A stretch of DNA of 60,942 bases from a virus. The stretch lies in the IMG/VR virus record IMGVR_UViG_3300036908_000165, positions 1 through 60,942 of that record; one strand, given 5' to 3'. Both the position numbers and the translations under genes were made by a program. Under the pieces are notes generated by a model. The model made no database searches, was not told the origin of the DNA, and saw only the letters and a program-made list of their open reading frames with translations. Each line of letters starts with the position of its first letter. Position 1 is the stretch's first letter. Below, piece by piece: positions 1-60,942 of the stretch.

Positions 1-357
1 ACCAATGATCGTCTTGAAGATCGCGCCGCCCGCAGCAGCCGTGATCGTCGGCGCCGTGGTGTATCCCGAACCGACGTTGGTGATCACCGCGCCGACGACG
101 CAACCGTTCTGGTTAGCGAGCCGATAGCTGACGCCGTCCGACCAAAGGAAGTCGAGGCCGCCAGCCATGAGGCCGCCGCCAATGTTGCGCCAGATACCGA
201 CAATCGGATCGTATTGCTGAACCGTCGTGTAAGGCCCGGTTCGAATCATCATGCGGCCCGCCGGAATGAGCTGAACCTGCCCGGCCTTCAGAGTAACGAC
301 GTTGGTCGCCAAGCCGCCGAGAGACGGAAGGACGCCAGGACCTGCGAAAAGCGGCAT
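1..357 (-). CDS. Virion protein, N-terminal part, cut by window edge
   Basis: Start ATG with AGGAG six bases upstream; 119 residues are visible before the left edge, with no stop codon. It begins MPLFAGPGVLPSLGG. Near residue 100 it carries the motif TNVGSGYTTAPTI, the same GSGY repeat unit that occurs many times in the 849-residue tail protein (55784-58333). It lies directly downstream of the capsid gene. The partial gene at the right edge (60467-60942) looks like the C-terminal part of the same protein, so the gene probably spans the window ends with a piece missing. A structural role is inferred from position and repeat type. Confidence 0.75.
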   Translation of the reverse strand, partial: MPLFAGPGVLPSLGGLATNVVTLKAGQVQLIPAGRMMIRTGPYTTVQQYDPIVGIWRNIGGGLMAGGLDFLWSDGVSYRLANQNGCVVGAVITNVGSGYTTAPTITAAAGGAIFKTIIG

Positions 358-370
358 TTCAAGCTCCTAT

Positions 371-1441
371 TCAGATGACACTCGGAACTGTTCCGGGAAC
401 GGCCTGCCACGCTGCGCCGGTGATGCCCGTGACCTGCGCGCCCGTGGACGGTTTGGCGCAGACGAGATCGGCGCACGAAATGAGAACGCCGACATCGGCG
501 ATCTGGCCGACGTTGATCAACGGCTCGAACCCCGAGAAGGTCATCGACGCGTATTCGGACATGTACATGCCGGTGTAGCGGCTGTTGATGAAGAACGCCT
601 GTCCGAGCGGGCAGAACGGATCGGGGAAGATCGGCGTGTCGAGCACCTTGATGCCGCGGAAGCCCGAGTTGACCACGTCGTCCTTCTCGTAGATCGAGCG
701 CGGACGAGTCTGGTACATCTCGAGGCTCATGAAGTCGGTCATCAGCTCGGCCCAGTTGGCCGGGTTCATGACGCCGAAATCGGGGGCCTCACCACCGGCG
801 CCGGACTGGATGCGCGCCAGGATCTGCGCGCAGCCGACGCGCGTCGTAACCGCGGCGCCGGTGTTGTTGATCAGCTGGCCGGACCAGAACGAACCGGGGG
901 TGCGCGGGATGCCGCCGTAGGACGGAACGTTGGTGCCGTCATCGTAGGCCTGCGACAAGCTGTCCCACATCTGTCCGTTGGCGTAGTTGTTCGAGTAGAG
1001 CGCCTGCGCGTAGGCCTGCTTGATGACGACCGCGGCGTCCGACATGACGGCGCGCAGCTTGGGGATGACGACCTCGGAACTCTGGAGAATCGACTCCATG
1101 CCGAAGAAGCCGATCGGCACCATGCCCATCTTGAGGCTGAACTGCGCGTTCTGGATCGCCGCCTGGTCGGTCGGCATCGGGAAGTTGCCGTCGAAGCCGC
1201 CCCACGAGAACTGGACGAAGGAGTTGCCCTGCACCGGAACGGTGATCTGGGAAACGCCGCCGCGCGCCGCCTTGCTGTTCGACATGAACAGGCTAAGTAA
1301 CGGATGTGATTGATAAATTTGAACGTAGCAGGTAGGCAAGAACGCCCTTCTGGTAAGTGCCGCCATCTGTGCGCCAAGCGCCCCACCGGGGGTGATGCCA
1401 GAACCCGTCAACGTCGAAACCGGAGAATTCGGGTATGCCAT
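371..1441 (-). CDS. Major capsid protein
   Basis: 356 residues, beginning MAYPNSPVSTLTGSG. The ATG at 1441 is preceded by GGAG at good spacing; a GTG one codon upstream is less likely. Size, position downstream of a scaffold-like gene, and composition (long aromatic-rich stretches such as NSFVQFSWGGFDGNFPMP and MNPANWAELMTDF) fit an HK97-fold capsid protein of podoviruses. Its start overlaps the stop of a 27-codon gene as TGATG, so translation is probably coupled. It should form the icosahedral shell. The family assignment is by pattern recognition; alternatives such as another abundant head protein are less likely given operon position. Confidence 0.82.
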   Translation of the reverse strand: MAYPNSPVSTLTGSGITPGGALGAQMAALTRRAFLPTCYVQIYQSHPLLSLFMSNSKAARGGVSQITVPVQGNSFVQFSWGGFDGNFPMPTDQAAIQNAQFSLKMGMVPIGFFGMESILQSSEVVIPKLRAVMSDAAVVIKQAYAQALYSNNYANGQMWDSLSQAYDDGTNVPSYGGIPRTPGSFWSGQLINNTGAAVTTRVGCAQILARIQSGAGGEAPDFGVMNPANWAELMTDFMSLEMYQTRPRSIYEKDDVVNSGFRGIKVLDTPIFPDPFCPLGQAFFINSRYTGMYMSEYASMTFSGFEPLINVGQIADVGVLISCADLVCAKPSTGAQVTGITGAAWQAVPGTVPSVI

Positions 1442-1524
1442 CACAGCACTCCTTCAAGCATGACATCGCGCCCGACGTTCTCCACGTCGAGCGCGATGAA
1501 TTTGGTGGCGGTGAGACGGGTCAT
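1441..1524 (-). CDS. 27-residue peptide between scaffold and capsid genes
   Basis: A short frame (starting MTRLTATKFIALDVENVG) overlaps both neighbours: its ATG overlaps the TGA of the scaffold-like gene as ATGA, and its TGA overlaps the ATG of the capsid gene as TGATG. It also contains the capsid ribosome binding site. This double overlap matches how most real genes in this phage are joined, so I count it as coding. Function unknown; it could be a head peptide or simply a coupler that keeps ribosomes moving into the capsid gene. Confidence 0.6.
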   Translation of the reverse strand: MTRLTATKFIALDVENVGRDVMLEGVL

Positions 1525-2099
1525 TGGATGCCCAATGTCTCCCGCGTGAAACCGTCCGGGTCACGCAAGAACGCCTCGATCTGATCGTCCCGGTGCTTGT
1601 CCGGATTGCGATGCAGTTCCGCCCGAGCCTCGTCCGCGTTCTTCGTACCGAACAAGTCGAGATCCTGGCTACGCCAAGTCGGGCCGGCCGGCGCGGTCGG
1701 CGGCGTCTTGGAAGCGACCCAAGCCGCAGCGGCGTCGGCGTCGGCATAATTGCCGGTCTCTTTCATCCGGCCGACCATCTTGTCGAAGCCTTCGTCGGTC
1801 AGGTTGTATTCCTGCCGGGCTTTCGCCAGGGCGGATTCGAGATTGGCCTGCGCGGCGCGCTGCTCGCGCGCTTCCTTGTCGGCGGCGCGCGAGGCTTCCA
1901 TGTCGTCGAGACGCTTCTTCAGCGCGGCGTTCTCGGCCTGAAGCGGCGCAACGAACGGCGCCACGGTGTCGTCGATGATCTTGGCGTCGGGGAACTTCGC
2001 CTTGGCGGCGCGGCGAACCTTCTCGCCGATCTCGCCGTCGCTCCACAGCTGCTCTAACAGCTCGGCGGCGCGAATCTGAGCTTGGGTGGCTTCGGCCAT
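1521..2099 (-). CDS. Scaffolding-like head protein
   Basis: 192 residues from the ATG two bases after the upstream stop. The middle (about residues 45-110) is highly charged and Ala/Glu/Lys/Arg-rich, predicted coiled coil, for example AALKKRLDDMEASRAADKEA. The tail contains a short acidic and aromatic section. Position immediately before the capsid gene, size and coiled-coil character fit a capsid assembly scaffold. No protease motif is visible. Scaffold function is inferred from context and composition. Confidence 0.65.
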   Translation of the reverse strand: MAEATQAQIRAAELLEQLWSDGEIGEKVRRAAKAKFPDAKIIDDTVAPFVAPLQAENAALKKRLDDMEASRAADKEAREQRAAQANLESALAKARQEYNLTDEGFDKMVGRMKETGNYADADAAAAWVASKTPPTAPAGPTWRSQDLDLFGTKNADEARAELHRNPDKHRDDQIEAFLRDPDGFTRETLGIQ

Positions 2100-2100
2100 T

Positions 2101-2301
2101 TTACTTGGCCCTCGGCGCCGAGCCGCGCGACCCGTCCTTGCCGACGTGGTCGATCGACTTAATTCCGCTGAGACTGCCCTTCGGCTGAGCCGACGGGCGC
2201 GCGCCGATGCCCATCGCATCGAAATCGGCGACGTATTCCATCAGGCTGCGATCGATCTTGACGTCGCCATCGTAAGGCTTGGGAAATTTTCCGCTGGTCA
2301 T
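2101..2301 (-). CDS. Small head-region protein of unknown function
   Basis: 66 residues, beginning MTSGKFPKPYDGDVKIDRSL, with AGGAG seven bases before the ATG. Its stop is one base before the scaffold start. It is rich in Gly, Ser, Lys and has no membrane segment. I do not recognise the family; position suggests a head or neck component. Confidence 0.6.
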   Translation of the reverse strand: MTSGKFPKPYDGDVKIDRSLMEYVADFDAMGIGARPSAQPKGSLSGIKSIDHVGKDGSRGSAPRAK

Positions 2302-2302
2302 A

Positions 2303-2704
2303 TCAAGCTCCTGGCATCGGTGGCATTGGCGAACCGCCGCCCGCGGCGGGCGGAGGTGGAGAAGCAGCGCCCGCTCCGGGCATCTGCGGGGCCGGCGCGC
2401 CGGCCTGCTTGGCGTTTCGCGCCATCTCGACGAGTTGCTGGATCATCGCGCCGGGATCGCCCTTCGCGCCGCCCTCTTTCTCAACAGCTTTGCCGATCTC
2501 GGTCAGAGCCTTGAGAACGGCGGTGTGGACGCCGGAACCCATCGGGAGCGCAGGAAGGGCTTCTTGCAACCCTTTGAGCGACAATTTCAGCTTCTCCATG
2601 CCGCTTGCCGCCGCGCCCTTCATCGGACCGGGCGCCGACGCTGGGCCAGCCACGCCCGCCTGTGGCGGGGAAGGCGGAGCGCCGGGCATCATCGGCATAG
2701 GCAT
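2303..2704 (-). CDS. Pro/Met/Gly-rich head-region protein
   Basis: 133 residues. Both ends are low-complexity Pro/Met/Gly/Ala (starts MPMPMMPGAPPSPP, ends in PMPPMPGA) around a central helical part (about residues 38-95, with LKGLQEALPAL and MIQQLVEMARNAKQAG). Proteins of this kind often sit next to podovirus portal genes, but here the portal is on the other strand. The start lacks a strong ribosome binding site (TGAGG nine bases upstream). Function unknown. Confidence 0.6.
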   Translation of the reverse strand: MPMPMMPGAPPSPPQAGVAGPASAPGPMKGAAASGMEKLKLSLKGLQEALPALPMGSGVHTAVLKALTEIGKAVEKEGGAKGDPGAMIQQLVEMARNAKQAGAPAPQMPGAGAASPPPPAAGGGSPMPPMPGA

Positions 2705-2725
2705 TCTGAAAAACCTCAGTGTGTT

Positions 2726-2751
2726 GGGCGGGGCGCGCGAACGCCCCGCCC
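2726..2751. terminator. Perfect 10-bp GC hairpin between tiny gene and head operon
   Basis: GGGCGGGGCG, loop CGCGAA, CGCCCCGCCC. It lies 22 bases downstream of the 12-residue gene (leftward reading) and 22 bases upstream of the next start. No T-run follows on either strand, so it may be an attenuator or mRNA stability element rather than a full terminator. Confidence 0.5.
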
Positions 2752-2773
2752 GTTGTTCACGGACGACCCGGAA

Positions 2774-2812
2774 TTACTTCCGGCGGCCCTTGCGACCCTT
2801 GTGACGCGCCAT
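2774..2812 (-). CDS. Twelve-residue basic peptide
   Basis: A 13-codon frame encodes MARHKGRKGRRK, eight of twelve residues basic (R, K or H). An AGGAG lies seven bases upstream of the ATG, as good as any in the window. It is the first frame of the leftward head operon after the divergent promoter region and is followed by a perfect hairpin. It could be a nucleic-acid-binding peptide or a leader peptide controlling the head genes. Coding status is inferred from the strong ribosome binding site only. Confidence 0.5.
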   Translation of the reverse strand: MARHKGRKGRRK

Positions 2813-2948
2813 GGGAGTCTCCTTGTTGACGAGAGGGAAGAGACTAGCCTCACCCCTACGAAACGAGAGACTACGCTGGACCAGAAGGCCGTGTCAATAT
2901 ATCATGCAAAAAAGACGAAACATATCAATACCATAGGATGATATCAAA
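2813..2948. promoter_or_regulatory. Divergent control region between head operon and portal
   Basis: About 110 bases without a gene separate the leftward tiny gene and the rightward portal gene. The stretch from about 2890 to 2945 is clearly AT-rich against the GC-rich genome. It includes ATACCATAGGAT at 2928-2939, an imperfect form of the palindrome found at other promoters here. On the minus strand TTGATA and ATGATA lie 17 bases apart. I infer promoters on both strands but cannot fix their exact positions. Confidence 0.5.
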
Positions 2949-4736
2949 ATGAAGATACCCCATGACGCCAAGCGGCTGATCCAGTTCGTCCGCGAGACCG
3001 CGTCGCACTGCATGTCGTCCCGCCAGGCGCGAATGAACCGCGGCGCCTTCTACCAGGGCTACGTCGACACCGGTTCGTCGGACGCAACGACGCCGGCGAT
3101 GTACAACAAGCTGTGGGTGTCGCTCGACGACCTCGAATCCCTTCTGTTTTCCCCCGTATCGCTGCGCTTCCACATCGGCGACCCCGACTATCCCTCGGTG
3201 ATCAACGAAGCCAAAGGCCGCGCCGCGGCCGCGCACATCCGAAACCAATACCGGCGCTGCGACGGCGACTCGATGTTCAGCCAGGCGGTCAACATCGGCT
3301 TGGTGCGCGGCAAAGGGCTCGTCAAGCAGAGCTTCGCCGGCGGGCGCCTGTCGACATGGCTGGTGCAGCCCGAGGATTTCGGCGTGCTGCGCGAGAACTA
3401 CGATCGCCTCGACGAGAACATGGGCGCCTTCAACCACTCGATGCTGGTCACGTTCGACCAATTCGTCGGCCTGGTGAAGAACCACCCCGATAAAAACGAG
3501 ATGCTGAAGAAGGTCAAAGCCTATACGCGCGACAGCGCCGGCCTGACCGACACGCGCGGCGGCACGGCGATGAACATCACCGTCGGCGGTCTCTATCCGA
3601 TGCAGGCGGCGGGACAAGGCGGACCCCAGGTAAACGGGCGCGTCGACTGGATGGGCCGCCCGCAACCACAGCTCGATCCGGCCGTCGAGCAGACGTTGAT
3701 CGAGCTCAACGAGACGTGGATCTGGGACGACCAGCGCGAAGATTGGGCGACGTTCCAGATCGTCGGCGACGACCTCTTGGTGATGGGAAAATACACGATC
3801 CAGAATGCGCTGGCGTTCGACCCGTCATCGCAAACTTCGGCGCCGTGCTTGAAGGGCGACCACCCCTATTCGACGTTCTGCCCCAATCCCGTACCGACCT
3901 ATTTCTGGGGCGCGTCCGAGGTACAGCGCCTGATCTTCCTGCAAGAGGCGATCAACGCGCGGCTCGTCGGCACGAACAAGATGCTGCGCATGCAGGAAGA
4001 CCCGACGACCAGGTTCGTCGGCTCGACCGGCGTCAACCAGCTGGCGCTGTCGAAATACAAGAAGCCGGGCGGTTACTACGTCGAAATGAACGCCAACGCC
4101 AAGATCGAGAAAGATCGCGTCGAAATTCCGCAGGACCTGTGGGCCTCACTGCACGAATACGAACGCATGTTCGACGAGATGATGGGCGTGCCGCCGATCG
4201 CCAAAGGCCACGGCGAAAAAGGCGTGCGCTCCGGCGCCCACGCCGACACGCTGGTTCGCATGTTCTCGCCGCGCTTCAAGGATCGCGCGCTGCTGATCGA
4301 ACGCGACATCGAACGCAGCGGCGCACTGACGCTCGACATGGCGCGCGTCCACGTCGCCAAGAAGCTCGTCGCCTGGGTTCCCGAGGCCGAAGCTTCGCTG
4401 CAGAACGTATCGACGCCGGAAGAAAACTTGCTGCTGACGCCGCCGGCCAAAGGCATGGTTCCGGTCTACTTCAGCTTCGACGATCTTCCCGACGACGTGA
4501 CGCTGACAGTCGACGAGCACTCGTCGTCGCCGGCGTTCTCGGCCGACGGCAAAGCGCTGATCTTCGACATGCTGAAGACCGGCCTGCTGTCGCCGATCGA
4601 GGCGGTCGAGCATCTCGACATCACCGATCCCGAAAGCGTTCAAGCCAACATCATGCGCCGCGAGATCGCCAAAGCCGAAGCCGCGCAAAAAGAAGCGCAG
4701 ATGAAACTCGCCATGCACTCAGGCGGCAAGAAATGA
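2949..4736 (+). CDS. Portal protein
   Basis: 595 residues, ATG preceded by AGGATG. Portal of the podovirus head-tail connector type: DNA passes through its dodecameric ring and terminase docks on it. Suggestive stretches are YNKLWVSLDDLESLLF (about 50-65), the DHPYS/YFWGASEVQRLIFLQEAINAR region in the middle, and a helical Ala/Glu/Lys/Gln C terminus (EIAKAEAAQKEAQMKLAM). Size and head-module position support the call. Oddly, it is the only head gene on the plus strand, with terminase genes to the right and capsid genes to the left both read leftward. It therefore needs its own promoter, presumably in 2813-2948. Confidence 0.8.
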   Translation: MKIPHDAKRLIQFVRETASHCMSSRQARMNRGAFYQGYVDTGSSDATTPAMYNKLWVSLDDLESLLFSPVSLRFHIGDPDYPSVINEAKGRAAAAHIRNQYRRCDGDSMFSQAVNIGLVRGKGLVKQSFAGGRLSTWLVQPEDFGVLRENYDRLDENMGAFNHSMLVTFDQFVGLVKNHPDKNEMLKKVKAYTRDSAGLTDTRGGTAMNITVGGLYPMQAAGQGGPQVNGRVDWMGRPQPQLDPAVEQTLIELNETWIWDDQREDWATFQIVGDDLLVMGKYTIQNALAFDPSSQTSAPCLKGDHPYSTFCPNPVPTYFWGASEVQRLIFLQEAINARLVGTNKMLRMQEDPTTRFVGSTGVNQLALSKYKKPGGYYVEMNANAKIEKDRVEIPQDLWASLHEYERMFDEMMGVPPIAKGHGEKGVRSGAHADTLVRMFSPRFKDRALLIERDIERSGALTLDMARVHVAKKLVAWVPEAEASLQNVSTPEENLLLTPPAKGMVPVYFSFDDLPDDVTLTVDEHSSSPAFSADGKALIFDMLKTGLLSPIEAVEHLDITDPESVQANIMRREIAKAEAAQKEAQMKLAMHSGGKK

Positions 4737-4740
4737 AAAA

Positions 4741-4773
4741 CCCCACCGCGTAGGGCCGTAGTACGCGGCGGGG
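4741..4773 (-). terminator. Rho-independent terminator in convergent junction
   Basis: CCCCACCGCG pairs with CGCGGCGGGG with one mismatch. Read leftward, the stem is followed by TTTTT, the classic arrangement, ending the terminase operon whose last gene stops at 4848. Read rightward it lies just after the portal stop and may also slow transcription there. Confidence 0.75.
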
Positions 4774-4847
4774 TAGTCTGGGAGGAAACATCCGACCCGC
4801 AGGTTGGGGGACCTGTTCGGAACGGCTTGACGATAGGCCAATTCGAC

Positions 4848-5066
4848 CTAAACGTCAACCTTTCTTGCCTTTCGGCGCGCTATCCGACGCGGGGACATCA
4901 TCTCCGTTTGGTCCCTTTCCCGCTTTCTTATTGCGGCTCCGATCGCTTCGCTCAGATTGCTGATCTCGCCGCGGAACTTCACCGCCTCCGCCAGCGTCGG
5001 CACTCTGTTCTGCGCGATTGTCTTCTCGGACATGCCCTTAGTCCTGATTGGATACCGAATCTCCAT
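4848..5066 (-). CDS. Basic small protein at end of terminase operon
   Basis: 72 residues from ATG at 5066 (starts MEIRYPIRTKGM) with GGAGG upstream; the start overlaps the previous stop as TGATG. The C terminus is strongly basic (RRIARRKARKVDV). Unknown function; a nucleic-acid-binding head or packaging accessory protein is possible. Confidence 0.6.
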   Translation of the reverse strand: MEIRYPIRTKGMSEKTIAQNRVPTLAEAVKFRGEISNLSEAIGAAIRKRERDQTEMMSPRRIARRKARKVDV

Positions 5067-5212
5067 CACTTCCCTCCCTTACGTTTCGGCGGATGCGCCC
5101 ACTCGCCAAGATTGGAGATCCGACCCGTCTTGGCGGCAGTCGTCGGAGCCCTGATCGGCGCTACAGCCTTGGCGAACGCGCCAGCGCCCTTGGTTTTCGT
5201 GATCCTCGGCAT
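5066..5212 (-). CDS. 48-residue basic protein
   Basis: Starts MPRITKTKGAGAFAKAV after AAGGG; a longer upstream frame exists but overlaps the previous gene. It ends HPPKRKGGK. Lys/Arg/Pro-rich and soluble. Translationally coupled to the next gene. Not recognised. Confidence 0.6.
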   Translation of the reverse strand: MPRITKTKGAGAFAKAVAPIRAPTTAAKTGRISNLGEWAHPPKRKGGK

Positions 5213-5216
5213 TTTG

Positions 5217-5852
5217 TCACCCTTTCTTATAGCCCTCGGCGCTCGGCCGACCGGGATTATAGCGAGCATTCTTGATCGCCACAGGCGCCGGCCTCGAGGC
5301 CGGGATGATCGCCGTCGGCTTGACCGAATTGTGCGCGTAAGCCCCGCGAATCGCCCGCTCGCCAACGGCGCGCAGCCGCGCCGAAGGAATCGTCATGCCG
5401 CGGCGGCCGTCGGCCGAGATCACCGGCGTCCTGGCGTCGGCCTTGTTGGAGAACATCGCGTCGGCCAGCGCCTGCTGGGCCTGCGGCAGCTTGGGCTCCA
5501 TCGACTCGCCCTCGCGGATATTGTCGCGCAAGTCGGTATAGTGGCCGTCTCCCATGACGATGCGCGCCGTCTCGTCGACCGCCTTGACACGAATGTTCTG
5601 GCCGATCATCGCCGGCGCGCGGCCCTCTTCGAGCATCTGGCGCAGGTTCTCGTTCTCGCGCTTAAGATCGGCTATCTGCGACGTTTCGACGCAGCGGCGA
5701 TTTGGACAAGGGGGGTCCTTCTTGGGCTCGGCCTTCAGGGTGCGAACCCAACGATGACCGCATTTCCCGCACTCGAAGGTGATTCGTTTCATCTTGGGGC
5801 CTAAAAAACGATCCGAATCAACCCACTCGGAATCGACGGGCGTGGTCGTCAT
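5217..5852 (-). CDS. Zinc-ribbon and coiled-coil protein
   Basis: 211 residues from ATG at 5852, which overlaps the previous stop as ATGA. Residues about 24-55 hold CGKCGH and CPNRRC, a four-cysteine zinc ribbon; next comes IADLKRENENLRQMLEEG, a short coiled coil; the rest is basic and Ala/Pro-rich. It sits directly downstream of the terminase and one small gene. A packaging accessory or small-terminase-like DNA-binding role is possible, but I see no clear family. Confidence 0.65.
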   Translation of the reverse strand: MTTTPVDSEWVDSDRFLGPKMKRITFECGKCGHRWVRTLKAEPKKDPPCPNRRCVETSQIADLKRENENLRQMLEEGRAPAMIGQNIRVKAVDETARIVMGDGHYTDLRDNIREGESMEPKLPQAQQALADAMFSNKADARTPVISADGRRGMTIPSARLRAVGERAIRGAYAHNSVKPTAIIPASRPAPVAIKNARYNPGRPSAEGYKKG

Positions 5853-6238
5853 CCCCGCCACTCCCGCCAGCCCTTCGGCTCGAACGCCACCGGCTTACCA
5901 CCGGTGTTGCGCTGCGCCCAGAAGCCATAGGCTTCCCAGCGCTTGCCCGCGCCGGTTCCCGCCCAGCGTCGCGACGCCTGCCACTGCGCCACGACGCTCT
6001 GCTCGCCGTCGAGCGTCAGCAGCACCAGCGCATGGTCGTAGGGCGGCGCGCCGTAGCGCCCGCCGACTTCCGGCGGCTCCGGCACTGCATGCCAATTGCG
6101 CATCGGATCTTCGTGCTCGGCGGGCGGCAGCGCTTCGACCGGCGAATCGTCGCCAAACAGCGCATCGTCTTCCGACTGCGGCATTTTGACGCCCTCGTCA
6201 GGCGCTGCGAATTTGTAGTCTCTCGACTGCTTTGCCAT
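5849..6238 (-). CDS. Unknown protein downstream of terminase
   Basis: 129 residues from ATG at 6238, overlapping the terminase stop as TGATG. The N terminus is acidic; the C-terminal half is rich in Trp (QWQASRRWAGTG, WEAYGFWAQRNTGG). This Trp pattern recalls small phage proteins of unknown function that resemble DUF551-like folds, but I am not certain. Operon position suggests packaging or head completion. Confidence 0.6.
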   Translation of the reverse strand: MAKQSRDYKFAAPDEGVKMPQSEDDALFGDDSPVEALPPAEHEDPMRNWHAVPEPPEVGGRYGAPPYDHALVLLTLDGEQSVVAQWQASRRWAGTGAGKRWEAYGFWAQRNTGGKPVAFEPKGWREWRG

Positions 6239-8127
6239 CACACAAGCCCCAAATCAGATTTCCACTTCGGCGGTTCCGGCTCGGCGTTCGCCCGCTCCTC
6301 TTGCGTCCGCAAGAAATTGCGCACGATCGAGTTGACCGCCGTCTCCTGCTTCGTCTCTTGACCCGACTCAGCCTTCATCACCACGTCGTAAGTCAAGCCC
6401 TGAGCGATCATGTCCTTGCGGATCCACTCCGTCCAGGCGCGCGCCGCCAGCGCGGCGGCGAAGACACGATCGTCCTTCATGTTCTCGTCGGTCGACTCCG
6501 GCGCGCCGATCTCACCGTCGTTGACGACGACGTTCGACATCTCGCGCAGCAGGCCGAACGATCGGATCTCGATCTCGCGGCTGGAATAGATGCCGCGGTA
6601 GCCGTGCAACAGCTCCATCTTGGTGCGCCAGTTGGTCTCGAAATTGGCCATGTAGCTGGCGCCGGGGCTGTCGACCTTGTGGTAGAGATACCAGCGCGCC
6701 TGCGCGCCGGCGTCTTCCCAGCCGCGCGCCGCCGTCTTGACGACGTTCATCTCGGCGCCGATCAACTGACGCAGGTGTTCGAACTCGCTCATCACCAGCC
6801 GACCCGGCCCGCCGAGCTCGACGTTGCACATCGAATTGCGATAGGCGGCGCAGAGGTGGAACAGCACCCACGACGCATGCTTGGTTTCGACGTCGGCCGT
6901 AATGTACTCGGCGGCCTGCACCATCTTGTCGGCGAAGCAGCGGAACACCAGAATCGCATGGTGGTCCTTGTGGTCGTTTCGACCATAGGCCGGGTCGAAA
7001 CCGATCACGTATTGCGCGCCGTCGACCGGCTCTTCCCACACCTTGAGCTCGACGTCGTCGACGTCGTCGACCGCCGGGTCCATCGTGATCATCTTGAAGT
7101 GGAAAAAGTCGCCGTCAACCTCGTAGCGATAGCCGTCGAAGATCGGCTGATCGTCCTGCATCCGCTTCATGTCCTGGCCGATCACCGCGACCTGGAAGAA
7201 GCTGTATCCGGTCTGGACGAAGCTCTCGTCCATCGTCCACGGTTGATTCTGGCTAAGCAGATCCTGCTCGGCGCCGGCCTTCGTCTCCTTCCAGCGAATC
7301 CACGCCAACTGCTCTTGCGTGACACGGTACTGGTAGAGCTTGTTCACTTCGGCGATGTGACGACTCTCTTCGCCATTCGGCGGCGGAAGGCCGAACACCG
7401 GAAAACGCGGATCGGATCGCGCAATCCGATTATTGTCGCCGGACCACCAGCCGATGAAGAACGTCCGCTCGGTCAAGCTGTTCAAACCAGCCATGCAGCG
7501 GGTTCGCCAGTGGTTCATGCCTTTCGACGTCGACTCGTAAACGAACAGCCGATCCGGGTTGTTCTGCGCGAATCCTTCCTCGAGCGACTTGAGCCCTTCG
7601 ATGTCGCCGTAGCTGGCAATTTCAGTCAAGTGGGCGCAGGCGTAGCCCTGGCCTTCGCCCCAGGCGATCGACTTCTTCTTGGTGCCGGCGACAAGAAGGT
7701 CGAGCCGCGAACCGTTGGAGAAAGCCATCATCTGCCGGTTCGACTTGACGATGCGAAAGCTGTCGCCGAAGTAACCGTCGGGGAACGAGTTGATGTAGCC
7801 CTCGACCATCGCCCGATTAATCTCGCGGTTTTTCTCGGTGTCGGTGACGTGAACGCCGATCATGTTCGGGTGAACCGCGAGCCACAGCACGTCAACCAGC
7901 GCAACGCTGATCGTCGTGACCCCAAGCTGACGACTTTTGCTGCAGTTGAACGTGTGAATGCCATTATCGAGGCCCTCACCGACTTCGCGCAAGAACCGCC
8001 GCTGGCTCTCCCACGGAACCAGCTTTGAGCCGCGCTCATCAGCGCTCGTCGACTCCTTCGACTTGATGCGCAAGTCGTCGGAGAACTGCTCGAAAGCCTT
8101 GAGCCATTTCCTGGCGCGCGGAGCCAT
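6238..8127 (-). CDS. Terminase large subunit
   Basis: 629 residues. The ATPase carries the degenerate Walker A typical of terminases, SKSRQLGVTT at 63-72, and a Walker B-like stretch ending in LTEI near 170. The C-terminal RNase H-like nuclease shows VIGFDPAYGRND (Asp378) and a late DDRVFAAALA acidic site near residue 580. It cuts concatemers and pumps DNA through the portal. It overlaps both neighbours as TGATG. No gene with clear small-terminase features is seen; one of the small genes at 8127-9582 may serve. Confidence 0.93.
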   Translation of the reverse strand: MAPRARKWLKAFEQFSDDLRIKSKESTSADERGSKLVPWESQRRFLREVGEGLDNGIHTFNCSKSRQLGVTTISVALVDVLWLAVHPNMIGVHVTDTEKNREINRAMVEGYINSFPDGYFGDSFRIVKSNRQMMAFSNGSRLDLLVAGTKKKSIAWGEGQGYACAHLTEIASYGDIEGLKSLEEGFAQNNPDRLFVYESTSKGMNHWRTRCMAGLNSLTERTFFIGWWSGDNNRIARSDPRFPVFGLPPPNGEESRHIAEVNKLYQYRVTQEQLAWIRWKETKAGAEQDLLSQNQPWTMDESFVQTGYSFFQVAVIGQDMKRMQDDQPIFDGYRYEVDGDFFHFKMITMDPAVDDVDDVELKVWEEPVDGAQYVIGFDPAYGRNDHKDHHAILVFRCFADKMVQAAEYITADVETKHASWVLFHLCAAYRNSMCNVELGGPGRLVMSEFEHLRQLIGAEMNVVKTAARGWEDAGAQARWYLYHKVDSPGASYMANFETNWRTKMELLHGYRGIYSSREIEIRSFGLLREMSNVVVNDGEIGAPESTDENMKDDRVFAAALAARAWTEWIRKDMIAQGLTYDVVMKAESGQETKQETAVNSIVRNFLRTQEERANAEPEPPKWKSDLGLV

Positions 8128-8465
8128 CAGGCAAGCCCCATCCTCTCACGCCACAAATCGTTCGCCGCCTGCTTCGCGTCGCGATCGAGCTCGCTCCACG
8201 CGACGGCCCCGGCCGGAACCGCGCCGGGATCGCCCGGCTGCACAGCTACCAGATCACCGGCGCAGTCAAATCCGGCGGCGAGAACGGCCTCCGCAACAGG
8301 CGTGTACCACGTCCACAGCGGTCGAATGCTGGCCTCGGGCTGGATGACCCATGCCGCGACATAGCCGACCTCGCGCTGCGGAATCGGACTGATGCGCGTG
8401 TCAGGGTCGATCCCGGTGACAGCGCCGGCGATGATGCGCGCCAACTTCTCGACTTTGTCGGTCAC
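8127..8465 (-). CDS. Unknown protein upstream of terminase
   Basis: 112 residues. The start is GTG overlapping the previous stop (GTGA); the only in-frame ATG is near the end. Starts with a helical MTDKVEKLARIIAG and ends DAKQAANDLWRERMG. The N-terminal half resembles small phage proteins of unknown function expressed before terminase. No motif for enzymatic activity. Confidence 0.6.
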   Translation of the reverse strand: MTDKVEKLARIIAGAVTGIDPDTRISPIPQREVGYVAAWVIQPEASIRPLWTWYTPVAEAVLAAGFDCAGDLVAVQPGDPGAVPAGAVAWSELDRDAKQAANDLWRERMGLA

Positions 8466-8722
8466 GACCGATGATCCTCCAGCAGCTTCTTCACTGCGTC
8501 GATCGTCGACATCGGGGCGTAGACCAGAAACTCGACCCCAACGCCGCCGGCCTTGATCTTCTCGCGCCGGTACGCCACCGTCTCGCCCACCACGGGCTCA
8601 TCCGGCCTTTTAGCGCCCCACGTCTCCCACCGAAACAGCTTCGTCACAACGGGCATACCGTTCTCAACCAAGCACGACCCGCCGTCGACCGGGCCACCGA
8701 TGCACACCAACTCGTCAACCAT
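8462..8722 (-). CDS. Small protein of unknown function
   Basis: 86 residues with GAGG before the ATG. It begins MVDELVCIGGPVDGGSC and ends DAVKKLLEDHRS. The pattern of a glycine-rich beta start, a YRREKIKAGG centre and a LVYAPMS strand is common in small phage proteins of unknown function. Overlaps the next gene by the stop codon. Confidence 0.6.
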   Translation of the reverse strand: MVDELVCIGGPVDGGSCLVENGMPVVTKLFRWETWGAKRPDEPVVGETVAYRREKIKAGGVGVEFLVYAPMSTIDAVKKLLEDHRS

Positions 8723-8730
8723 TTGTCGCC

Positions 8731-8931
8731 TCAGCCGTTACAGTAATCTTCGTAGGACGCATAGACCTTCACGCCATTGCGCCACTCGTACTTCGGTTTC
8801 GGCCACGACATTTCAGCGCGTGCCCACGGCTCGCCCCACGACTCGCGTTGCGCACGCAGTATCGCCGCGCGCTGCTCGGGCGTCATTGCCTCAACCTCGG
8901 CCTTCGCTCGGTGCAAAAGAAGAACCGTCAT
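8731..8931 (-). CDS. 66-residue protein of unknown function
   Basis: The start at 8931 (MTVLLLHRAKAEVEAM) overlaps the previous stop as TGATG, which is preferred over a longer frame upstream. Charged N-terminal helix, Trp-rich middle (SWGEPWARAEMSWPKPKYEW). Not recognised. Confidence 0.58.
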   Translation of the reverse strand: MTVLLLHRAKAEVEAMTPEQRAAILRAQRESWGEPWARAEMSWPKPKYEWRNGVKVYASYEDYCNG

Positions 8932-9152
8932 CACATCCTCGCATAGAACAACCGGGCGCTCTGCTCCTCGGCCGCAACGGCTTCTTGCGCCAACATTCGC
9001 CAGCGAATCGCCGCGACGACGGCACGCTCCCTGGCGCTGACCGGATCCGGCAACGCGCACAGCATATCGGGCAGCCGACACGGATCGATCGACAGATAGC
9101 CCTGGCAAGCTATCGCAAACTCCGAGCTCATATAGTCAGGATCGAAACTCAC
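8931..9152 (-). CDS. 73-residue alpha-helical protein
   Basis: The preferred start is GTG at 9152, overlapping the previous stop, with GGGAGG five bases upstream. An ATG seven codons later is the alternative. Largely helical, with ARERAVVAAIRWRMLAQEA. Not recognised. Confidence 0.55.
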   Translation of the reverse strand: MSFDPDYMSSEFAIACQGYLSIDPCRLPDMLCALPDPVSARERAVVAAIRWRMLAQEAVAAEEQSARLFYARM

Positions 9153-9340
9153 CCCGCGCCTCCCCGCTTCTCGGCCGCCGCCGGAACGCCTTTGTCGATC
9201 AGGTCGTGCGCCACGACGGTCGGCGGCCGGCCGAGTAGCTCGGCGAACGCCCACAGCCGATCGCGCAGCCTGGACGAGACGGCGATCGTGACGTGGTAGC
9301 GCTTGGCGTCGTCGCCCTTGTCGCGCCAGTGCCGCGTCAT
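9149..9340 (-). CDS. Ribbon-helix-helix type small regulator
   Basis: 63 residues, start overlapping the previous stop as ATGA. The core YHVTIAVSSRLRDRLWAFAE, followed by LLGRPPTVVAHDLIDKG, has the strand-helix-turn-helix pattern of Arc/CopG-type proteins. Such dimers bind short palindromes. Within an operon of head and packaging genes it may regulate this operon. Assignment is by pattern only. Confidence 0.55.
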   Translation of the reverse strand: MTRHWRDKGDDAKRYHVTIAVSSRLRDRLWAFAELLGRPPTVVAHDLIDKGVPAAAEKRGGAG

Positions 9341-9582
9341 TCGCCGTTCTCGCATGTTACCGTCGGTAGAGGCGGAAGAGGGTCGGCGGTTGTCGGCTCT
9401 CGTCGCACCGGAACGCTCGGCGCACAGGGCGACTTCGCCACCCACTCGTCGAGTCGCGCCATCGCCCGCTCGCCCTGGCGCGCGATCACGATCAACCGCT
9501 GCAGCTTCAGATGCAGGCTCTGTGCGAACCACACGTTCGCTGTTTCAAGCAAATCACGCTCGAGATCGTCGAGTTCGCTCAT
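9337..9582 (-). CDS. 81-residue helical protein
   Basis: ATG at 9582 with GGGAG seven bases upstream, overlapping the previous stop (ATGA). Starts MSELDDLERDLLETANVW; likely a coiled coil (residues 1-50), then a Pro-rich tail. Could act with the terminase as a small-subunit-like protein, but no DNA-binding motif is seen. Unknown. Confidence 0.58.
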   Translation of the reverse strand: MSELDDLERDLLETANVWFAQSLHLKLQRLIVIARQGERAMARLDEWVAKSPCAPSVPVRREPTTADPLPPLPTVTCENGE

Positions 9583-9695
9583 CCGAAAGCTCCCACACCC
9601 CAGAAAAAACAGATTGTAGACAACGCGCCGAGTCCCAGCCCGAAATCGAGCGAAACGGCCACGCCAACCGCAACGAAAGCTATGACAAGGCTCAT
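9579..9695 (-). CDS. Tiny membrane protein (38 residues)
   Basis: Almost entirely hydrophobic: starts MSLVIAFVAVGVAVSLDFG and continues through TICFFWGVG. Both ends overlap neighbours by ATGA, which is how real genes are joined in this operon. Probable single or double membrane span; role unknown. Confidence 0.55.
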   Translation of the reverse strand: MSLVIAFVAVGVAVSLDFGLGLGALSTICFFWGVGAFG

Positions 9696-9808
9696 CGCTT
9701 CCGTACTCCAAACGCCCGCGGCCGCGAGCGATTACGCAGCCAACGCATGGTTTGCGCCGCGGCGACCCAGCCGGCGAGAAACCCGACGACGGCGCCGAGG
9801 CCGAACAT
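9692..9808 (-). CDS. Tiny membrane protein with basic tail (38 residues)
   Basis: Starts MFGLGAVVGFLAGWVAAA, a membrane span, followed by a strongly basic tail (RWLRNRSRPRAFGVRKR). Overlaps both neighbours (TGATG upstream, ATGA downstream). The span-plus-basic-tail form resembles small phage membrane proteins; a holin-like role is possible but it is far from the endolysin. Confidence 0.55.
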   Translation of the reverse strand: MFGLGAVVGFLAGWVAAAQTMRWLRNRSRPRAFGVRKR

Positions 9809-10083
9809 CACTGCACGATCTCCTCGCCGACCCGGCACGGCGGCCACCAGATGTTACCACCTTCGCGCGGCTCATCGATACCGAGCCAAATCCAGTGCTC
9901 TTCACCATCTTCGCCGTAGCCGTCAAAGCGCGCCGGCTGCTCATTCTGCGACCAGTGCTCTCGGCTCGCCGCATGCGCCTCGTCGGTGAATTCACTCGGG
10001 TCAAAGCCGGGCGGCATGAAGTCGACGTCCCACGTCGGCCTCGCCCAGTAGAACGCGCCGGGCTTGAACTTCCGTTCGCTCAT
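9808..10083 (-). CDS. Unknown protein, first gene of terminase operon
   Basis: 91 residues with AAGGAG nine bases before the ATG. Trp- and acid-rich (AFYWARPTWDVDFMPPG, HWIWLGIDEPREGGNIWW). First gene after the palindrome-containing promoter at 10115-10143. Similar Trp-rich small proteins occur in many phages without known function. Confidence 0.65.
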   Translation of the reverse strand: MSERKFKPGAFYWARPTWDVDFMPPGFDPSEFTDEAHAASREHWSQNEQPARFDGYGEDGEEHWIWLGIDEPREGGNIWWPPCRVGEEIVQ

Positions 10084-10114
10084 TGTCGCGGGCTCCTTCG
10101 CTCTGCACGCTGAA

Positions 10115-10143
10115 AGCTATTCGATACCACGGTATCATGTCAA
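10115..10143 (-). promoter_or_regulatory. Leftward promoter with ATACC/GGTAT operator
   Basis: A perfect TTGACA (10143 to 10138) is followed two bases later by the near-palindrome ATACCGTGGTAT and then CGAATAG. The same element occurs at 45936, 49727 and 49899, always next to a TTGACA. It sits 32 bases before the first gene of the terminase operon. The -10 box is uncertain: TATCGA is too close to this -35, ATAGCT at 17 bases is weak, so activation by a bound protein is possible. Confidence 0.6.
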
Positions 10144-10162
10144 GACCGAGCCTGATCCGCGT

Positions 10163-10717
10163 TCATGCCAGAACCCCATTCAAGCAGCGATAGACGGTGG
10201 CCCGCGAAATCTCGAACTTGCGAGCGGTCTTGGACGCGCCGATCGCCGTGACGGAAGCTTTGACCTTCTCAGCATCGCAAACGTGGGGCCGGCCCTTGCC
10301 GATGTATTTGCCGGCGGCCTTCGCCCGTTCGATCCCAGCCATCTGCCGCTCGCGACGGATCTCGTTCTCGAACTCGGCGAACACTCCTAGCATCGACAAG
10401 AAGGCCGAGCCGGCGGCGGTCGACGTGTCGATCTGCTGCTGGACGACGCGCAACGCCACGCCGCGCTTCTTCAAATCGTGGACGATGTTGCACAGATCGC
10501 GCGTCGAGCGCGCCAGGCGGTCAATTTTCGTCACCACCAGGTCGTCGCCGGTGCGCAGGAACTCGAGCAGCGTCTTGAGTTCGGGCCGATCGTCGACATT
10601 CCGGCCGCTGATCTTCTCCTGCCGAACGATCTCGCAACCCGCCTTCTGCAGCGCCTCGACCTGAATCGCGCAGTCCTGATCGGCGGAGCTGACGCGGGCG
10701 TATCCATACTTAGCCAT
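10163..10717 (-). CDS. Serine recombinase (resolvase/invertase type)
   Basis: 184 residues. The N-terminal YGYARVSSADQD holds the catalytic serine (about Ser10 or Ser11); conserved Arg residues lie in KIDRLARSTRDL (about 65-76) and the E-helix is FAEFENEIRRERQMAGI. The C terminus has a resolvase helix-turn-helix (ARKFEISRATVYRCLNG). Length fits the small resolvase/invertase family, not large serine integrases, so it may resolve multimers or invert DNA rather than integrate. It faces the repeat-rich region at 10718-11640. Confidence 0.92.
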   Translation of the reverse strand: MAKYGYARVSSADQDCAIQVEALQKAGCEIVRQEKISGRNVDDRPELKTLLEFLRTGDDLVVTKIDRLARSTRDLCNIVHDLKKRGVALRVVQQQIDTSTAAGSAFLSMLGVFAEFENEIRRERQMAGIERAKAAGKYIGKGRPHVCDAEKVKASVTAIGASKTARKFEISRATVYRCLNGVLA

Positions 10718-10751
10718 CTGAGTCCCCTTGGTTTGAGTCGCCAGAGGATCA

Positions 10752-10763
10752 TAACAGGTTGTA
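10752..10763. promoter_or_regulatory. TAACAGGTTGTA operator-like site
   Basis: Imperfect form of TAACAAnTTGTTA, found at 30023-30035 and 31283-31295. It lies 35 bases upstream of the recombinase start, where a repressor could act. Confidence 0.35.
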
Positions 10764-11144
10764 TCCGCAAAGCAACAACAAAGATGCGGTCGAGATACGT
10801 TTTGTTAGCACCAGGCGAGACGAATAGCCGGAATAGCGGAGCTGGCCGGCGGCTACCCGGCCAGATGCCCCGTATTTCACAGAAAATTTGGGGCGGCGGG
10901 CGAGATGGGGCACACGAATCTCGGGCGGGGCCGGTGTCCATTTTTCCTAGAAAAATCAACAATTTAGCAGAAATTGCCATCTGGCGGCCGCCCGGTCGCC
11001 TGGCGCGCCGGCGTGTCTCGAAACGGTAAACTCGCCAGCGTCGCGAGCCGACCGTCTCTTTATACGTCGCTTTAGCTGCGACACGTTGTCTCATATTAAC
11101 AATCACGACTAAGAAACAATGCGCTCGCGACGCCTGGTCGGGTC

Positions 11145-11181
11145 GTTCGACATAGCGAACGAATCATCCGCTATGCCGAAC
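11145..11181. repeat. 37-bp dyad, copy 1 of an inverted pair
   Basis: An 18-base half site on each side of a central A. The inner core reads ATAGCGAACGA, A, TCATCCGCTAT. The same sequence in reverse orientation recurs at 11343-11379. Such dyads are the size used by serine invertases or long-operator regulators. Confidence 0.6.
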
Positions 11182-11229
11182 ACCACAGCACGCTTGAGCG
11201 AAATTTTTGACAGAAAAATGGGCCGATTC

Positions 11230-11276
11230 GGGTTTGCAAACCGGACAAGTTGTTATTTTAACCGGTCCGCAAACCC
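11230..11276. repeat. Hairpin with 15-bp arms
   Basis: GGGTTTGCAAACCGG and CCGGTCCGCAAACCC are inverted with two mismatches around a 17-base AT-rich loop containing ACAAGTTGTTA. The left arm is itself a palindrome (GGTTTGCAAACC). Confidence 0.6.
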
Positions 11277-11528
11277 ACCGCGGCTCGCCGGCCGATCCGG
11301 CGCCGCTCTGTTATCAGGCGCGATTTGCGAACGCGTCGGGACGTTCGGAATAACGGATGATTCGTTCGTTATGCCGGTTGGCAGACTGTTGGCAGATACG
11401 ATTTGTTCTAGCGCCAGCCGCTTCATAAACCGATTCGCCGACAAGCCACGCGACGCTGCGAGCGCGTGCAAAGCGCGCGTTTCCGGCTGCGGGATACGAA
11501 AAATAATAGGATTCGTGCGTTTTGACAC
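11253..11528 (-). CDS. Possible ribbon-helix-helix DNA-binding protein
   Basis: 91 residues from a GTG with no clear ribosome binding site. The N-terminal part (PIIFRIPQPETRALHALAAS then RGLSANRFMKRLALEQI) has a convincing ribbon-helix-helix pattern. The C-terminal 45 residues are low-quality sequence that runs through the dyad repeat at 11343-11379 and may not be native. If the dyads mediate inversion, this C terminus would be exchanged. Confidence 0.5.
   Translation of the reverse strand: MSKRTNPIIFRIPQPETRALHALAASRGLSANRFMKRLALEQIVSANSLPTGITNESSVIPNVPTRSQIAPDNRAAPDRPASRGGFADRLK
11343..11379. repeat. Dyad, copy 2 in opposite orientation
   Basis: Core ATAACGGATGA, T, TCGTTCGTTAT. Read on the minus strand it matches copy 1 except for the A/G exchange in each arm and a few flanking bases. 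The two copies bracket about 160 bases. Confidence 0.6.
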
Positions 11529-11648
11529 GCTATGAAACTAAGGGCGCGCTGCGTCCGGCGCAACTCTGCAAAAATATTTTCGACAAAAGCTTGACAAACG
11601 TCGAAACAAGGCGCAATCTCGAATCCTGGAACGAGAGGAGCCGACAAT

Positions 11649-12002
11649 ATGAGCGCGACGATCAATGTCCCGGCCTTCAAGGCTATCTGCCGCGAAATAT
11701 GCGCGAACCTGCCGGCGCTCCTGGCGGAACGCAATCCGATCTATCCCGATGAGCCGATGTTTCCCTCAGCACTCGCTGCGGTTCGCACCGAATTAGCCGA
11801 GCGCCGGAAGGAATGGGCGACGTCGGTCAAGCCGGCTAAGACGCGTCGGGATTACGAGCTCGATTTCGCCGCCGCCGCTCACCACACTCGCAGCCATGCG
11901 CAATGGGCTGCGAGTGCGGCATCGCGCAACGTCACTTGCGCCGGCGCCATCGCCAAAGCTCGCGATCGAATTACCGTTCCGCGACGGAACGCGACTCCCT
12001 AG
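11649..12002 (+). CDS. Unknown protein with a tail copied from the DUF2800 nuclease
   Basis: 117 residues, GAGGAG eight bases before the ATG; first gene of the rightward operon. The first 75 residues (SATINVPAFKAICREICANL onward) are unfamiliar and helical. Residues about 76-101 (AHHTRSHAQWAASAASRNVT and on) match the N terminus of the nuclease at 26048-27364, because an 83-base segment is shared in opposite orientation. The last residues are arginine-rich, suggesting the original C terminus was replaced. Function unknown. Confidence 0.6.
   Translation: MSATINVPAFKAICREICANLPALLAERNPIYPDEPMFPSALAAVRTELAERRKEWATSVKPAKTRRDYELDFAAAAHHTRSHAQWAASAASRNVTCAGAIAKARDRITVPRRNATP
11873..11955 (+). repeat. 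83-bp dispersed hairpin element, copy 1
   Basis: Identical to 27277-27359 on the other strand except one base. Inside is a perfect 11-bp hairpin, CACTCGCAGCC with GGCTGCGAGTG, around ten bases. Near identity implies recent copying or selection on both copies. Confidence 0.9.
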
Positions 12003-12033
12003 ATAACCGAACGATCAAGCAAGGGAGCGAATC

Positions 12034-12459
12034 ATGGCCAAGCATCGTTGGAATTACAACGGCGACGGGAATCTGCGAGCGGGCGGCTTCTACTGGCGGG
12101 AAGACGGCGCGGAAGATTACGTCTTGGCGGTCCGCGTCACGCCATGCCCGAGCGCCGGCGGACCGTCGAATCTGTTCCATATCGAAAGCGGCTCGATCTA
12201 TTTGCCGCCCGATCCTGCCAAGCGGAAAATCGCACTCGGTTGCTGCGGCTATGCGTTCGAAACCGCGACGCGATCGGAAATCGTCGAAGCGTTCATGGTC
12301 TATGCCGGAATCGACGGTGGCGACGAAACCGTGATTCGCATCGGACCGCCCGATCCTTTTTTCATCGATCGCGGCGACGCCTGGAACCCGCAACCGGATA
12401 CGATCCTGCGCGCGAACCGATCGCTCGAACGCTACGTGCGCGATACCTTTCTCGACTGA
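12034..12459 (+). CDS. Unknown soluble protein
   Basis: 141 residues, beginning MAKHRWNYNGDGNLRAGGFY, with GGGAG before the ATG. Mixed beta/alpha composition with many Asp/Gly/Pro turns, e.g. HIESGSIYLPPDPAKRK. No membrane segment or catalytic motif. Second gene of the rightward operon, 31 bases after the first. I do not recognise it. Confidence 0.62.
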   Translation: MAKHRWNYNGDGNLRAGGFYWREDGAEDYVLAVRVTPCPSAGGPSNLFHIESGSIYLPPDPAKRKIALGCCGYAFETATRSEIVEAFMVYAGIDGGDETVIRIGPPDPFFIDRGDAWNPQPDTILRANRSLERYVRDTFLD

Positions 12460-12528
12460 ACGCTAACCCTTGCCGCGGTTGAGCGCCGCGGCGAGATTTA
12501 GCAGTCAACCGAGCAAGAGGAGTAGACC

Positions 12529-12624
12529 ATGCTTTACGACAATGACGAATTCGAGCGCGGCGGGCGGATCGCTCGTTTTCAGCGCCGGTCGCGCCTACTA
12601 CTACCTGGGAGATTGACGCCATGA
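12529..12624 (+). CDS. 31-residue basic peptide
   Basis: AGAGGAG lies close upstream; starts MLYDNDEFERGGRIARFQ and is Arg/Leu-rich towards the end. Its stop overlaps the next start as ATGA. Probably a coupled small gene; unknown role. Confidence 0.45.
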   Translation: MLYDNDEFERGGRIARFQRRSRLLLPGRLTP

Positions 12625-12797
12625 CCGCTTGGATCGATCCGCGCGCCCCGCGACGCCCCTTGCTGCGCTCGCCGGGCTTTCGCCGGCGCATGGCGCTGAG
12701 ACGCGCCGGCGCCCTTCTCATGGACGCTCTCGAGCTGGTAGCAATCGCCGCCTTTGTCGGCGGTTTACTGGCGATGCTCGAGGCTCTTTCACACTGA
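12621..12797 (+). CDS. 58-residue membrane protein
   Basis: Arg-rich N terminus (RRPLLRSPGFRRRMALRR) followed by one membrane span near residues 38-56 (ELVAIAAFVGGLLAMLEAL). Positive-inside rule suggests the N terminus stays in the cytoplasm. Overlaps the previous gene as ATGA. Unknown function. Confidence 0.55.
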   Translation: MTAWIDPRAPRRPLLRSPGFRRRMALRRAGALLMDALELVAIAAFVGGLLAMLEALSH

Positions 12798-12807
12798 GGG
12801 TGAGCCG

Positions 12808-13170
12808 ATGAAAATCACCAAACGCATATTACAGGCAAAAGGCGCCTACGCCTCGCAAGTCGCGCTGTTCGCCAAAACGTTCCCGCGCGGAGCAGAAATC
12901 ACGGAAGCGGTTTGCCTTTCTGTCGCCGATAAATTCGACTGGTATTGGGCCGCGCATAATCTTCTCTCGCCTGAATCCTGTGCGAAGTACCGGCGCGTCC
13001 ACGCTCTGACCTATGCGGAGTACCAGCGCGTCCGCGCTCTGGCCTATGCGGAGTACCAGCGCGTCTGCGCTCCGGCATATGCAGAGTATCAGCGTGTCTG
13101 CGCGCTATCCTGTGAGGATCACGAGCGCGTCTGCGCTCAAACGTTCGGGCGCCTCGCCGCTTCGGAATAG
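12808..13170 (+). CDS. Protein with five 11-residue tandem repeats
   Basis: 120 residues from the ATG after GAGGGTGAGCCG. Residues 1-57 are helical (KRILQAKGAYASQVALFAKT). Residues 58-112 are five repeats of the form YAEYQRVCALA. Repeats of this type are seen in phage and bacterial proteins of unknown function; they should form a long helix with Tyr, Arg and Cys at fixed spacing. Repeat number may vary between relatives because the DNA is also repeated. Confidence 0.6.
   Translation: MKITKRILQAKGAYASQVALFAKTFPRGAEITEAVCLSVADKFDWYWAAHNLLSPESCAKYRRVHALTYAEYQRVRALAYAEYQRVCAPAYAEYQRVCALSCEDHERVCAQTFGRLAASE
12979..13143 (+). repeat. Five tandem 33-bp repeats
   Basis: Units begin TATGCGGAGTACCAGCG or close variants; the two central copies are most alike and the outer ones diverged, as expected from slippage growth. 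Confidence 0.85.
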
Positions 13171-13237
13171 CAGAAACCACACGCCCGCCGCCGCGCCTCT
13201 CTATCAACGCGGCGAACCTTCTGAAAAGGAGAAAACT

Positions 13238-13510
13238 ATGACGCAAGACAGGTACAAGAACGGCGTCGTTCAACGCCGCGTCGATCGTGTTCGCGTCGGC
13301 GACCTGGTCGACCTGCAAAACGACCGTTACGCCGATGCGCAAGGCTTCGAGACAGGCGAAACGGCAATCGTCGAATCGAGATTCGAATTTGCCGTCGTCG
13401 AATCGATCGAAGGCGAAACACCGCGATGCACCGTCCTGCACACATCGCAAGGCTCGTTCGGCTTTCCGCCGAGCCACTGGCTTAGTACCGACGGCGAGCA
13501 ACTCCGCTAA
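13238..13510 (+). CDS. Unknown beta-rich protein
   Basis: 90 residues, AAGGAG seven bases before ATG. RVGDLVDLQNDRYAD and FAVVESIEGETPRCTVLHTS resemble small SH3-like or KOW-like barrels, similar in style to the proteins at 17919 and 60148. Function unknown. Confidence 0.6.
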   Translation: MTQDRYKNGVVQRRVDRVRVGDLVDLQNDRYADAQGFETGETAIVESRFEFAVVESIEGETPRCTVLHTSQGSFGFPPSHWLSTDGEQLR

Positions 13511-13522
13511 AAAGGAGAAACC

Positions 13523-14179
13523 ATGTTCATCCCGAAGCCTTCGGACCGCTACCGTCCGCGCGCCGACGCCGCGCTCCTGTCGCGCCTCGTAACCGACGCT
13601 TGGCAGGACTACCAGAGCTGCATGTTCGACGCGACCGAACGCGACCGCGTCGCCGAAGTCGTCGCCAGGCGCCTCGAATCGCTCTACCCGACCGCCGACA
13701 TGGCCGTCCTGGGCCGCTACGGCGTGGCGCAGGCGCTCGACTCGATCGGTGTGCGTATGTGGAACCCTAAACAGCGCCTATGGGACCAGACGACCATCGT
13801 AGCCCTGCCACGCCCCATCCTCGCCCCGAGCAGCGAAAGGGGCCTGTACGTCGGCGGCGCTCGGCATTCCCGATCGCCGAACTACGGCGCCACGCAAGCC
13901 TGGCGCGACGCGCGGACACCCGAACAATGGGCCGAACTCGTCGCCTACCACGACGAAAACGAGCGCCGTCGCCTGCCGGAAAGCGTCGAACCATGGTTCG
14001 CTCGCATCGTCCAGGCGCGCGCCGCTTATCGCGCCGAATATGCACAAACAACTGACTTTCCTGAGAAATTTCACACAACGACGTCGCAATGGCCCCGCTG
14101 GATCGACATCGAATCGGCACACCCCATTCTCGGCGCATATGTCGCCGCGCGACGCGCTTCATTGGGGATCACAGCATGA
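13523..14179 (+). CDS. Unknown 218-residue protein
   Basis: AAAAGGAG before ATG. Starts MFIPKPSDRYRPRADAALL; helical N-terminal domain (to about residue 80), then a Pro/Arg-rich linker and a second helical part with RTPEQWAELVAYHDENERRR. No catalytic motif seen. The largest gene of the rightward operon, so perhaps its main product. Overlaps the next gene as ATGA. Confidence 0.6.
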   Translation: MFIPKPSDRYRPRADAALLSRLVTDAWQDYQSCMFDATERDRVAEVVARRLESLYPTADMAVLGRYGVAQALDSIGVRMWNPKQRLWDQTTIVALPRPILAPSSERGLYVGGARHSRSPNYGATQAWRDARTPEQWAELVAYHDENERRRLPESVEPWFARIVQARAAYRAEYAQTTDFPEKFHTTTSQWPRWIDIESAHPILGAYVAARRASLGITA

Positions 14180-14295
14180 CCGTCCGCTCCACACGCGACG
14201 CCTGGCGTAACGCCTGGCGTGACGCCCTGCCGCTTCTCGCCCAGGCGCTCTACCTGGCGGCGGCGCTGTGGGCGCTGTGGATGCTGCGAGGGTAG
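14176..14295 (+). CDS. 39-residue membrane peptide
   Basis: Starts MTVRSTRDAWRNAWRDALPL and ends in a hydrophobic AQALYLAAALWALWMLRG. Single span with basic N terminus. Last gene before a strong hairpin. Unknown role. Confidence 0.5.
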   Translation: MTVRSTRDAWRNAWRDALPLLAQALYLAAALWALWMLRG

Positions 14296-14332
14296 CACAG
14301 CGAAGCCTCTAGGACGGTCACTGGCAGGCTTG

Positions 14333-14362
14333 TCGGGCGCTGTGAGCAATCACAGCGCCCGA
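14333..14362. terminator. Perfect 13-bp hairpin in a convergent junction
   Basis: TCGGGCGCTGTGA, loop GCAA, TCACAGCGCCCGA. It lies between the rightward operon (ends 14295) and the leftward gene (ends 14371), so it can serve both. No T-run follows. Confidence 0.75.
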
Positions 14363-14370
14363 ACTGCGTT

Positions 14371-14757
14371 TCAGGCATACCAAACGTCCGCGCCCTCACC
14401 TATGCCGTCCCAAGCGTGGTCAACGATCGACAACCACCGTCCGCCATGGTCGCGGCTACGCGCACAAACCCGCTCAGCGACCGCCAGCATGGCGTCGGTG
14501 CTGTGTGTCTCTTCAAACAGAAACACGCCGACGAACCGAATTGAGTATCGTACCGCCTCCTCTATCGGCCTGCGAGCAAGATCCGCAATCAACGATTGGC
14601 TGCGCGTCGGAATGTTTTTATCAAAATCGAACGGTGTTCCCATAATCGACTTAGCGCCTGCTGAGGCGTCGCGCTTGAGATCGATCGCAACCAATTTCCG
14701 CAAGAGCGCTTCGAGCGCATCCTCAGCCATGGCGATCGTATGTTTTTCCCTTGTCAT
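14371..14757 (-). CDS. Unknown protein in a convergent, isolated position
   Basis: 128 residues, beginning MTREKHTIAMAEDALEALL. Helical N-terminal half and mixed C-terminal half ending GGRWLSIVDHAWDG. AT-rich DNA with TATAG...CTATA arms precedes it (14775-14795), suggesting its own promoter. Start is weakly supported (no strong ribosome binding site). Not recognised. Confidence 0.5.
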   Translation of the reverse strand: MTREKHTIAMAEDALEALLRKLVAIDLKRDASAGAKSIMGTPFDFDKNIPTRSQSLIADLARRPIEEAVRYSIRFVGVFLFEETHSTDAMLAVAERVCARSRDHGGRWLSIVDHAWDGIGEGADVWYA

Positions 14758-14811
14758 CGGAGTGTGTCCTATCTTTATAGTGCCTTGCTATAATCTATTC
14801 TGAGCGATGGA

Positions 14812-14860
14812 GGGGTAGGAAGGGGCCCGCCAATCCGAGGCGGGGGCCCCTTCCTACCCC
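14812..14860. terminator. Long GC hairpin (20-bp stem)
   Basis: GGGGTAGGAAGGGGCCCGCC pairs with GGCGGGGGCCCCTTCCTACC plus two more bases, with two extra C/G positions bulged, around a 7-base loop. It follows the prim-pol/helicase gene in the leftward direction and borders a G-rich repeat tract. Confidence 0.65.
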
Positions 14861-14994
14861 CGGGGGTATAAGGGGGTAGGTAGGCAGGGGGGTAGGAAGT
14901 AAGTAAGCAGGGAGTAGGTAGGGGAGTAGGAAGGTTGTAAGCAGGTAGTAAGCATGCAACCCTAGGTTAGTAAGCAGGGGGTAGGAAGGCGGAT
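14861..14994 (+). repeat. G-rich tract of degenerate GGTAGG/GTAAGC repeats
   Basis: A purine-rich strand made of short units such as GGGGGTAGG, GGAAGTAAGTAAGCAGGG and GTAGTAAGCATGC. It has enough G-runs for G-quadruplexes on the plus strand. No gene is credible here: the leftward frame through it is only a repetitive Leu/Pro/Tyr string. Confidence 0.7.
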
Positions 14995-15058
14995 ATAACA
15001 AAACGTATATCCTATCTCAGCCGAATAGATCGCTATCCTCGGCCGTACGTTTTGTTAT
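14995..15058. repeat. Inverted repeat around the end of the helicase gene
   Basis: ATAACAAAACGTA (14995-15007) and TACGTTTTGTTAT (15046-15058) are perfect 13-bp arms spanning the last codons and stop of the prim-pol/helicase gene. GATACGTTTTGTTA recurs at 10793-10806. May be a regulator site or an RNA processing/terminator stem. Confidence 0.6.
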
Positions 15059-17143
15059 AGCGATTCGTGTATGTGTTTTAGACGGCGGCCCATAGGTCTC
15101 AACCGTGATGGCGCCACGCGCGAACAACCGTTCCATTGCCTCGGCGAACTGAACTCGCCCCGCCCCGTTTGCCAGTGTGTGAGCGCTCATCATTCTCGGC
15201 GCGTAACTCGGCGCGGTCGACACATGCGACACAGATCGACCGCTGGCGGTCAGTTGCTCCAAGATCGCCATGAATGTCTCTTCAGCCGCGTGGTCTTGGT
15301 CGGCTTCTCTCGATTCGACCTCGACGCCCTCGCGCACGAACCGCCCCCTGAGCCACCTGAGCGTGTAGCGAACGCCGCGCCGCGCACGGTTCGCCTTCTT
15401 CGTCGTCAGCAGTCGGATATCAGGGTCGGCCTCGTCTTGTTCTGTTTTCCCGAACCTTCGCTCCATGTACAGCCGCGATCGAACCGAATTGTTCCACGCC
15501 GTGTTGCCGGACGTTCCGGCGCCGCTCGACATCCCGGACAGCGACGGATGCGCCAGAAGCAGAACCGTTGTGTCGAATTCCTTGCACAGGCCTTTAAGCA
15601 TTCCGACGAACTGGCGCGCGTGGACCCGCTTGATCTCGTCGCCGCCGAACAGATCGGCGAGCGTGTCGAGCACGACCAGCGTCGGCCGCACGACTTCGAT
15701 CGCCCGGCGGACACGCGCCATCATCTGCGTCGGCTTCAGCAAGCCGTCCTTGCCCGAGGGAGCCGCGATCACCGCGTCCTGGCCGTCGAGAGAAATCAGA
15801 CGAAGTCCATCGAGATCCGATAGTTTGAACGCCTGCGTCTCGCGCGTGATCGCCACCAGCCGCCGATGCAGCTCCTCGATCTCGTCCTCCGCCGTCAGGA
15901 ACAGCGCCCGCCCCTTGGCGACGGGCATGCCGAGCCAGTTGCAGCCTGCCGCGATCGACGCCGCTAATTGCAGCGCCAGAAGGCTCTTACCGGTCGCGCC
16001 GTCGCCGCCCAGCAGCGTCACGTTACGTGTCGGAATCAGATCGCGGACCAGCCACGCCTGCGCCGGCGGTTCCTTCTCCGACAAGCTCGAGGCGGCGACG
16101 AGATCCAGCTCTGGCGGCGGCTCCTCCAGCTTCGGCTCGCCGAACAGCGCGCCGGCGTCGGGATCGTTCCACATCGCCGCACGGCTGAACGTCGGGCCCT
16201 TGTGCGCCGGTTCGTGCGAGCGCGCCTCGGCTGTCTCCTGCAACCACGTCGCGCCGACCCGGTACGGGCCCCTGAGCGAGTCGTAGTCGCGCCTGACCGT
16301 CTCCTCGTCGTTCTCGCCGCCGCTCCACCGCAGCGCCCACTCCAAAGCCAGTGGCCAACCCAACTCACTGTATGGCGCCGTCGCCGCTTTGATCGCGTAC
16401 AGGACCGTTAGATAGTCGGTCCGGTCGGGATAATCGTTCGGCAAGGCCGCGACCGCCAACGACGTCCATTTGAGATCGCCTTGCAGCGTCTTCTGGTCGG
16501 GCGGCGGGCCGGCCTCGTTGATCGCCCGCCCGGCTTTTGCGTTCGGCAGCAATCGCAGCAGATCCTCGACCAGCGCGCCGAGCGCCTCGGCCGAAGCTTC
16601 GGGCAGTTCATCGAGCGGAAGTGGTCCGCGAGTCCAGTGGTATGGCTGCAGTGTTTTTGGGTGGATGCCCCAGGCGACGAACTGCCCGTAGGTTCGGAAG
16701 TCGACCTGCCCGCCATCGAACAGGATCTTCGGCTGGCGCCATCCGACAGGACACCTAACCAGGAAGAGGGCTTTAGGCGCTTGGCCTATGCGCGTCGGCG
16801 CAGGCCCGATATGCTTCTCGACCAAACCGGCGATGATCGCCGCATGCTCTTCGCTCGGCGTATCCGCATCGATCGCCAAGCGACCGTCACCGCAGATGAC
16901 GCCGACGCCACAACCCATATCACGCCATCGCTCGGTGTCCTCGCGCGTCGTTTCGCGTGTCAGCCAGCCTTTGAGGCCGGTCCACCCATCCTCGGTGCGG
17001 ACGCCGGGGACCTTGCCGAGCGTCGTCGGATCTATGCCCGAAGCGGGCGCGAGAGGCGCGCCGGGCGGCGCTATGGGAACGAGGCGCCGGTAGCCCAGCG
17101 ACCAGAACAGGCTCCACGGGTCGTTCGGGGATTGGATATTCAT
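15017..17143 (-). CDS. Prim-pol primase fused to a RepA-like helicase
   Basis: 708 residues. Residues about 1-200 form a bifunctional primase-polymerase domain: LAIDADTP holds the metal-binding Asp92 and Asp94. Residues about 360-600 are a RecA/RepA-type ATPase with Walker A GGDGATGKS (379-387), Walker B LVVLD (489-493) and a DTTVLLLAHPS sensor strand. The C-terminal 100 residues may be a winged helix. It should prime and unwind DNA at the fork together with the family A polymerase. GAGG is only one base from the ATG, but an 18-codon leader overlaps the start as ATGA, so coupling is likely. Confidence 0.85.
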   Translation of the reverse strand: MNIQSPNDPWSLFWSLGYRRLVPIAPPGAPLAPASGIDPTTLGKVPGVRTEDGWTGLKGWLTRETTREDTERWRDMGCGVGVICGDGRLAIDADTPSEEHAAIIAGLVEKHIGPAPTRIGQAPKALFLVRCPVGWRQPKILFDGGQVDFRTYGQFVAWGIHPKTLQPYHWTRGPLPLDELPEASAEALGALVEDLLRLLPNAKAGRAINEAGPPPDQKTLQGDLKWTSLAVAALPNDYPDRTDYLTVLYAIKAATAPYSELGWPLALEWALRWSGGENDEETVRRDYDSLRGPYRVGATWLQETAEARSHEPAHKGPTFSRAAMWNDPDAGALFGEPKLEEPPPELDLVAASSLSEKEPPAQAWLVRDLIPTRNVTLLGGDGATGKSLLALQLAASIAAGCNWLGMPVAKGRALFLTAEDEIEELHRRLVAITRETQAFKLSDLDGLRLISLDGQDAVIAAPSGKDGLLKPTQMMARVRRAIEVVRPTLVVLDTLADLFGGDEIKRVHARQFVGMLKGLCKEFDTTVLLLAHPSLSGMSSGAGTSGNTAWNNSVRSRLYMERRFGKTEQDEADPDIRLLTTKKANRARRGVRYTLRWLRGRFVREGVEVESREADQDHAAEETFMAILEQLTASGRSVSHVSTAPSYAPRMMSAHTLANGAGRVQFAEAMERLFARGAITVETYGPPSKTHTRIAITKRTAEDSDLFG

Positions 17144-17196
17144 GCCTCAACCCATAGCGTCGCGTGTTGACCCGCCATGCCGCCAATGGTAGACAT
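17140..17196 (-). CDS. 18-residue leader peptide before prim-pol/helicase
   Basis: MSTIGGMAGQHATLWVEA, with GAGAGG six bases upstream of the ATG. Its stop overlaps the helicase start as ATGA, and the helicase lacks a properly spaced ribosome binding site of its own. I infer that it drives translational coupling. Confidence 0.5.
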   Translation of the reverse strand: MSTIGGMAGQHATLWVEA

Positions 17197-17244
17197 ATTT
17201 TGCCTCTCGCTCAGGCTTTGGCCGCTGTTCGCTCAGCTGCCATT

Positions 17245-17274
17245 AAGCCCCGTCGCTTCGCCGCGGCGGGGCTT
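17245..17274. terminator. Hairpin between polymerase operon and prim-pol gene
   Basis: AAGCCCCG and CGGGGCTT, 14-base loop. Lies in about 115 bases without other signals, after the last gene of the leftward polymerase operon (17312). T-rich on the plus side only, so termination efficiency leftward is uncertain. Confidence 0.5.
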
Positions 17275-17311
17275 TCACTTTTAGACTGTTTCGTGGCGGG
17301 TGCAAGCGGCC

Positions 17312-17665
17312 TCACGCCGCAGGCGGATCACGCAGCGATTCGAGAAATTCGATTTCGGCGCGCGCCGCCGCGCGAAATGCCGTGCCGTCATCCCGACGCA
17401 AGCCCCGATTACCCATGGCCAAGGCAGTCTGCCACGCTCTCAGGGCGTCCATGGCGGCGCCGTATGGTGTCTTCTTGCACCAGACCAAGCCGGTGCGCGC
17501 CATGACGGGACAGTCGTAACAGTCATTACCGTCGTCACGTTTAAACAGCATGCACAGTGCGCAGGAGCTGCAGCCGATATACACCAAGCGAGGATCGGGC
17601 GCCTGAGCAACGGCCTTCCAGTGCACGATCGACGCCTCGAGCGCTTCGCGTGTCGTTTCTTTCAT
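17312..17665 (-). CDS. Cys-rich, possibly zinc- or cluster-binding protein
   Basis: 117 residues from ATG at 17665, eight bases after GAGGAG. Cysteines are arranged YIGCSSCALCMLFKRDDGND then CYDCPVMARTG, matching small phage proteins with a CxxCxxC/CxxC zinc-binding core. The N- and C-terminal parts are helical. Function unknown; end of the leftward polymerase operon. Confidence 0.65.
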   Translation of the reverse strand: MKETTREALEASIVHWKAVAQAPDPRLVYIGCSSCALCMLFKRDDGNDCYDCPVMARTGLVWCKKTPYGAAMDALRAWQTALAMGNRGLRRDDGTAFRAAARAEIEFLESLRDPPAA

Positions 17666-17670
17666 GGTGG

Positions 17671-17880
17671 TCACTCCTCTTGCTCACGAATGGCCTCAGC
17701 CTCACGCTCGCGCCATTCGGCGGCCTCCTTTGCCTCGCGATCGCGGTCGAGGCCGAGAGAAGACAGCAGAATGTCGATGGACAGTCGCTCGCGTATTTTC
17801 CGGTTCGCTTCGGCCTGCCTGTCCCATTCTGCGGCGCCACTGGCGACGTGTTTCTCATTCTCATTCTCTGTCATCGACAT
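17671..17880 (-). CDS. 69-residue charged helical protein
   Basis: GAGGAG four bases before the first ATG (a second ATG two codons on is better spaced). The C-terminal half is a highly charged helix (REAKEAAEWREREAEAIREQ). Stop close to next start. Unknown. Confidence 0.58.
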   Translation of the reverse strand: MSMTENENEKHVASGAAEWDRQAEANRKIRERLSIDILLSSLGLDRDREAKEAAEWREREAEAIREQEE

Positions 17881-17918
17881 CTAGCTCCTCGTGTTGGCGG
17901 TGCACGCCGCCATTCGCA

Positions 17919-18761
17919 TTACATGGCCTCGTCGAGGAAGACGACGCTGACCCCCGGCCTCGGCGCTTCGACGACCGTCACGGCTTGATAGACCGTGAAC
18001 TTCACGCCCGGCCTGATCAGGGCGAGGCGGCCGGCTTCGGCTTCGGCCGATCCGCGCCGATCGTGCTTGAAGGGCCAGAGCGCCGCGCCTCCGTCGCTGA
18101 CGACGATGAAGGTCTGCGGCTTCTCGGGGTCGACTAGCGCCGCGACCGCCGGCTTGGGCGCCTCGGCGAGCGTGATGTCGTCGAGAGAGCAACTCCAACG
18201 CGATCCGCCAAATCCACTTATGTCAACGCGGTTTCCCCCGGTCCATCCGGGGAACTCGACAATGGCGTGCCCTAGTCCCCGGTTCAGACTTATGATCTTT
18301 CCCGCGGTCAGCGGCGTGCCGTAAAGACTCGTGTTCTTCGTAACCCAATCGCCGACCTTGAATTGACGTGGCTCGGCGATTTTCACGTCGGCCCCGCGCT
18401 TGAGCGCCGTGACGAATTTGTTATGGACCCAAATCTGCCTGCCGTCATCAACGACGAGAAGACGCATATCGCGGTTCCCATCGTGGTCATCCACGGCAAC
18501 AACCAAACGGTCCTCGCCGGGCGCCAATGGCGAGTCGGCGGAAACCGTCACGGTGTCGCCGACGCTCGCCGCCTCGGCCGGCAAAATCAAGACGAGTTGC
18601 TCCGACAACATGAGATGATTCGCCCCGCCGAAATCGATGATCGGATAGCGCCCGTCGAACCCCGATACCTGGCCGACCGCGCCATTAACGAGGCCAGCGT
18701 CGCGGTCTATGCAATAGGCATAGATGAGCTTGACCCAATCGCCCTTTTTGAATTCAGGCAT
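17919..18761 (-). CDS. Multi-domain SH3/KOW-like barrel protein
   Basis: 280 residues. Two related segments, EFKKGDWVKLIYAY (about 3-16) and QFKVGDWVTKNTSLYG (about 135-150), each start an SH3-like barrel, and a third may follow; the repeat points to internal duplication. No catalytic residues. Such barrels bind nucleic acid or protein. Its place in the polymerase operon would fit a replication accessory, but that is inference. Confidence 0.6.
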   Translation of the reverse strand: MPEFKKGDWVKLIYAYCIDRDAGLVNGAVGQVSGFDGRYPIIDFGGANHLMLSEQLVLILPAEAASVGDTVTVSADSPLAPGEDRLVVAVDDHDGNRDMRLLVVDDGRQIWVHNKFVTALKRGADVKIAEPRQFKVGDWVTKNTSLYGTPLTAGKIISLNRGLGHAIVEFPGWTGGNRVDISGFGGSRWSCSLDDITLAEAPKPAVAALVDPEKPQTFIVVSDGGAALWPFKHDRRGSAEAEAGRLALIRPGVKFTVYQAVTVVEAPRPGVSVVFLDEAM

Positions 18762-18903
18762 TTGCAACTCTCTCTTGATGCGGCGCCGGAATTGGCGCGT
18801 TGATTGAGCGGGCGGCGCGCCACCGTTTCGCGTCGCGCCAGTTCGTCCAGGCGACGATCGCCGGCGCGATCAGGCCGAGAAGGAGAATGTCGAGGTAGGT
18901 CAT
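18754..18903 (-). CDS. 49-residue membrane protein
   Basis: Start MTYLDILLLGLIAPAIVAW is a membrane span; Arg-rich tail. GGAG seven bases upstream. Overlaps the next gene by the start region. Confidence 0.55.
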   Translation of the reverse strand: MTYLDILLLGLIAPAIVAWTNWRDAKRWRAARSINAPIPAPHQERVANA

Positions 18904-18916
18904 TCTTCCGCTCCGA

Positions 18917-19036
18917 TCATGCCAGGACGTACAGCGCGACGATGAGGACGCAGGCCACGAACTCGGCGAGAAGGCCGAGGGTGACGGCGGCTGAACGCAA
19001 AACCCCATAGCAGGCCAACAGGATTGCGAGAGTCAT
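18917..19036 (-). CDS. 39-residue membrane protein
   Basis: MTLAILLACYGVLRSAAVTL then a second span AEFVACVLIVALYVL. TAGGAG seven bases upstream; start overlaps previous stop as ATGA. Unknown. Confidence 0.55.
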   Translation of the reverse strand: MTLAILLACYGVLRSAAVTLGLLAEFVACVLIVALYVLA

Positions 19037-19266
19037 GGGGCTTCTCCTACCCATTGGAGGCGCAGATGCTGTGACGCGCATTTCCCAGCCTCGGCGTTGA
19101 ACCGGTTGACGAGAGCGTAGCACTCTTCGTCGCTCATCGACCACAGCCCGGCGATGACGCCGTCGGCAACGGATCGTGCCGCGCGCTTCGCCATGACCTC
19201 GTCATAGCGGCCGTGCATCTTGCCGAAGATATTCTCTACCGGGTAGCTATTTGCCGTCGGGCTCAT
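19033..19266 (-). CDS. 77-residue unknown protein
   Basis: CAGGAG before ATG; start overlaps previous stop (ATGA). Starts MSPTANSYPVENIFGKMHGR; soluble, helical. Not recognised. Confidence 0.58.
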   Translation of the reverse strand: MSPTANSYPVENIFGKMHGRYDEVMAKRAARSVADGVIAGLWSMSDEECYALVNRFNAEAGKCASQHLRLQWVGEAP

Positions 19267-19451
19267 GGTGTGCTCCTGTTCAGGGTCGCCGGATCCGGCT
19301 TGTCGAGATGCTTGCGCAACGCCGCGACGATCAGTTCGCTGCGCCGGAGATCGCCGGTTCGGCACAGGGCGTCCATCGCCTCGGCCAGGTCGACCGGCAT
19401 GCGCAGCGCCATCTGGACGCTGCGGCGCTTCTTGTTGTTCGTCAATTGCAC
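19263..19451 (-). CDS. Ribbon-helix-helix regulator
   Basis: 62 residues from a GTG with AGGA upstream; an ATG at 19412 is the alternative. The core KKRRSVQMALRMPVDLAEAM plus RRSELIVAALRKHLDK has the strand-helix-helix pattern. It starts the group of small genes after the polymerase. A perfect 12-bp palindrome about 190 bases upstream may be its operator. Confidence 0.6.
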   Translation of the reverse strand: MQLTNNKKRRSVQMALRMPVDLAEAMDALCRTGDLRRSELIVAALRKHLDKPDPATLNRSTP

Positions 19452-19642
19452 GGGTCTCGTTCCTGATTCTTCGATGATTCGTCGTTGCCGTCTCTCCGAG
19501 CTGTCAAGCCTAATAGCGGCGGCTTTCCCTGGTGACTCGGCTGTCGACCTGTTCGCCCCGGTCGTCGGTGTGCGGCTACATGCGAGGCTCCTCGGATTGT
19601 GCTTCAAGCAAATCATCGCGAGGAGACTGTCGCACAATCGAA

Positions 19643-19654
19643 TGACAATTGTCA
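19643..19654. promoter_or_regulatory. TGACAATTGTCA palindrome after polymerase gene
   Basis: Perfect 12-bp palindrome, two bases beyond the polymerase stop and upstream of the ribbon-helix-helix gene. On the minus strand it includes TTGACA. The 205-base gap 19452-19656 holds nothing else convincing. Confidence 0.45.
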
Positions 19655-19656
19655 AA

Positions 19657-21909
19657 TCATTTTTTGGCGTATCTTTTTGCTCGATAACCGTGAGCGGTTA
19701 GGGGGAGCGTCGCCGCCCATGCAGGGAGATCGAGCATCAAGCGCTCCATCTCTTCGACCGAGCCGAACGAGCGGGGAACTTCGGCGACAGCTTCGTCGTA
19801 GACGTGCAGGACGATCGGATAGCCGGCGTCTTCGCACTTGCGCATCGCTACTCGTAAAATATCGGCTTCTGCTCCTAAGCAAATGTTTTCCATCAACAAT
19901 CCGCCATATAGGCCGTAGCGGAGCATCTTCTTCTTCGTTGAATCGTAGCCCAGCGCCGTGACTTTGGGCGACGTCGCGCCCTGGATCTGCGCTCGCCCCA
20001 CCAGCGCCAGCTTCTCCGCCTCTTCGCGATCGACGACTTCGGCTTCGCCCAGCGAAGCGTCCTCGAGCCGCGGCTTGGCCCAGACTTGATCTTTCAGCCG
20101 CGGCGCGGCGTAGGCGACGCAGCGGCCGCTCGGCAGTCGACACCAGAGGTAGCCGCTCTTGTAGAGGTAGTTGATTCGTCCCAGCGCCTGCTGCTTGACG
20201 CCCGGCTCTCGCAGCGCGCGGCGCGCCGCGTCTTCGAGGTCGCCCCAAGCCGATTCGATGTCGGCGTTGTGCTTCCGCCAGGCGTTGACGACGAGCATGC
20301 AGGCCAGCCACGCCTCTCGGCTGAGGATGTCGGTCTTCTGCCGGTCACGGCTCTTCAGGCGCTGCTCGTAGCGCTTGACGGCGCGCTCTCGCGCCGGTTC
20401 GTCGGCCGCCGACCAGACGCCGGGGTATAGGTTGTGCAGGTCTCGGCGCAGCATGTTGTAGTTCGCCGCCATCGACACCAACGCAGCAACCGAACCCTGG
20501 AAGCCGAGAGCGAGCTCGGCGACCTTGCCGATTTGTCGGCCCCAGTGTTTCTTGGTGACGACGTCGGTCGTCGTGTTGAGAATGCCGGCGGCGGTGCGGC
20601 GGTAAAGATCCGGCAGCGTCGGATCGGCGATGATCTCGCGCATCGCCTGCAGCTTCCATTTTTCGCCGGCGTACCAGGCGCAGAGCGCACCTTGGATGCC
20701 GGAGTAGTCGACGGCGACGAAGTCCTTACCGGGATCGGCGATGAGAAAGCCGCGAATCGCATCTGATACGAGGTGGGTCGGCTTGCCGAGATCGTCGCCG
20801 TACAACGTCCGCAGCATCGCCGGTTCTTCGGTGCGGAAAGCGGCGAACAGCGTCGCGGGGTCGAGATCGGCGTCGTCGAAGGCCGGTCGCGGCCGCGGCA
20901 TATTGTAGAGGTTGACGCCTCCAGCCGAAGTCCACCGTCCCGGCCCGGTCCCGTGATAAACGAAAAGTCCGCGCACTTTGCTGTCGGCGCAGACGTGAGC
21001 GAGGAACGCCTTCAACTTGCTCGTTGATGGTTTCACCGCCTCTTGCCGCAGCGTCAGCGCCTTGCGCGTCGAGTCCGGCAGGTCGTCGAGTTCGAAGGCT
21101 TCGAGGATGTCGTCTTTGGCGACGCCGTCGAGGAAGACGCCTTGAAGCGTCAACCACCGCGATAGTTTTGACGCCTGCGTGCAGGCCGTTACGTATCCGC
21201 CGGTCGTTTCGGCCATCTCGGCGTCGAGACGGGCTTTTTCCTTGTCGATCAGCCGCAACGCCGCGCGCGCCGAGGCGACGTCGATGCGCACGCCGCGCCG
21301 GTTGATCGTTTCGCTCATCCGCCACACGGCGATCTCGTCTTCCGACAGCGGGATCATCCGCGCGTCGGCTTCGCTCTCGGCGCGCACATCGTCGTCGCAG
21401 TAGCCGCGAAACTGCTCGAACCTCTCGGGATGGTCGATCGGCTCGTGGAACTTGATTCCCGTCTCGCCGGCCGTAAGCTTGCGGGGCGTGCAGAAGAACT
21501 GGATCAGCGCCTTGCCGATCTTGTCCTTCTTGACGACGAGGTCGAGCGCCTCGCCGAGCTTCTCCAAACTCGCCGGCAGGCCCAAGGCCGACGCTGCCGC
21601 CATCGTGCAGCGCCATTGGTTCAGGTCGATCTTCGGCCAGCCGTAGCGCGGCGTAAGGACCCGCTCCCACAGCAGGGCCTCGAACGAGCCGGCGTTGTGG
21701 CCGACAAATCGTCCGCCCGTCATGGCGTGGCGAGAAACCGTCGGCGGGCAGGGTTCGCTCGGTAGCCAGCGCTCGACGCAGTGCTCGCCGGTAAACTTGA
21801 ACGAGGCGCACAGCGGCGCGGTGAGCGGCGACTCGAAGTAGACGTAGGAGCCGGCGGCGCGGATGTTCACGTCGCTCTTGGTCTCGAAGTCGATGTGGAT
21901 CTCATCCAT
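19657..21909 (-). CDS. Family A DNA polymerase with 3'-5' exonuclease
   Basis: 750 residues. Exonuclease: IDFET (Asp7, Glu9), GHNAGSFEALLW (about 70-81) and YCDDDVRAE (about 170-178). Polymerase: motif A FVAVDYSGIQ (Asp401), motif B RQIGKVAELALGF (Arg458, Lys462), motif C VYDEA (Asp705, Glu706). Two departures from the usual Pol I pattern are visible: motif A ends in Gln406 where Glu is typical, and motif C has Tyr704 where His is typical. This is the replicative polymerase, working with the prim-pol/helicase. The start overlaps the methyltransferase stop. Confidence 0.93.
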   Translation of the reverse strand: MDEIHIDFETKSDVNIRAAGSYVYFESPLTAPLCASFKFTGEHCVERWLPSEPCPPTVSRHAMTGGRFVGHNAGSFEALLWERVLTPRYGWPKIDLNQWRCTMAAASALGLPASLEKLGEALDLVVKKDKIGKALIQFFCTPRKLTAGETGIKFHEPIDHPERFEQFRGYCDDDVRAESEADARMIPLSEDEIAVWRMSETINRRGVRIDVASARAALRLIDKEKARLDAEMAETTGGYVTACTQASKLSRWLTLQGVFLDGVAKDDILEAFELDDLPDSTRKALTLRQEAVKPSTSKLKAFLAHVCADSKVRGLFVYHGTGPGRWTSAGGVNLYNMPRPRPAFDDADLDPATLFAAFRTEEPAMLRTLYGDDLGKPTHLVSDAIRGFLIADPGKDFVAVDYSGIQGALCAWYAGEKWKLQAMREIIADPTLPDLYRRTAAGILNTTTDVVTKKHWGRQIGKVAELALGFQGSVAALVSMAANYNMLRRDLHNLYPGVWSAADEPARERAVKRYEQRLKSRDRQKTDILSREAWLACMLVVNAWRKHNADIESAWGDLEDAARRALREPGVKQQALGRINYLYKSGYLWCRLPSGRCVAYAAPRLKDQVWAKPRLEDASLGEAEVVDREEAEKLALVGRAQIQGATSPKVTALGYDSTKKKMLRYGLYGGLLMENICLGAEADILRVAMRKCEDAGYPIVLHVYDEAVAEVPRSFGSVEEMERLMLDLPAWAATLPLTAHGYRAKRYAKK

Positions 21910-22384
21910 AGGATTTTGCCAGCCAGCCGAGCTTCTTCGCGTTGACGAGCGCTTGCACGCCCGCCGGGCCCGCCGCCATCAGCGCCGTGCCGCTTCCCGG
22001 CGAGCGCCCGATCGTCCCGTCCGGCCGTTCGAACTTCACCTTCGGCGACAAGAACAGCACGGCGTCGGCGCGGTGCGCCGCCCATTGGAACCACGGCGCC
22101 GACGTCCGATCCGGCATGAGCGCAACGCCGTTGCCGTGCGCAAAGAACTTCTCCAGCCACGGTCGGATTGCGTTGCGACCGCCGAACGGCGGGTTCATCC
22201 AAATGAAATTCCTACCCCACGATGTTTCAAGGCCAAAATGCGGCAGCCACGAGTTGCACGGTGCGTGCTTCGGCCCTGAAGGCGGAGATGCGACGTCGAG
22301 GCCGAAGACGACGCCCATCGCGTCGAAGATGTATTTCGGCGTGTGCCAATCGTCGGATTTGCCGGCTGTTTCCCATCTGCTCAT
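21902..22384 (-). CDS. Phage DNA adenine methyltransferase (Dam-like)
   Basis: 160 residues. Begins SRWETAGKSDDWHTPKYIFD, followed by GLDVASPPS and the catalytic FIWMNPPFGG (NPPF motif, about 61-70), matching the short phage N6-adenine methyltransferase family. Likely protects phage DNA from restriction. The start overlaps the stop of the small Cys protein upstream. Confidence 0.85.
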   Translation of the reverse strand: MSRWETAGKSDDWHTPKYIFDAMGVVFGLDVASPPSGPKHAPCNSWLPHFGLETSWGRNFIWMNPPFGGRNAIRPWLEKFFAHGNGVALMPDRTSAPWFQWAAHRADAVLFLSPKVKFERPDGTIGRSPGSGTALMAAGPAGVQALVNAKKLGWLAKSYG

Positions 22385-22566
22385 CGGTGATTCCAGTACC
22401 AGCGTCGCTGCCTCTCACGATTGCAGATGCGGCAGCAGCCATCGTCGCGTCGGTCGGCGTCGCCGTGCCGGCAGGCGTTGCGCTTCCGCTCTACGGCGCG
22501 CCGCAGCGGGTCTTCCCAGGCGGCGCGGATCGCGTCGTTGCGCGCCGCCAGCGCTTCGGGCGTCAC
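22381..22566 (-). CDS. 61-residue zinc-finger-like protein
   Basis: GTG start overlapping the previous stop (GTGA). The C terminus has CRHGDADRRDDGCCRICNRE, a CxH...CxxC metal site like those in small phage proteins encoded beside methyltransferases and HNH genes. The N-terminal part is helical and basic. Confidence 0.6.
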   Translation of the reverse strand: MTPEALAARNDAIRAAWEDPLRRAVERKRNACRHGDADRRDDGCCRICNRERQRRWYWNHR

Positions 22567-22889
22567 CGGGGCCAGCCGATCGTTCGGTAGATGATCGGCA
22601 CGCCGAGGCCCTTGGCCGCTTCGATCCCGTCTTTCATGCCGTTCGATATGCCGAGATCGTCGTAGACGGCGACGAAATCCGCCGCTTGCATCCACGCGTG
22701 GCCGGCGGCGATGCCGCGCTGGCGCTCGACCGGCACGGCGTCGTCCAGCGCGCCGGAGCCGGCGTATGTGACGTGACTCGCGAGCGGCGCTTCTCCCCGA
22801 AGCAGGCTGTCGCGCAACACGGCGCGGGCGTAGGCGAGGTTCTTGGTAACGTCGCCGGCGTAGGGCGACTCGATGATGGTGAGCTTCAT
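22563..22889 (-). CDS. Deoxyribosyltransferase-like small phage protein
   Basis: 108 residues: MKLTIIESPYAGDVTKNLAY, a DAVPVERQRGIAAGHAW helix, FVAVYDDLGISNGM and GLGVPIIYRTI strands. This is a Rossmann-like fold reminiscent of the nucleoside 2-deoxyribosyltransferase-related phage family (DUF4406/DUF7768 type). Nucleotide substrate and activity are not shown by the sequence. GAGG before ATG. Confidence 0.7.
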   Translation of the reverse strand: MKLTIIESPYAGDVTKNLAYARAVLRDSLLRGEAPLASHVTYAGSGALDDAVPVERQRGIAAGHAWMQAADFVAVYDDLGISNGMKDGIEAAKGLGVPIIYRTIGWPR

Positions 22890-22904
22890 CCGAACAGATC
22901 CTCT

Positions 22905-24497
22905 TCAGGGGCGGCAGGCGAGCGCGGCTTCGATGAACGCCGCGGCAACCTGGGGGACGATCGAATTGCCGTAGGCGCGCAGTTTGCCCACTCGGGCGGG
23001 TATCCCATGAGCAAGAGGAAACGGGATCATGCCAGCGCGCTCCGCTTCGTATGCGAGAGCTTGTGACAGGACGGGCAGAGCGTTTGCAGATTGTCCGGCG
23101 CATTGTTGGCTGGAGTTTCGTCCCTGTGGTGGACATGCAGTTTCCGATCGGTTGCGCCGCAATTCTCGCAGGCCAGCTTCCGGTGTTTGCCAGCACGCAG
23201 ATGGTAGGTGGTCGAGGAATCGCCACCCTTCTCTCGCGAGTTCGCGCAAAAAAGCGAGCAGAACCGGCGCTTCGTAAACGCTCCGAAATCTTCTAGGCGT
23301 CCGTGGAAGCGACTGCGTTGCAAAACTGAGCCACAGGTCTCGCAGTGCTTCTCTGGTGTCGGCTTCGCTGATCTTGGCATCGGTTAACGCTTCCTCGATT
23401 TTGGAGAAACTGTCGGTGCGCAGTCGTCCCAACATTTCGGATAGCCCATCAGCCATCTGCTGTGGGCCGGGCTCAACTGGCCTGCTTTTGCCGTCCCGAC
23501 ACTCAAGCCAATCGGTTTCGGCCCAAGGGCCTCGGCTGCGTTGAGGCTGCGCCCCTCTTGAAAGTCCTCCGATCTGCGTTTCTCGTTCGCTGTCGGCGTT
23601 GCCCACGGCGCTTCCTGACTGCCGTGCGCATCCGGGAAGCCCCACTTGTTTGCCCGCGGTGTAGACCAAGCTGCCGTTCTCGGTAGGGAAACTTGCTTCC
23701 TCCCCTCGATATTTCTCGCTCCTGCCTTTGCGTCCTCCCCGTTCGGAGTCGGCCATGCCGCCTGCGCCGCTTGCCCCGACAGATGCGGCGCCCCGCTCCT
23801 GTCTCGCGCGTTCGGCCCCCCGTGGTCGCCGTCCGTCGCTTGGGGCGTTCGCCACGAGGCTGTTTTCGCCATCACCTGAAGCGACGTGATCGCCGTTCGC
23901 TTGCTCCCCGTTCCGTCGCGCTCGCCCATCCGCAGCTTCATCGCCAGATGCGCTTCGGGCGATTTGTTGTCGTCGTTCGCCACCGGCGTCGGCCACGAAC
24001 CACAATCGCTGTCGGATATGTGGAGCGCCGACGCTCGCAGCAGGCAATACGGCCGCCCCGCAGGCGTAGCCTTGTCCTTCCAGGTCAGAGAAAACAAGGT
24101 CGAGCCAGCCGTGGCCAATTGCCGCTTCAACCTGCTCGCCAAACACTCGGTCAGGTCGCGACTCTTTGATGAGCTTGAACCATGCGGGCCAAAGGTGTCG
24201 ATCATCGGCGGCGCCTTTACCTTGTCCGGCGGCGGAAAATGGCTGGCACGGGCAACTTCCGGTCCAAAGCGGGAGATCGTCGGGGATGCCGGCGAGTCGC
24301 AGGGCGTAGGCCCAGCCGGCGATTCCGCTGAAGAAGTGGCAGCGGGTGAATCCCCACAGGTCCATTGGCTGGACGTCTCGGATGTCTCGTTCGTCGACAA
24401 AGCCATCGGGAATGTGCCCCGCTTTCATCAGGTTGCGCGTCCACTGCGCGGCGAATGCGTTATTTTCGTTGTGGTAGTCGCGCGGTATTTCTTCCAT
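22905..24497 (-). CDS. DNA cytosine-C5 methyltransferase
   Basis: 530 residues. Motif I region HFFSGIAGWAYALRLAG (about 54-70), motif IV GSCPCQPFSAAGQGKG (catalytic Cys), motif VI-like GEQVEAA (usual ENV is EQV), motif VIII IRQRLWFVAD and motif X GKLRAYGNSIVPQVAAAF near the end. The middle is a long low-complexity Ser/Gly/Arg part where target recognition should lie. Two other frames on the same strand lie wholly inside it (24406-23384 and 23380-23027, the latter an HNH nuclease). The HNH DNA sits just before motifs IX-X but leaves this frame open. Confidence 0.85.
   Translation of the reverse strand: MEEIPRDYHNENNAFAAQWTRNLMKAGHIPDGFVDERDIRDVQPMDLWGFTRCHFFSGIAGWAYALRLAGIPDDLPLWTGSCPCQPFSAAGQGKGAADDRHLWPAWFKLIKESRPDRVFGEQVEAAIGHGWLDLVFSDLEGQGYACGAAVLPAASVGAPHIRQRLWFVADAGGERRQQIARSASGDEAADGRARRNGEQANGDHVASGDGENSLVANAPSDGRRPRGAERARQERGAASVGASGAGGMADSERGGRKGRSEKYRGEEASFPTENGSLVYTAGKQVGLPGCARQSGSAVGNADSERETQIGGLSRGAQPQRSRGPWAETDWLECRDGKSRPVEPGPQQMADGLSEMLGRLRTDSFSKIEEALTDAKISEADTREALRDLWLSFATQSLPRTPRRFRSVYEAPVLLAFLRELAREGWRFLDHLPSACWQTPEAGLRELRRNRSETACPPQGRNSSQQCAGQSANALPVLSQALAYEAERAGMIPFPLAHGIPARVGKLRAYGNSIVPQVAAAFIEAALACRP
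23027..23380 (-). CDS. HNH endonuclease nested in the methyltransferase gene
   Basis: 117 residues, in a different frame from the methyltransferase. N-terminal zinc site HCETCGSVL and FCSLFCANS; HNH core CENCGATDRKLHVHHRD, ENL-like DNLQTLCPSCHKLSHTKR, with both CxxC pairs and the HH. It starts three bases after the stop of the other overlapping frame. Single free-standing HNH genes in phages are usually homing endonucleases. Insertion would normally destroy the host gene, but here the methyltransferase frame stays open through it. Confidence 0.85.
   Translation of the reverse strand: MPRSAKPTPEKHCETCGSVLQRSRFHGRLEDFGAFTKRRFCSLFCANSREKGGDSSTTYHLRAGKHRKLACENCGATDRKLHVHHRDETPANNAPDNLQTLCPSCHKLSHTKRSALA
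23384..24406 (-). CDS. Long overlapping frame with W-x-TP repeats
   Basis: 340 residues, read in the same frame as the HNH gene but different from the methyltransferase. It contains repeated WPTPVAND, WRTPQATDGDHGGP, WPTPNGEDAKAG, WSTPRANKWG and WATPTANEKR, and ends PAHSRWLMGYPKCWDDCAPT. I recall proteins of this look in other phages next to or within cytosine methyltransferase genes. The repeats are too regular to be chance translation, but whether it is translated is open; no good ribosome binding site precedes the ATG. Confidence 0.5.
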   Translation of the reverse strand: MALSTNETSETSSQWTCGDSPAATSSAESPAGPTPCDSPASPTISRFGPEVARASHFPPPDKVKAPPMIDTFGPHGSSSSKSRDLTECLASRLKRQLATAGSTLFSLTWKDKATPAGRPYCLLRASALHISDSDCGSWPTPVANDDNKSPEAHLAMKLRMGERDGTGSKRTAITSLQVMAKTASWRTPQATDGDHGGPNARDRSGAPHLSGQAAQAAWPTPNGEDAKAGARNIEGRKQVSLPRTAAWSTPRANKWGFPDAHGSQEAPWATPTANEKRRSEDFQEGRSLNAAEALGPKPIGLSVGTAKAGQLSPAHSRWLMGYPKCWDDCAPTVSPKSRKR

Positions 24498-24504
24498 TAT
24501 CGCC

Positions 24505-24774
24505 TCACAGCAAACCGAGTGCGGCTAAATATAGATCGAGTATTTCTTCTTCTTCGCGCCACTTCGCTTTGTCCATGGCGCGGATGCGCACAGCCTTGCG
24601 CATGATCTTCGTGTCGAAGCCATTTCCCCTGGCTTCGGCGTAGATGTCTTTGATGTCGCCGGCGACCCCCTTCTTCTCTTCCGTTAGGCGTTCGATGCGT
24701 TCGATGAACGCTTTCAATTGGCCGCCGTTCAGACTGTTGTCGCCGATCCGCGGTCCTTCGGGTTGCTTCGCCAT
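24505..24774 (-). CDS. GapR-like (DUF2312) DNA-binding protein
   Basis: 89 residues from ATG at 24774 (TGATG overlap). [40 protein letters not shown] and [14 protein letters not shown] are near-textbook for the GapR/DUF2312 family. In Caulobacter GapR binds overtwisted AT-rich DNA and assists topoisomerases during replication. Its presence points to an alphaproteobacterial host and to a role in replication of phage DNA. Confidence 0.88.
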
Positions 24775-24974
24775 CACTCAATTTCCTTCTCTGCTGCTAG
24801 CCACACGGGCATCGTCACTTCGGCGAGCTTGTGGCGCTGGCCCTTGTATTCGATTTCGATCTCGCTGCGCGGCAGCCACACGTTGATTCCGTCGTCGCGC
24901 ATCACCAGGATCGCGTTGTCGGTCGGCTCGTCGCGGACGACGCGCAGCGTGTACGTAAAGAGTTCTCTGCTCAT
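24774..24974 (-). CDS. 66-residue unknown protein
   Basis: [20 protein letters not shown] start after GGAGG. Beta-rich: [20 protein letters not shown] and [18 protein letters not shown]. Overlaps both neighbours by the stop codon. Not recognised. Confidence 0.6.
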
Positions 24975-25156
24975 GGAGCCTCCACAACGGTCCACGGCCA
25001 CGCTCGACAGACCGGCGTCCTTGCCGCAGCATCTTCGGCTTCCTCTACGGATGAGAAAGTAGCGATAGGCGGGTCATCGCCTTCGCCAGTGTCGATTGCG
25101 ATGATGCGGTTGCCGTTCGGATTGCGAACGAGGATGACGAAAATCACAGGAATCAT
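24971..25156 (-). CDS. 61-residue unknown protein
   Basis: MIPVIFVILVRNPNGNRIIA, then an acidic DTGEGDDPP and a helix SVEEAEDAAART. The pattern (strand, acidic loop, helix, strand) resembles small phage proteins of unknown function. GAGG before ATG. Confidence 0.58.
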   Translation of the reverse strand: MIPVIFVILVRNPNGNRIIAIDTGEGDDPPIATFSSVEEAEDAAARTPVCRAWPWTVVEAP

Positions 25157-25237
25157 GATCGCCTCGTGATTGGTGGCGGCCACACCGCTCGCTATGCGTG
25201 TCGAGTGTGACCGCCGTTTCCAGCGCCATCGCGATTT

Positions 25238-25256
25238 GCTGCTGCTGCTGCTGCTG
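25238..25256. repeat. (GCT)6 microsatellite
   Basis: Six GCT triplets directly before the first 36-bp repeat, in a 230-base region (25157-25386) without a credible gene. Confidence 0.8.
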
Positions 25257-25257
25257 C

Positions 25258-25359
25258 GTTCTAGCAGGGAACGCGGCGCGGTCCAATCGCAACCATCGCT
25301 TGAGTACAGCGCCGTAAGCGGCCGTTCTAGCAGGGAACGCGGCGCGGTCCAATCGCAAC
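25258..25359. CRISPR. CRISPR-like pair: two 36-bp repeats, one 30-bp spacer
   Basis: Two identical repeats (25258-25293 and 25324-25359) begin GTTCTAGCAGGG and end CCAATCGCAAC; 30 bases separate them. GTT/AAC ends, 36 bases and a 30-base spacer are typical of CRISPR arrays. Each repeat can fold GGAACGC-GGC-GCGGTCC (one mismatch). No cas gene is recognised nearby; the adjacent DUF2800 nuclease is only Cas4-like in fold. The period is 66 bases, so it may also be a simple in-frame duplication of a lost small gene. Confidence 0.4.
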
Positions 25360-25386
25360 GGCTACGCTGTTACGCAGCGCCGGAAA

Positions 25387-26046
25387 TCAGAACGGGATCT
25401 CGTCATCTCCGAAAAGGCCGCCGGCGCCTTTACCGTTCTTTGTCTCTTTGGGCGCTTCGCCTTCGTCGGCGATCGTCTCGGACCACTTCTCCTTGTCGAT
25501 CGGACCGGCGCCGCCCAGCCGCTCGCCTTCGGTGTGCTTCTGGAAGCCCTGGATCCCGAAGCTGACGCCGTCGCCGCTCTTGTCGTTGTGCCAGGCGAAG
25601 CAGTTGAGAATCGCCTTGCCGTAGCAGCCGGAGTAGACGGTCGTCTCGTCTTCCTGCGCGTTCGGATCCTTCCACCACACGGCCGGCGGCCGGTCCTTGT
25701 TGGCCGACGGGCGAATGAAGAACACGTCGGGGCCCATGCCAGGATGAAGCTCGCCGCTGGTCTTGTTGCGTGCTTCCTTGCCGTCGCCGGCGAGGAAGGG
25801 ACTCTTGATCAGGCCGGCTTTGGCGTTCTCGATGCCCTTCGGGCCCCATTCGGCGACGATCGTTTCGGCGACGCGTTTCTGCAATTCGGCGCGGAACTTC
25901 TTGTCAAAGATGAGCGTGCAGCCGAACTTCGGGTCCTTGCCCTCTTCCTGGGCGCGCGCCTTGAACAGCGACTGTGCGTAGCTCAGCCGGCACAAATCGC
26001 CCTTACCGGCAGGGGCTTTGAAATCGTTAGTACGAGCTTTTGCCAT
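25387..26046 (-). CDS. DUF2815 single-strand DNA-binding protein
   Basis: 219 residues from ATG at 26046. KGDLCRLSYAQSLFKARAQE, PKFGCTLIFDKKFRAEL, KDRPPAVWWKDPNAQEDE and YSGCYGKAILNCFAW are characteristic of DUF2815. The C terminus ends GDDEIPF, an acidic tail with final Phe as in SSB and T7 gp2.5, which recruits partners. It is coupled to the DUF2800 nuclease and probably coats ssDNA during replication and recombination. Confidence 0.85.
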   Translation of the reverse strand: MAKARTNDFKAPAGKGDLCRLSYAQSLFKARAQEEGKDPKFGCTLIFDKKFRAELQKRVAETIVAEWGPKGIENAKAGLIKSPFLAGDGKEARNKTSGELHPGMGPDVFFIRPSANKDRPPAVWWKDPNAQEDETTVYSGCYGKAILNCFAWHNDKSGDGVSFGIQGFQKHTEGERLGGAGPIDKEKWSETIADEGEAPKETKNGKGAGGLFGDDEIPF

Positions 26047-26047
26047 T

Positions 26048-27364
26048 TCAGTTCTCCAGTTTCTCATGATGCCGCTCGGTCAGGCCCTTCGCCGCCGGTC
26101 GGGACGTTTTGCCCTCAGAGACCAAATTTGTGCCTTTGACGGGCTTCTCCCACAGCACTCCTTCGAGCGCCGCAAGTTCTGCTTTACGCTTGCCGAGCGT
26201 CTTTTCGAGCTGCGCCACCGAACGCACCGAGCGCTCGAATATCTGATCGTCGGATAGTGCCAGCTTAGTCTTGATCAGCGCAGCAAGCTTTGCTTCATCT
26301 TTTTCGACGTACGCGCGGTTGCCGATCTTGTCGACAATCACCCAGCCGGGGATCTGCACGCCGCGCTCGGCGGCGTTGTGCGCGTAGCCTCTGAGCGCCT
26401 TCGCCCAGTTTTCCAGAGCCTCGAGGCCGTCGAGCCAGTGCGCCAGCTCTTCCGGCGAAGCGATCTCCGGCGCATTGCCAACGACCAGCGGCGCGTCCGT
26501 CGTCGGCTCTTCGAACCATCGCACGGCCGTGTCGCTCATGACCGACAGCGCCTCTTTGCGCCGCTTCGGGCAGATGCCTTCTGCAGGACAAAACGTGCAG
26601 CTTCCGGTCGCCAGCCACGTCTCAGCCCACGCGTCGAAAGCGATACGCCCGCCGTCGAGCGCTTCGAACGCGTCGAGCGCCAGCTTCGACGCGGTCATTT
26701 TCGAGAGCAGGTCGACGGACCAGTCGATGAGATCGGCGACGTGGATATCTTCCCACGTCGCCGATCTCATCGGCTTGCCGCCGCCGACGCGTGGCTGAAC
26801 GATTGTCGAGCGAACCACATCGACGGAGACGCCGGTCAAAGACAGCAGAAAGCCGATCGCGTAGCTGCGCGCCTGCATATTCCCAGCGGCCTTGACGACG
26901 ACGCCGCGCCCGCCCTTTAGATCGACAACCTCCAACATGCGCCAGAGCGGGAAGTAAATGCCGAAATCTCCGGTGCCGCCAGCATCGAGCGGTGGATCGA
27001 GCGAGGCGAGAGACAGATGCTGCTCGATCCAGAACTGCGCGTCCTCGCCAATCGCTGCTTTGTATTCGGCGAGCCGGCTGCGACAGTAGTCGACGTAGAC
27101 CTGCGATGTGTTCGCCATCTCCTCGTCGACGAGGAATTCAAACTTGCCGGATTTTTCAATGCCGCCGAGAAAGCTGTTCGCGTCGATGTTTCCGTGCAGG
27201 CAGCGCTCAGAAATCTGATGGCAGCACGTCCCCCACGCAGCGGCTTCGGTCTCTTTGGCCTCGCACATCGTCTCCATGGCGATGGCGCCGGCGCAAGTGA
27301 CGTTGCGCGATGTCGCACTCGCAGCCCATTGCGCATGGCTGCGAGTGTGGTGAGCGGCGTTCAT
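26048..27364 (-). CDS. DUF2800 nuclease (PD-(D/E)XK, Cas4/RecB-like)
   Basis: 438 residues. N-terminal HHTRSHAQWAASATSRNVTC matches DUF2800 starts; the nuclease core has GTGDFGIYFPLWR, LEVVDLKGG (Asp and Lys of the motif, about residue 150); a Cys cluster CTFCPAEGICPKRR near 255-270 recalls Cas4/RecB iron-sulfur or zinc sites. Paired with DUF2815, it is likely the exonuclease of the phage recombination or replication system. Its first 26 codons lie in the 83-bp element also found at 11873. Confidence 0.82.
   Translation of the reverse strand: MNAAHHTRSHAQWAASATSRNVTCAGAIAMETMCEAKETEAAAWGTCCHQISERCLHGNIDANSFLGGIEKSGKFEFLVDEEMANTSQVYVDYCRSRLAEYKAAIGEDAQFWIEQHLSLASLDPPLDAGGTGDFGIYFPLWRMLEVVDLKGGRGVVVKAAGNMQARSYAIGFLLSLTGVSVDVVRSTIVQPRVGGGKPMRSATWEDIHVADLIDWSVDLLSKMTASKLALDAFEALDGGRIAFDAWAETWLATGSCTFCPAEGICPKRRKEALSVMSDTAVRWFEEPTTDAPLVVGNAPEIASPEELAHWLDGLEALENWAKALRGYAHNAAERGVQIPGWVIVDKIGNRAYVEKDEAKLAALIKTKLALSDDQIFERSVRSVAQLEKTLGKRKAELAALEGVLWEKPVKGTNLVSEGKTSRPAAKGLTERHHEKLEN
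27277..27359 (-). repeat. 83-bp dispersed hairpin element, copy 2
   Basis: One mismatch to 11873-11955 on the opposite strand. Here it encodes the N terminus of the DUF2800 nuclease, which is the natural setting for this peptide, so this is probably the source copy. Confidence 0.9.
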
Positions 27365-28422
27365 GATTGCACCGCCCTCTTGAACGGGTTGTCGCGCACC
27401 GCCTCGTAGACCGCCGTCATTGCCTTGCCGTAGCCCTCGGGCGTCTGCGGAGCCGTCTTCAAACCGACAACGCCGGCGCCGAATGTCGCGACGAAGATCT
27501 TCGGCATGTCTTCCGTGGTGTAGGGCATTTTCTTGGGGTCGTCCGACACGCCGTCGTATTTCTTGCCGTAGGCCATAATAGCCTCGACCACGTCGACCTT
27601 GGTGGCGTGGACCGGCTCGGTCGGCAGATCGGCAGGCTTCGCCTGCTCGGGCGCGGCGTGGCCGTCGATCGCCGCTTCGACACGCGCAATCGCAGCGCCG
27701 ATTTCTTTCTCGGGCACTTCGATAATCGGCATGCCGACGATCGTGCGGATATTGTCGATCGACGCCTTGGCGCCGAATTTCTCGGTGTAGCGGCCGACGG
27801 CGGCACGCAGATCTTCGATCGTCGGCTTGTCGCCGGCGCGCGCCGCGGTCTCGGCGGCTTCGTCAGCGGCGTCCTCGGGGTTGATGCGCTCTTCGCCGGT
27901 CGAGATCTCCGGCTGCTCCTCGACGCCTGGGAGCAGCGGCTCGGCGGAACCCGGCGCCGGCGGCTGGACCGGGGCGGCGGCGAAATAGGCGTCGTCGGCT
28001 TCGATCTGCGCGTTGGTCCGCCGACGGCGGCCCGGTCCGGCCCTGCCGCGCTCGCGAGCGCCGTCCATCGCAGTGGGTTTAGCCGGCGCTGCGGCGGCAC
28101 GAGCAAATGCAGATTCGCTGATCGTCCCCGTTTCGTCGACAACCTCGGCTTTGATTTTGTCGGCATATTCTTGTGCGAAGCGCTCTGCCGCGCCGCTGCC
28201 TGTTGATTCGACGCCGATCGTGTCTCCCGAGGCATCGCCGGTGTCGGCGTTGCTCATTTCAGCGACGTCGAGCGCCTCTGCAATGTGATCGACGGCAGCG
28301 TTAAGGTCTTCCGGTTTCCACACATGCAGCCCACGCACGAAGCCGAGCGCCTTCATGTGCGCGACGACGCCATCTTCGTAAACGAGGCTGTCGGGGATTA
28401 TGATTTCAATTCGAATGCTCAT
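27361..28422 (-). CDS. Unknown acidic replication-module protein
   Basis: 353 residues from ATG at 28422 (ATGA overlap). N terminus MSIRIEIIIPDSLVYEDGVV is a small alpha/beta part; the middle is low-complexity Ala/Pro/Arg; the C-terminal part (DLRAAVGRYTEKFGAKASID and GYGKAMTAVYEAVRDNPF) is helical. Sits between helicase and nuclease. No catalytic motif; possibly an adaptor. Confidence 0.6.
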   Translation of the reverse strand: MSIRIEIIIPDSLVYEDGVVAHMKALGFVRGLHVWKPEDLNAAVDHIAEALDVAEMSNADTGDASGDTIGVESTGSGAAERFAQEYADKIKAEVVDETGTISESAFARAAAAPAKPTAMDGARERGRAGPGRRRRTNAQIEADDAYFAAAPVQPPAPGSAEPLLPGVEEQPEISTGEERINPEDAADEAAETAARAGDKPTIEDLRAAVGRYTEKFGAKASIDNIRTIVGMPIIEVPEKEIGAAIARVEAAIDGHAAPEQAKPADLPTEPVHATKVDVVEAIMAYGKKYDGVSDDPKKMPYTTEDMPKIFVATFGAGVVGLKTAPQTPEGYGKAMTAVYEAVRDNPFKRAVQS

Positions 28423-29746
28423 CCTACCACTCCGTTGATGCTCTTCCACAAATCCAGAAGCCGCTCGGCGATCTTGTCGTCGATCGACTGGTCGATCGTC
28501 ACGGCGCGCACGAAGCAGTTGCGCGGCTTGTCGACGTTGACGATGCGTTTGCTGACCTGCTCCATCAGCCGCGGGCTGAGCGCGTACTCGACCAGCCACA
28601 TCTCGTCGGCCGGCGAGAGATCGATCGCCTCGCCGGCGGACTTGATCTGCCCCAGGAAGATGCGGTTCGACGGCGCGCGAAAGCGCTTCTCGCAAGTCTC
28701 GCGATCGGCGGGCGAGGTCGACCCGTCCAATCGGATCAGGCCGAACGACTTAAGCCCCTCTTCCAAGATGTCGCCGACGTCGCGGTGCCAATAGGCCAGC
28801 ACGACCTTCTCGAGCCCGAGACGGAACTGCTCTTTGATCGCCTCGACGACCGCTCGCGCCTTGACGACGCCCGTCTGGCGCCACAACGGGCCGAGCTCCA
28901 TCTCGAGGTCGTAGGTTTTGCCCGAAGCGGCGGCAGCGAGGATCTCGCGCTCGCGCGGCGTCGCGGCGAAGCGCTTGCGATCGGCGGCGTCGACGACCAG
29001 CGGCAGCGTCTCGCAGCGCGGCGGCTGAATGCCGACGTCCTTCTGCGTTCGCCGCAGGAACGTGCCGTCGATCCTCTGGCGCAGTTCGGCCTCGTTCCGC
29101 CCGCCCAGCACGACCGGGATGCGCTCGCCATTCGGCAGCTTTTTGCGACCCATGCGGCAGTAGCGGTCGCGGAAGTCGTTGAAGCGCGTCACGTCGGGCC
29201 AGCCGCGCCGCGCCTCGAGCAGGTCGGGAAAGCTGGCCCGTAGGCGGGCCCAGCCATTCGACAGGTCGTGCGGGAAGGGCGAGCCCGACAAATGCCACAC
29301 GCGGTCGCCTGGCTGGATGATGGCGCGCGCCGTCAGCATCTCCGCGCCGTCGTCGACCGGCGCGCCGTAGACGTGCTGCGTGCGCTTGGCGTCGGGGTTG
29401 GACGCTTCGTGGTCTTCGTCGAGGATGATCAGGTCCGGCCGCTTGCCGATCGACCGCACCACCTTGTCCAGCATACCCCAGGAAACGATGCAGACGTCCG
29501 TCGGCTGCGGCGCGTCGGCGCCGATGACGCTGACGCGGCGCGGGATCGATTGCCACGCCGGGAAGGCCCTGCGCCACACGCCGCGGCCGCTGGCCGGCGT
29601 CACCACGAGAATGCTCCTGGCGAGGATGTAATCGGCGGCCAGGATCGCCGCGCCGGTTTTCCCACGCGTGGTGAGTCCCATAAAAAGGCGCGTCGCCGCG
29701 CAGCGAGGAACAGAGCCCCGTCGAGCTGAGTTTTGAGCGGAATCAC
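28419..29746 (-). CDS. SNF2-type helicase needing a -1 frameshift
   Basis: Motor motifs: Walker A (GKT), LIILDEDHEASN (DEAD-like II), HLSGSPFPHDL (III), and C-terminal EKVVLAYWHRD, LIRLDGSTSPADRE and EQVSKRIVN (IV-VI). The long frame starts inside motif I. A GTG at 29746, overlapping the previous stop as usual here, opens a second frame encoding a fitting N terminus (KTQLDGALFLAARRRAFLWD then SPRVGK). The two join perfectly at G-GGA-AAA (29663-29657) by one -1 slip, restoring VGKTGAAI; total 442 residues. Either programmed frameshifting or a one-base deletion in an A-run. Confidence 0.85.
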
Positions 29747-29985
29747 TTGCGCAGCGTCAGCTTGAATTTCTTGAGGATGCCATCGGCGATCTCCTCCGCA
29801 ACATGCCCAGAGCCGAATTCGCTAAGGTGGCCACCTGCTAGGAGTTCGCCTTGAATCTCGTCGATCACGTCGATCAGCAGCTCGCGCGACAATTCGCCGC
29901 GCCGTGACGTGAGATAGGTCCGCGCCTCTTCGTAGGTCGGGAAGAATTTGTCGCCGACCGCCCACGCTCGCTCAGGTTTCAGCAT
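29743..29985 (-). CDS. 80-residue unknown protein
   Basis: The second ATG (29985, MLKPERAWAVGDKFFPTYEE) has the better spacing to GGAG. Charged, helical, ends KKFKLTLRK. It precedes the helicase and overlaps its start. Not recognised. Confidence 0.58.
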   Translation of the reverse strand: MLKPERAWAVGDKFFPTYEEARTYLTSRRGELSRELLIDVIDEIQGELLAGGHLSEFGSGHVAEEIADGILKKFKLTLRK

Positions 29986-30022
29986 AGCCATTTCTCCGTT
30001 TATCAGGTTCGCGCGTCTCTGA

Positions 30023-30035
30023 TAACAACTTGTTA
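30023..30035. promoter_or_regulatory. TAACAACTTGTTA operator-like site
   Basis: 13-base dyad that also contains the ruvC stop codon. Matches the site in front of the Cro-like gene (31283-31295) except the middle base. Could control the helicase/replication genes downstream. Confidence 0.5.
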
Positions 30036-30527
30036 CGCAGCCGTCAAGCTCGATTTTAGATTGATGGCGCGGATGAATTTCTCGGCGTAATAGCGCGCCA
30101 GCAGCGCCGCCTCGGCTCGACCGTGGTCCTTCTTACGCTTGAACAGATCGGCTTGCTGCGGCCAGAGGTGGATCGCTCGTGCGCGCGACTGTTCTTTGTC
30201 GGGTGAGAGGTTGAAGTGCTTCTTCCACACCGTCGGCGTGACGAAGTGTGTCGGTATTTGATGAGCCGCCACAATACCTTGCACGACGCCGTAAGCGACG
30301 CCGAACTTGAACGTCGAGCTGACGCCCTGCTTCGGCATGGCGCCGACTCGCTCGATAATCACAACGGACGGGTGCATGATGTCGATCGCCGCAGCCATGT
30401 TGGCGGCGTCGATGTTGCCGTCGACAACCGGCGCGTCCTCTGCGGCGACCATGTCACGGTCCGGCCAGTAAAAAGCATAAGCGCCGCTGACGCCAGGGTC
30501 GATGCCGAGGATGATAGATTCTCTCAT
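30033..30527 (-). CDS. ruvC: RuvC-like Holliday junction resolvase
   Basis: 164 residues. Catalytic acids in GIDPGVSGAYAF (Asp9), IIERVGAMPKQG (Glu near 59) and KKDHGRAEAALLARYY (Asp near 137). Cleaves branched DNA before packaging or during recombination. Its GAGGAG ribosome binding site lies in a 24-base copy of the end of the Cro-like gene. Confidence 0.9.
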   Translation of the reverse strand: MRESIILGIDPGVSGAYAFYWPDRDMVAAEDAPVVDGNIDAANMAAAIDIMHPSVVIIERVGAMPKQGVSSTFKFGVAYGVVQGIVAAHQIPTHFVTPTVWKKHFNLSPDKEQSRARAIHLWPQQADLFKRKKDHGRAEAALLARYYAEKFIRAINLKSSLTAA

Positions 30528-30546
30528 CGCAGATACTCCTCGACCG
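30523..30546 (-). repeat. 24-bp copy of the cro-like gene end, before ruvC
   Basis: Identical to 31048-31071. Encodes VEEYLR, the stop and the ATGA overlap, including the ribosome binding site for the next gene. Here it forms an 11-codon frame (MDGGPVEEYLR) after the deaminase stop. Confidence 0.85.
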
Positions 30547-30566
30547 GGCCGCCGTCCATGCGGATT

Positions 30567-31052
30567 TCAATCGTTTTTGAATGTCTTCACTTCGCGATAA
30601 ACGACCCCTGCCTCTTCGAGCACCGTCTCGGCGAACGCGACATCATCCGCCCAGCGCGAGGGGGTGTTCTTGAACGGGATGGATACGACCTCGACGATCC
30701 CGGCTTGGATGAGCTCGACCGAGCATCGCGTGCAGGGCGCGCCACCCCAGATTGCGTTGCTGTTGTCGGTCGCCACGAAATAGAGCGCGCAGCCTTTGAC
30801 CGATGTTCCGGCGCGAGCCGCATTGAGAACGGCATTCATCTCGGCGTGGACAGTGAGGCGAAGCTTCATTTCGCGGTCGTTCAAACGTTCTGGCGTGTCG
30901 AGAACGCCGCGCGGAAAGCCGTTGAAGCCGGTGGCGCGCTTCTCTCGATCCGGGCCGACGATCACCGCACCGACTCGTGTCGAGGGGTCCTTGGACATCC
31001 GCGCTTCGTCGAAGGCGCTTTGGAGAAAATGGTTGTCCCACCGCTCGCTCAT
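30567..31052 (-). CDS. dCMP deaminase-like enzyme
   Basis: 161 residues, starting MSERWDNHFLQSAFDEARMS. Zinc site HAEMNAVLNAAR (His, Glu) with GGAPCTRCSVELIQAG (two Cys). Phage deaminases of this family convert dCMP to dUMP for dTTP synthesis. Located between two copies of the Cro-like gene end, so it looks like a cassette inserted between the regulator and ruvC while keeping both overlaps. Confidence 0.88.
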   Translation of the reverse strand: MSERWDNHFLQSAFDEARMSKDPSTRVGAVIVGPDREKRATGFNGFPRGVLDTPERLNDREMKLRLTVHAEMNAVLNAARAGTSVKGCALYFVATDNSNAIWGGAPCTRCSVELIQAGIVEVVSIPFKNTPSRWADDVAFAETVLEEAGVVYREVKTFKND

Positions 31053-31071
31053 CGCAGATACTCCTCGACCG
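31048..31071 (-). repeat. 24-bp repeat, native copy at end of cro-like gene
   Basis: See 30523-30546. This copy is the real C terminus of the regulator and carries the overlap with the deaminase start. Confidence 0.85.
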
Positions 31072-31276
31072 CCGCGTCCTTGCCGGTGTCCAGCTTCAGC
31101 AGCCCCAGCAGCAGGGCGAAGTGCTCGGCTGGCACGCTGCCGCGGCGGAACCACTGGTTGATCGTCGGGCGCGGGATGTCGGCGTGCCCGTAATTATGTA
31201 GAAATGTCAACAGCTTATCGGGATCGCCCCACTTGTCGGTCAGGAATCGGGAGAAATCGAAAGTTGGCTGGGCCAT
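31049..31276 (-). CDS. Cro-like helix-turn-helix regulator
   Basis: 75 residues, starting MAQPTFDFSRFLTDKWGDPD. The helices KLLTFLHNYG and PRPTINQWFRRGSVPAEHF make a helix-turn-helix; a family of short phage regulators has this form. Divergent promoter with TAACA-type dyads directly upstream suggests autoregulation and control of the gene at 31330. Confidence 0.7.
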   Translation of the reverse strand: MAQPTFDFSRFLTDKWGDPDKLLTFLHNYGHADIPRPTINQWFRRGSVPAEHFALLLGLLKLDTGKDAAVEEYLR

Positions 31277-31336
31277 GATCCGTAACAATTTGTTATTGAC
31301 AAGCCGACCCTATAACAGTACGTATTGTTATGTCAA
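31277..31336. promoter_or_regulatory. Divergent promoter with operator dyads
   Basis: Leftward: TTGACA (31336-31331), 16 bases, TATAGG. Rightward: TTGACA (31296-31301) with a weaker TACGTA 17 bases on. Dyads TAACAATTTGTTA (31283-31295) and TAACAGTACGTATTGTTA (31313-31330) flank the -10 region. Rightward transcripts would begin almost at the ATG of 31330, so that mRNA may be leaderless. Confidence 0.75.
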
Positions 31337-31602
31337 GCACTGAGCGCATGGAGAGCGAGATGCGGGATCTGATGGAAGCCCATCGAGAAGAACTGCTCGA
31401 TGCAATGGAAGCACAGAATACGGCGCTCGCCGCCGCCCAGGTCGCCTACGCCGCAGCGATCGACAAGTCGCGGCAGAAGCTGATGACCGAGATTGAAGCA
31501 CGGTTGTCGGTGTGGAACGGCGAGCCGGCAAAGGCTCTGCCGGCTGCGCTCGATCCCGAGCTTATTTCGTCGGGAGAGAGTTCTGGATTAGCGGCGAGCT
31601 GA
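31330..31602 (+). CDS. Coiled-coil protein divergent from the Cro-like gene
   Basis: 90 residues. Residues 1-65 are a charged helix (MESEMRDLMEAHREELLDAM). The last 14 codons (ELISSGESSGLAAS) are the antisense of a 44-base stretch that on the other strand ends the 268-residue gene, so the C terminus was acquired by the duplication. Unknown function; may be a small regulator. Confidence 0.55.
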   Translation: MSSTERMESEMRDLMEAHREELLDAMEAQNTALAAAQVAYAAAIDKSRQKLMTEIEARLSVWNGEPAKALPAALDPELISSGESSGLAAS

Positions 31603-31604
31603 CC
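31561..31604. repeat. 44-bp copy of the 268-residue gene end
   Basis: One mismatch to 31981-32024, exactly 420 bases apart. Brackets the rightward membrane gene at 31622. Confidence 0.9.
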
Positions 31605-31621
31605 CGGACGAAGGAGAAGCC

Positions 31622-31882
31622 ATGAGTCGCCCAATCCCAGCTTCGGTCCTCGCCGCACTTGCCTGGGGGACGGGGGCGATGGCGCAAGCGCCAATTGGAA
31701 TTATGCTCTCTCTCAGTCTCATCGCCCTGGGAACGTATGCTGGTAGTAAGGCGTACATACTCTTTGTATTTAGCGCCGACCTCGGCGGCTTGGGCCGTAA
31801 GTTCTTTTATCTTTTGTTCGTTGCGGTCAACGCGGGTTTTTATGGATTCATACTTTTCGCGCACACGTTGTCTAACCCGTAA
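31622..31882 (+). CDS. Small membrane protein in an inserted cassette
   Basis: 86 residues; AAGGAG five bases before ATG. Two or three spans: SVLAALAWGTGAMAQAPIGI then MLSLSLIALGTYAG, and FFYLLFVAVNAGFYGFILFA. Rightward in a mostly leftward area and located between the 44-bp repeats. Possible holin-like or superinfection-type membrane protein; inference only. Confidence 0.6.
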   Translation: MSRPIPASVLAALAWGTGAMAQAPIGIMLSLSLIALGTYAGSKAYILFVFSADLGGLGRKFFYLLFVAVNAGFYGFILFAHTLSNP

Positions 31883-31885
31883 CTT

Positions 31886-31940
31886 TCAAGCGTCATAATT
31901 CGCTTTCGCGCTTGACACAGTGCACGAAGATTCCTAGCCT
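31886..31940 (+). promoter_or_regulatory. Hairpin followed by a rightward promoter
   Basis: TCAAGCG...CGCTTGA hairpin (31886-31915) after the membrane gene; TTGACA (31912-31917) with TAGCCT 17 bases on. AAGGAG follows at 31954-31959. Confidence 0.45.
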
Positions 31941-31966
31941 TTTCAAGGCGATTAAGGAGCGTGGGG

Positions 31967-32011
31967 ATGACCGGCCCGACCTTATTTCGTCGGGGGAGAG
32001 TTCTGGATTAG
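31967..32011 (+). pseudogene. Truncated 14-codon frame after promoter and RBS
   Basis: ATG 7 bases after AAGGAG; begins MTGPTLF and stops inside the 44-bp repeat. The promoter and ribosome binding site suggest a rightward gene whose body was lost when the repeat was joined here. Confidence 0.35.
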
Positions 32012-32024
32012 CGGCGAGCTGACC
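31981..32024. repeat. 44-bp repeat, native copy
   Basis: Encodes SSPLIQNSPPTK and the stop of the 268-residue gene on the minus strand. Confidence 0.9.
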
Positions 32025-32788
32025 TGGGCGCGAAGGTTCTCGAACCGCGTCTCCAACGAGCGCACCGTGTCGACGATCGACCACCCGGTGTGAATCTGCG
32101 CCTCGGTTGCGTTCTCGGCACGCGCCAGCGCATCGAGGCGATCTTCCAGGGCCTTGTTGCTGGCAGCAATCTCCGGGCGCTTGATCTGGTCTGCGGCGAC
32201 AACCCCTAAGTTATCCTCTATCCTCTTCATATCGCGCTGATTGTACTCATGCCGAATCGCGATCTCGCCGTCGATCCGCTTTTCGTATTCGAGCTGCGCG
32301 ACCATCGGCCATTCGTCACGGCGAAGCGCCGCGAGTTCGCTATCCAAGGTATCGAACCTCTTGGCGTCATTGGCGTGCTGCGCGACCGCCGAGAGAATCG
32401 GCTGCATCACTTCGTCGACATGCCTGATATCGCTTTTTCGCTCGATCGACTCCGCGACAATCATCGTCTCGATGCGGGCAACGTTCGAGTTTTCTTCCGA
32501 CTTCGTGTAAGCCCAAAAACTCCCGGCGATAGCGAACGAAGTCAGCACCAACCCGATGATCGAACGCCAGTCGGTCGGCTTGGCCGCCTGTAGGGTAATC
32601 CGGTTCCCGAGGTCTTTTGCCAGCCCCTCGAAAGCCTCTCGATTCTCGCGTCTCAGCGTGGCGACGTCGCTTGCGACCGTATGGAACGCATCTTCCATGG
32701 TGGTGACGCGCTGCGTCAGGATGCCGAAGTCCGTGTGGAGCTGGCCCGAAGGAGGCGCGGCGCGAGGTTTTATTTTGGATGTCGTCAT
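31982..32788 (-). CDS. Membrane-anchored coiled-coil protein
   Basis: 268 residues. Soluble coil (about 15-65), one membrane span near 75-92 (SIIGLVLTSFAIAGSFWAY), then a long coil (100-255; e.g. HVDEVMQPILSAVAQHANDA). Adjacent to two tiny membrane proteins and near the endolysin; a spanin-like or membrane-organising role in lysis is possible. No lipobox or enzymatic motif. Confidence 0.6.
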   Translation of the reverse strand: MTTSKIKPRAAPPSGQLHTDFGILTQRVTTMEDAFHTVASDVATLRRENREAFEGLAKDLGNRITLQAAKPTDWRSIIGLVLTSFAIAGSFWAYTKSEENSNVARIETMIVAESIERKSDIRHVDEVMQPILSAVAQHANDAKRFDTLDSELAALRRDEWPMVAQLEYEKRIDGEIAIRHEYNQRDMKRIEDNLGVVAADQIKRPEIAASNKALEDRLDALARAENATEAQIHTGWSIVDTVRSLETRFENLRAQVSSPLIQNSPPTK

Positions 32789-32795
32789 CAGGCGC

Positions 32796-32921
32796 TTACC
32801 CCGGCCAGTCCTTGTCTATCGCGCGATGGTCGAACCACCAATCGCAGAAATACCACGCCGCAACGAGTGCGAGTACGCCAACGATCGTTCCGATAACCGA
32901 GGCGCAAATCTCCTCCAGCAT
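32796..32921 (-). CDS. 41-residue membrane protein
   Basis: Starts MLEEICASVIGTIVGVLALV, one span, then a Trp/Asp-rich tail (CDWWFDHRAIDKDW). GAGG before ATG. Part of the small-membrane-protein cluster. Confidence 0.55.
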   Translation of the reverse strand: MLEEICASVIGTIVGVLALVAAWYFCDWWFDHRAIDKDWPG

Positions 32922-32922
32922 C

Positions 32923-33030
32923 TCAACCTCGCCATATCGTGAGCAGCGCCACGAACACGACCACTGCAACCCCGGTCACGACAGCAGCAACGACCGCTAT
33001 GTGTTCGTCGCGAGGCGCATGGATCGTCAT
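32923..33030 (-). CDS. 35-residue membrane protein
   Basis: Soluble 10-residue start, then IAVVAAVVTGVAVVVFVALL, a membrane span. ATGA overlap with the previous gene. Candidate lysis or accessory peptide. Confidence 0.55.
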   Translation of the reverse strand: MTIHAPRDEHIAVVAAVVTGVAVVVFVALLTIWRG

Positions 33031-33851
33031 CGCGCATCCGGGCTTTCGCCTTCCAGGGCCGCCGTCTTGATCGTACCCCCCATACCGACGAGATCGGCTA
33101 CGAGCGCGTTGAAATCGAATCCGTTTGGAGCTTTCAACGACGCTCGGTTCAGCACTTCCCGGCTGATGACGCTGAACAACTGACCGCCAGACGATGCGAC
33201 GGCATACTTGGCGATAGCGCCGTAGGTGATCGACCCGTTCATCCCCCACGTCTCGACGCCGACACCATCGGCGTCCCACGACGCCGAGCCGAAGCAGTGA
33301 CCCTGATTCGGGTTCTGATCCCCCGCCACATCCCAAACGAATCCCGGTGCGTTTGCCAACCGAGGCCAGTCGTCAGGCAACGCCACGCCAAACATCAGGT
33401 TTTCGAACAAGTAAATCGCGGCCATGATCTCTTGCTTGTTAGTCGCGTCAACCGACAGGACGCCGGCAATCTTGTGCTCCGGCGTTACAAATCCGGTGGA
33501 CAGCCAATAATCCAGCGCCGTGTTTTCGTCGCACCCGTTATCGGTGGCCGAATTGGCCGGATCGTAGCCGCCGATCGCCGAGTACATCGAGACGATGTCT
33601 TGATCGTCGAAGATCGTAGGCGTCCCGTTGGCGTTCCCGGTGAAGACGCCGATCGCGTGGGCCATCCACGCGATGACGCAATCGCCGAGATTATCGTTGA
33701 GGTACATTTGTGCCAGAGCCGGCGATGCCAACGCCCGGTAATCTCCCGATGACGGGGCAGCCGGAAAGGCGAGCGTTTGATAATCACCGAACCTCATGCA
33801 CATTTTTGGCGCGACCATCTTGCGCCGGCCGAATCTGTAGGAAAACGACAT
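33027..33851 (-). CDS. Papain-like fold protein (possible cysteine peptidase)
   Basis: 274 residues. NDNLGDCVIAWMAHAIGVFT has the Gly-Asp/Ser-Cys helix of papain-like enzymes; NQGHCFGSASWDADGVGVET supplies a His and the TWGMNGSITYGAIAKYAV segment recalls the Asn-Trp-Gly region. The spacing f Cys, His, WG fits clan CA. Often seen in phages as hypothetical proteins beside lysis genes. Activity unproven. Confidence 0.55.
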   Translation of the reverse strand: MSFSYRFGRRKMVAPKMCMRFGDYQTLAFPAAPSSGDYRALASPALAQMYLNDNLGDCVIAWMAHAIGVFTGNANGTPTIFDDQDIVSMYSAIGGYDPANSATDNGCDENTALDYWLSTGFVTPEHKIAGVLSVDATNKQEIMAAIYLFENLMFGVALPDDWPRLANAPGFVWDVAGDQNPNQGHCFGSASWDADGVGVETWGMNGSITYGAIAKYAVASSGGQLFSVISREVLNRASLKAPNGFDFNALVADLVGMGGTIKTAALEGESPDAR

Positions 33852-33852
33852 T

Positions 33853-34185
33853 TCAGATCCCCGTCATCGGTGGCGCGGCGGGATAGTTCGCCGCCGCGAT
33901 GAAATCCGTCCACGCCTTGTAGTCGGCCGCCGAGGTCCACGGATACGCCTTCGTTCCGTTCTCCGGCCACGCATCGGCGAGCGTCACGGTGAGGGCATTC
34001 GTCGTCCAAACGACCGTAACTTCGGGTGTCTCGAACATCACCGACGACAGCGTGCATGTCATCCGCGATGCGCCGACTTGGACACCCGACGCCTCATAGG
34101 ACTCCCCATCGACGGTCAGGACGGCCGTGCCGGGGCCGTCCTGGTTGATCGACACTCCATCCATGCTGAACGACGCATAGGTCAT
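33853..34185 (-). CDS. Beta-rich protein of unknown function
   Basis: 110 residues, Thr/Val-rich strands (GTAVLTVDGESYEASGVQVG and VTVVWTTNALTVTLADAW). Ends with Pro-rich tail. No signal peptide. Could be a small virion or carbohydrate-binding protein. Confidence 0.55.
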   Translation of the reverse strand: MTYASFSMDGVSINQDGPGTAVLTVDGESYEASGVQVGASRMTCTLSSVMFETPEVTVVWTTNALTVTLADAWPENGTKAYPWTSAADYKAWTDFIAAANYPAAPPMTGI

Positions 34186-34189
34186 GGAT

Positions 34190-34396
34190 TCAGCCTCCTC
34201 GAATTGCTTGAACGACGATCCAAATTAAGAGGCCGATGGCGCACAGGATTGAAAGGGGCGCGCCCCAAAAGAACGTGACCCACCAGCCGGTAGGAGGCGG
34301 TCCATCCGACATCATTGCCGCAGTCAAGGAGAGCAACCAGAAGCCGCCCCCGGCCCACAGAGCAACATCCAGTACGATCAAGAGCGCGTCGCGCAT
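34190..34396 (-). CDS. Two-span membrane protein
   Basis: 68 residues. Spans about 3-27 and 42-62 (WVTFFWGAPLSILCAIGLLI). GGAG seven bases upstream. Holin candidate, one of several near the amidase. Confidence 0.6.
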   Translation of the reverse strand: MRDALLIVLDVALWAGGGFWLLSLTAAMMSDGPPPTGWWVTFFWGAPLSILCAIGLLIWIVVQAIRGG

Positions 34397-34412
34397 GTTT
34401 TGTCTCCACAGT

Positions 34413-34439
34413 CGCCCCGGCGCACTTCACGCCGGGGCG
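34413..34439. terminator. Perfect 10-bp hairpin after the lipoprotein gene
   Basis: CGCCCCGGCG, 7-base loop, CGCCGGGGCG, in the 58-base gap between two leftward genes. No T-run. Confidence 0.55.
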
Positions 34440-34454
34440 TGAACGCCTGCTACG

Positions 34455-34823
34455 TCAGCTTCCGTAGGGACCGAAGTGGAACGGCGCCGACACCTTCATT
34501 CTTTCGCCGGTGCGCTTCATGGCGGCCGTCTGCGCCGCAACCGTCACCGTGCCCGATCCGCCGATGTTCGAAATCCCGGCGACGACATTGGCCACGTCGT
34601 TTGCAAACGTCGGACAGTCGTTGGTGACGTCGGTGATGATGCCGCCGACCACGGAATTGATCGCCGTACCGTCAGGCAGCAGTCCCGAGACGGTCGCCAC
34701 CGCTTGCGCGCCCGCGCCGAGTACGGTGCAGCCGGCGAGAATGTTTGCCGCCACTTGCGTCGAGGTGCATCCGGCGAGCAAGATGGCCGCCGAGGTGGCT
34801 GATGCGAGGAGTATCTTTTTCAT
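34455..34823 (-). CDS. Lipoprotein
   Basis: 122 residues. MKKILLASATSAAILLAGC is a clear signal with lipobox LLAGC (Cys19). The mature part is Ala/Val/Gly/Thr-rich with three more Cys. Anchored to the membrane or outer membrane; in the lysis module it could be an outer spanin-like protein or a superinfection factor, but it is not Pro-rich. AAAGGA upstream. Confidence 0.7.
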   Translation of the reverse strand: MKKILLASATSAAILLAGCTSTQVAANILAGCTVLGAGAQAVATVSGLLPDGTAINSVVGGIITDVTNDCPTFANDVANVVAGISNIGGSGTVTVAAQTAAMKRTGERMKVSAPFHFGPYGS

Positions 34824-34836
34824 TTTGTTGTTCCTT

Positions 34837-35175
34837 TCACGGTTGATGCGCGGCAACTGCCGCTACTGCATCGGCTTTGACGGCCGATATGTCTTTAGGC
34901 GTCGCTGTCGAAGGCAGGTTGGCGACAGCCTGCGCCGCTACCACAACGGGTGGATCGGGGGGTGCGAGAGCCCCCGGCTGGCTGGAAGACAGAAAGTTCC
35001 CGGCGCTGTTCAGGCCGCCGTAAACCATGAAGATCAGGGCGGCGGTTTGCACAATGTCCTTCGCGGCGCCGGCCGGAACATAATCCGGGAACGCCGCCAC
35101 GCCGACTGTTCCGATGACGCCGCATACCGCGATCGCGAGATTGACAGCGCCTTTTACGTTCGGGTCTATCTGCAT
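34837..35175 (-). CDS. Holin candidate
   Basis: 112 residues after GGAGGG. Two spans (AVNLAIAVCGVIGTVGVAAF and DIVQTAALIFMVYGGLNSAG) then a Pro/Ala/Val-rich charged tail, the common layout of class II-like holins. About 500 bases before the amidase gene in reading order. Confidence 0.55.
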   Translation of the reverse strand: MQIDPNVKGAVNLAIAVCGVIGTVGVAAFPDYVPAGAAKDIVQTAALIFMVYGGLNSAGNFLSSSQPGALAPPDPPVVVAAQAVANLPSTATPKDISAVKADAVAAVAAHQP

Positions 35176-35177
35176 TG

Positions 35178-35348
35178 TCAGAATCTCCCTCCAAAGAGAT
35201 ACAAGATAACAACGACAAGTAAGATCACACCAATGATCCCCACGCCGCCGTGGCCCATGCCGTACCCGTAACTTCCGCCCCAATACGGAGCGCCGATGCC
35301 CCCGCCGAACAGCAGCACCAGCACGATGATCAGCAGAATTAAAAACAT
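35178..35348 (-). CDS. DUF3309-like small membrane protein
   Basis: 56 residues: MFLILLIIVLVLLFGGGIGA, then GSYGYGMGHGGVG and VIGVILLVVVILYLFGGRF-like second span. Two hydrophobic segments around a Gly/Tyr/His linker match DUF3309, common in alphaproteobacteria and their phages. TAGGAGG before ATG. Confidence 0.7.
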   Translation of the reverse strand: MFLILLIIVLVLLFGGGIGAPYWGGSYGYGMGHGGVGIIGVILLVVVILYLFGGRF

Positions 35349-35357
35349 CTGAGCCTC

Positions 35358-35462
35358 CTACATATTCTTTGCCAAAATCCAGAACACATATACCACAACC
35401 GCGAGGGTCAGCCACCCCATCGCCGAATTGCCAGAGACGGAATCGGCAGCGGATTTGATCAT
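35358..35462 (-). CDS. 34-residue membrane peptide
   Basis: Starts MIKSAADSVSGNSAMGWLTL, one span (LAVVVYVFWILAKNM). No good ribosome binding site. Possible small membrane gene of the lysis cluster. Confidence 0.4.
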   Translation of the reverse strand: MIKSAADSVSGNSAMGWLTLAVVVYVFWILAKNM

Positions 35463-35472
35463 GGCGCGGGAG

Positions 35473-35688
35473 TCACGGTAGGCGCAAGCCTCGCGTGTCT
35501 TTTAAAGTCTTCATCATGATGCGGCGCAACACCTTTTGCTGCTGGACCCCGTGCTCTTCGTTCTCGTTTAGCCCCCACCTGACCGTGCGCTCCGGGATGC
35601 CCAGAACCAGACCTATCTCGTGAGGAAACATTCCCCGGTCCCGCATTGCCCGCGCTTCATTTGGCCATGCGACGGGCAACGGGGTCAT
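35473..35688 (-). CDS. Small helix-turn-helix protein
   Basis: 71 residues after GGGAG. WPNEARAMRDRGMFPHEIGL then VLGIPERTVRWGLNENEE resembles a sigma-region-4/Trp-repressor-type helix-turn-helix. Coupled to the amidase gene (ATGA). May regulate late genes. Confidence 0.6.
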   Translation of the reverse strand: MTPLPVAWPNEARAMRDRGMFPHEIGLVLGIPERTVRWGLNENEEHGVQQQKVLRRIMMKTLKDTRGLRLP

Positions 35689-36296
35689 TGGGGTACTCCC
35701 TTGATTTCGGCGATGCGCGCCGTCACGAGCCCAAGCGCCCATGCGTTCGTCACGAGATTGCCTGGGCATGCATGATGGTCTGCAATGCAATCGCGATGGA
35801 AAGCCACCGCCGTCTCTGGATTCCAGCCGAACCGCACGCACAGCGCCGCGATGATGTTGGCCGACGCCTGCATCGACGCGAGCCCTTGGCCGTTCGACGG
35901 GTCGTCGCCGCCGGTAGTGAAATTCCCGATCGTCTCGACGCCGTAGTAGTTTTCGTTACGGCAAGAATCGTGGACGCCATCCGAATTCACGTCGCAGAGC
36001 ACCCACGACCATCCGTCGGGAGTGCCCATAAAATGCGGCCCCGAGTGCCATCCCATATTCTTGTAATAGGGATCGAGGCCGGCGCCGTAGTTGATCCGCG
36101 TCGTCGGCGACCACGTATTCCAGAGCCCGAGACTGGGGCTTCCGGTGTTGTGCCAGACGACGCCCACCGGCGCCCACATGCGTCCCGCGTAGGATGTTCC
36201 GGCCGGGGCCGGTTTGAAGTTCGTCTTCTGGATCGCCGAGATGTATTTCACCATGGCGTCGGCGTCGAGCCGAAGAACGGGGTTGATGAAGCTCAT
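35685..36296 (-). CDS. N-acetylmuramoyl-L-alanine amidase (endolysin)
   Basis: 203 residues. Amidase_2/PGRP pattern: VVWHNTGSPS (zinc His, about 48), WHSGPHFMGTPDG, GVETIGNFTTGG (Glu) and FHRDCIADHHACPGN (zinc His and Cys near 170). Cuts peptidoglycan for host lysis. No signal peptide, so it needs one of the nearby holin candidates for release. Confidence 0.9.
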   Translation of the reverse strand: MSFINPVLRLDADAMVKYISAIQKTNFKPAPAGTSYAGRMWAPVGVVWHNTGSPSLGLWNTWSPTTRINYGAGLDPYYKNMGWHSGPHFMGTPDGWSWVLCDVNSDGVHDSCRNENYYGVETIGNFTTGGDDPSNGQGLASMQASANIIAALCVRFGWNPETAVAFHRDCIADHHACPGNLVTNAWALGLVTARIAEIKGVPQ

Positions 36297-36327
36297 GGCA
36301 GTTCAGTCTCCCGGAGGTGATCTCGCG

Positions 36328-38436
36328 TCACTGTAGACGCTCCAACGTCACATCATATTTGACCGTCGGCGTGCCGGTCACGCTTGTCGCGACAAGCGCC
36401 CATTGAACCGCCGTTGCCGCATCGGCATGAAGGGTCTCACAAGTTTGCTGGGCGGCGCCCAAATGGGTGTATTGCGGCGTGGCCGCAATGGCCGCCGTAA
36501 CGGTGTCGTTTTGTGAGTTCCCATTCGCCGTATATGAGGCCCATCCCTGAAAAGTTCCGGCTGTTCCGGCCACGGTCATCTCAAGAAAGAAACACATCCT
36601 GTAAGTTCCACCGCCCGGCGGCGCAGTGATAAGCGTCGAATAGCTGGTCCCCGCCGTTCCGCTGTACGATCCTTGGTTAACGCTCGCCACAGCTTCGACG
36701 ATTCTATTAAACGTTCCGGCTCCGCTTTTTTCGGCCATATAGGTCGGCGGCGCGCTTCCGGGGGTCCAATTCGATGACACCTCATTGTCGCTGAGGACGA
36801 CGTTGACGCTTGCGCTATCGTTGTAAATCCCGGCGGTTGCAGCCCCCGCGATCGCGTTGTCGCCGACGCGCCAAGTCTCGTTGACGTAATAGGCGTTGGA
36901 CGCATTCTCGAAGTCGATACCATATGTCCCAAGCCCCTGGGCATGCGTCGAGTTTAGCGACAGATTGCAATCGTTGTGCTCTATGGCGCCCTCGCCATAA
37001 GCCGGAAGGCCAGTGTTGGTCGTCGCCACAACAATACAACGCTGCGCAGAAGTGTTGACCGGAGCACCGATAGGTGGAGAATAGGCATTCTGAAATAGAT
37101 TATCGTGAATGTGGACTTTGAAGTGACCTTCTGCCGTGTCGTTAGCAATCTTAATGCCAACCGGCATAAGTTCAAAATAGTTGTTGTGAACTTCGGTTAC
37201 ATCTGGATTACTTAGATATAGACCCCCCACATTGCTTGCAAAGAACTGGTTAAGGTCAATCTCCATGTTGCCATAGTTATATGCAATGACTTCCCATGAA
37301 GTGAACCCTCCAAATAGGTTATTATGAAGCTTACCTTGAAAGCCCGCCGCTGGCGTATCGAAGATAATAGCGTTTGCGGCAGTCCACCCCCCAGAAAAGA
37401 CATTATCTTCAATATCCGAAGGGCCATTGATGCCGTGGAAATGGATGATCGACGTTGCCGCCGCTGTCTCGATGAATGCAAGATGCTGAAAACTTACATC
37501 ATAGGTGTAGTTGGCCGGGTTGCCTCCGGATTCAATTAAAAATTCATCTCCAGTTCCCGTATAACGTAGCGCTGATCCACCGGCTGTTGTACTTAAAGGC
37601 GCTTGTGGCGAAATGCCTTCAACACGAACGAATCCTGTGATGTTTAGAGTGGATGCGTGTGAACAAATATGTCCATTTGGAATTATTATTTGGCCCGCGC
37701 TTGAGGTGCTTTGTGTTTGCGCCGCGTTTATAGCTGCTTGAAGTGCCGCACTGTCGTCTGTTGAACCATCACACACGGCATTATATGGCGGCGACATTGG
37801 GTTGATGGGCGGGAAACCGCTGGCACCGGGCTCAAAGTCGCTGTTCGTCGGATTCCATGTCGGAACTTGCCCGGCCGTGTAGGTCGCGCTAGGCTTGTAA
37901 GCGAGGCCCTGAACCTTGGCGGCGTTCCCTACTGTGAGGCCCGAGGCCGTCCCTGTCAGGTTGGTCGCGACGCCGTCGAGCGGCGTCCCGAGTGCGCCGC
38001 CGTTGACGACCGGCGCGCCAGCCGAGCCGATAGCGATTTGCAGCGCCGCCTCAACACCAGCTCCGGCCGGGAAATGCTGCGCCACGCCGGCCCCACCCGT
38101 CCCACCGTAGAGTTGCGAGGTCGTCAGGCTGGGAAGCGCCGTTTGAAGCGGCGCCAACGAGTCGGCGAGGACGCCGTTGTTGTCCCACAGCACGCCGCCG
38201 TTCGTCGATGGAACGAGTGGCGTTTGGCCAGGCGCAATCGGTACGAGCGGCGCAATAGCGTCGCCAAGCTGCGTCACCGTCATCTTCTTGGAGACGCCGC
38301 CTTGGACAACATAGAGCAATTCACTGCCGGCGAGCGGCGTCGATACCTGCGGGCAGGTCGTCAGCGTGCCGCACTGCTGCGCCGCGGCGGGCGACGCGAT
38401 CAAAACAGCGACGAGAGCGATCTTCAGTCGGACCAC
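36328..38436 (-). CDS. Secreted right-handed beta-helix protein (tailspike-like)
   Basis: 702 residues from GTG with TAGGAGG six bases upstream. The N terminus VRLKIALVAVLIASPAAAQQ is a Sec signal with AxA cleavage site. Residues about 205-600 have the pectate-lyase/glycosyl-hydrolase-28-like beta-helix pattern: DGSTDDSAALQAAINAAQTQ and many NxF/NxI turns such as IEDNVFSGGW, KLHNNLFGGF and EVHNNYFELM. The end is a beta-sandwich. Position in the fibre cluster suggests receptor or polysaccharide binding; the signal peptide is abnormal for a virion protein. Confidence 0.75.
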   Translation of the reverse strand: MVRLKIALVAVLIASPAAAQQCGTLTTCPQVSTPLAGSELLYVVQGGVSKKMTVTQLGDAIAPLVPIAPGQTPLVPSTNGGVLWDNNGVLADSLAPLQTALPSLTTSQLYGGTGGAGVAQHFPAGAGVEAALQIAIGSAGAPVVNGGALGTPLDGVATNLTGTASGLTVGNAAKVQGLAYKPSATYTAGQVPTWNPTNSDFEPGASGFPPINPMSPPYNAVCDGSTDDSAALQAAINAAQTQSTSSAGQIIIPNGHICSHASTLNITGFVRVEGISPQAPLSTTAGGSALRYTGTGDEFLIESGGNPANYTYDVSFQHLAFIETAAATSIIHFHGINGPSDIEDNVFSGGWTAANAIIFDTPAAGFQGKLHNNLFGGFTSWEVIAYNYGNMEIDLNQFFASNVGGLYLSNPDVTEVHNNYFELMPVGIKIANDTAEGHFKVHIHDNLFQNAYSPPIGAPVNTSAQRCIVVATTNTGLPAYGEGAIEHNDCNLSLNSTHAQGLGTYGIDFENASNAYYVNETWRVGDNAIAGAATAGIYNDSASVNVVLSDNEVSSNWTPGSAPPTYMAEKSGAGTFNRIVEAVASVNQGSYSGTAGTSYSTLITAPPGGGTYRMCFFLEMTVAGTAGTFQGWASYTANGNSQNDTVTAAIAATPQYTHLGAAQQTCETLHADAATAVQWALVATSVTGTPTVKYDVTLERLQ

Positions 38437-38798
38437 AGGTAGCCTCCTACGCCGCCTTCAAGATGTAGTGGACAGTTGTTTTTCTCGAACAGGAACAGCG
38501 CGTGGTAGCTCGGCAGGACCGCGGAGTTGTAGAGCGCGACCGGATCTCTCGTGGCTCGAAACGCTTGGATTACGCCGAACGGCACGCCGGCGAACATCAT
38601 TATTACGGACCCGGAAGCGACGTAGAGCATCTGTGCCGCCTGGTCGTAGCCGACCGAAGAAATCGTGCTGAACGAGACAATCTGGTTGGGAAACTGGATC
38701 GTCCAACCGGCGTCGATCGACGGGCACGGCTCGGCCGGCGGGACCGCCGCGGCGGGCGTCGAGGTGAACAAAGCGAGCATGAGAGCGAGCCGACGCAT
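38424..38798 (-). CDS. Secreted KTSC-like small protein
   Basis: 124 residues. MRRLALMLALFTSTPAAAVP is a signal peptide. The mature part VGYDQAAQMLYVASGSVIMM then FAGVPFGVIQAFRATRDPVA resembles the KTSC domain (YDxxxxxLYVxF...GVP). Function of KTSC is unknown. Its end overlaps the start of the beta-helix gene. Confidence 0.6.
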   Translation of the reverse strand: MRRLALMLALFTSTPAAAVPPAEPCPSIDAGWTIQFPNQIVSFSTISSVGYDQAAQMLYVASGSVIMMFAGVPFGVIQAFRATRDPVALYNSAVLPSYHALFLFEKNNCPLHLEGGVGGYLWSD

Positions 38799-38799
38799 T

Positions 38800-40257
38800 T
38801 CAATACCTCAACTGCGCGGAAAGCTGCTGCGTCTGGCCAGTGCCGATGCCAGACCCGTAGAATGTCTCGGTTGCGGTAAAACTCGTGTATTCGAGCGCCT
38901 GAAAATAATTCAAACCGACGTTGCCGTAACCGATGACGGTCGCGACTTCCGCCGCGACAGCAATTCCACTGGGCGTCATGCCGAGCGTCCCCAGGAATGG
39001 CGTCGAGACGCTATTGTAACCGATGCCGACTTGCGTGTATTGCGTCGAGCTTTGCGTACCAAAACAGGTGTAGATGACTTCAAACACATCTTCGGCCTGT
39101 CCTATAACGAACGTGAGCCGGTTGTTATTGCTCGCGTCGGCTGCGCGCCACGCGGCGGTCGCATAGGTCCAGCTCGCCTTACTATCCTGCGCCGTCAGGA
39201 CAACTGGCACGCGGTTGTATTGGTTCCACAGGCCAAGCCCCGCGCCGTTCGTCGGACCGCCGCTCGCCGCCGCGGGCTGCGGGTTGAATGTCACCGTCGC
39301 CGCGCCGGCGTCGCAAGCGATCGTACCGACGTAGAAGCCGTAGCCGGCAGCGGGGCCGTTGGTGATCGGCAGCGAGTTGACCAAGAAGCCTTGCACGCGA
39401 CTCAGGTTGAGCGAGCGAGCCGTGCTGCTCGTCCATGCCGGACCGCGCGACAGCGTCGCGACACCGGCCTTGAACCAGACGAACATGTCGTAAAGACCGC
39501 CGGCGACCGCGGCGGCGGGCGAGTTCACCGTGTCGCTGAGAACCTGGCTGATCTCGGGGAAAGTCGTCGAGCTCCACGCCGAGCCGCTCCACTGCGGCAC
39601 GGTAGCGCCGTTGAAAGGCGTCCAAATAAGTCCGCTGGCTCCGATCACGGCGCTTGCCAGCACCGGCACGCCGCTCGTCAGCGTCAGGCGGCCGTTTGGC
39701 GGCTGGGCGACGCCGGTTCCGGCGAGCGGCTGCCAGCCTGAAGCGCCGTAGCCCTCGAATGCGGCAAGCGTCGTGTTGTAGCGGATCGCGCCATTCGCCA
39801 CGCTGTTGCGCTGGCCCGTCGTGCCGGCGGGAACAACGATCTCGCCGGTTCCCGACATCGACAGGTCAGCGGCGAAAGCCGCGGCGCCGGTGACGGCCAG
39901 CGTGCCGCCGACGGATAGATTCCCGCCGAATGTTCCGTTACCCGAGACGCTCAGGCTGGCGAAGTTCCCCGGCGAGTTCGATCCCGGAGGCAACAACAGC
40001 CACGCGCCGCTGGCGCCGGTCGGCTCGATGACCGTCGAACCATTGTCGGTGGCCGTGCTCGTTGAATTGTACCAAAACCAGCCTTGCAGGCCATCGCCCT
40101 CGGAGGATCCCCCGAGCACGAACACTGCCATGTCGTCGAGCGCGGTGAAGGTGCGCAGTTGGGCGAAGTTCCGGACGACCTGGACGTAGGTGTTCAGCTG
40201 ATCCGCGTCGACCGAGCCTTGACCTTGCTGAGCGACTGTGGGGAGCGGAGGAGCCAT
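38800..40257 (-). CDS. Tail fibre protein
   Basis: 485 residues, no signal peptide. The first 90 residues (QLNTYVQVVRNFAQLRTFTA, DGLQGWFWYNSTSTATDNGS) are an adsorption-domain repeated in the next gene; then Gly/Thr/Ser strands (NLSVGGTLAVTGAAAFAADL) and a C-terminal beta domain ending AQLRY. Likely a trimeric fibre with the N-terminal domain anchoring it to the tail. Confidence 0.75.
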   Translation of the reverse strand: MAPPLPTVAQQGQGSVDADQLNTYVQVVRNFAQLRTFTALDDMAVFVLGGSSEGDGLQGWFWYNSTSTATDNGSTVIEPTGASGAWLLLPPGSNSPGNFASLSVSGNGTFGGNLSVGGTLAVTGAAAFAADLSMSGTGEIVVPAGTTGQRNSVANGAIRYNTTLAAFEGYGASGWQPLAGTGVAQPPNGRLTLTSGVPVLASAVIGASGLIWTPFNGATVPQWSGSAWSSTTFPEISQVLSDTVNSPAAAVAGGLYDMFVWFKAGVATLSRGPAWTSSTARSLNLSRVQGFLVNSLPITNGPAAGYGFYVGTIACDAGAATVTFNPQPAAASGGPTNGAGLGLWNQYNRVPVVLTAQDSKASWTYATAAWRAADASNNNRLTFVIGQAEDVFEVIYTCFGTQSSTQYTQVGIGYNSVSTPFLGTLGMTPSGIAVAAEVATVIGYGNVGLNYFQALEYTSFTATETFYGSGIGTGQTQQLSAQLRY

Positions 40258-40258
40258 A

Positions 40259-40819
40259 TCACACCATGAACCACTTCTCGACGCCGGCGACGTACTGCCA
40301 CGTCGCGGGCGAAGCGGCGCCGAGCGTCGTAATCGGCGCGAGAATTGTTTGGCCGCTCGGCGCTACGAGCGTCAGCGCCGTAATCGTCTGGCTCGACGAC
40401 AGCGTCAGCATTTGACCGTCGATCGGCGCCGCCGGAAAGGTGATTGTTCCGGCGGCGAGCGTGCCGACAGGGTCGAGCAGCAGCGACGTGACGCCGTTAG
40501 CGACCTGGATCGCGAAGCCGGTGACAGGCGTCTGGTAGGAGTAGGTCGTCCCCAGCTTCAACCACGCGCCTTGGATAGCGCCGGTCGGAACGATGACCGT
40601 CGCGCCGTTGTCGGTGGCGAGGCTGGCGGCGCTGTACCAGAAGCGGCCACCCAGCCCATCGCCCGGCGTCGCGCCGCCCTGCACGTCGGCCAGCATGCCG
40701 GTGAGGCCGGTGAAGGTGCGCAGCTGCGCGAAGTTCGTCACCGTCTGGACGAACGTGTTCAGGTTGTCGCCCGAGACGACAGCAAAACCTTGAGCGAAGA
40801 CGGTAGGCAGCGGGTTCAT
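40259..40819 (-). CDS. Short tail fibre, paralogue of the neighbour
   Basis: 186 residues. Residues 1-88 match the N-terminal domain of the 485-residue protein (NLNTFVQTVTNFAQLRTFTG, ATDNGATVIVPTG), then a short beta domain. A tandem duplication of the anchor with different tip. Confidence 0.75.
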   Translation of the reverse strand: MNPLPTVFAQGFAVVSGDNLNTFVQTVTNFAQLRTFTGLTGMLADVQGGATPGDGLGGRFWYSAASLATDNGATVIVPTGAIQGAWLKLGTTYSYQTPVTGFAIQVANGVTSLLLDPVGTLAAGTITFPAAPIDGQMLTLSSSQTITALTLVAPSGQTILAPITTLGAASPATWQYVAGVEKWFMV

Positions 40820-40865
40820 TTTTCTACCCTATCACAAGTCAGCCGCTTTTGTCTGTTCAACCGCC

Positions 40866-40949
40866 TCACCCCTCCATCATCGGCGCGCGGTCCGCCGCCT
40901 CCAGGAAGATGGCGAGGCAGAGGGTGATTGAAATGGCGACCCAGATCAT
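40866..40949 (-). CDS. 27-residue membrane peptide
   Basis: MIWVAISITLCLAIFLEAAD: one span, then acidic tail. Starts within the stop of the beta-helix gene (ATGA). Support is the overlap only. The rest of the gap 40820-40945 holds nothing clear. Confidence 0.4.
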   Translation of the reverse strand: MIWVAISITLCLAIFLEAADRAPMMEG

Positions 40950-42574
40950 TTCACGCCGTATCCTGTTATATAGTATGGGAAGGATGATCCTATCCACGTG
41001 TTGAATGTTGAATCGGGCCCACCACTTCCATTTCCTAATAAATTGACATTTCCTGATACGGTCGGCACCGCCGATCCGGCCTGTGCTGAATAGAAACTAA
41101 AATAGAAACAGCCGCTCGGGTCAACCCAATTCCCAGACATATTCGTGTTTGTGTAATTTAACCCTGCGTCACCCGCAATAATCGATCCGCACGTTGCATC
41201 GTCAGCAGCGGGGTATAAGAGAGGCGCCGCATTGGAAATAAATACGTTTCCAACAAAATTTCCATTAGTTAATGTTTGTCCTGAGTACGTCGCCTGATTG
41301 CGGGTCAGCATCGATGTACCGCCATATTCATTGGAATTTAGGACTTCCGTATTATACGAAATATCCATATAGCCTTGGACATTAGCACCAGAGAAATTCG
41401 CGAATTGCGGGTCTCCATGCTCTATCGCGGAATTTAAGGTTCCTGGCGCGACGGCATTCGATTGAGTCAACGCATATACACCGACACCGTTGGTCGCCCC
41501 CGAGGTTTGACTGGAAATAAATGTGTTCGAGTATTCTGCCCCCGTTAAGGTTGGCGATGTCACCTTAGAGTGTGTTGTCCCAGGTACGATCCCTTGCGCG
41601 ATCGATGTCACAGTCAGCACATTTCCCACGACGCCATCATAGGTTCCCCCGCCCATCCCGTCATCAATGAATCCAGTGAATATACCCTGTAGCTGACCCA
41701 TCCCCTGTTCGTAGTTGTATCTCCACATTAACGACCCATATCCCGGCGAACTCCAATACGATTGGATCGTGTCAATAAACTCGTTGTATATAACGCATGC
41801 AGAATAAGATGTTGTGCACGGCCCAACTTGACTCAATAGACTAGACGGGTTGATCGCGGTCCAAAATATCATGCTTAACGCGCCGGGGTATAACGCGAGC
41901 CTCGCTATAGAGTTGCCATTAACGAGATTATTGCAGAATATCACCGGGCCACTACCGCCGAAAAACACAAAGTAATATTGATTTACCAAAGCGCAGTCCG
42001 AGTTCCATTTGAATATATTGTTGTGTACGTATTGTGTCCCGGTCACCGACGATGTAAAACTCAATACTACACAATTTTTGCCGCTGCTGCATACACCCCC
42101 AGCAAAGCTCGCACAACTGAAATCAAAACCGTTAAACTCCACACTGGCCGTGCCGGAGCATGTCAACGTGGAAGTTGAACTATTGTAGGCACAATGCGCC
42201 GGCAGGTTGCCACTGACGGTCGGATCGAGGAGCGTCGTCGGCGTTACACCGTTGGGGAGTGTGCTTGCATCAATTCCAACGGGGTAATCAACACCAGGGA
42301 CGTTTTGCGTCGGCCGCGTGATATAGATTTGACCGTTTTGTCTCGCGCAACCTAACTGGCCGGCCGTGCATGTTGCAGTGAAGAAATTTGGGTACTGATA
42401 AGTTCCAGTACTTGCAACCGGAGCACCAGGACATCCATCCGGCAGGGCGGTCCCGTAGGGGCACGCAGATCCAGACGAACCATGAAACGCGGCCATCGGT
42501 GATGGGCTCGTGAACACAAAGGCGATGAATATGAGAAGTCCCGGCGCGAGACTTGCGATGATACGATTCATCAT
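40946..42574 (-). CDS. Secreted Cys-rich beta-helix protein
   Basis: 542 residues. Signal: MNRIIASLAPGLLIFIAFVF. About 20 Cys residues, many in pairs (SACPYG, DGCPG, CASFAGGVCSSGKNC), unlike cytoplasmically folded virion proteins and suited to disulfides after export. Beta-helix turns include VHNNIFKWNS, VIYNEFIDTI, GNVFISNA. AT-richer DNA than neighbours, e.g. around 41000-41300. Possibly an exported depolymerase or adhesin. ATGA overlap with previous gene. Confidence 0.65.
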   Translation of the reverse strand: MMNRIIASLAPGLLIFIAFVFTSPSPMAAFHGSSGSACPYGTALPDGCPGAPVASTGTYQYPNFFTATCTAGQLGCARQNGQIYITRPTQNVPGVDYPVGIDASTLPNGVTPTTLLDPTVSGNLPAHCAYNSSTSTLTCSGTASVEFNGFDFSCASFAGGVCSSGKNCVVLSFTSSVTGTQYVHNNIFKWNSDCALVNQYYFVFFGGSGPVIFCNNLVNGNSIARLALYPGALSMIFWTAINPSSLLSQVGPCTTSYSACVIYNEFIDTIQSYWSSPGYGSLMWRYNYEQGMGQLQGIFTGFIDDGMGGGTYDGVVGNVLTVTSIAQGIVPGTTHSKVTSPTLTGAEYSNTFISSQTSGATNGVGVYALTQSNAVAPGTLNSAIEHGDPQFANFSGANVQGYMDISYNTEVLNSNEYGGTSMLTRNQATYSGQTLTNGNFVGNVFISNAAPLLYPAADDATCGSIIAGDAGLNYTNTNMSGNWVDPSGCFYFSFYSAQAGSAVPTVSGNVNLLGNGSGGPDSTFNTWIGSSFPYYITGYGVK

Positions 42575-44268
42575 GGGACCGTCACCACGATAGATGTTTT
42601 GTAGAAGGCCGCGATCGAGGTCGTACCCGCATTCTGCGATGTTGTGATGTCTGCGGAGGTCGGACCAGCGGCCACGCTGGAATTTGCAATTATCGCCGTG
42701 TCGGTCAGATCGTAGCAGGCGAACGCATTACCAAGGCCTCCGATGGTGATTCCACTCGATGCGGTGCTGGTTATGCCACATGTTGGCGGTGTTCCCGTCG
42801 CCGCCGATGCCTGAAACAATTGTGTTCGGGTATCGCCGGACGGAGCGGCAGTGTCGATCGCTGACCAAAGGTCTTTGATGTGCATTCCTATCGGGACGAC
42901 GCCCTCGCCAGCCGACTGCGTTGTAGAGTTGCTCATTGCTCCTTCAATGAGCGCGTATCGCGCTGCGATCAGCGTAGGTAGCGTGGTCCAGCTACCGAGC
43001 ATAATAGCGTTGTAGGCTGCGCTTGGCGTATATCGGGCAGATGCTGTTATAGCTTGCGCAGTCGGCGTGCCGTAGGGATAGAATGATAATGACACCGTAT
43101 CGCTAGCGTGTACCGTTACGGAAGATGTCAATACGTCATTGCATGATTTGGATGCACTGTAGATTACGCATGTACATGCTGTTAAGATCGTCGCCTGCAC
43201 GCCGCCGGCAACTGCGGATGTACATGTTGCCCCGCCACCTATTGGCGTGATAGCGCCATTCACGTAGAGCAGAACGGCATAACCCTTACTTGATGCTGGT
43301 GCATTTCCGGCTATCGCATATATCCGGTCGATCGCACCAACCGTCGCACCGGCAGTCGGACCGGGAATAATTGATGACACCAATGCTTCAGTGGTGTTAG
43401 GACCACTTGTGAAACCTACCCAATTCTGCGCACCGTTGGGGGCCGTCGCACCACTAAAGAATATCCCGCTTGTCCCATCTGGCGTGTGCAACACAAACGA
43501 CGCCGAACCACCCGCCACTGCGCCAGGCGATGAACTGTTGGGATCAGTCTTAAGAACAACTAGGTCCCCAGCCGTCACTGTGAGGGGACTATCCGCAGTG
43601 TCGTTGCAATAAGTTCCCGCCACAGTTATTGGACAATTTGTTATGCCGCCTATGCTTGTTGAGGCCGTCACGTTAAGTAGAGAGTTAATGTATTCCATAG
43701 CGCCAGTCAACGTAGCTGGCTCATTTACAGTGAGATTGCGTATCGTGCCACTAACCGGCATTGGTACTTCTGAGACCGATTCGGCAGTACTCCACGATTG
43801 ACCGCTCGGTGCTAGATAGCTTATTGCACTTGTGCTAGGCTGTGTATGCCCACCCATCACCACAGGTGTGTCCATGCCGGTGCCGGTGATCGTCTCTGGC
43901 TGCGTGTACGGGGAACCAGACGCCCCGGCGATCGTCGCGATGATGTTTATGCTGTAGGTACGCGAAAGAAGGACGCCCTGGGTTTCCAGATTTGCCGTTG
44001 CGACTTGAAAGGACGCTTGGTCGGTTCCGCTGATCGTCCACGTAGGACTGGCACACGATCCGGTAGTGCTGGCCGACATAGCGCTGACGACCGTACCGCT
44101 CGCCGCGAGCCCGGCAAACGAGGCGGCGCCGCTCGGACTGACGCTAACGATTACGCAGGAGCCGGCAACGGCCGGAGAACCAAGTCCCGCCCCCGTCAGC
44201 GCAAGCTGAGCGAGCGCGGGCGTCGCGAGAAGGCATAATGCGGCTAGGAGATAGCGCAAGGGGTGCAT
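42571..44268 (-). CDS. Secreted multi-domain adhesin-like protein
   Basis: 565 residues from ATG at 44268 (GAGG upstream). Signal MHPLRYLLAALCLLATPALA. Residues about 22-125 resemble an Ig/cadherin-like domain (SGTVVSAMSASTTGSCASPT, DQASFQVATANLE). The rest is Ser/Thr/Ala-rich beta, with several Cys. Also lower GC than the rest of the genome. No enzyme motif. Likely exported with its neighbours. Confidence 0.6.
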   Translation of the reverse strand: MHPLRYLLAALCLLATPALAQLALTGAGLGSPAVAGSCVIVSVSPSGAASFAGLAASGTVVSAMSASTTGSCASPTWTISGTDQASFQVATANLETQGVLLSRTYSINIIATIAGASGSPYTQPETITGTGMDTPVVMGGHTQPSTSAISYLAPSGQSWSTAESVSEVPMPVSGTIRNLTVNEPATLTGAMEYINSLLNVTASTSIGGITNCPITVAGTYCNDTADSPLTVTAGDLVVLKTDPNSSSPGAVAGGSASFVLHTPDGTSGIFFSGATAPNGAQNWVGFTSGPNTTEALVSSIIPGPTAGATVGAIDRIYAIAGNAPASSKGYAVLLYVNGAITPIGGGATCTSAVAGGVQATILTACTCVIYSASKSCNDVLTSSVTVHASDTVSLSFYPYGTPTAQAITASARYTPSAAYNAIMLGSWTTLPTLIAARYALIEGAMSNSTTQSAGEGVVPIGMHIKDLWSAIDTAAPSGDTRTQLFQASAATGTPPTCGITSTASSGITIGGLGNAFACYDLTDTAIIANSSVAAGPTSADITTSQNAGTTSIAAFYKTSIVVTVP

Positions 44269-44279
44269 GGGGTTATGCC

Positions 44280-45254
44280 TCAAAACTGCGTGTACCAATA
44301 GTCAATGTCGACGCCGCCAGTGCCGGTCGATTTGATGCACATGCCGTGACCAGAAGTACCCTTGAAGCCGTTGAAGAACGGCGACATCTCGACTTCGCCA
44401 GTGTTGGCCGCTTCGGTCGCGATGCCCGTCAACTGAGAACCGAGGTTGCTGCAATTAGCGTTGGCGTCCGCCTCGTCCTCGAAATACCACGTCGCGACGC
44501 CCGCGGCCCGAGCGCGCCAACCGCAGAAATAAATCGTCTGCGAAGCGACGCCCTGAATGGCGAGCGTGTCGGTCGCCGACGTGATGTGCTTGAACGTGTG
44601 CTGGTCGCACTGGACCAAGCCCGCCGAATAGCCGCCCGTTGCGCCGGACTCCTTGGCAAGCACCTGGACGCCGTTGGCAGGAGCCGCGGCACCGGTCGCC
44701 CCGAGGCCCCAGCTCGCCGACGTCGTCGGATTGACTGTAACCGCTGTCGGCGGCGTCAGCGTCGTGATCTGCGCCGCCGTGAGAACGACCGGAGCGGAAT
44801 TGGCGGCGAGTTGCTGACCAAGCGCGTAAGTCGCGCCGCCGATCTGCGTCTCGTTGAAACTCCAAGGACCGCCGATCTGATCGACGCCTCCGATGTCGAC
44901 GCCGGTTCCGGATTGGGCCGCGAGTGGATTCTTGGCGACGGTGTAGATGCCCTTCTCGACCGAGATCAGCGTCGCGTTGCCGGAGCCGCTCCACGCCGCA
45001 TCAGCAGTCGTGCCGAGATCAACGATCGAGCCTGTGGCGTATGCGCCGGCAACGGCTGTGACCGCGCCGCCCCCGCCTCCACCCCCACCGCTACTGCAAA
45101 GGTCCCCGGTCAGATTCATCGTGATAGGGAACGACTGTCCTGCCACCAGGGTCTGGTTGCCGCACGAGGCGACCGTGTAGGCCGACATCGTCTGTGCCTG
45201 CGCCGATGCGCATAGACAAGCCGCTGCGAAAGCGGCGAACAGGATTCTCTTCAT
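44280..45254 (-). CDS. Secreted protein with Gly-rich linker
   Basis: 324 residues. Signal MKRILFAAFAAACLCASAQA; a short domain with Cys, then a poly-Gly linker (about 55-62) and a beta-rich body ending GTGGVDIDYWYTQF. Coupled (ATGA) to the previous gene. Fibre-tip or exported binding protein. Confidence 0.6.
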   Translation of the reverse strand: MKRILFAAFAAACLCASAQAQTMSAYTVASCGNQTLVAGQSFPITMNLTGDLCSSGGGGGGGGAVTAVAGAYATGSIVDLGTTADAAWSGSGNATLISVEKGIYTVAKNPLAAQSGTGVDIGGVDQIGGPWSFNETQIGGATYALGQQLAANSAPVVLTAAQITTLTPPTAVTVNPTTSASWGLGATGAAAPANGVQVLAKESGATGGYSAGLVQCDQHTFKHITSATDTLAIQGVASQTIYFCGWRARAAGVATWYFEDEADANANCSNLGSQLTGIATEAANTGEVEMSPFFNGFKGTSGHGMCIKSTGTGGVDIDYWYTQF

Positions 45255-45892
45255 GTCATCCACCTGCAAAGGAAAGCCTGGCCGGTCGTCGCGCCGAACA
45301 CCGCGATCGCGTCGGTGAAGCACGACGTGCCGTTGAGCAGATACGGCGCGCTGGCCGCCGACAGCAGCATCCCCGACGTCGCCGACGGAACCGCGCAGCC
45401 ATAGGGGTCGAGATCGCTGTTCATGATGAAGACGTAGGGCGCGATCGCGTAGCCGGCGCCGGGATCGTCGATGACGATCGACGAGATGGACAGATTCGGC
45501 GCCGAGCCGGTCATCACGCAGTGGGCGCATGCGACGCGTCCGGCGACGATCGACGAGTTGGGCCCGTCGCCGCCCGGCTGGTTGAGCCCGAGGAAAGCCG
45601 TGTTGCCGGAATAACCGCCGCCGGCGAAGCGCACGACCGGCGGCTTGGAGAAGTTGAAGCCGGCGTTCGTCACGGCGATCGACGTGATCGCGCCGCTGGT
45701 GATCGTCGCAGCCGCGCGCGCCGAGCCGAAATCGAACCACAGCGGCCCCGCCGACACATTCTGCAGCATCAGGAAGGAGCGCGACGGCGTCACCGGCAGG
45801 ATCAACTGCGGCGTGCCGCCCGCTACGATCGCGCCGTCCGCGGTGAAGAGAGGATGGCGTTTGGCTTGGTTGCCTGAGCCCACAAGTTGCAT
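45251..45892 (-). CDS. Virion protein with GSGY-like repeats
   Basis: 213 residues. The N terminus KRHPLFTADGAIVAGGTPQL with FLMLQNVSAGPLWFDFGSAR looks like a small structural domain; then AITSIAVTNAGFNFSKPPVV and DPGAGYAIAPYVF are variants of the GSGY repeat. Four or more Cys in the second half. First gene of the fibre group after the operator at 45936. Confidence 0.6.
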   Translation of the reverse strand: MQLVGSGNQAKRHPLFTADGAIVAGGTPQLILPVTPSRSFLMLQNVSAGPLWFDFGSARAAATITSGAITSIAVTNAGFNFSKPPVVRFAGGGYSGNTAFLGLNQPGGDGPNSSIVAGRVACAHCVMTGSAPNLSISSIVIDDPGAGYAIAPYVFIMNSDLDPYGCAVPSATSGMLLSAASAPYLLNGTSCFTDAIAVFGATTGQAFLCRWMT

Positions 45893-45922
45893 CGGATTTT
45901 GTCCTTTTCGCCTTTAGAGGGC

Positions 45923-45947
45923 TTGACAGCTTTCAATACTATAGTAT
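45923..45947 (+). promoter_or_regulatory. TTGACA with ATACTATAGTAT palindrome
   Basis: Perfect 12-bp palindrome (45936-45947) seven bases after TTGACA, AT-rich, upstream of the leftward fibre genes. The TTGACA faces right, away from those genes, so the site may be an operator or give antisense RNA. Confidence 0.5.
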
Positions 45948-45955
45948 GGATACGC

Positions 45956-46150
45956 CTACGCTCGGCGGCGGGTCTCCAAGTAGGCGACGGGGAGAATCGT
46001 GAAGGCGGACCCGGCAAGCAGGACGTAGAGCGAGAACATCGTCTGGCTGAGCATCGCCATGACGGCGAGAACGAACGAAAAGAGCAGGGCGAGCAGGAGC
46101 AGCGCGCGGGCGCTCAGCACGTAGGCGAGAGCCTTGAAGGCGGCAACCAT
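45956..46150 (-). CDS. Two-span membrane protein
   Basis: 64 residues from the ATG five bases after the previous stop (a longer frame starts at 46285 but overlaps the previous gene by 130 bases). Spans ALAYVLSARALLLLALLFSF and SLYVLLAGSAFTILPVAYLE. Unknown. Confidence 0.5.
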   Translation of the reverse strand: MVAAFKALAYVLSARALLLLALLFSFVLAVMAMLSQTMFSLYVLLAGSAFTILPVAYLETRRRA

Positions 46151-46154
46151 TGCG

Positions 46155-46481
46155 TCATGCGTCGAAGAGTCCGGTTCCGCCGGCGGGATCTGGGGCGCCG
46201 GGCTCGGCGGGTTCGGAACTGCTCTCGGCCGCTGGGGGACGTCCTCGACGCTTAGGCGTCTCACTGAACTGTCGCTTGATGTCATCGAACTTGGTCTTCC
46301 CTCGCTCCGGCGGCTTCAGCACATTACGCGTCTTGGCCCAGTCGACCACCGCCTGGAACGCCTTGACGCGGTCCGCGAGCTCGACTTTCGCCGGCTCGGC
46401 GCCCTCCACCTTAGCACCGAACCCGGCGGCGTCCAACAGGCTGGCGGCCGCGGCGTCGATCGTGTCGAGAAGGTCGATCAT
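46155..46481 (-). CDS. Unknown charged protein
   Basis: 108 residues; helical N terminus MIDLLDTIDAAAASLLDAAG, basic middle (PPERGKTKFDDIKRQF), Pro/Ser tail ending GGTGLFDA. ATGA overlap with previous gene. Not recognised. Confidence 0.58.
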   Translation of the reverse strand: MIDLLDTIDAAAASLLDAAGFGAKVEGAEPAKVELADRVKAFQAVVDWAKTRNVLKPPERGKTKFDDIKRQFSETPKRRGRPPAAESSSEPAEPGAPDPAGGTGLFDA

Positions 46482-46816
46482 TGTCGGTCACGATAGACGG
46501 CCCCAGGATCTTCAATAAGCGCATTTAGCCGGCGCTTCACACGTTCGAGTATCGAAAACAACATATACGCATACCACACAGCTTTTTTCGGAGTGCCTAA
46601 TATTCCGCTAATGTGATTAAGCACTTCATCCTGTATCAACACTATGGCGTCTGAATCTAAATTGGCCGAATCTGCATTCAACGTGCCAACTACGCTCACA
46701 AAAAGCGAGCATGTTTTTTGTTCTAAGATACCACTATCGAGTTTTTCCCACCCCTCTAAGTCCATTACGCTTATGATTTTACCAGTTTTTGTTTTTACCG
46801 AGAATAATTCTTTCAT
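46478..46816 (-). CDS. Lower-GC accessory gene
   Basis: 112 residues (MKELFSVKTKTGKIISVMDL; AGGAG upstream). Codon use is AT-rich compared with neighbours except at its 3' end, where the last codons (DPGAVYRDRQ) are GC-rich and carry the ATGA overlap to the next gene. That resembles the gene-end joins seen at 52188. Function unknown; reading MDLEGWEKLDSGILEQKTCS it is a soluble alpha/beta protein. Confidence 0.58.
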   Translation of the reverse strand: MKELFSVKTKTGKIISVMDLEGWEKLDSGILEQKTCSLFVSVVGTLNADSANLDSDAIVLIQDEVLNHISGILGTPKKAVWYAYMLFSILERVKRRLNALIEDPGAVYRDRQ

Positions 46817-46840
46817 AGCGGCCTACTCCTATATAATCTG

Positions 46841-49696
46841 TTACTGTAAACTGCGACGATGCTGAATATACTGACCGAGCCCCAACGACTCTCCACCTGC
46901 AGCGACAGCTAAAGCAGCCGCAATCCAAGCGGCAAATTTTCGAGCACTCTCATGGTCCATGTTCTTCTTCTCGGCCTCACGAGCGTCGCTGAAAAACTTC
47001 TGGTACTGGGCCTCGCTGATCGAGCCGCGATCGTACAGCTTCTTGGCCGTCGACTCGGCGGCTGAGACGATCTGTTTCGGCGTGTTCTTCGGCTCGTTCA
47101 TTTCTATCTCGAGCCGGCGGATGGCGCTGCGCGCCGCAGTTGCCTTGGCCTTCATCGAAGCCAGGTCAGTGATATTTTGCTGCGTCTTCTTGAACCCCGG
47201 CTTGTCCGCGGCGCTCGCAGAACGCAATTCTTCGGCCTTGCCGGCTTCCGTCTCGGCTGTTTCTTCCGCCGCTTTCAGGCCGTCTCGCATCGCCTTGTAT
47301 TCCGGCATGAGCCCGGACTTCTCCAAGGTGATTCGTTTGTTTTTGATAAGCTGATCGAGAGCTTTCGAATCAGGGGTCTTCGGCAGATCGAAATCAAGCG
47401 CCCGCTTGACGGTCTCTTTCAAATCGGGCTTGACGGAGATCAACCGCTCCAGCGCCTTGCCGCCTTCTTCCGTCTGATCCGTGATCAGGTTCTTGATTTT
47501 GACGGCATCCGTCACGGGTTCGCCGGAATAAAGATCGGACTCAGCGGCCTTGGCGAGCTTGCCCTTGCGCTCGTAGATGTCCACGTCGCGAGACAAGTCG
47601 GCGTACTTCATTCGAGCCGTTTTCAGATCGGGATGCACGGTCTCCATATGCTCGACAAACTCGTTTCGAATGTCGATCAATTCATGCTTGACCTGCGACG
47701 TCGAGCCTTCGATTGCGGTATTGAGATTCTCGACGAAATCCCGCCCACGCTCTATAGAAACACTGCTAACCGTCGGGCCGCCTTTAACGACTGGCTTCGT
47801 GGCTAGCTTCGATTTCAGCGACCCGAGATCGACATCGAAGCGCTTCTCGATATCCGCGATCCTGCTTATCGCCGCCTTCGTATCGATGGACGGGAGCCCA
47901 TGATCCGACTTGACTGCGGCGTCGAAGCCTGAATCGGCGCGTCGCTTGTCTTTAGCCGCCTTCACGTCCTTAGCCATCACCTCTGAAGCTTCGGCTCCAA
48001 GCTTCTCGGGTGGCGTCGTCGGGCGCGCCGCGATCTCGGAGACCTTTGCCTGCCTGGCAGTTTCCGCCTCCGCCGCCTTCTTCTCTTGCGCGACTGTCGA
48101 CGACTCCTCGCCTGCCGCCTGCGTCTTGGCGTTCAGCTTGTCGATTTGCGCGATCTTCGCCGTCCGCTCCTTCTCGGACAGAAACTTGCCGGTCTCGGCA
48201 TTGACACCCTCGCGCAACTCTTTTGAAAGGCGCTCGGCTTCGCCGCCCCAGATATCGCTGACCTCCTTGGCGGCCCAGCCATAACCTTTCTTCACAAGGC
48301 TGGTGGCGCTGGGAATAACCGCTGCGCCGGCGCCGCCCATGACTCCGGTAGCCGCGATGTCTGTCAGCTTCTTCTCGGCACGATTCGTCGGATCGGTTTC
48401 ACCTGTTGGTTGAGCCGCGCCAAACAGGCCGCTCCAACCAGCAGCCTCGGCGATCTTTCCGGCCCACGGCGCAGCTTCGGTGAAAGCCTTGACGCCAGCG
48501 CCTGCCGCCTCGGCGCCCTTAGCAAGTGGCAGCGACTGTACGAGCGCTCCGCCGATCGACTGACCAATAGGTGCGCCGACGCCCTCGAGAGTTTTGTCCG
48601 CTTCGGCGGCGCCTTGTCCGATAGCTCCCGGCACGTTCTCCGCAACACCCAACACACCTTGTGTGGCGCCGGAAGCGACGCCCTTGCCAAGATCCTCTCT
48701 CGCCTGAAAGAACCGGCCGGGTGACGCAGCTTCCCAGAAGCTCAGCGGCTTTTCGCTGGCGTCAGGCGACTTCCCATATGGATTGTTCTTGCCGACATCC
48801 TGCGCGTAAGCCTCTTGCGGATCGAACGGAACCATCTTAGCGCCCGGCGGAAGCGGCGGAGCCTCAGACGCTGCGGCCTTCGTGTCCCCGTCCATCGGAA
48901 CAAGCTTGGCTCCAGGCGGAAGCGGCGGCGCCGAAGCGTCGTTCGTCGCGTCTGAAATCGCATCGGAAGCGACCTGAGGTTGAGAATTTTCGACGGATTT
49001 CGTCTGAGTGGCGTCGAAAGCCGTTCCGTCGAAGTCCTTAGTCATCATTCCGTAGATCTGGCTCAGATTCCTCGGCTGGTTCGGATCGCCGCCGTGAAAG
49101 AAGATCGTCGGATTGTATTTTGCTTCGAGCGGAAACAGCGCCGCGGCGTTGGTCGTCGGCTCAACCTGCATCGCTTTCAGAAATTTCGGGCCGCCCGCGG
49201 TCCCAAGGAAGTGCATCATGTAGAGGTTGGACGGCGTCGGATCGAACCCCTCTTTCTGCAGGACGCGCGAATTGTCGGCGGTCAGTGCCTTCATCGCCTG
49301 ATCCTGCTTGTCGCCGTTCCAGATATCCTCGGGCCGCAGCCCCAGCTCAGGATGCGCGGCGGCGACGCCCAGCCACGTCCGCTGCGTGAACTGGTAGCGG
49401 CCGAACGCCGTGCCGTTGCCGGCCATGTCGTTGCCGCCGCTCTCGCGCCGGCGCACGGTCGCCATATAGTCGCCGCCCGCCGGCTGCGCACCGGCGGGAG
49501 AGCCGCTCGCCGCCGGCTGCGGACCGGCGAGAGCGCCGCCGGCCGCCGGCGCGTTGAAGTAGCCCGGATGCGTCTCGGGCGTGATCTTGCCGGGCTTCAC
49601 CGCAGGCTGGGGAGCGGCCTCCGGGGGCGGCGCAAGAACCGTCGGCGCCCAAGGCGTCGTTTGGTCGAGCGCAGTGCTGTCATCCAAGAGGCTCAT
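46841..49696 (-). CDS. Internal virion protein with transglycosylase domain
   Basis: 951 residues. After a Pro/Ala-rich start, residues about 75-160 are a lytic transglycosylase: TVRRRESGGNDMAGNGTAFG (Glu) and RYQFTQRTW. Two copies of APPLPPGAK lie near 255-285. Residues 480-900 are long coiled coils; the end is a helix with a possible span (WIAAALAVAAGG). This fits podovirus ejection proteins that cross the periplasm and open the wall at infection. The start MSLLDD is also present as two decayed copies upstream. Confidence 0.8.
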   Translation of the reverse strand: MSLLDDSTALDQTTPWAPTVLAPPPEAAPQPAVKPGKITPETHPGYFNAPAAGGALAGPQPAASGSPAGAQPAGGDYMATVRRRESGGNDMAGNGTAFGRYQFTQRTWLGVAAAHPELGLRPEDIWNGDKQDQAMKALTADNSRVLQKEGFDPTPSNLYMMHFLGTAGGPKFLKAMQVEPTTNAAALFPLEAKYNPTIFFHGGDPNQPRNLSQIYGMMTKDFDGTAFDATQTKSVENSQPQVASDAISDATNDASAPPLPPGAKLVPMDGDTKAAASEAPPLPPGAKMVPFDPQEAYAQDVGKNNPYGKSPDASEKPLSFWEAASPGRFFQAREDLGKGVASGATQGVLGVAENVPGAIGQGAAEADKTLEGVGAPIGQSIGGALVQSLPLAKGAEAAGAGVKAFTEAAPWAGKIAEAAGWSGLFGAAQPTGETDPTNRAEKKLTDIAATGVMGGAGAAVIPSATSLVKKGYGWAAKEVSDIWGGEAERLSKELREGVNAETGKFLSEKERTAKIAQIDKLNAKTQAAGEESSTVAQEKKAAEAETARQAKVSEIAARPTTPPEKLGAEASEVMAKDVKAAKDKRRADSGFDAAVKSDHGLPSIDTKAAISRIADIEKRFDVDLGSLKSKLATKPVVKGGPTVSSVSIERGRDFVENLNTAIEGSTSQVKHELIDIRNEFVEHMETVHPDLKTARMKYADLSRDVDIYERKGKLAKAAESDLYSGEPVTDAVKIKNLITDQTEEGGKALERLISVKPDLKETVKRALDFDLPKTPDSKALDQLIKNKRITLEKSGLMPEYKAMRDGLKAAEETAETEAGKAEELRSASAADKPGFKKTQQNITDLASMKAKATAARSAIRRLEIEMNEPKNTPKQIVSAAESTAKKLYDRGSISEAQYQKFFSDAREAEKKNMDHESARKFAAWIAAALAVAAGGESLGLGQYIQHRRSLQ

Positions 49697-49717
49697 TTTA
49701 GATCACGCTAGTTGACA
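49681..49717. repeat. Start-region copy A of the ejection gene
   Basis: Contains the ATG (minus strand) and the TTGACA upstream. Copy B at 49854-49890 shares most positions including both elements; a 16-base copy C is at 50250-50265. Confidence 0.75.
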
Positions 49718-49741
49718 TCGAGCTTGATACCATGGTATGTA
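49712..49741 (+). promoter_or_regulatory. Rightward promoter with ATACCATGGTAT
   Basis: TTGACA (49712-49717), 18 bases, TATGTA; perfect palindrome at 49727-49738 covers the start of the -10 box. Confidence 0.6.
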
Positions 49742-49749
49742 ATAGCCGA

Positions 49750-49845
49750 GGCCGAGAAGGAGTGCAAAATCCGAAGAACGGCAGTTCTGGCTGACACGTA
49801 GCGCCAGCAGGCACGAGATTCCTTTGCAGGAGTCTCGTGCCTGAC
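49750..49845 (+). ncRNA. Possible small RNA between two promoters
   Basis: About 100 bases after the first rightward promoter with no good start codon and two hairpins: AGAAC/GTTCT (49775-49788) and a perfect 11-bp CAGGCACGAGA/TCTCGTGCCTG (49808-49843). No long T-run. RNA status is inferred. Confidence 0.35.
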
Positions 49846-49853
49846 GACCGCGC

Positions 49854-49890
49854 CATCCAAGAGGTTCATTTTAGTTCACCGCCCTTGACA
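49854..49890. repeat. Start-region copy B
   Basis: Minus-strand ATGAACCTCTTGGATGGC is a decayed form of the MSLLDD start; followed by its own TTGACA. Confidence 0.75.
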
Positions 49891-49913
49891 CTTAATCCAT
49901 ACCATGGTATCAA
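49885..49913 (+). promoter_or_regulatory. Rightward promoter of the moron gene
   Basis: TTGACA, 17 bases, TATCAA: the best sigma-70 match in the window. The palindrome ATACCATGGTAT (49899-49910) overlaps the -10, as a repressor operator would. The gene starts at 49942. Confidence 0.8.
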
Positions 49914-49941
49914 ATCAACCCGACCAAGCACGGGGGTTAAA

Positions 49942-50235
49942 ATGGCGCTACGCTGGCAAAAATTTCACCACGGCATAACAATCTACCAACTTGTCTCGGA
50001 CACACGCTTTGAAGATGATAGCGCGCTCGTAGCTCTGATAGTGAAAAATTCAGAAGGCAGGTATGAAGCGAGTATCTACGTAGCTGGTGGCAGCAGAACA
50101 TCGTTCAAGCTCCTACGCGATTCAAAAGAGTGGGTGGAAAAAATGGTTAAGATTTTCTCCAAAGAATGTTTCGGGTCTGACGACATCGCTATTATTGACG
50201 ACATCGAATGGGCACCTCACCGAGCCGCCTCTTAA
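49942..50235 (+). CDS. Moron-like gene with own promoter
   Basis: 97 residues, reversed relative to all surrounding virion genes, and AT-richer. GGGGG then TTAAA before ATG. MALRWQKFHHGITIYQLVSD, strand-rich YEASIYVAGGSRTSFKLLRD, then a helix and an acidic IAIIDDIEW. Promoter with operator upstream, start-region repeats on both sides: the hallmarks of a moron expressed apart from late genes. May alter the infected host; fold unknown. Confidence 0.7.
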   Translation: MALRWQKFHHGITIYQLVSDTRFEDDSALVALIVKNSEGRYEASIYVAGGSRTSFKLLRDSKEWVEKMVKIFSKECFGSDDIAIIDDIEWAPHRAAS

Positions 50236-50249
50236 AAACAAAGCGCTGT

Positions 50250-50265
50250 CATCCAGCAGGCTCAT
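50250..50265. repeat. Start-region copy C, probable original start
   Basis: Minus-strand ATGAGCCTGCTGGATG overlaps the stop of the 640-residue gene as ATGA, which is where the ejection gene would have begun before insertions. Confidence 0.65.
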
Positions 50266-52184
50266 TGCGCCGCGACCCCTTTAACCCACTGGTTATTAAC
50301 CAGCCACATGTAGCTACCGTCAGCAAGTTGCGCCTTGCTCGTGGCGCCCGGCGGCGCTTTCAAAGCGCCCTGCGGCGCGCCGCCAACCGCGGGCGCGGCG
50401 CCCGGCGGAGCATCATATGTAACCTTGCCCTTTAACTCCGGCATCGGCGGCGCGGGCCGCCCAGCGAGCAACGCCGACACCCGCTGGCGATCCCACTGAA
50501 CATATGGCTCGGCGACGGAACCTTTATCAGGATCGATGAACAGCTTTCGCATCGTATCGGCAGGAATGCCAGTCATGTCAGCAGCAGAAGTGTAGTGACT
50601 GAATTGCGTCGTGTAACCAGCGACTTGGCCGCCGAGAAGCTCTCTTACCGCATGAATGATGTCCAGCAGCGATTCCTTACCGCGAGATGGGTCGAACATC
50701 GCAGACAGCTTCTCGCGTTCGTCCACCGATAGATTTCCAGCGCCGGAGATCGCCTTAGCGATCTCGTTGCCGACAATATCGCCCTTGACCTGCTCTTCGG
50801 CCAAGTCGCTGTTGTTGATTTGGTTGGCGATTCCGACAAACGCCTTATTAAACAGGCGAATATCCGAGCCGTTCGGCAACGCCATGACCGCCGCCTCCAT
50901 CGAATCGAGATGGTTCACGGCGACCGTCAGATAGCGGATGCCTTTGGCGGACGGACCGGCTGCGGCGTCGAGGCGCTGCTTCTTTGCCGCGTCGTACCAC
51001 TGAGCGCTGAAACCGTCCTTGCCCTCTTCCTCGGCGATCTTGAAAGCGCGCGAATTTGTCTGCGCAAAAGTATTGTTGCGCGCGGTTACGGCAGCCGGAT
51101 ACATCTGCATCTTCAGCCCGACCATCAGGTGCGCATTCTCTTCGATCTGCTCGGGCGTGAGCGGCTGTGTTCGCGCGCCACCCTTCTCCGCGATCTTCAA
51201 GCGATCCTCTGCGACCTTTTGACGCGCCTCGTCGGCCTTGGCCTTCTCCTCCGACTGCTTGCCTTGCATGTCGATCTTGGCGGCGGCTTCCTTGGATTTC
51301 TCGACGAGTGCGGCCTGATCGTGTTCGATCTTCTCCCGAAGAGCGAGAAACTTCGGCTCCGCAGGATCGGCGTCGACCAACATCTCAGCCTTAGTGAGCG
51401 GATCCGCTTTGACAAAATCTGGATTGGCGGCTAGGGCCATAGCCGCAATCTTGCCGGCGTACTTTTTGTCAATCTCGTCCTCTCTGACCTTCGTCTGCTC
51501 GTCATGCCAATTCATCATATCTTCATGCTTCGCCCAGCCGATCACGCCGTTCTGTTCCATCACTTCCAACGCCACTTTGTCTTTGAACGCCGTGCCGAAA
51601 GCCGTGATGCGCGCGCGATAATCCGCCGTCTCTTCTTTGGTCAAATCGGTGTTGTTCCTGATTCGGTCCTTAACCGATTCGAGCACATCCTTGTAAGCGT
51701 CGCGTTGGTATTCGTAGAGCTTATGCGACTGGTCGACCGCATCCTTGTACTGCTCATAAGAATGCTTCGCCTTATCGGCGTCTTGCTCTTTGAAAGCCTT
51801 CATCACAGCAGCGCCGGCGTTCATCGCCGTCGTCATCGGCGTGCGCGTGAAGTGCGAAGCCAACATGGCGAAACCCATCGCCAACGAACCCCACGCTTCA
51901 AGCGGAGTCGTCTCTTTCGGCGGCGCATATGGCGGCTGCGGCTTGTAGGCTGGCGGTACATTCTTAGCGGAGAAATCGTCCTCGATCCGCTGATTGTCGG
52001 CCTTGGCCTTCTCCAGCTTCGCGTCGTGCTCCGCCGTCGCCGCGTCGATCTTGCTGCTGAATTCCTCGAAACCCTTGTCCAAGTCGGTGTGCAAATCGGC
52101 AAGCGGGCTCGGCTGCGACGAGAGCGCCGCAGCGGCGCTACCGGAAGAGAACGGGTCGGCGGCGAGCGGAAAAGCGGTCGGCAT
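50262..52184 (-). CDS. Large internal virion protein
   Basis: 640 residues. Mostly helical; charged coils at about 30-75 and 290-330 (AALVEKSKEAAAKIDMQGKQ), hydrophobic helices near 95-125 (AWGSLAMGFAMLASHFTRTP). C-terminal part Pro/Gly-rich and ends MWLVNNQWVKGVAAQ. Size and place beside the transglycosylase protein fit a second ejection protein. No enzyme motif. Confidence 0.7.
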   Translation of the reverse strand: MPTAFPLAADPFSSGSAAAALSSQPSPLADLHTDLDKGFEEFSSKIDAATAEHDAKLEKAKADNQRIEDDFSAKNVPPAYKPQPPYAPPKETTPLEAWGSLAMGFAMLASHFTRTPMTTAMNAGAAVMKAFKEQDADKAKHSYEQYKDAVDQSHKLYEYQRDAYKDVLESVKDRIRNNTDLTKEETADYRARITAFGTAFKDKVALEVMEQNGVIGWAKHEDMMNWHDEQTKVREDEIDKKYAGKIAAMALAANPDFVKADPLTKAEMLVDADPAEPKFLALREKIEHDQAALVEKSKEAAAKIDMQGKQSEEKAKADEARQKVAEDRLKIAEKGGARTQPLTPEQIEENAHLMVGLKMQMYPAAVTARNNTFAQTNSRAFKIAEEEGKDGFSAQWYDAAKKQRLDAAAGPSAKGIRYLTVAVNHLDSMEAAVMALPNGSDIRLFNKAFVGIANQINNSDLAEEQVKGDIVGNEIAKAISGAGNLSVDEREKLSAMFDPSRGKESLLDIIHAVRELLGGQVAGYTTQFSHYTSAADMTGIPADTMRKLFIDPDKGSVAEPYVQWDRQRVSALLAGRPAPPMPELKGKVTYDAPPGAAPAVGGAPQGALKAPPGATSKAQLADGSYMWLVNNQWVKGVAAQ

Positions 52185-52187
52185 CGA

Positions 52188-52397
52188 TCACCCCGTTGCT
52201 GTCGGCGCAGACTTGAGGCCCATGCCGGCCAAATCACCAGTGGTGTTAGCTGCTAATTTATCTAGCCTGTCCCTGTACCATTTCCTGTACAGGTCGAGCA
52301 CATCGCTATTCGACAAAACAAACTCAGCTAGTTCATCTTGCCTAATTTTAACATTCGCTGGTAAATTGTACCAGTCCAGAGGAATCTTAGCGGTCAT
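52188..52397 (-). CDS. Inserted gene ending in a borrowed C terminus
   Basis: 69 residues. The first 55 (MTAKIPLDWYNLPANVKIRQ on) are AT-rich and lack similarity to neighbours; the last 13 (AGMGLKSAPTATG) are the tail of the 404-residue gene, provided by the 43-bp repeat. Unknown function. Confidence 0.6.
   Translation of the reverse strand: MTAKIPLDWYNLPANVKIRQDELAEFVLSNSDVLDLYRKWYRDRLDKLAANTTGDLAGMGLKSAPTATG
52189..52231 (-). repeat. 43-bp copy of the 404-residue gene end
   Basis: Two mismatches to 52689-52731, exactly 500 bases apart. Ends with the stop codon just before the next start (MPTAFP). Confidence 0.92.
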
Positions 52398-52404
52398 GCA
52401 TCAC

Positions 52405-52671
52405 CTAGTCTCTTTTATCTTCTTGAATCATCACGCCGTTGCACATGAAAAGATGTGCATCTTTTCTAATCCCGTTCACTTCACAAAACACATCTCTTAT
52501 GTGTGCGTATTGGTCGGTAGACAAAAGAAGCGTCGGCACCGAATCTTTTTCGATAAGTCCTGCCGAATCAAAAGTTTCCCATAGCCTCGCACAAAACGTT
52601 TCCGCGGACCTGACCAACGTCGCTTTCGCGACCTTTAGCGATAATGCGCGAAACTCTGCAAAAACGTCCAT
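52405..52671 (-). CDS. Inserted gene of unknown function
   Basis: 88 residues; MDVFAEFRALSLKVAKATLV, then STDQYAHIRDVFCEVNGIRK and an FMCNGVMI strand. Lower GC, between the 43-bp repeats. AGGAG before ATG. Small alpha/beta protein. Confidence 0.6.
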   Translation of the reverse strand: MDVFAEFRALSLKVAKATLVRSAETFCARLWETFDSAGLIEKDSVPTLLLSTDQYAHIRDVFCEVNGIRKDAHLFMCNGVMIQEDKRD

Positions 52672-52687
52672 TCTACTCGCTCCTGTG

Positions 52688-53902
52688 TCACCCCGTAGCT
52701 GTCGGCGCAGACTTGAGCCCCATGCCGGCCATCGCGCCGGCGAAATTGGCGATCGAAGTCGACAGCGCCGCGTCCTGCTTGACCGAAGCGTCCATCAGGC
52801 CCTGATAAAGCTGCGCCGAGAATTCGTTCTCGCTGATGCCTTGTTGAAGCAGGTTCGACGCAATCTGCGCGCCCTGGCTGACCGTCGTGGCGTTCAGATT
52901 CGCCAGATCCTGAGCTTCCGCGCTCGATCCGGTCTGGCCGCGCGAAGCGTACTGCGAACGAATTGTCGCTGCGGCCGAAGAATTTGCTGAGGCGAGGCCC
53001 GCCGAAACGCCGGGCGGCAGCGTGCCGGAAGTCAAGTAGGACTGAAGTTCCTGGCCCTGTGCCGACATCTGCGCCGCCTCGGCGCTGACTTGGCCCTGGT
53101 AAGCGGGCTTCTTGTCTCCTTGCAAAACTGACGACGCCAAGCCGCCGGCGCTCAGCGCCATCGGCCCATAGGATTTCAGCATGCCAAGCACACCAGCGTC
53201 GGTCGGCGGCGGCGCCGGCGGCGCTGCCGGCGGCGGCGCTGCCGGCGCTGCAGCGCCCGGCGCCGCGGCGAGGCCCGTCGGCGCGCTCGACGCCCCGAGC
53301 GCCGAGTCGGCCGTGGATCCGGTCAAGCCACCGCCACCGCCGGCGCCGGTCAGCGATGAATCACCAAGGCCAAACTCGCCGGTAGCGCTCGGCGCCGCCG
53401 CGGCGCCGGCAGGCGCAGCAGCGCCGGCAGCCGAGCCGGCCGGAGCGCCCGCGCCCGGCACGGCGCCTGTGGCGGCCGTCGTCGGCGCCACCGTGCCCGA
53501 CGCCGTGGAAGCTCCCGCAGCCGGCATGTCGGCGGCGGTCGCAGTCGAACCGGGAACGCCGGCGCCCAGCGCGCCTGCCGCGCCAGTGAAATCCGCCGCC
53601 GGCGTCGCCGCCAGCGAAGCAAACGAACCGCCGATATCGGCGGAGGAGAGACCACCCGCCGTCGCGGCGGCGTCGAGCTCCGGCGCCGCGGCAGTGAGCA
53701 TCGCATCTGTCGTCGCACTGTCGGCGGCAATCGTGCCGAGCGCCGCGGTCGTCGCCGCGTCAGCGCCGCCCGCCGCAACCGCGCCGCCCGCCGTAGCCAA
53801 GCCGGCGTCGGCCGCGCCAGCCGCGCCGGCGCCAAGCGCCGCGCCAGCGCCGCCGATGCTGTCCGTGATGGCCGCAATAAGCGGAACCGAAATGCATCCC
53901 AT
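52688..53902 (-). CDS. Ala/Gly-rich internal virion protein
   Basis: 404 residues from ATG at 53902, three bases after the previous stop. Residues 1-230 are low-complexity Ala/Gly/Pro (AGAALGAGAAGAADAGLATA); residues 270-390 are helical with Gln/Ser (SAEAAQMSAQGQELQSYLTS). Similar proteins in podoviruses lie among ejection proteins. Starts MGCISVPLIAAITDSIGG. Confidence 0.65.
   Translation of the reverse strand: MGCISVPLIAAITDSIGGAGAALGAGAAGAADAGLATAGGAVAAGGADAATTAALGTIAADSATTDAMLTAAAPELDAAATAGGLSSADIGGSFASLAATPAADFTGAAGALGAGVPGSTATAADMPAAGASTASGTVAPTTAATGAVPGAGAPAGSAAGAAAPAGAAAAPSATGEFGLGDSSLTGAGGGGGLTGSTADSALGASSAPTGLAAAPGAAAPAAPPPAAPPAPPPTDAGVLGMLKSYGPMALSAGGLASSVLQGDKKPAYQGQVSAEAAQMSAQGQELQSYLTSGTLPPGVSAGLASANSSAAATIRSQYASRGQTGSSAEAQDLANLNATTVSQGAQIASNLLQQGISENEFSAQLYQGLMDASVKQDAALSTSIANFAGAMAGMGLKSAPTATG
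52689..52731 (-). repeat. 43-bp repeat, native copy
   Basis: Encodes AGMGLKSAPTATG and the stop of the 404-residue protein. Confidence 0.92.
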
Positions 53903-53904
53903 CG

Positions 53905-54375
53905 TCAGTCTCTCAGCCAGAGATAGTACTCGTGCTTGATCAGCACCGCTTTGAGCCGCCTGAACCATACTCCAAGACGAGCCCCGCGGCCAAGCATCCG
54001 GTGGTGCATCAGCGCGTAGTCGGCCCCCGCCATCTTAAGCCCCGGAAGCGAAAAAGTCAGCATCCGATAGCCGAGGCCGGCGAACCGAGGATCGATGTAG
54101 ATCGCACCCTGGTTCGCCACGATCAGCCCCTTCGATTCGATATCGGGCATCAGGCTCCACGAGCAATAGCCGACCAGGCGACCGCCGACCCGCGCCCCGG
54201 CCACACGAAGCACGCCGGCCTTCTCTGCGTCGATCATCGCCTGCTCGTCGATCTTGCACGGCCTTTTCTCGGCGAGAACGCCCTCGACCTCGTTGAAATG
54301 CGCTTTCGCCAATGCTTCGCCTTCGGGCCACGCCGATGCCCACGTCTCCCATGCGATAACCACTGGATCAGGCAT
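53905..54375 (-). CDS. GNAT-type acetyltransferase-like protein
   Basis: 156 residues. VGGRLVGYCSWSLMPDIESK, GAIYIDPRFAGLGYRMLTFS and YALMHHRM show the GNAT strand/turn/helix order with a degenerate acetyl-CoA loop (FAGLGYR). Such genes are frequent among podovirus neck/ejection genes; a structural role is possible. Confidence 0.75.
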   Translation of the reverse strand: MPDPVVIAWETWASAWPEGEALAKAHFNEVEGVLAEKRPCKIDEQAMIDAEKAGVLRVAGARVGGRLVGYCSWSLMPDIESKGLIVANQGAIYIDPRFAGLGYRMLTFSLPGLKMAGADYALMHHRMLGRGARLGVWFRRLKAVLIKHEYYLWLRD

Positions 54376-54943
54376 GAAGACCGACCAAAAAGTGCGCTTC
54401 CACCACCCTCTTCATCGCGGCTATCCGTTCTTGATTCACGGCCACCTCTCGCAGTTCACGCATGAAGTCGACCTGGATGTCGACCGACGCCAGTCGCGCG
54501 TCCCATTCCTGATCCCAAGCGCAGCCTAGGCAGTGCTCGAACACGCGACGACGATTCCTCGCCTCGCACAGATCGCGAAAAGTCACCGACAGCACGCCCG
54601 GTTCCTTTTCGAGCTCGTCGAGAACGGCCGCACGCGCTTCCAGATCGCCTTCGCGAGGAGCGACCCCGAACCGCGCCAAGCTCAGCTTCACGTCTTCGAT
54701 CGACCGCCGCACGACTGCGATAGGCGCGTCTGGAAATCTCTCGCGAAACAGCCGCCAGCCCATCATCGCACCCGTTTCGACCGTACCGGACAGCCCCTCG
54801 TCGAAGTTACGAAAAAACCCTTCGATCGAATCGCTTCTCGCTGCGATGTCGTGGCCCACCAGGAAGCGACCGTCGTAAGACAAATAGCGCGACATCCATG
54901 CCGTTCGGCTTCGAGGAAGAGCGAAGACGACGAACGGCTGCAT
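54368..54943 (-). CDS. Sulfotransferase-like P-loop protein
   Basis: 191 residues. MQPFVVFALPRSRTAWMSRY has the 5'-phosphosulfate loop (PRSRTAW) of sulfotransferase-like proteins; DAPIAVVRRSIEDVKLSL fits the 3'-phosphate site with Arg/Ser. Known in phage genomes among tail genes; substrate unknown. Overlaps the GNAT gene. Confidence 0.75.
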   Translation of the reverse strand: MQPFVVFALPRSRTAWMSRYLSYDGRFLVGHDIAARSDSIEGFFRNFDEGLSGTVETGAMMGWRLFRERFPDAPIAVVRRSIEDVKLSLARFGVAPREGDLEARAAVLDELEKEPGVLSVTFRDLCEARNRRRVFEHCLGCAWDQEWDARLASVDIQVDFMRELREVAVNQERIAAMKRVVEAHFLVGLHA

Positions 54944-54948
54944 AGTGC

Positions 54949-55191
54949 CTACTTACCCTCTGGACGAGTGTCTAATTTGGCGTCGATAAGGAGAGCCGCC
55001 ACGTCATCGACATGCAGACAATCAACCATACACGCGTAGTCGTTCGGCGGTTGAATCGCAGCGATATTGCCGTTGCAATAGTCGTTACCGGGAATAGCGC
55101 TGTGAAGCACGCCAAAGGCAACGATCCTACCGCTTTCCAACTTCACGATTTTGTCGCCATTTTGAGCTTCACGCCCATTACGATAATGCAT
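54949..55191 (-). CDS. Small protein with conserved Cys/His pattern
   Basis: 80 residues, GAGGAG seven bases from ATG. MHYRNGREAQNGDKIVKLES then DYCNGNIAAIQPPNDYACMV and CLHVDD. I recall similar small proteins in phages; SH3-like start and possible metal site. Lower GC than neighbours. Confidence 0.6.
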   Translation of the reverse strand: MHYRNGREAQNGDKIVKLESGRIVAFGVLHSAIPGNDYCNGNIAAIQPPNDYACMVDCLHVDDVAALLIDAKLDTRPEGK

Positions 55192-55231
55192 GTTAGCACT
55201 CCTCTAAACAACCTGAGACCATCAGGCGTGG

Positions 55232-55564
55232 TCAAATCTCCAGTTTCAGTTCGGCCTGCTGGTGCTCTTGATAATGAAGCCGCACCCACGCCTCGAACTG
55301 CTGCTTGTCGCTGAAATCGACGTCCTGCAAGTCGCCGCTTTGCAATCCGAGAACGCCGTTCATGTCGCCGTGGAGCTGCGAATTGTTCTGCAAGAAATTT
55401 CCGAGCAAATTGGAATCGATCGGGTCGACCTGATAATCGCTCAGGTCGACGCTGTATTTTGTCTTGATCGCCGCGCGGATGCGGTCGTGGCTGTTGCGAT
55501 GGTCCCACGAAAACCGATTCCAGCCGTCTGGAGTTTCAGGCAGGTTTTCGAGCGCCGGCAGCAT
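55232..55564 (-). CDS. Neck or tail accessory protein
   Basis: 110 residues from ATG at 55564 (GGGGAGTGAG). LPALENLPETPDGWNRFSWD, DHRNSHDRIRAAIKTKYSVD and WVRLHYQEHQQAEL. This small helical protein with the WNRFSWDHRNSHDRI motif is common between tail genes in podoviruses; function unknown. Confidence 0.65.
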   Translation of the reverse strand: MLPALENLPETPDGWNRFSWDHRNSHDRIRAAIKTKYSVDLSDYQVDPIDSNLLGNFLQNNSQLHGDMNGVLGLQSGDLQDVDFSDKQQFEAWVRLHYQEHQQAELKLEI

Positions 55565-55565
55565 C

Positions 55566-55772
55566 TCACTCCCCAGTTCGATTGCTGCGCCCTGCCGGCC
55601 GCGTCGGACCGGGCTCAACCTGCGGAGATGTCCACGGCTCGTCTTTATTCCACCCTTCCCCCCGCCAGTGTGCAGTGCCGTTGGCCGTCTGCGCCGTGAA
55701 TCCGTTAGGATTCTCGCCGCGAGCGATCAGCTTTTCAAAGTCCATCTTGACGCCCTTAGTGCGCATGGCCAT
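55566..55772 (-). CDS. 68-residue unknown protein
   Basis: GAGGAG seven bases before MAMRTKGVKMDFEKLIAR. Then GENPNGFTAQTANGTAHWRG. A small virion-region protein; not recognised. Stop one base before next start. Confidence 0.6.
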   Translation of the reverse strand: MAMRTKGVKMDFEKLIARGENPNGFTAQTANGTAHWRGEGWNKDEPWTSPQVEPGPTRPAGRSNRTGE

Positions 55773-55783
55773 GGGGTTTCTCC

Positions 55784-58333
55784 TCACGCGAAGAACGCGT
55801 CTTGCTCGGTGTAGCCTATCACGAGATCGGCCAGGGTGAAATCTAGGCTGTTGCTGGCAAAGCGCAAGCCCATGGAGAAGAAGGCGTTGCCCTGGATCGA
55901 CGTGCCCCAGACGTTCCAAGCCGGCGGCGGAGACGCCATGGCGACCTGGTTGAGGAACGGCGCCGACACACCTTCCGGCACGGTGACAGCGAAGCCGTTG
56001 ATCGCGCCGCCGCCCATGCCGGAGATCGTCGCCGTCAACGCGCCGCTGATTCCGACCTCGCCGGCGGAGTTGTCCTGCGCCTGCATCCAGACACCTTGCG
56101 CCGCCTTTTCGATGAAGATGCGATCGGACCCGTAGAGCTTCGTGTCGAACCGCTTCTGCAACGCCGATGACGGTGCAGCGAACAGCGGATAGATCGACGA
56201 CCCATCGGACCCGTAGGCGGCGTAGACGCTGCCCTGCTTCTGCGTCGCAATGAAACTGAGATCGACGGTCTGCGTGGTGACGACCCAGTCCTTTTCGTTC
56301 CACGTCGCCATGACGTTGCGCGTCGCGCCCGTGTCGGGATCGACGACCGTCATCAGCAGCATGTAGTGCTTGATGTTGAAGATCGTCGCGATCGCCGAGC
56401 ACGGCGTCACCGCGCCCGCCGTCGGCGGGAAGATCGCATTGGTGAACAACTGATCGAGCTTGCCGCTGATCTTGGTCGCCGCGCCGCCGTAGAGCCCGTA
56501 GATCCCGGCTCGATTGGCAAAAATCGTCGAACGGCTGAAATCCTGCAACGAATCACGCCACGCGCAACCCGCCTGCGGATCGACGTTCTGGTAGTTGAAC
56601 GTCGTCGTCGACGGACTGCCCGACGTGTTGACGTTGGAAATGACGCTGACCGAACCATTGCCGAGTGCGTAGAGATAGCCCGAAGACTGGCGAACCTGTG
56701 TGTACTGAATGTCGAGAAAGGCGTCGGTGTTGATCGCGCTGACGCCGCCATCCGAAGTGGCGAAATCAGTAAATGAGCCTGGCGCAGACGCCTGCCAATT
56801 GCCACCGGGCGGCAGCGCCGAATACGGCGACGGCGCCGGATCAAAAATCCATATCCGCGACAGGTAGGTCTCCATCACCGAACCGCTGACGCCAAACGGC
56901 ATCAGCGTCAGCGTCGCCGCGGCGGCGTTGTTGGCGCCGGGTTGAACGATAATCGCAGGCGCCGTCGTGTAGTACTGACCGACAGCCGACACTTCAACCG
57001 AACCGATCGACGTCGGCGCGTACAAAACCGTGGCGCCGGCGCCTGAACCGCCGCCGCCGGTGAACGTAACTTGGATCGGCCCCGTGTAACCAGAGCCGAC
57101 GTTCGTCAACGTGACGTGGCCCACCGCGTCGCCACTAAGAACCGCCGTCGCCGCGGCGCCTGAGCCGCCACCGCCAACGAACGCTATCGTCGGCGCTGAA
57201 GTGTAGCCGGAGCCGCCTGCCGTCAGATTCACCGAGGCAACGCTCGTTGCGGTGAGCACCGCGATCGCAACAGCGCCTGCGCCTGCGCCGCCGATGATCT
57301 CCAGCAGCGGAACCGACGTGAAGTTGCTGCCGCCGTTGGCGACTGCAATGCTGACGACGCCAGACGGAACCAGAACCGCGCTCGCCTGGGCGCCGACGCC
57401 GTCGCCAACGATGAGCACGCCTGGCGCTGTCGTGTAGCCGGAGCCGATGTTGGTCATCACGACCGCCGTAATAGCCCCGCCGACGATCGTCGCCGTCGCT
57501 ATCGCGCCGGAACCGCCACCGCCGCCAGTGAACTGAACGCTGGCAAACGTGTAGCCCGAACCGGGAACCGTGATCGTCACGCCGGCGACAGACGTCGCGG
57601 TTAACGCGGCGACGAGAACCGGCGACGTATCGGACCCGCCGCCGCTGAACGCCACCTGGACGACGTCACCCGGTTCGTAACCCGAGCCGGGGTTGGTGAT
57701 GTTCATCTCGACGACCTGGCCGCCGAGAATGACCGGCGTGATCGCGATGCCCGAGCCAAAACCGCCGTAAACCGTCAGATTCGGCAGCGACGAATAGGCG
57801 GCGCCGCCCGAAGTGATGTTGACGCCGGCCGGCGCAACCGTTCCGGCCGAATAGAGCAGCACGCCATCCCACGCCCAGTAATCGTTCTGCGTGTTGCGAT
57901 TGCTGATGACCAGGTACTGCGTGCCCCACTGCCGTGCGTAGGGCAAATAGCCGGTCGAAGCCTGGTAAAACACGCCGGGCGGGCCGATCTGCGTCTGCGC
58001 CAGCGTCGACATGCTGACCTGAACGGCCGAGCCGTCGGAAAGAAAAACCGCGCAATAATAGACGATTCCGATGTTGAAGAAGCACTTCCAGACGATCGTC
58101 AGGCCACCCGGCGCCGTGAAGATCGGCGCGCCTTTGTCCCACACCGTGCGCAGGTTGCCGTCGCCCAGTCGAACGAAATTCTCCAGCCACAGAAACTCGT
58201 TGTCGGCGACAGCGATCGGCGACGCCTGAACGTTCATTCCGCCGAACGGAAATGGGGAGTAGGTTTTGAATCCATCCGGCAGGCCGAGCGATTGCTGAGC
58301 CTTCGACGAAATCTGGCCGCGCGGATCAGGCAT
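55784..58333 (-). CDS. Large tail protein with GSGY repeats
   Basis: 849 residues. N-terminal domain (1-150) and C-terminal domain (480-849) are typical of podovirus tail-hub or stabilisation proteins (e.g. YSPFPFGGMNVQASPIAVAD, WRDSLQDFSRSTIFANRAGI, VVTTQTVDLSFIATQKQGSV). Between lie about eight tandem units of the form TNxGSGYTTAPxVxxxGGGG with GSGAxATAxL, likely a stack of beta blades acquired by duplication. It may bridge adaptor and tail or bind the host surface. Confidence 0.75.
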   Translation of the reverse strand: MPDPRGQISSKAQQSLGLPDGFKTYSPFPFGGMNVQASPIAVADNEFLWLENFVRLGDGNLRTVWDKGAPIFTAPGGLTIVWKCFFNIGIVYYCAVFLSDGSAVQVSMSTLAQTQIGPPGVFYQASTGYLPYARQWGTQYLVISNRNTQNDYWAWDGVLLYSAGTVAPAGVNITSGGAAYSSLPNLTVYGGFGSGIAITPVILGGQVVEMNITNPGSGYEPGDVVQVAFSGGGSDTSPVLVAALTATSVAGVTITVPGSGYTFASVQFTGGGGGSGAIATATIVGGAITAVVMTNIGSGYTTAPGVLIVGDGVGAQASAVLVPSGVVSIAVANGGSNFTSVPLLEIIGGAGAGAVAIAVLTATSVASVNLTAGGSGYTSAPTIAFVGGGGSGAAATAVLSGDAVGHVTLTNVGSGYTGPIQVTFTGGGGSGAGATVLYAPTSIGSVEVSAVGQYYTTAPAIIVQPGANNAAAATLTLMPFGVSGSVMETYLSRIWIFDPAPSPYSALPPGGNWQASAPGSFTDFATSDGGVSAINTDAFLDIQYTQVRQSSGYLYALGNGSVSVISNVNTSGSPSTTTFNYQNVDPQAGCAWRDSLQDFSRSTIFANRAGIYGLYGGAATKISGKLDQLFTNAIFPPTAGAVTPCSAIATIFNIKHYMLLMTVVDPDTGATRNVMATWNEKDWVVTTQTVDLSFIATQKQGSVYAAYGSDGSSIYPLFAAPSSALQKRFDTKLYGSDRIFIEKAAQGVWMQAQDNSAGEVGISGALTATISGMGGGAINGFAVTVPEGVSAPFLNQVAMASPPPAWNVWGTSIQGNAFFSMGLRFASNSLDFTLADLVIGYTEQDAFFA

Positions 58334-58601
58334 TGCGCGCCTCCGCGGCGGCGCGCTCGGCGTCCAGCACCTTCTGGAACGCCTCTTGCGTGCGGGCGAT
58401 CGTCATCGTGCTGGCGACGATCGCAGCGCGCTGCGCCTCACGAATCTTCTCTGTTCCGGGCTGTGAACCGAGATCGATCAGCGTGTCGAGCAGCAGCGCC
58501 AGCGTCGCCGTGCGCACCGGCGTCTCGATACGCGCCGGGTCGAGCCCGTCGCGGATCACGCGGGCCTGGGCGACAGTGGAGGCGATGCGGTCATGCGGCA
58601 T
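58326..58601 (-). CDS. Small helical protein before the tail protein
   Basis: 91 residues from ATG at 58601. MPHDRIASTVAQARVIRDGL, then LALLLDTLIDLGSQPGTEKI. Coiled coil with Ala-rich tail. Overlaps the tail gene start. Unknown. Confidence 0.6.
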   Translation of the reverse strand: MPHDRIASTVAQARVIRDGLDPARIETPVRTATLALLLDTLIDLGSQPGTEKIREAQRAAIVASTMTIARTQEAFQKVLDAERAAAEARNA

Positions 58602-58605
58602 TGTG

Positions 58606-58995
58606 TCACGACTTTCGCTTTCGCCTATTTTTCCTCGCCTCGACCATCCGTCGCTCGTAGTCCTTCTCCGCTTCTTCCTCGGCGATTCTCTCTTTCTCAT
58701 CTTGCACATAGCGAAACGCCGCAACGAGAGGCTGAATCAACCGCTGCGGAACGCCAAGAGACTCAAATCGGCTATAGAGACTATTTTCCAACACGAAGAT
58801 TTCATCGAGGCTAAGAACACCTCTGTTCTCGTCCAACCCAATCTTGAGATTCAGCGCCGTAGACCACGCTTTCTTAACACTCTCATCCGAGCCAAGATGC
58901 TCAAGCACCTCAGCTTTGACATGATCGTAGAAATTGATCACCAAGCCATTGGGGCGTGTGAACGTCGACATAACAGGAAGCGATTCTTTTACCAT
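58606..58995 (-). CDS. Lower-GC inserted gene
   Basis: 129 residues, strong TTAGGAG six bases before ATG. MVKESLPVMSTFTRPNGLVI, SVKKAWSTALNLKIGLDENR and a highly charged tail (RIAEEEAEKDYERRMVEARK). AT-rich like the fragment beside it. Not recognised. Confidence 0.6.
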   Translation of the reverse strand: MVKESLPVMSTFTRPNGLVINFYDHVKAEVLEHLGSDESVKKAWSTALNLKIGLDENRGVLSLDEIFVLENSLYSRFESLGVPQRLIQPLVAAFRYVQDEKERIAEEEAEKDYERRMVEARKNRRKRKS

Positions 58996-59016
58996 AACAC
59001 ACTCCTAACTAACAGC

Positions 59017-59307
59017 ATGATTGACGGGGACGGTCATATCGGAGAAAAAAGTTTTAACCTCGTGGGGACTAAAAGTATTATTATGCAGTTCAAAGATTTT
59101 TGTGAAAATTTGTGTCCAAAACTTCACATGGGGTTGTTCGAACGCGGGAATATATGGGGCGCCGTCGTTAACGGCAAACATGCGTCCATAATTCTCTACA
59201 GCCTGTACCATGATAAGACACCGTGCTTGGCTAGAAAATCACGTGCTGCTACCGCTCTGTACTGCAAACACATATATTCTACAGATAAGAACTATAGTAT
59301 GACTTGA
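59017..59307 (+). pseudogene. LAGLIDADG homing endonuclease remnant
   Basis: 96 codons on the plus strand in an AT-rich gap between leftward genes. MIDGDGHIGEKSFNLVGTKS matches the LAGLIDADG motif helix and following strand; then IIMQFKDFCENLC, GLFERGNIWGAVVNGKHASI and LYHDKTPCLARKSRAATAL, in family order. The N-terminal half and ribosome binding site are missing and the end runs into the next gene, so it is likely dead. The region 58996-59278 holds nothing else. Confidence 0.65.
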
Positions 59308-60079
59308 CCTTGCCGCCGTCCACGGCGACGCGCGCGACACCTATGCCATCGGCAAACTGACTCTCCATCGCCTGCGCCTGAGCGTAGCGGCCACGCGCCA
59401 TGAACGAGAACTTGGCGGCGCCGAACATCAGAGCGTCCCGAAACGCGCTGGGAATGACGTCGAAATCATCGTCGGTGTTCAGGTTCTTCGGCGTGCAGAT
59501 CGCGTCGAGCTCCATCTCGGTCGCCTGAGACGGCGCAGGATACACCCAAATCTCGCCCTGGGGTCCGTCGTTGTAGACCGACCACAGCACCGGCCACGAC
59601 GTGTTCAGCACCGAGTAAGCGCGCGCATAGGCCTGGAGATCGTCCCACGGCATCCAGTCGAGTTGCGGCCGCGTCGTGCCGCCCCAGTTGACCGCCAGCG
59701 CAACTGCGTCGATCACTTCGTCGCAGCCGGCGTACTGAGCCTGGAGAGCGGGGTTGAAGAAGCCGACGAACGGATAGCGCTCGACGTTGGCGATCGTCAT
59801 CATCGCGTTCTGCACCGCGCCATACGACCCCGACAACGCCTGCGGAAAAGCGCCGGGCAGCGCGCCGGGCTGCATCGCGCCAGGAATCGCATAGCCGGGC
59901 TGCGCGCTCGCGCCGAACGCCGACTGACCCGTCACCAGCCGACGAATGCACGCCGTGCGCTTGGCGCAGTCACGCCTCGCCTGGTTTACCCAGCGGGTTA
60001 GCTGCGGCTTCGACGTGAAGCTGTAGTTGGGGTCGTTTAAAAGTTGGGACGTGTCGTTGAGGATCTGGGATAGCGACAT
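59279..60079 (-). CDS. Head-tail adaptor (P22 gp4-like)
   Basis: 266 residues. LSQILNDTSQLLNDPNYSFT, PQLTRWVNQARRDCAKRTAC, TIANVERYPF and a C-terminal AFRDALMFGAAKFSFMARGR match adaptor/connector proteins that attach below the portal in short-tailed phages. The middle contains a Pro/Gly-rich insertion. Confidence 0.78.
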   Translation of the reverse strand: MSLSQILNDTSQLLNDPNYSFTSKPQLTRWVNQARRDCAKRTACIRRLVTGQSAFGASAQPGYAIPGAMQPGALPGAFPQALSGSYGAVQNAMMTIANVERYPFVGFFNPALQAQYAGCDEVIDAVALAVNWGGTTRPQLDWMPWDDLQAYARAYSVLNTSWPVLWSVYNDGPQGEIWVYPAPSQATEMELDAICTPKNLNTDDDFDVIPSAFRDALMFGAAKFSFMARGRYAQAQAMESQFADGIGVARVAVDGGKVKSYYSSYL

Positions 60080-60091
60080 GAGCCACCAATG

Positions 60092-60123
60092 AAAAACCCG
60101 CGCCCGCTGTTCGCAGGCGCGGG
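60092..60123 (-). terminator. Rho-independent terminator upstream of adaptor
   Basis: CCCGCGCC/GGCGCGGG perfect stem with an 11-base loop; read leftward it is followed by TTTTT. It should stop most transcription from the capsid operon before the adaptor. Confidence 0.85.
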
Positions 60124-60147
60124 CCCTGAAACACCGTCAGCGTCGTG

Positions 60148-60423
60148 TCAGGCCTTGAGCGGGTCGACCGGAGCGACCGGCGTCTTGACGTTCAAAACCT
60201 CGACCGGGAACTTGGCCGTGAACGGCGCACCCGCCGTCGTGAAGCCGTAGCAGACGGCGACGAGAGACTCTTCGACGAAAGTGGCGCCCGGCGTCATCGG
60301 CGAAATCACGCCCAGGGAATCGGCCGTCGCGAAGCCAATGACCGTGAGGTCCGGGCTTCCCGACTTGAGATTGACGACGTCGCCAATCGAAACTGCTTTG
60401 AACTTCGTGACAATTTGGGTCAT
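60148..60423 (-). CDS. Small virion-region protein, DUF2158-like
   Basis: 91 residues, AGGAG before MTQIVTKFKAVSIGDVVNLK. SGSPDLTVIGFATADS and LVAVCYGFTTAGAPFTAKFP recall the small DUF2158 (YodC-like) barrel. May be a decoration or head protein. Confidence 0.6.
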   Translation of the reverse strand: MTQIVTKFKAVSIGDVVNLKSGSPDLTVIGFATADSLGVISPMTPGATFVEESLVAVCYGFTTAGAPFTAKFPVEVLNVKTPVAPVDPLKA

Positions 60424-60466
60424 GTGCGTAACTCCTGTTGAACTAACCACCTCGGCCGGCCGCCGA

Positions 60467-60942
60467 TCAGAACTGCATCATATACGTGTCGTCGGATGCA
60501 AAATAGCCCATCGTCGCCAGCGCCGTAACCAGCGCACCCGCCGCCGGGCCAGCGGGAGCGTTGACGATCATCAGCGGCGTGCCGGTGTAGATACCGCCGT
60601 CGCGAACCACCCACGAACCATACGCCGGCAACGTGCCGCCCGACTCCGTCGCCGTCAGGAAAGCCTGACGCGTCCTGACCAAATTGGCCTGAATTGCGGT
60701 GTTGAGCACGGTGGAGTTGGCAGCGGTCGGCTGATCGACGCCGGTCGCAGTAACCTGCGTGGCGTTGGAGCCGCCGATGCCCGACGTACCGTTGCCGTAG
60801 GTGCCGGACTGCAGGCCGACGATCGACCAATCCATGATCGCCGTGACAGCCGCCGAACCAAGCGCCGACGACAGGGTCAGCGCCGGAATCGACGTCGCCG
60901 AACCGGCAGTGAAGGCGATCGGATTGCCGTGGTCGAGGCAGA
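60467..60942 (-). CDS. Virion protein, C-terminal part, cut by window edge
   Basis: The frame enters from the right edge. Visible: CLDHGNPIAFTAGSATSIPA, TAIMDWSIVGLQSG, RTRQAFLTATESGGTLPAYG and an end YFASDDTYMMQF. Likely the rest of the gene at 1-357 on a circularly permuted genome; joining the window ends directly would leave the two parts in different frames, so some bases are missing. Confidence 0.7.
   Translation of the reverse strand, partial: CLDHGNPIAFTAGSATSIPALTLSSALGSAAVTAIMDWSIVGLQSGTYGNGTSGIGGSNATQVTATGVDQPTAANSTVLNTAIQANLVRTRQAFLTATESGGTLPAYGSWVVRDGGIYTGTPLMIVNAPAGPAAGALVTALATMGYFASDDTYMMQF

Follow-up and report, generated by a model that had tools for sequence, protein, structure and literature searches.

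The assembly of tailed phages is generally regarded as taking place entirely in the cytoplasm. Use of the host Sec pathway by phages is described for the Lom protein of phage lambda and for SAR and SP endolysins (PMC12309495, PMC6116005). In phages of Porphyromonas gingivalis, proteins of unknown function were reported that carry signal peptides and a Gln at position +1, while the signal peptides of the major capsid protein were attributed to the prohead protease (PMC10367356). A secreted enzyme with a tailspike fold is also known from bacteria: WceF of Pantoea stewartii carries a Tat signal and modifies exopolysaccharide (PMC7949094). In the open-licence papers covered by our literature search, we found no report in which signal peptides characterise the fibres or spikes of a whole lineage of tailed phages. 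In this study, we describe a fibre block of an uncultivated virus record in which signal peptides are frequent, and we discuss what they may mean for the assembly of the phage.

Results

The window and its relatives

The window, i.e., the whole stretch of DNA that was analysed, comprises 60,942 bases, is a virus record of IMG/VR and carries phage genes for the head, a terminase, a DNA polymerase, a primase and lysis. In its late region, large internal-virion-type proteins (46841, 50262) are followed by the fibre genes and then by the endolysin, and from this gene order the phage looks podovirus-like. Two further genes of the window may be mentioned here. A 595-aa gene without PHROG match (2949-4736, plus strand) lies between the minus-strand major capsid and terminase genes, and its product is portal-like by position only. 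At 54368-54943 (minus strand) a gene with a sulfotransferase-like N-terminus (FALPRSRTAW...) and weak matches to unknown and hydrolase PHROGs is kept in the relatives L005 and L011.

Judged by the terminase, the closest GenBank relatives are two metagenomic phages (34% identity). In eight IMG/VR contigs the terminase is 42-83% identical to that of the window, and these form one lineage; a ninth contig, L005, has no terminase match, and its late genes are 86-90% identical to those of the window. The fibres of the two GenBank relatives have no signal peptides and are almost free of Cys, and signal peptides on fibres therefore appear to be a trait derived in the lineage of the window. Searches of GenBank phages with the individual exported proteins, at both DNA and protein level, gave no match, and neither did searches of plasmids and genome contigs.

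Table 1. Genes and protein segments of the fibre block, in window coordinates.
Feature	Position	Strand	Basis or remark
36328, tailspike-like protein, 702 aa	36328..38436	-	phrog_2234 tail spike (E 5e-5); NosD, Beta_helix and pectate-lyase-like Pfam matches
36328, Sec signal peptide MVRLKIALVAVLIASPAAA, predicted cut before QQC	38380..38436	-	conserved in relatives
36328, mature N-terminal module QQCGTLTTCPQVSTPLAGSELLYVVQGGVSKKMTVTQL..., with C-x5-C pair	about 38161..38379	-	profile matches to phage fibres without signal peptide
36328, variable beta-helix, C-terminal part after it	about 37081-37785	-	
38424, small exported KTSC-like protein, 124 aa	38424..38798	-	Pfam KTSC (E 8e-4, below curated cut-off)
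38424, signal peptide MRRLALMLALFTSTPAAA, predicted cut before VPP	38745-38798	-	
38800, conserved tail spike without signal peptide, 485 aa	38800..40257	-	Pseudanabaena phage Pam5 tail spike (E 1e-18)
40259, paralogous head-domain protein without signal peptide, 186 aa	40259..40819	-	alignment and direct repeat
40946, exported Cys-rich protein, 542 aa, 15 Cys in mature part, variable slot	40946..42574	-	
40946, signal peptide MMNRIIASLAPGLLIFIAFVFTSPSPMAA, predicted cut before FHG, weak site	42488-42574	-	
42571, exported Cys-rich protein, 565 aa, 10 Cys in mature part, variable slot	42571..44268	-	
42571, signal peptide MHPLRYLLAALCLLATPALA, predicted cut before QLA	44209-44268	-	
44280, exported protein, 324 aa, 6 Cys in mature part, variable slot	44280..45254	-	
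44280, signal peptide MKRILFAAFAAACLCASAQA, predicted cut before QTM	45195-45254	-	
45251, conserved structural-type gene, 213 aa, no signal peptide, bounds variable slot	45251..45892	-	weak virion-protein PHROG matches

Signal peptides of the fibre block

Signal peptides were called with a home-made rule. For its calibration, 101 proteins of E. coli K-12 were used, and the rule picked out 8 of the 9 exported ones, none of the 74 cytosolic ones and 2 of the 18 membrane proteins. Shuffled N-termini pass the rule in 2.2%. The initial annotation had assigned signal peptides to five genes of the fibre block (36328, 38424, 40946, 42571 and 44280); all five are where it had put them, on the minus strand and with n/h/c-type N-termini, and the calibrated rule called every one (Table 1). 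Their N-termini have a positive n-region, an uncharged hydrophobic core and small residues at -3/-1; the cleavage site of 40946 is weak. Across the lineage the A-x-A cleavage sites are kept, and Gln occupies the predicted +1 position in 12 of 27 cases.

The signal-peptide genes are co-located in one operon-like block. Within the window, a signal peptide was found in 5/7 fibre-block genes vs 2/59 genes elsewhere (Fisher p 4.7e-5). Over eight contigs including the window the numbers are 27/45 and 10/154, with a Fisher p of 1e-13 that is indicative only, since homologues were counted repeatedly and the block boundaries were drawn by the analyst. The ten genes outside the block are mostly lipoproteins of the lysis region and membrane proteins.

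The gene starts are supported by their context. Gene 36328 begins with GTG, and an AGGAGG Shine-Dalgarno sequence lies six bases upstream in the window and in L002 (GGGAGG in L003); the GTG is conserved as well. Gene 42571 starts at the ATG at 44268 and not at the TTG at 44298. The ATG of 44280 at 45254 overlaps the upstream gene's stop codon within a 4-bp ATGA, and a 4-bp ATGA overlap also supports the start of 40946.

Other export routes were considered and rejected. The twin-arginine motif of Tat substrates (S/T-R-R-x-F-L-K) is absent from the five N-termini. None of the five predicted mature proteins has a Cys at +1 and no lipobox is present, which argues against lipoproteins processed by signal peptidase II; a lipobox does occur in 34455, outside the fibre block. 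An exported endolysin of the SP or SAR type was rejected as well, because the five proteins have no lytic domain in Pfam; the Amidase_2 gene 35685 carries no signal peptide. The N-termini strongly indicate that the five proteins are Sec-type export substrates, as a prediction from sequence.

Paired cysteines

The Cys-rich mature parts noted in the initial annotation were borne out by the counts. Cys makes up 1.54% of the mature signal-peptide proteins on average, vs 0.65% of the other proteins. Of the 26 mature signal-peptide proteins that contain any Cys, 23 have an even number and 3 an odd one; among the other proteins, 38 have an even and 50 an odd number. In the KTSC-like protein, the pair C25/C109 is invariant in five homologues, down to 30% identity, and in L061 (17095-17781, minus strand) the exported KTSC-like domain is tandemly duplicated, with one Cys pair in each copy. 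In the spike module, 6/8 members have the C-x5-C pair, and both Cys are gone in L015 and L016. The predicted disulfides are C22-C28 in 36328 and C25-C109 in 38424. The Cys excess, the even counts and the pairs that are kept or lost together argue for real export and strongly suggest that disulfides form in these proteins. Paired Cys, the signature of an oxidising compartment, are thus present in the sequences.

A constant spike module and a variable slot

Eight spikes from six contigs have only their first 60-100 residues in common, including the signal peptide, and nothing beyond. This N-terminus of 36328 recurs in L002, L003, L015 and L016 and in three L061 proteins; the remainder of the protein does not. 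A profile search with the mature module matched fibres of unrelated phages that carry no signal peptide (E 4e-10 to 2e-4). Outside the lineage, 0/9 of these module genes have a signal peptide, whereas inside it 7/8 module spikes pass the cut-off and the eighth lies just under it (3.19). The dN/dS ratio of the module is 0.19-0.48 in three pairs, i.e., it is under purifying selection.

The homologue of 36328 in L003 carries a Peptidase_S74 chaperone at its C-terminal end (above curated cut-off), and an L061 fibre matches the tail fibre family phrog_972. Thus, 36328 and its relatives have the sequence features of tailspikes and tail fibres, namely matches to tail families, a beta-helix, S74 and the N-terminal module. 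A sequence search of the PDB with spike 36328 gave no match, and the AlphaFold2 models of the KTSC-like protein (pLDDT 53) and of the spike (pLDDT 35) were too poor for fold searches. No match to any known family was obtained for 40946, 42571 and 44280, so that their identity as fibres relies on location and modularity. Overall, the exported proteins are most likely variable receptor- or glycan-binding fibres or spikes of the phage and not random exported enzymes.

Presence of a signal peptide follows the protein type: it was found in 6/6 KTSC-type proteins and in 0/17 head-domain proteins (40259/38800 type). Spike 38800 is 60-69% identical over its full length in relatives, and it may be this protein that serves as the spike of the virion. 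Its head and that of 40259 are duplicates of each other, visible as a direct repeat of 185 bases with 71% identity (window 40013-40197 and 40578-40762). The module-bearing spike is absent from L011 and L014, and is therefore not essential in every member of the lineage.

Between 45251 (78-90% identity in 4 relatives) and 40259 lies a slot in which the signal-peptide genes differ from relative to relative. The first 55 residues of 44280 are common with an L005 protein and the C-termini differ. L011 has almost none of these signal-peptide genes. In L006 (about 10643-10970) the slot is nearly empty, with about 330 bases between the homologues of 45251 and 40259 in which a signal-peptide gene start is left; L005 holds about 2.7 kb in the same place, and the upstream genes are nearly identical. 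In L015 (15290-17041) and L061 (12313-13956), a signal peptide is followed by a long glycine-rich region, comparable to some phage adhesins or fibre tips. The window also encodes a serine recombinase of the DNA-invertase type (10163-10717, minus strand; phrog_125, E 7.5e-61). An invertible fibre cassette, prompted by this gene, was rejected because no convincing inverted repeats flank the block; no obvious invertible segment was found within window 33000-47000.

Discussion

As the best explanation, we propose that the variable fibres of this podovirus-like phage are made as Sec preproteins, mature in the periplasm and dock on virions at lysis, to which we assign a probability of roughly 0.5. 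Signal peptidase I would cut off the signal peptide of the fibre and spike preproteins. Judging from their sequences, the mature fibres would then acquire their fold and their disulfides in the periplasm of the diderm cell that the phage has infected. The modular pattern suggests that the N-terminal module, constant and situated behind the cleavage site, engages a partner that is constant too, possibly the virion, and that the exchangeable C-terminal part acts on surface glycans by binding or cutting them; a docking role of the module is proposed by analogy with its position in other phages. Lysis would mix periplasm and cytoplasm, and the fibres might then attach to the tails of virions assembled in the cytoplasm, which is the least certain step. 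It is tempting to speculate, if somewhat more tentatively, that virion assembly is split between two compartments: capsid and tail would be made in the cytoplasm, the variable receptor-binding fibres would mature in the periplasm by means of the host's disulfide chemistry, and the two would join only at lysis.

The initial annotation had suggested that the proteins may be enzymes or adhesins released from, or displayed on, infected cells and not part of the virion. Signal peptides and paired Cys agree with its export and disulfides; its non-virion part is less well supported, as by sequence (fibre module, swapped C-termini, S74 in one relative and matches only to tail families) the proteins look like the phage's own variable fibres and spikes. 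Its idea of a free role is nevertheless a serious possibility, if a doubtful one: the exported proteins could act free, as soluble fibres or depolymerases, released into periplasm and lysate, whose stripping or masking of surface glycans would aid release, stop progeny from re-adsorbing to debris or block rival phages. The export evidence fits this equally well, spike 38800 is available for the virion, and the slot adjoining 45251, with different signal-peptide genes in each relative, resembles accessory cargo. However, free enzymes or decoys would need neither a fibre N-terminal module under purifying selection nor an S74 fibre chaperone. Docking at lysis is favoured because a selected constant module needs a constant partner and equals the N-terminal end of relatives without signal peptide. 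It is weakened because L011 has almost no such genes, a point that also speaks for free action, and because a spike without signal peptide exists. On balance, we weigh docking slightly above free action.

Potentially, the hydrophobic N-terminus stays uncleaved, as an inner-membrane anchor or buried in the virion for use at infection. Hydrophobicity by itself is no proof of cleavage, and the site in 40946 is weak; the conserved A-x-A sites and the frequent Gln at +1 nevertheless point to processing, and the Cys excess with even counts fits full export, so that we consider this improbable. Still less probable is that unrelated lysogenic-conversion cargo, i.e., morons such as lambda Lom, which is likewise exported and encoded between tail genes (PMC12309495), was collected in the fibre region: the fibre module is common to eight proteins, there are tail-family matches, the DNA-invertase-type recombinase is the only integrase-like gene among those examined, and Pfam gave no outer-membrane-protein match. 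An OmpX/Ail-like beta-barrel of the Lom type was also sought in Pfam and rejected. Wrong start codons or chance hydrophobic N-termini are the least credible explanation, since inferred starts and a home-made rule are here backed by ATGA overlaps, a conserved Shine-Dalgarno sequence, signal peptides conserved in relatives, the rate among shuffles and the E. coli calibration.

Export signals on fibres and spikes conflict with the usual rule of an all-cytoplasmic assembly of tailed phages. If the fibres of this lineage are exported, oxidised and added at lysis, fibres could be exchanged between co-infecting phages, receptors could be masked before release and binding domains could be stabilised by disulfides. 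If they act free, phages would encode a broad class of secreted proteins that bind surfaces. In either case, signal peptides on phage fibre genes should not be written off as errors of annotation.

Compared with known systems, the proteins described here resemble right-handed beta-helix tailspikes and S74 fibres in their constant N-terminal module, exchangeable beta-helix or fibre C-terminus, location in the late region before the lysis genes and, in one relative, Peptidase_S74. They differ from these in the predicted cleavable Sec signal peptide before the module and in their many paired Cys. Small fibres with the motif M-ADTKLS.L..a.pL.g.dl.yvVQGG.sKk (for example, DSL-LC05 WJZ48167, Pantoea LIET2 gp98 and Erythrobacter R6L gp78) have a homologous N-terminal module, but lack both the signal peptide and the C-x5-C pair of the window spike. 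As is predicted for the window spikes, WceF brings a tailspike-like fold out of the cytoplasm, but it is a bacterial enzyme that uses Tat and is not encoded in a phage genome (PMC7949094). The P. gingivalis phage proteins share Sec signal peptides and Gln at +1, but were not described as fibres (PMC10367356). Finally, Lom and the SAR and SP endolysins use Sec as the window proteins are predicted to do, but serve outer-membrane or lysis functions, whereas the window proteins are most likely fibres (PMC12309495, PMC6116005).
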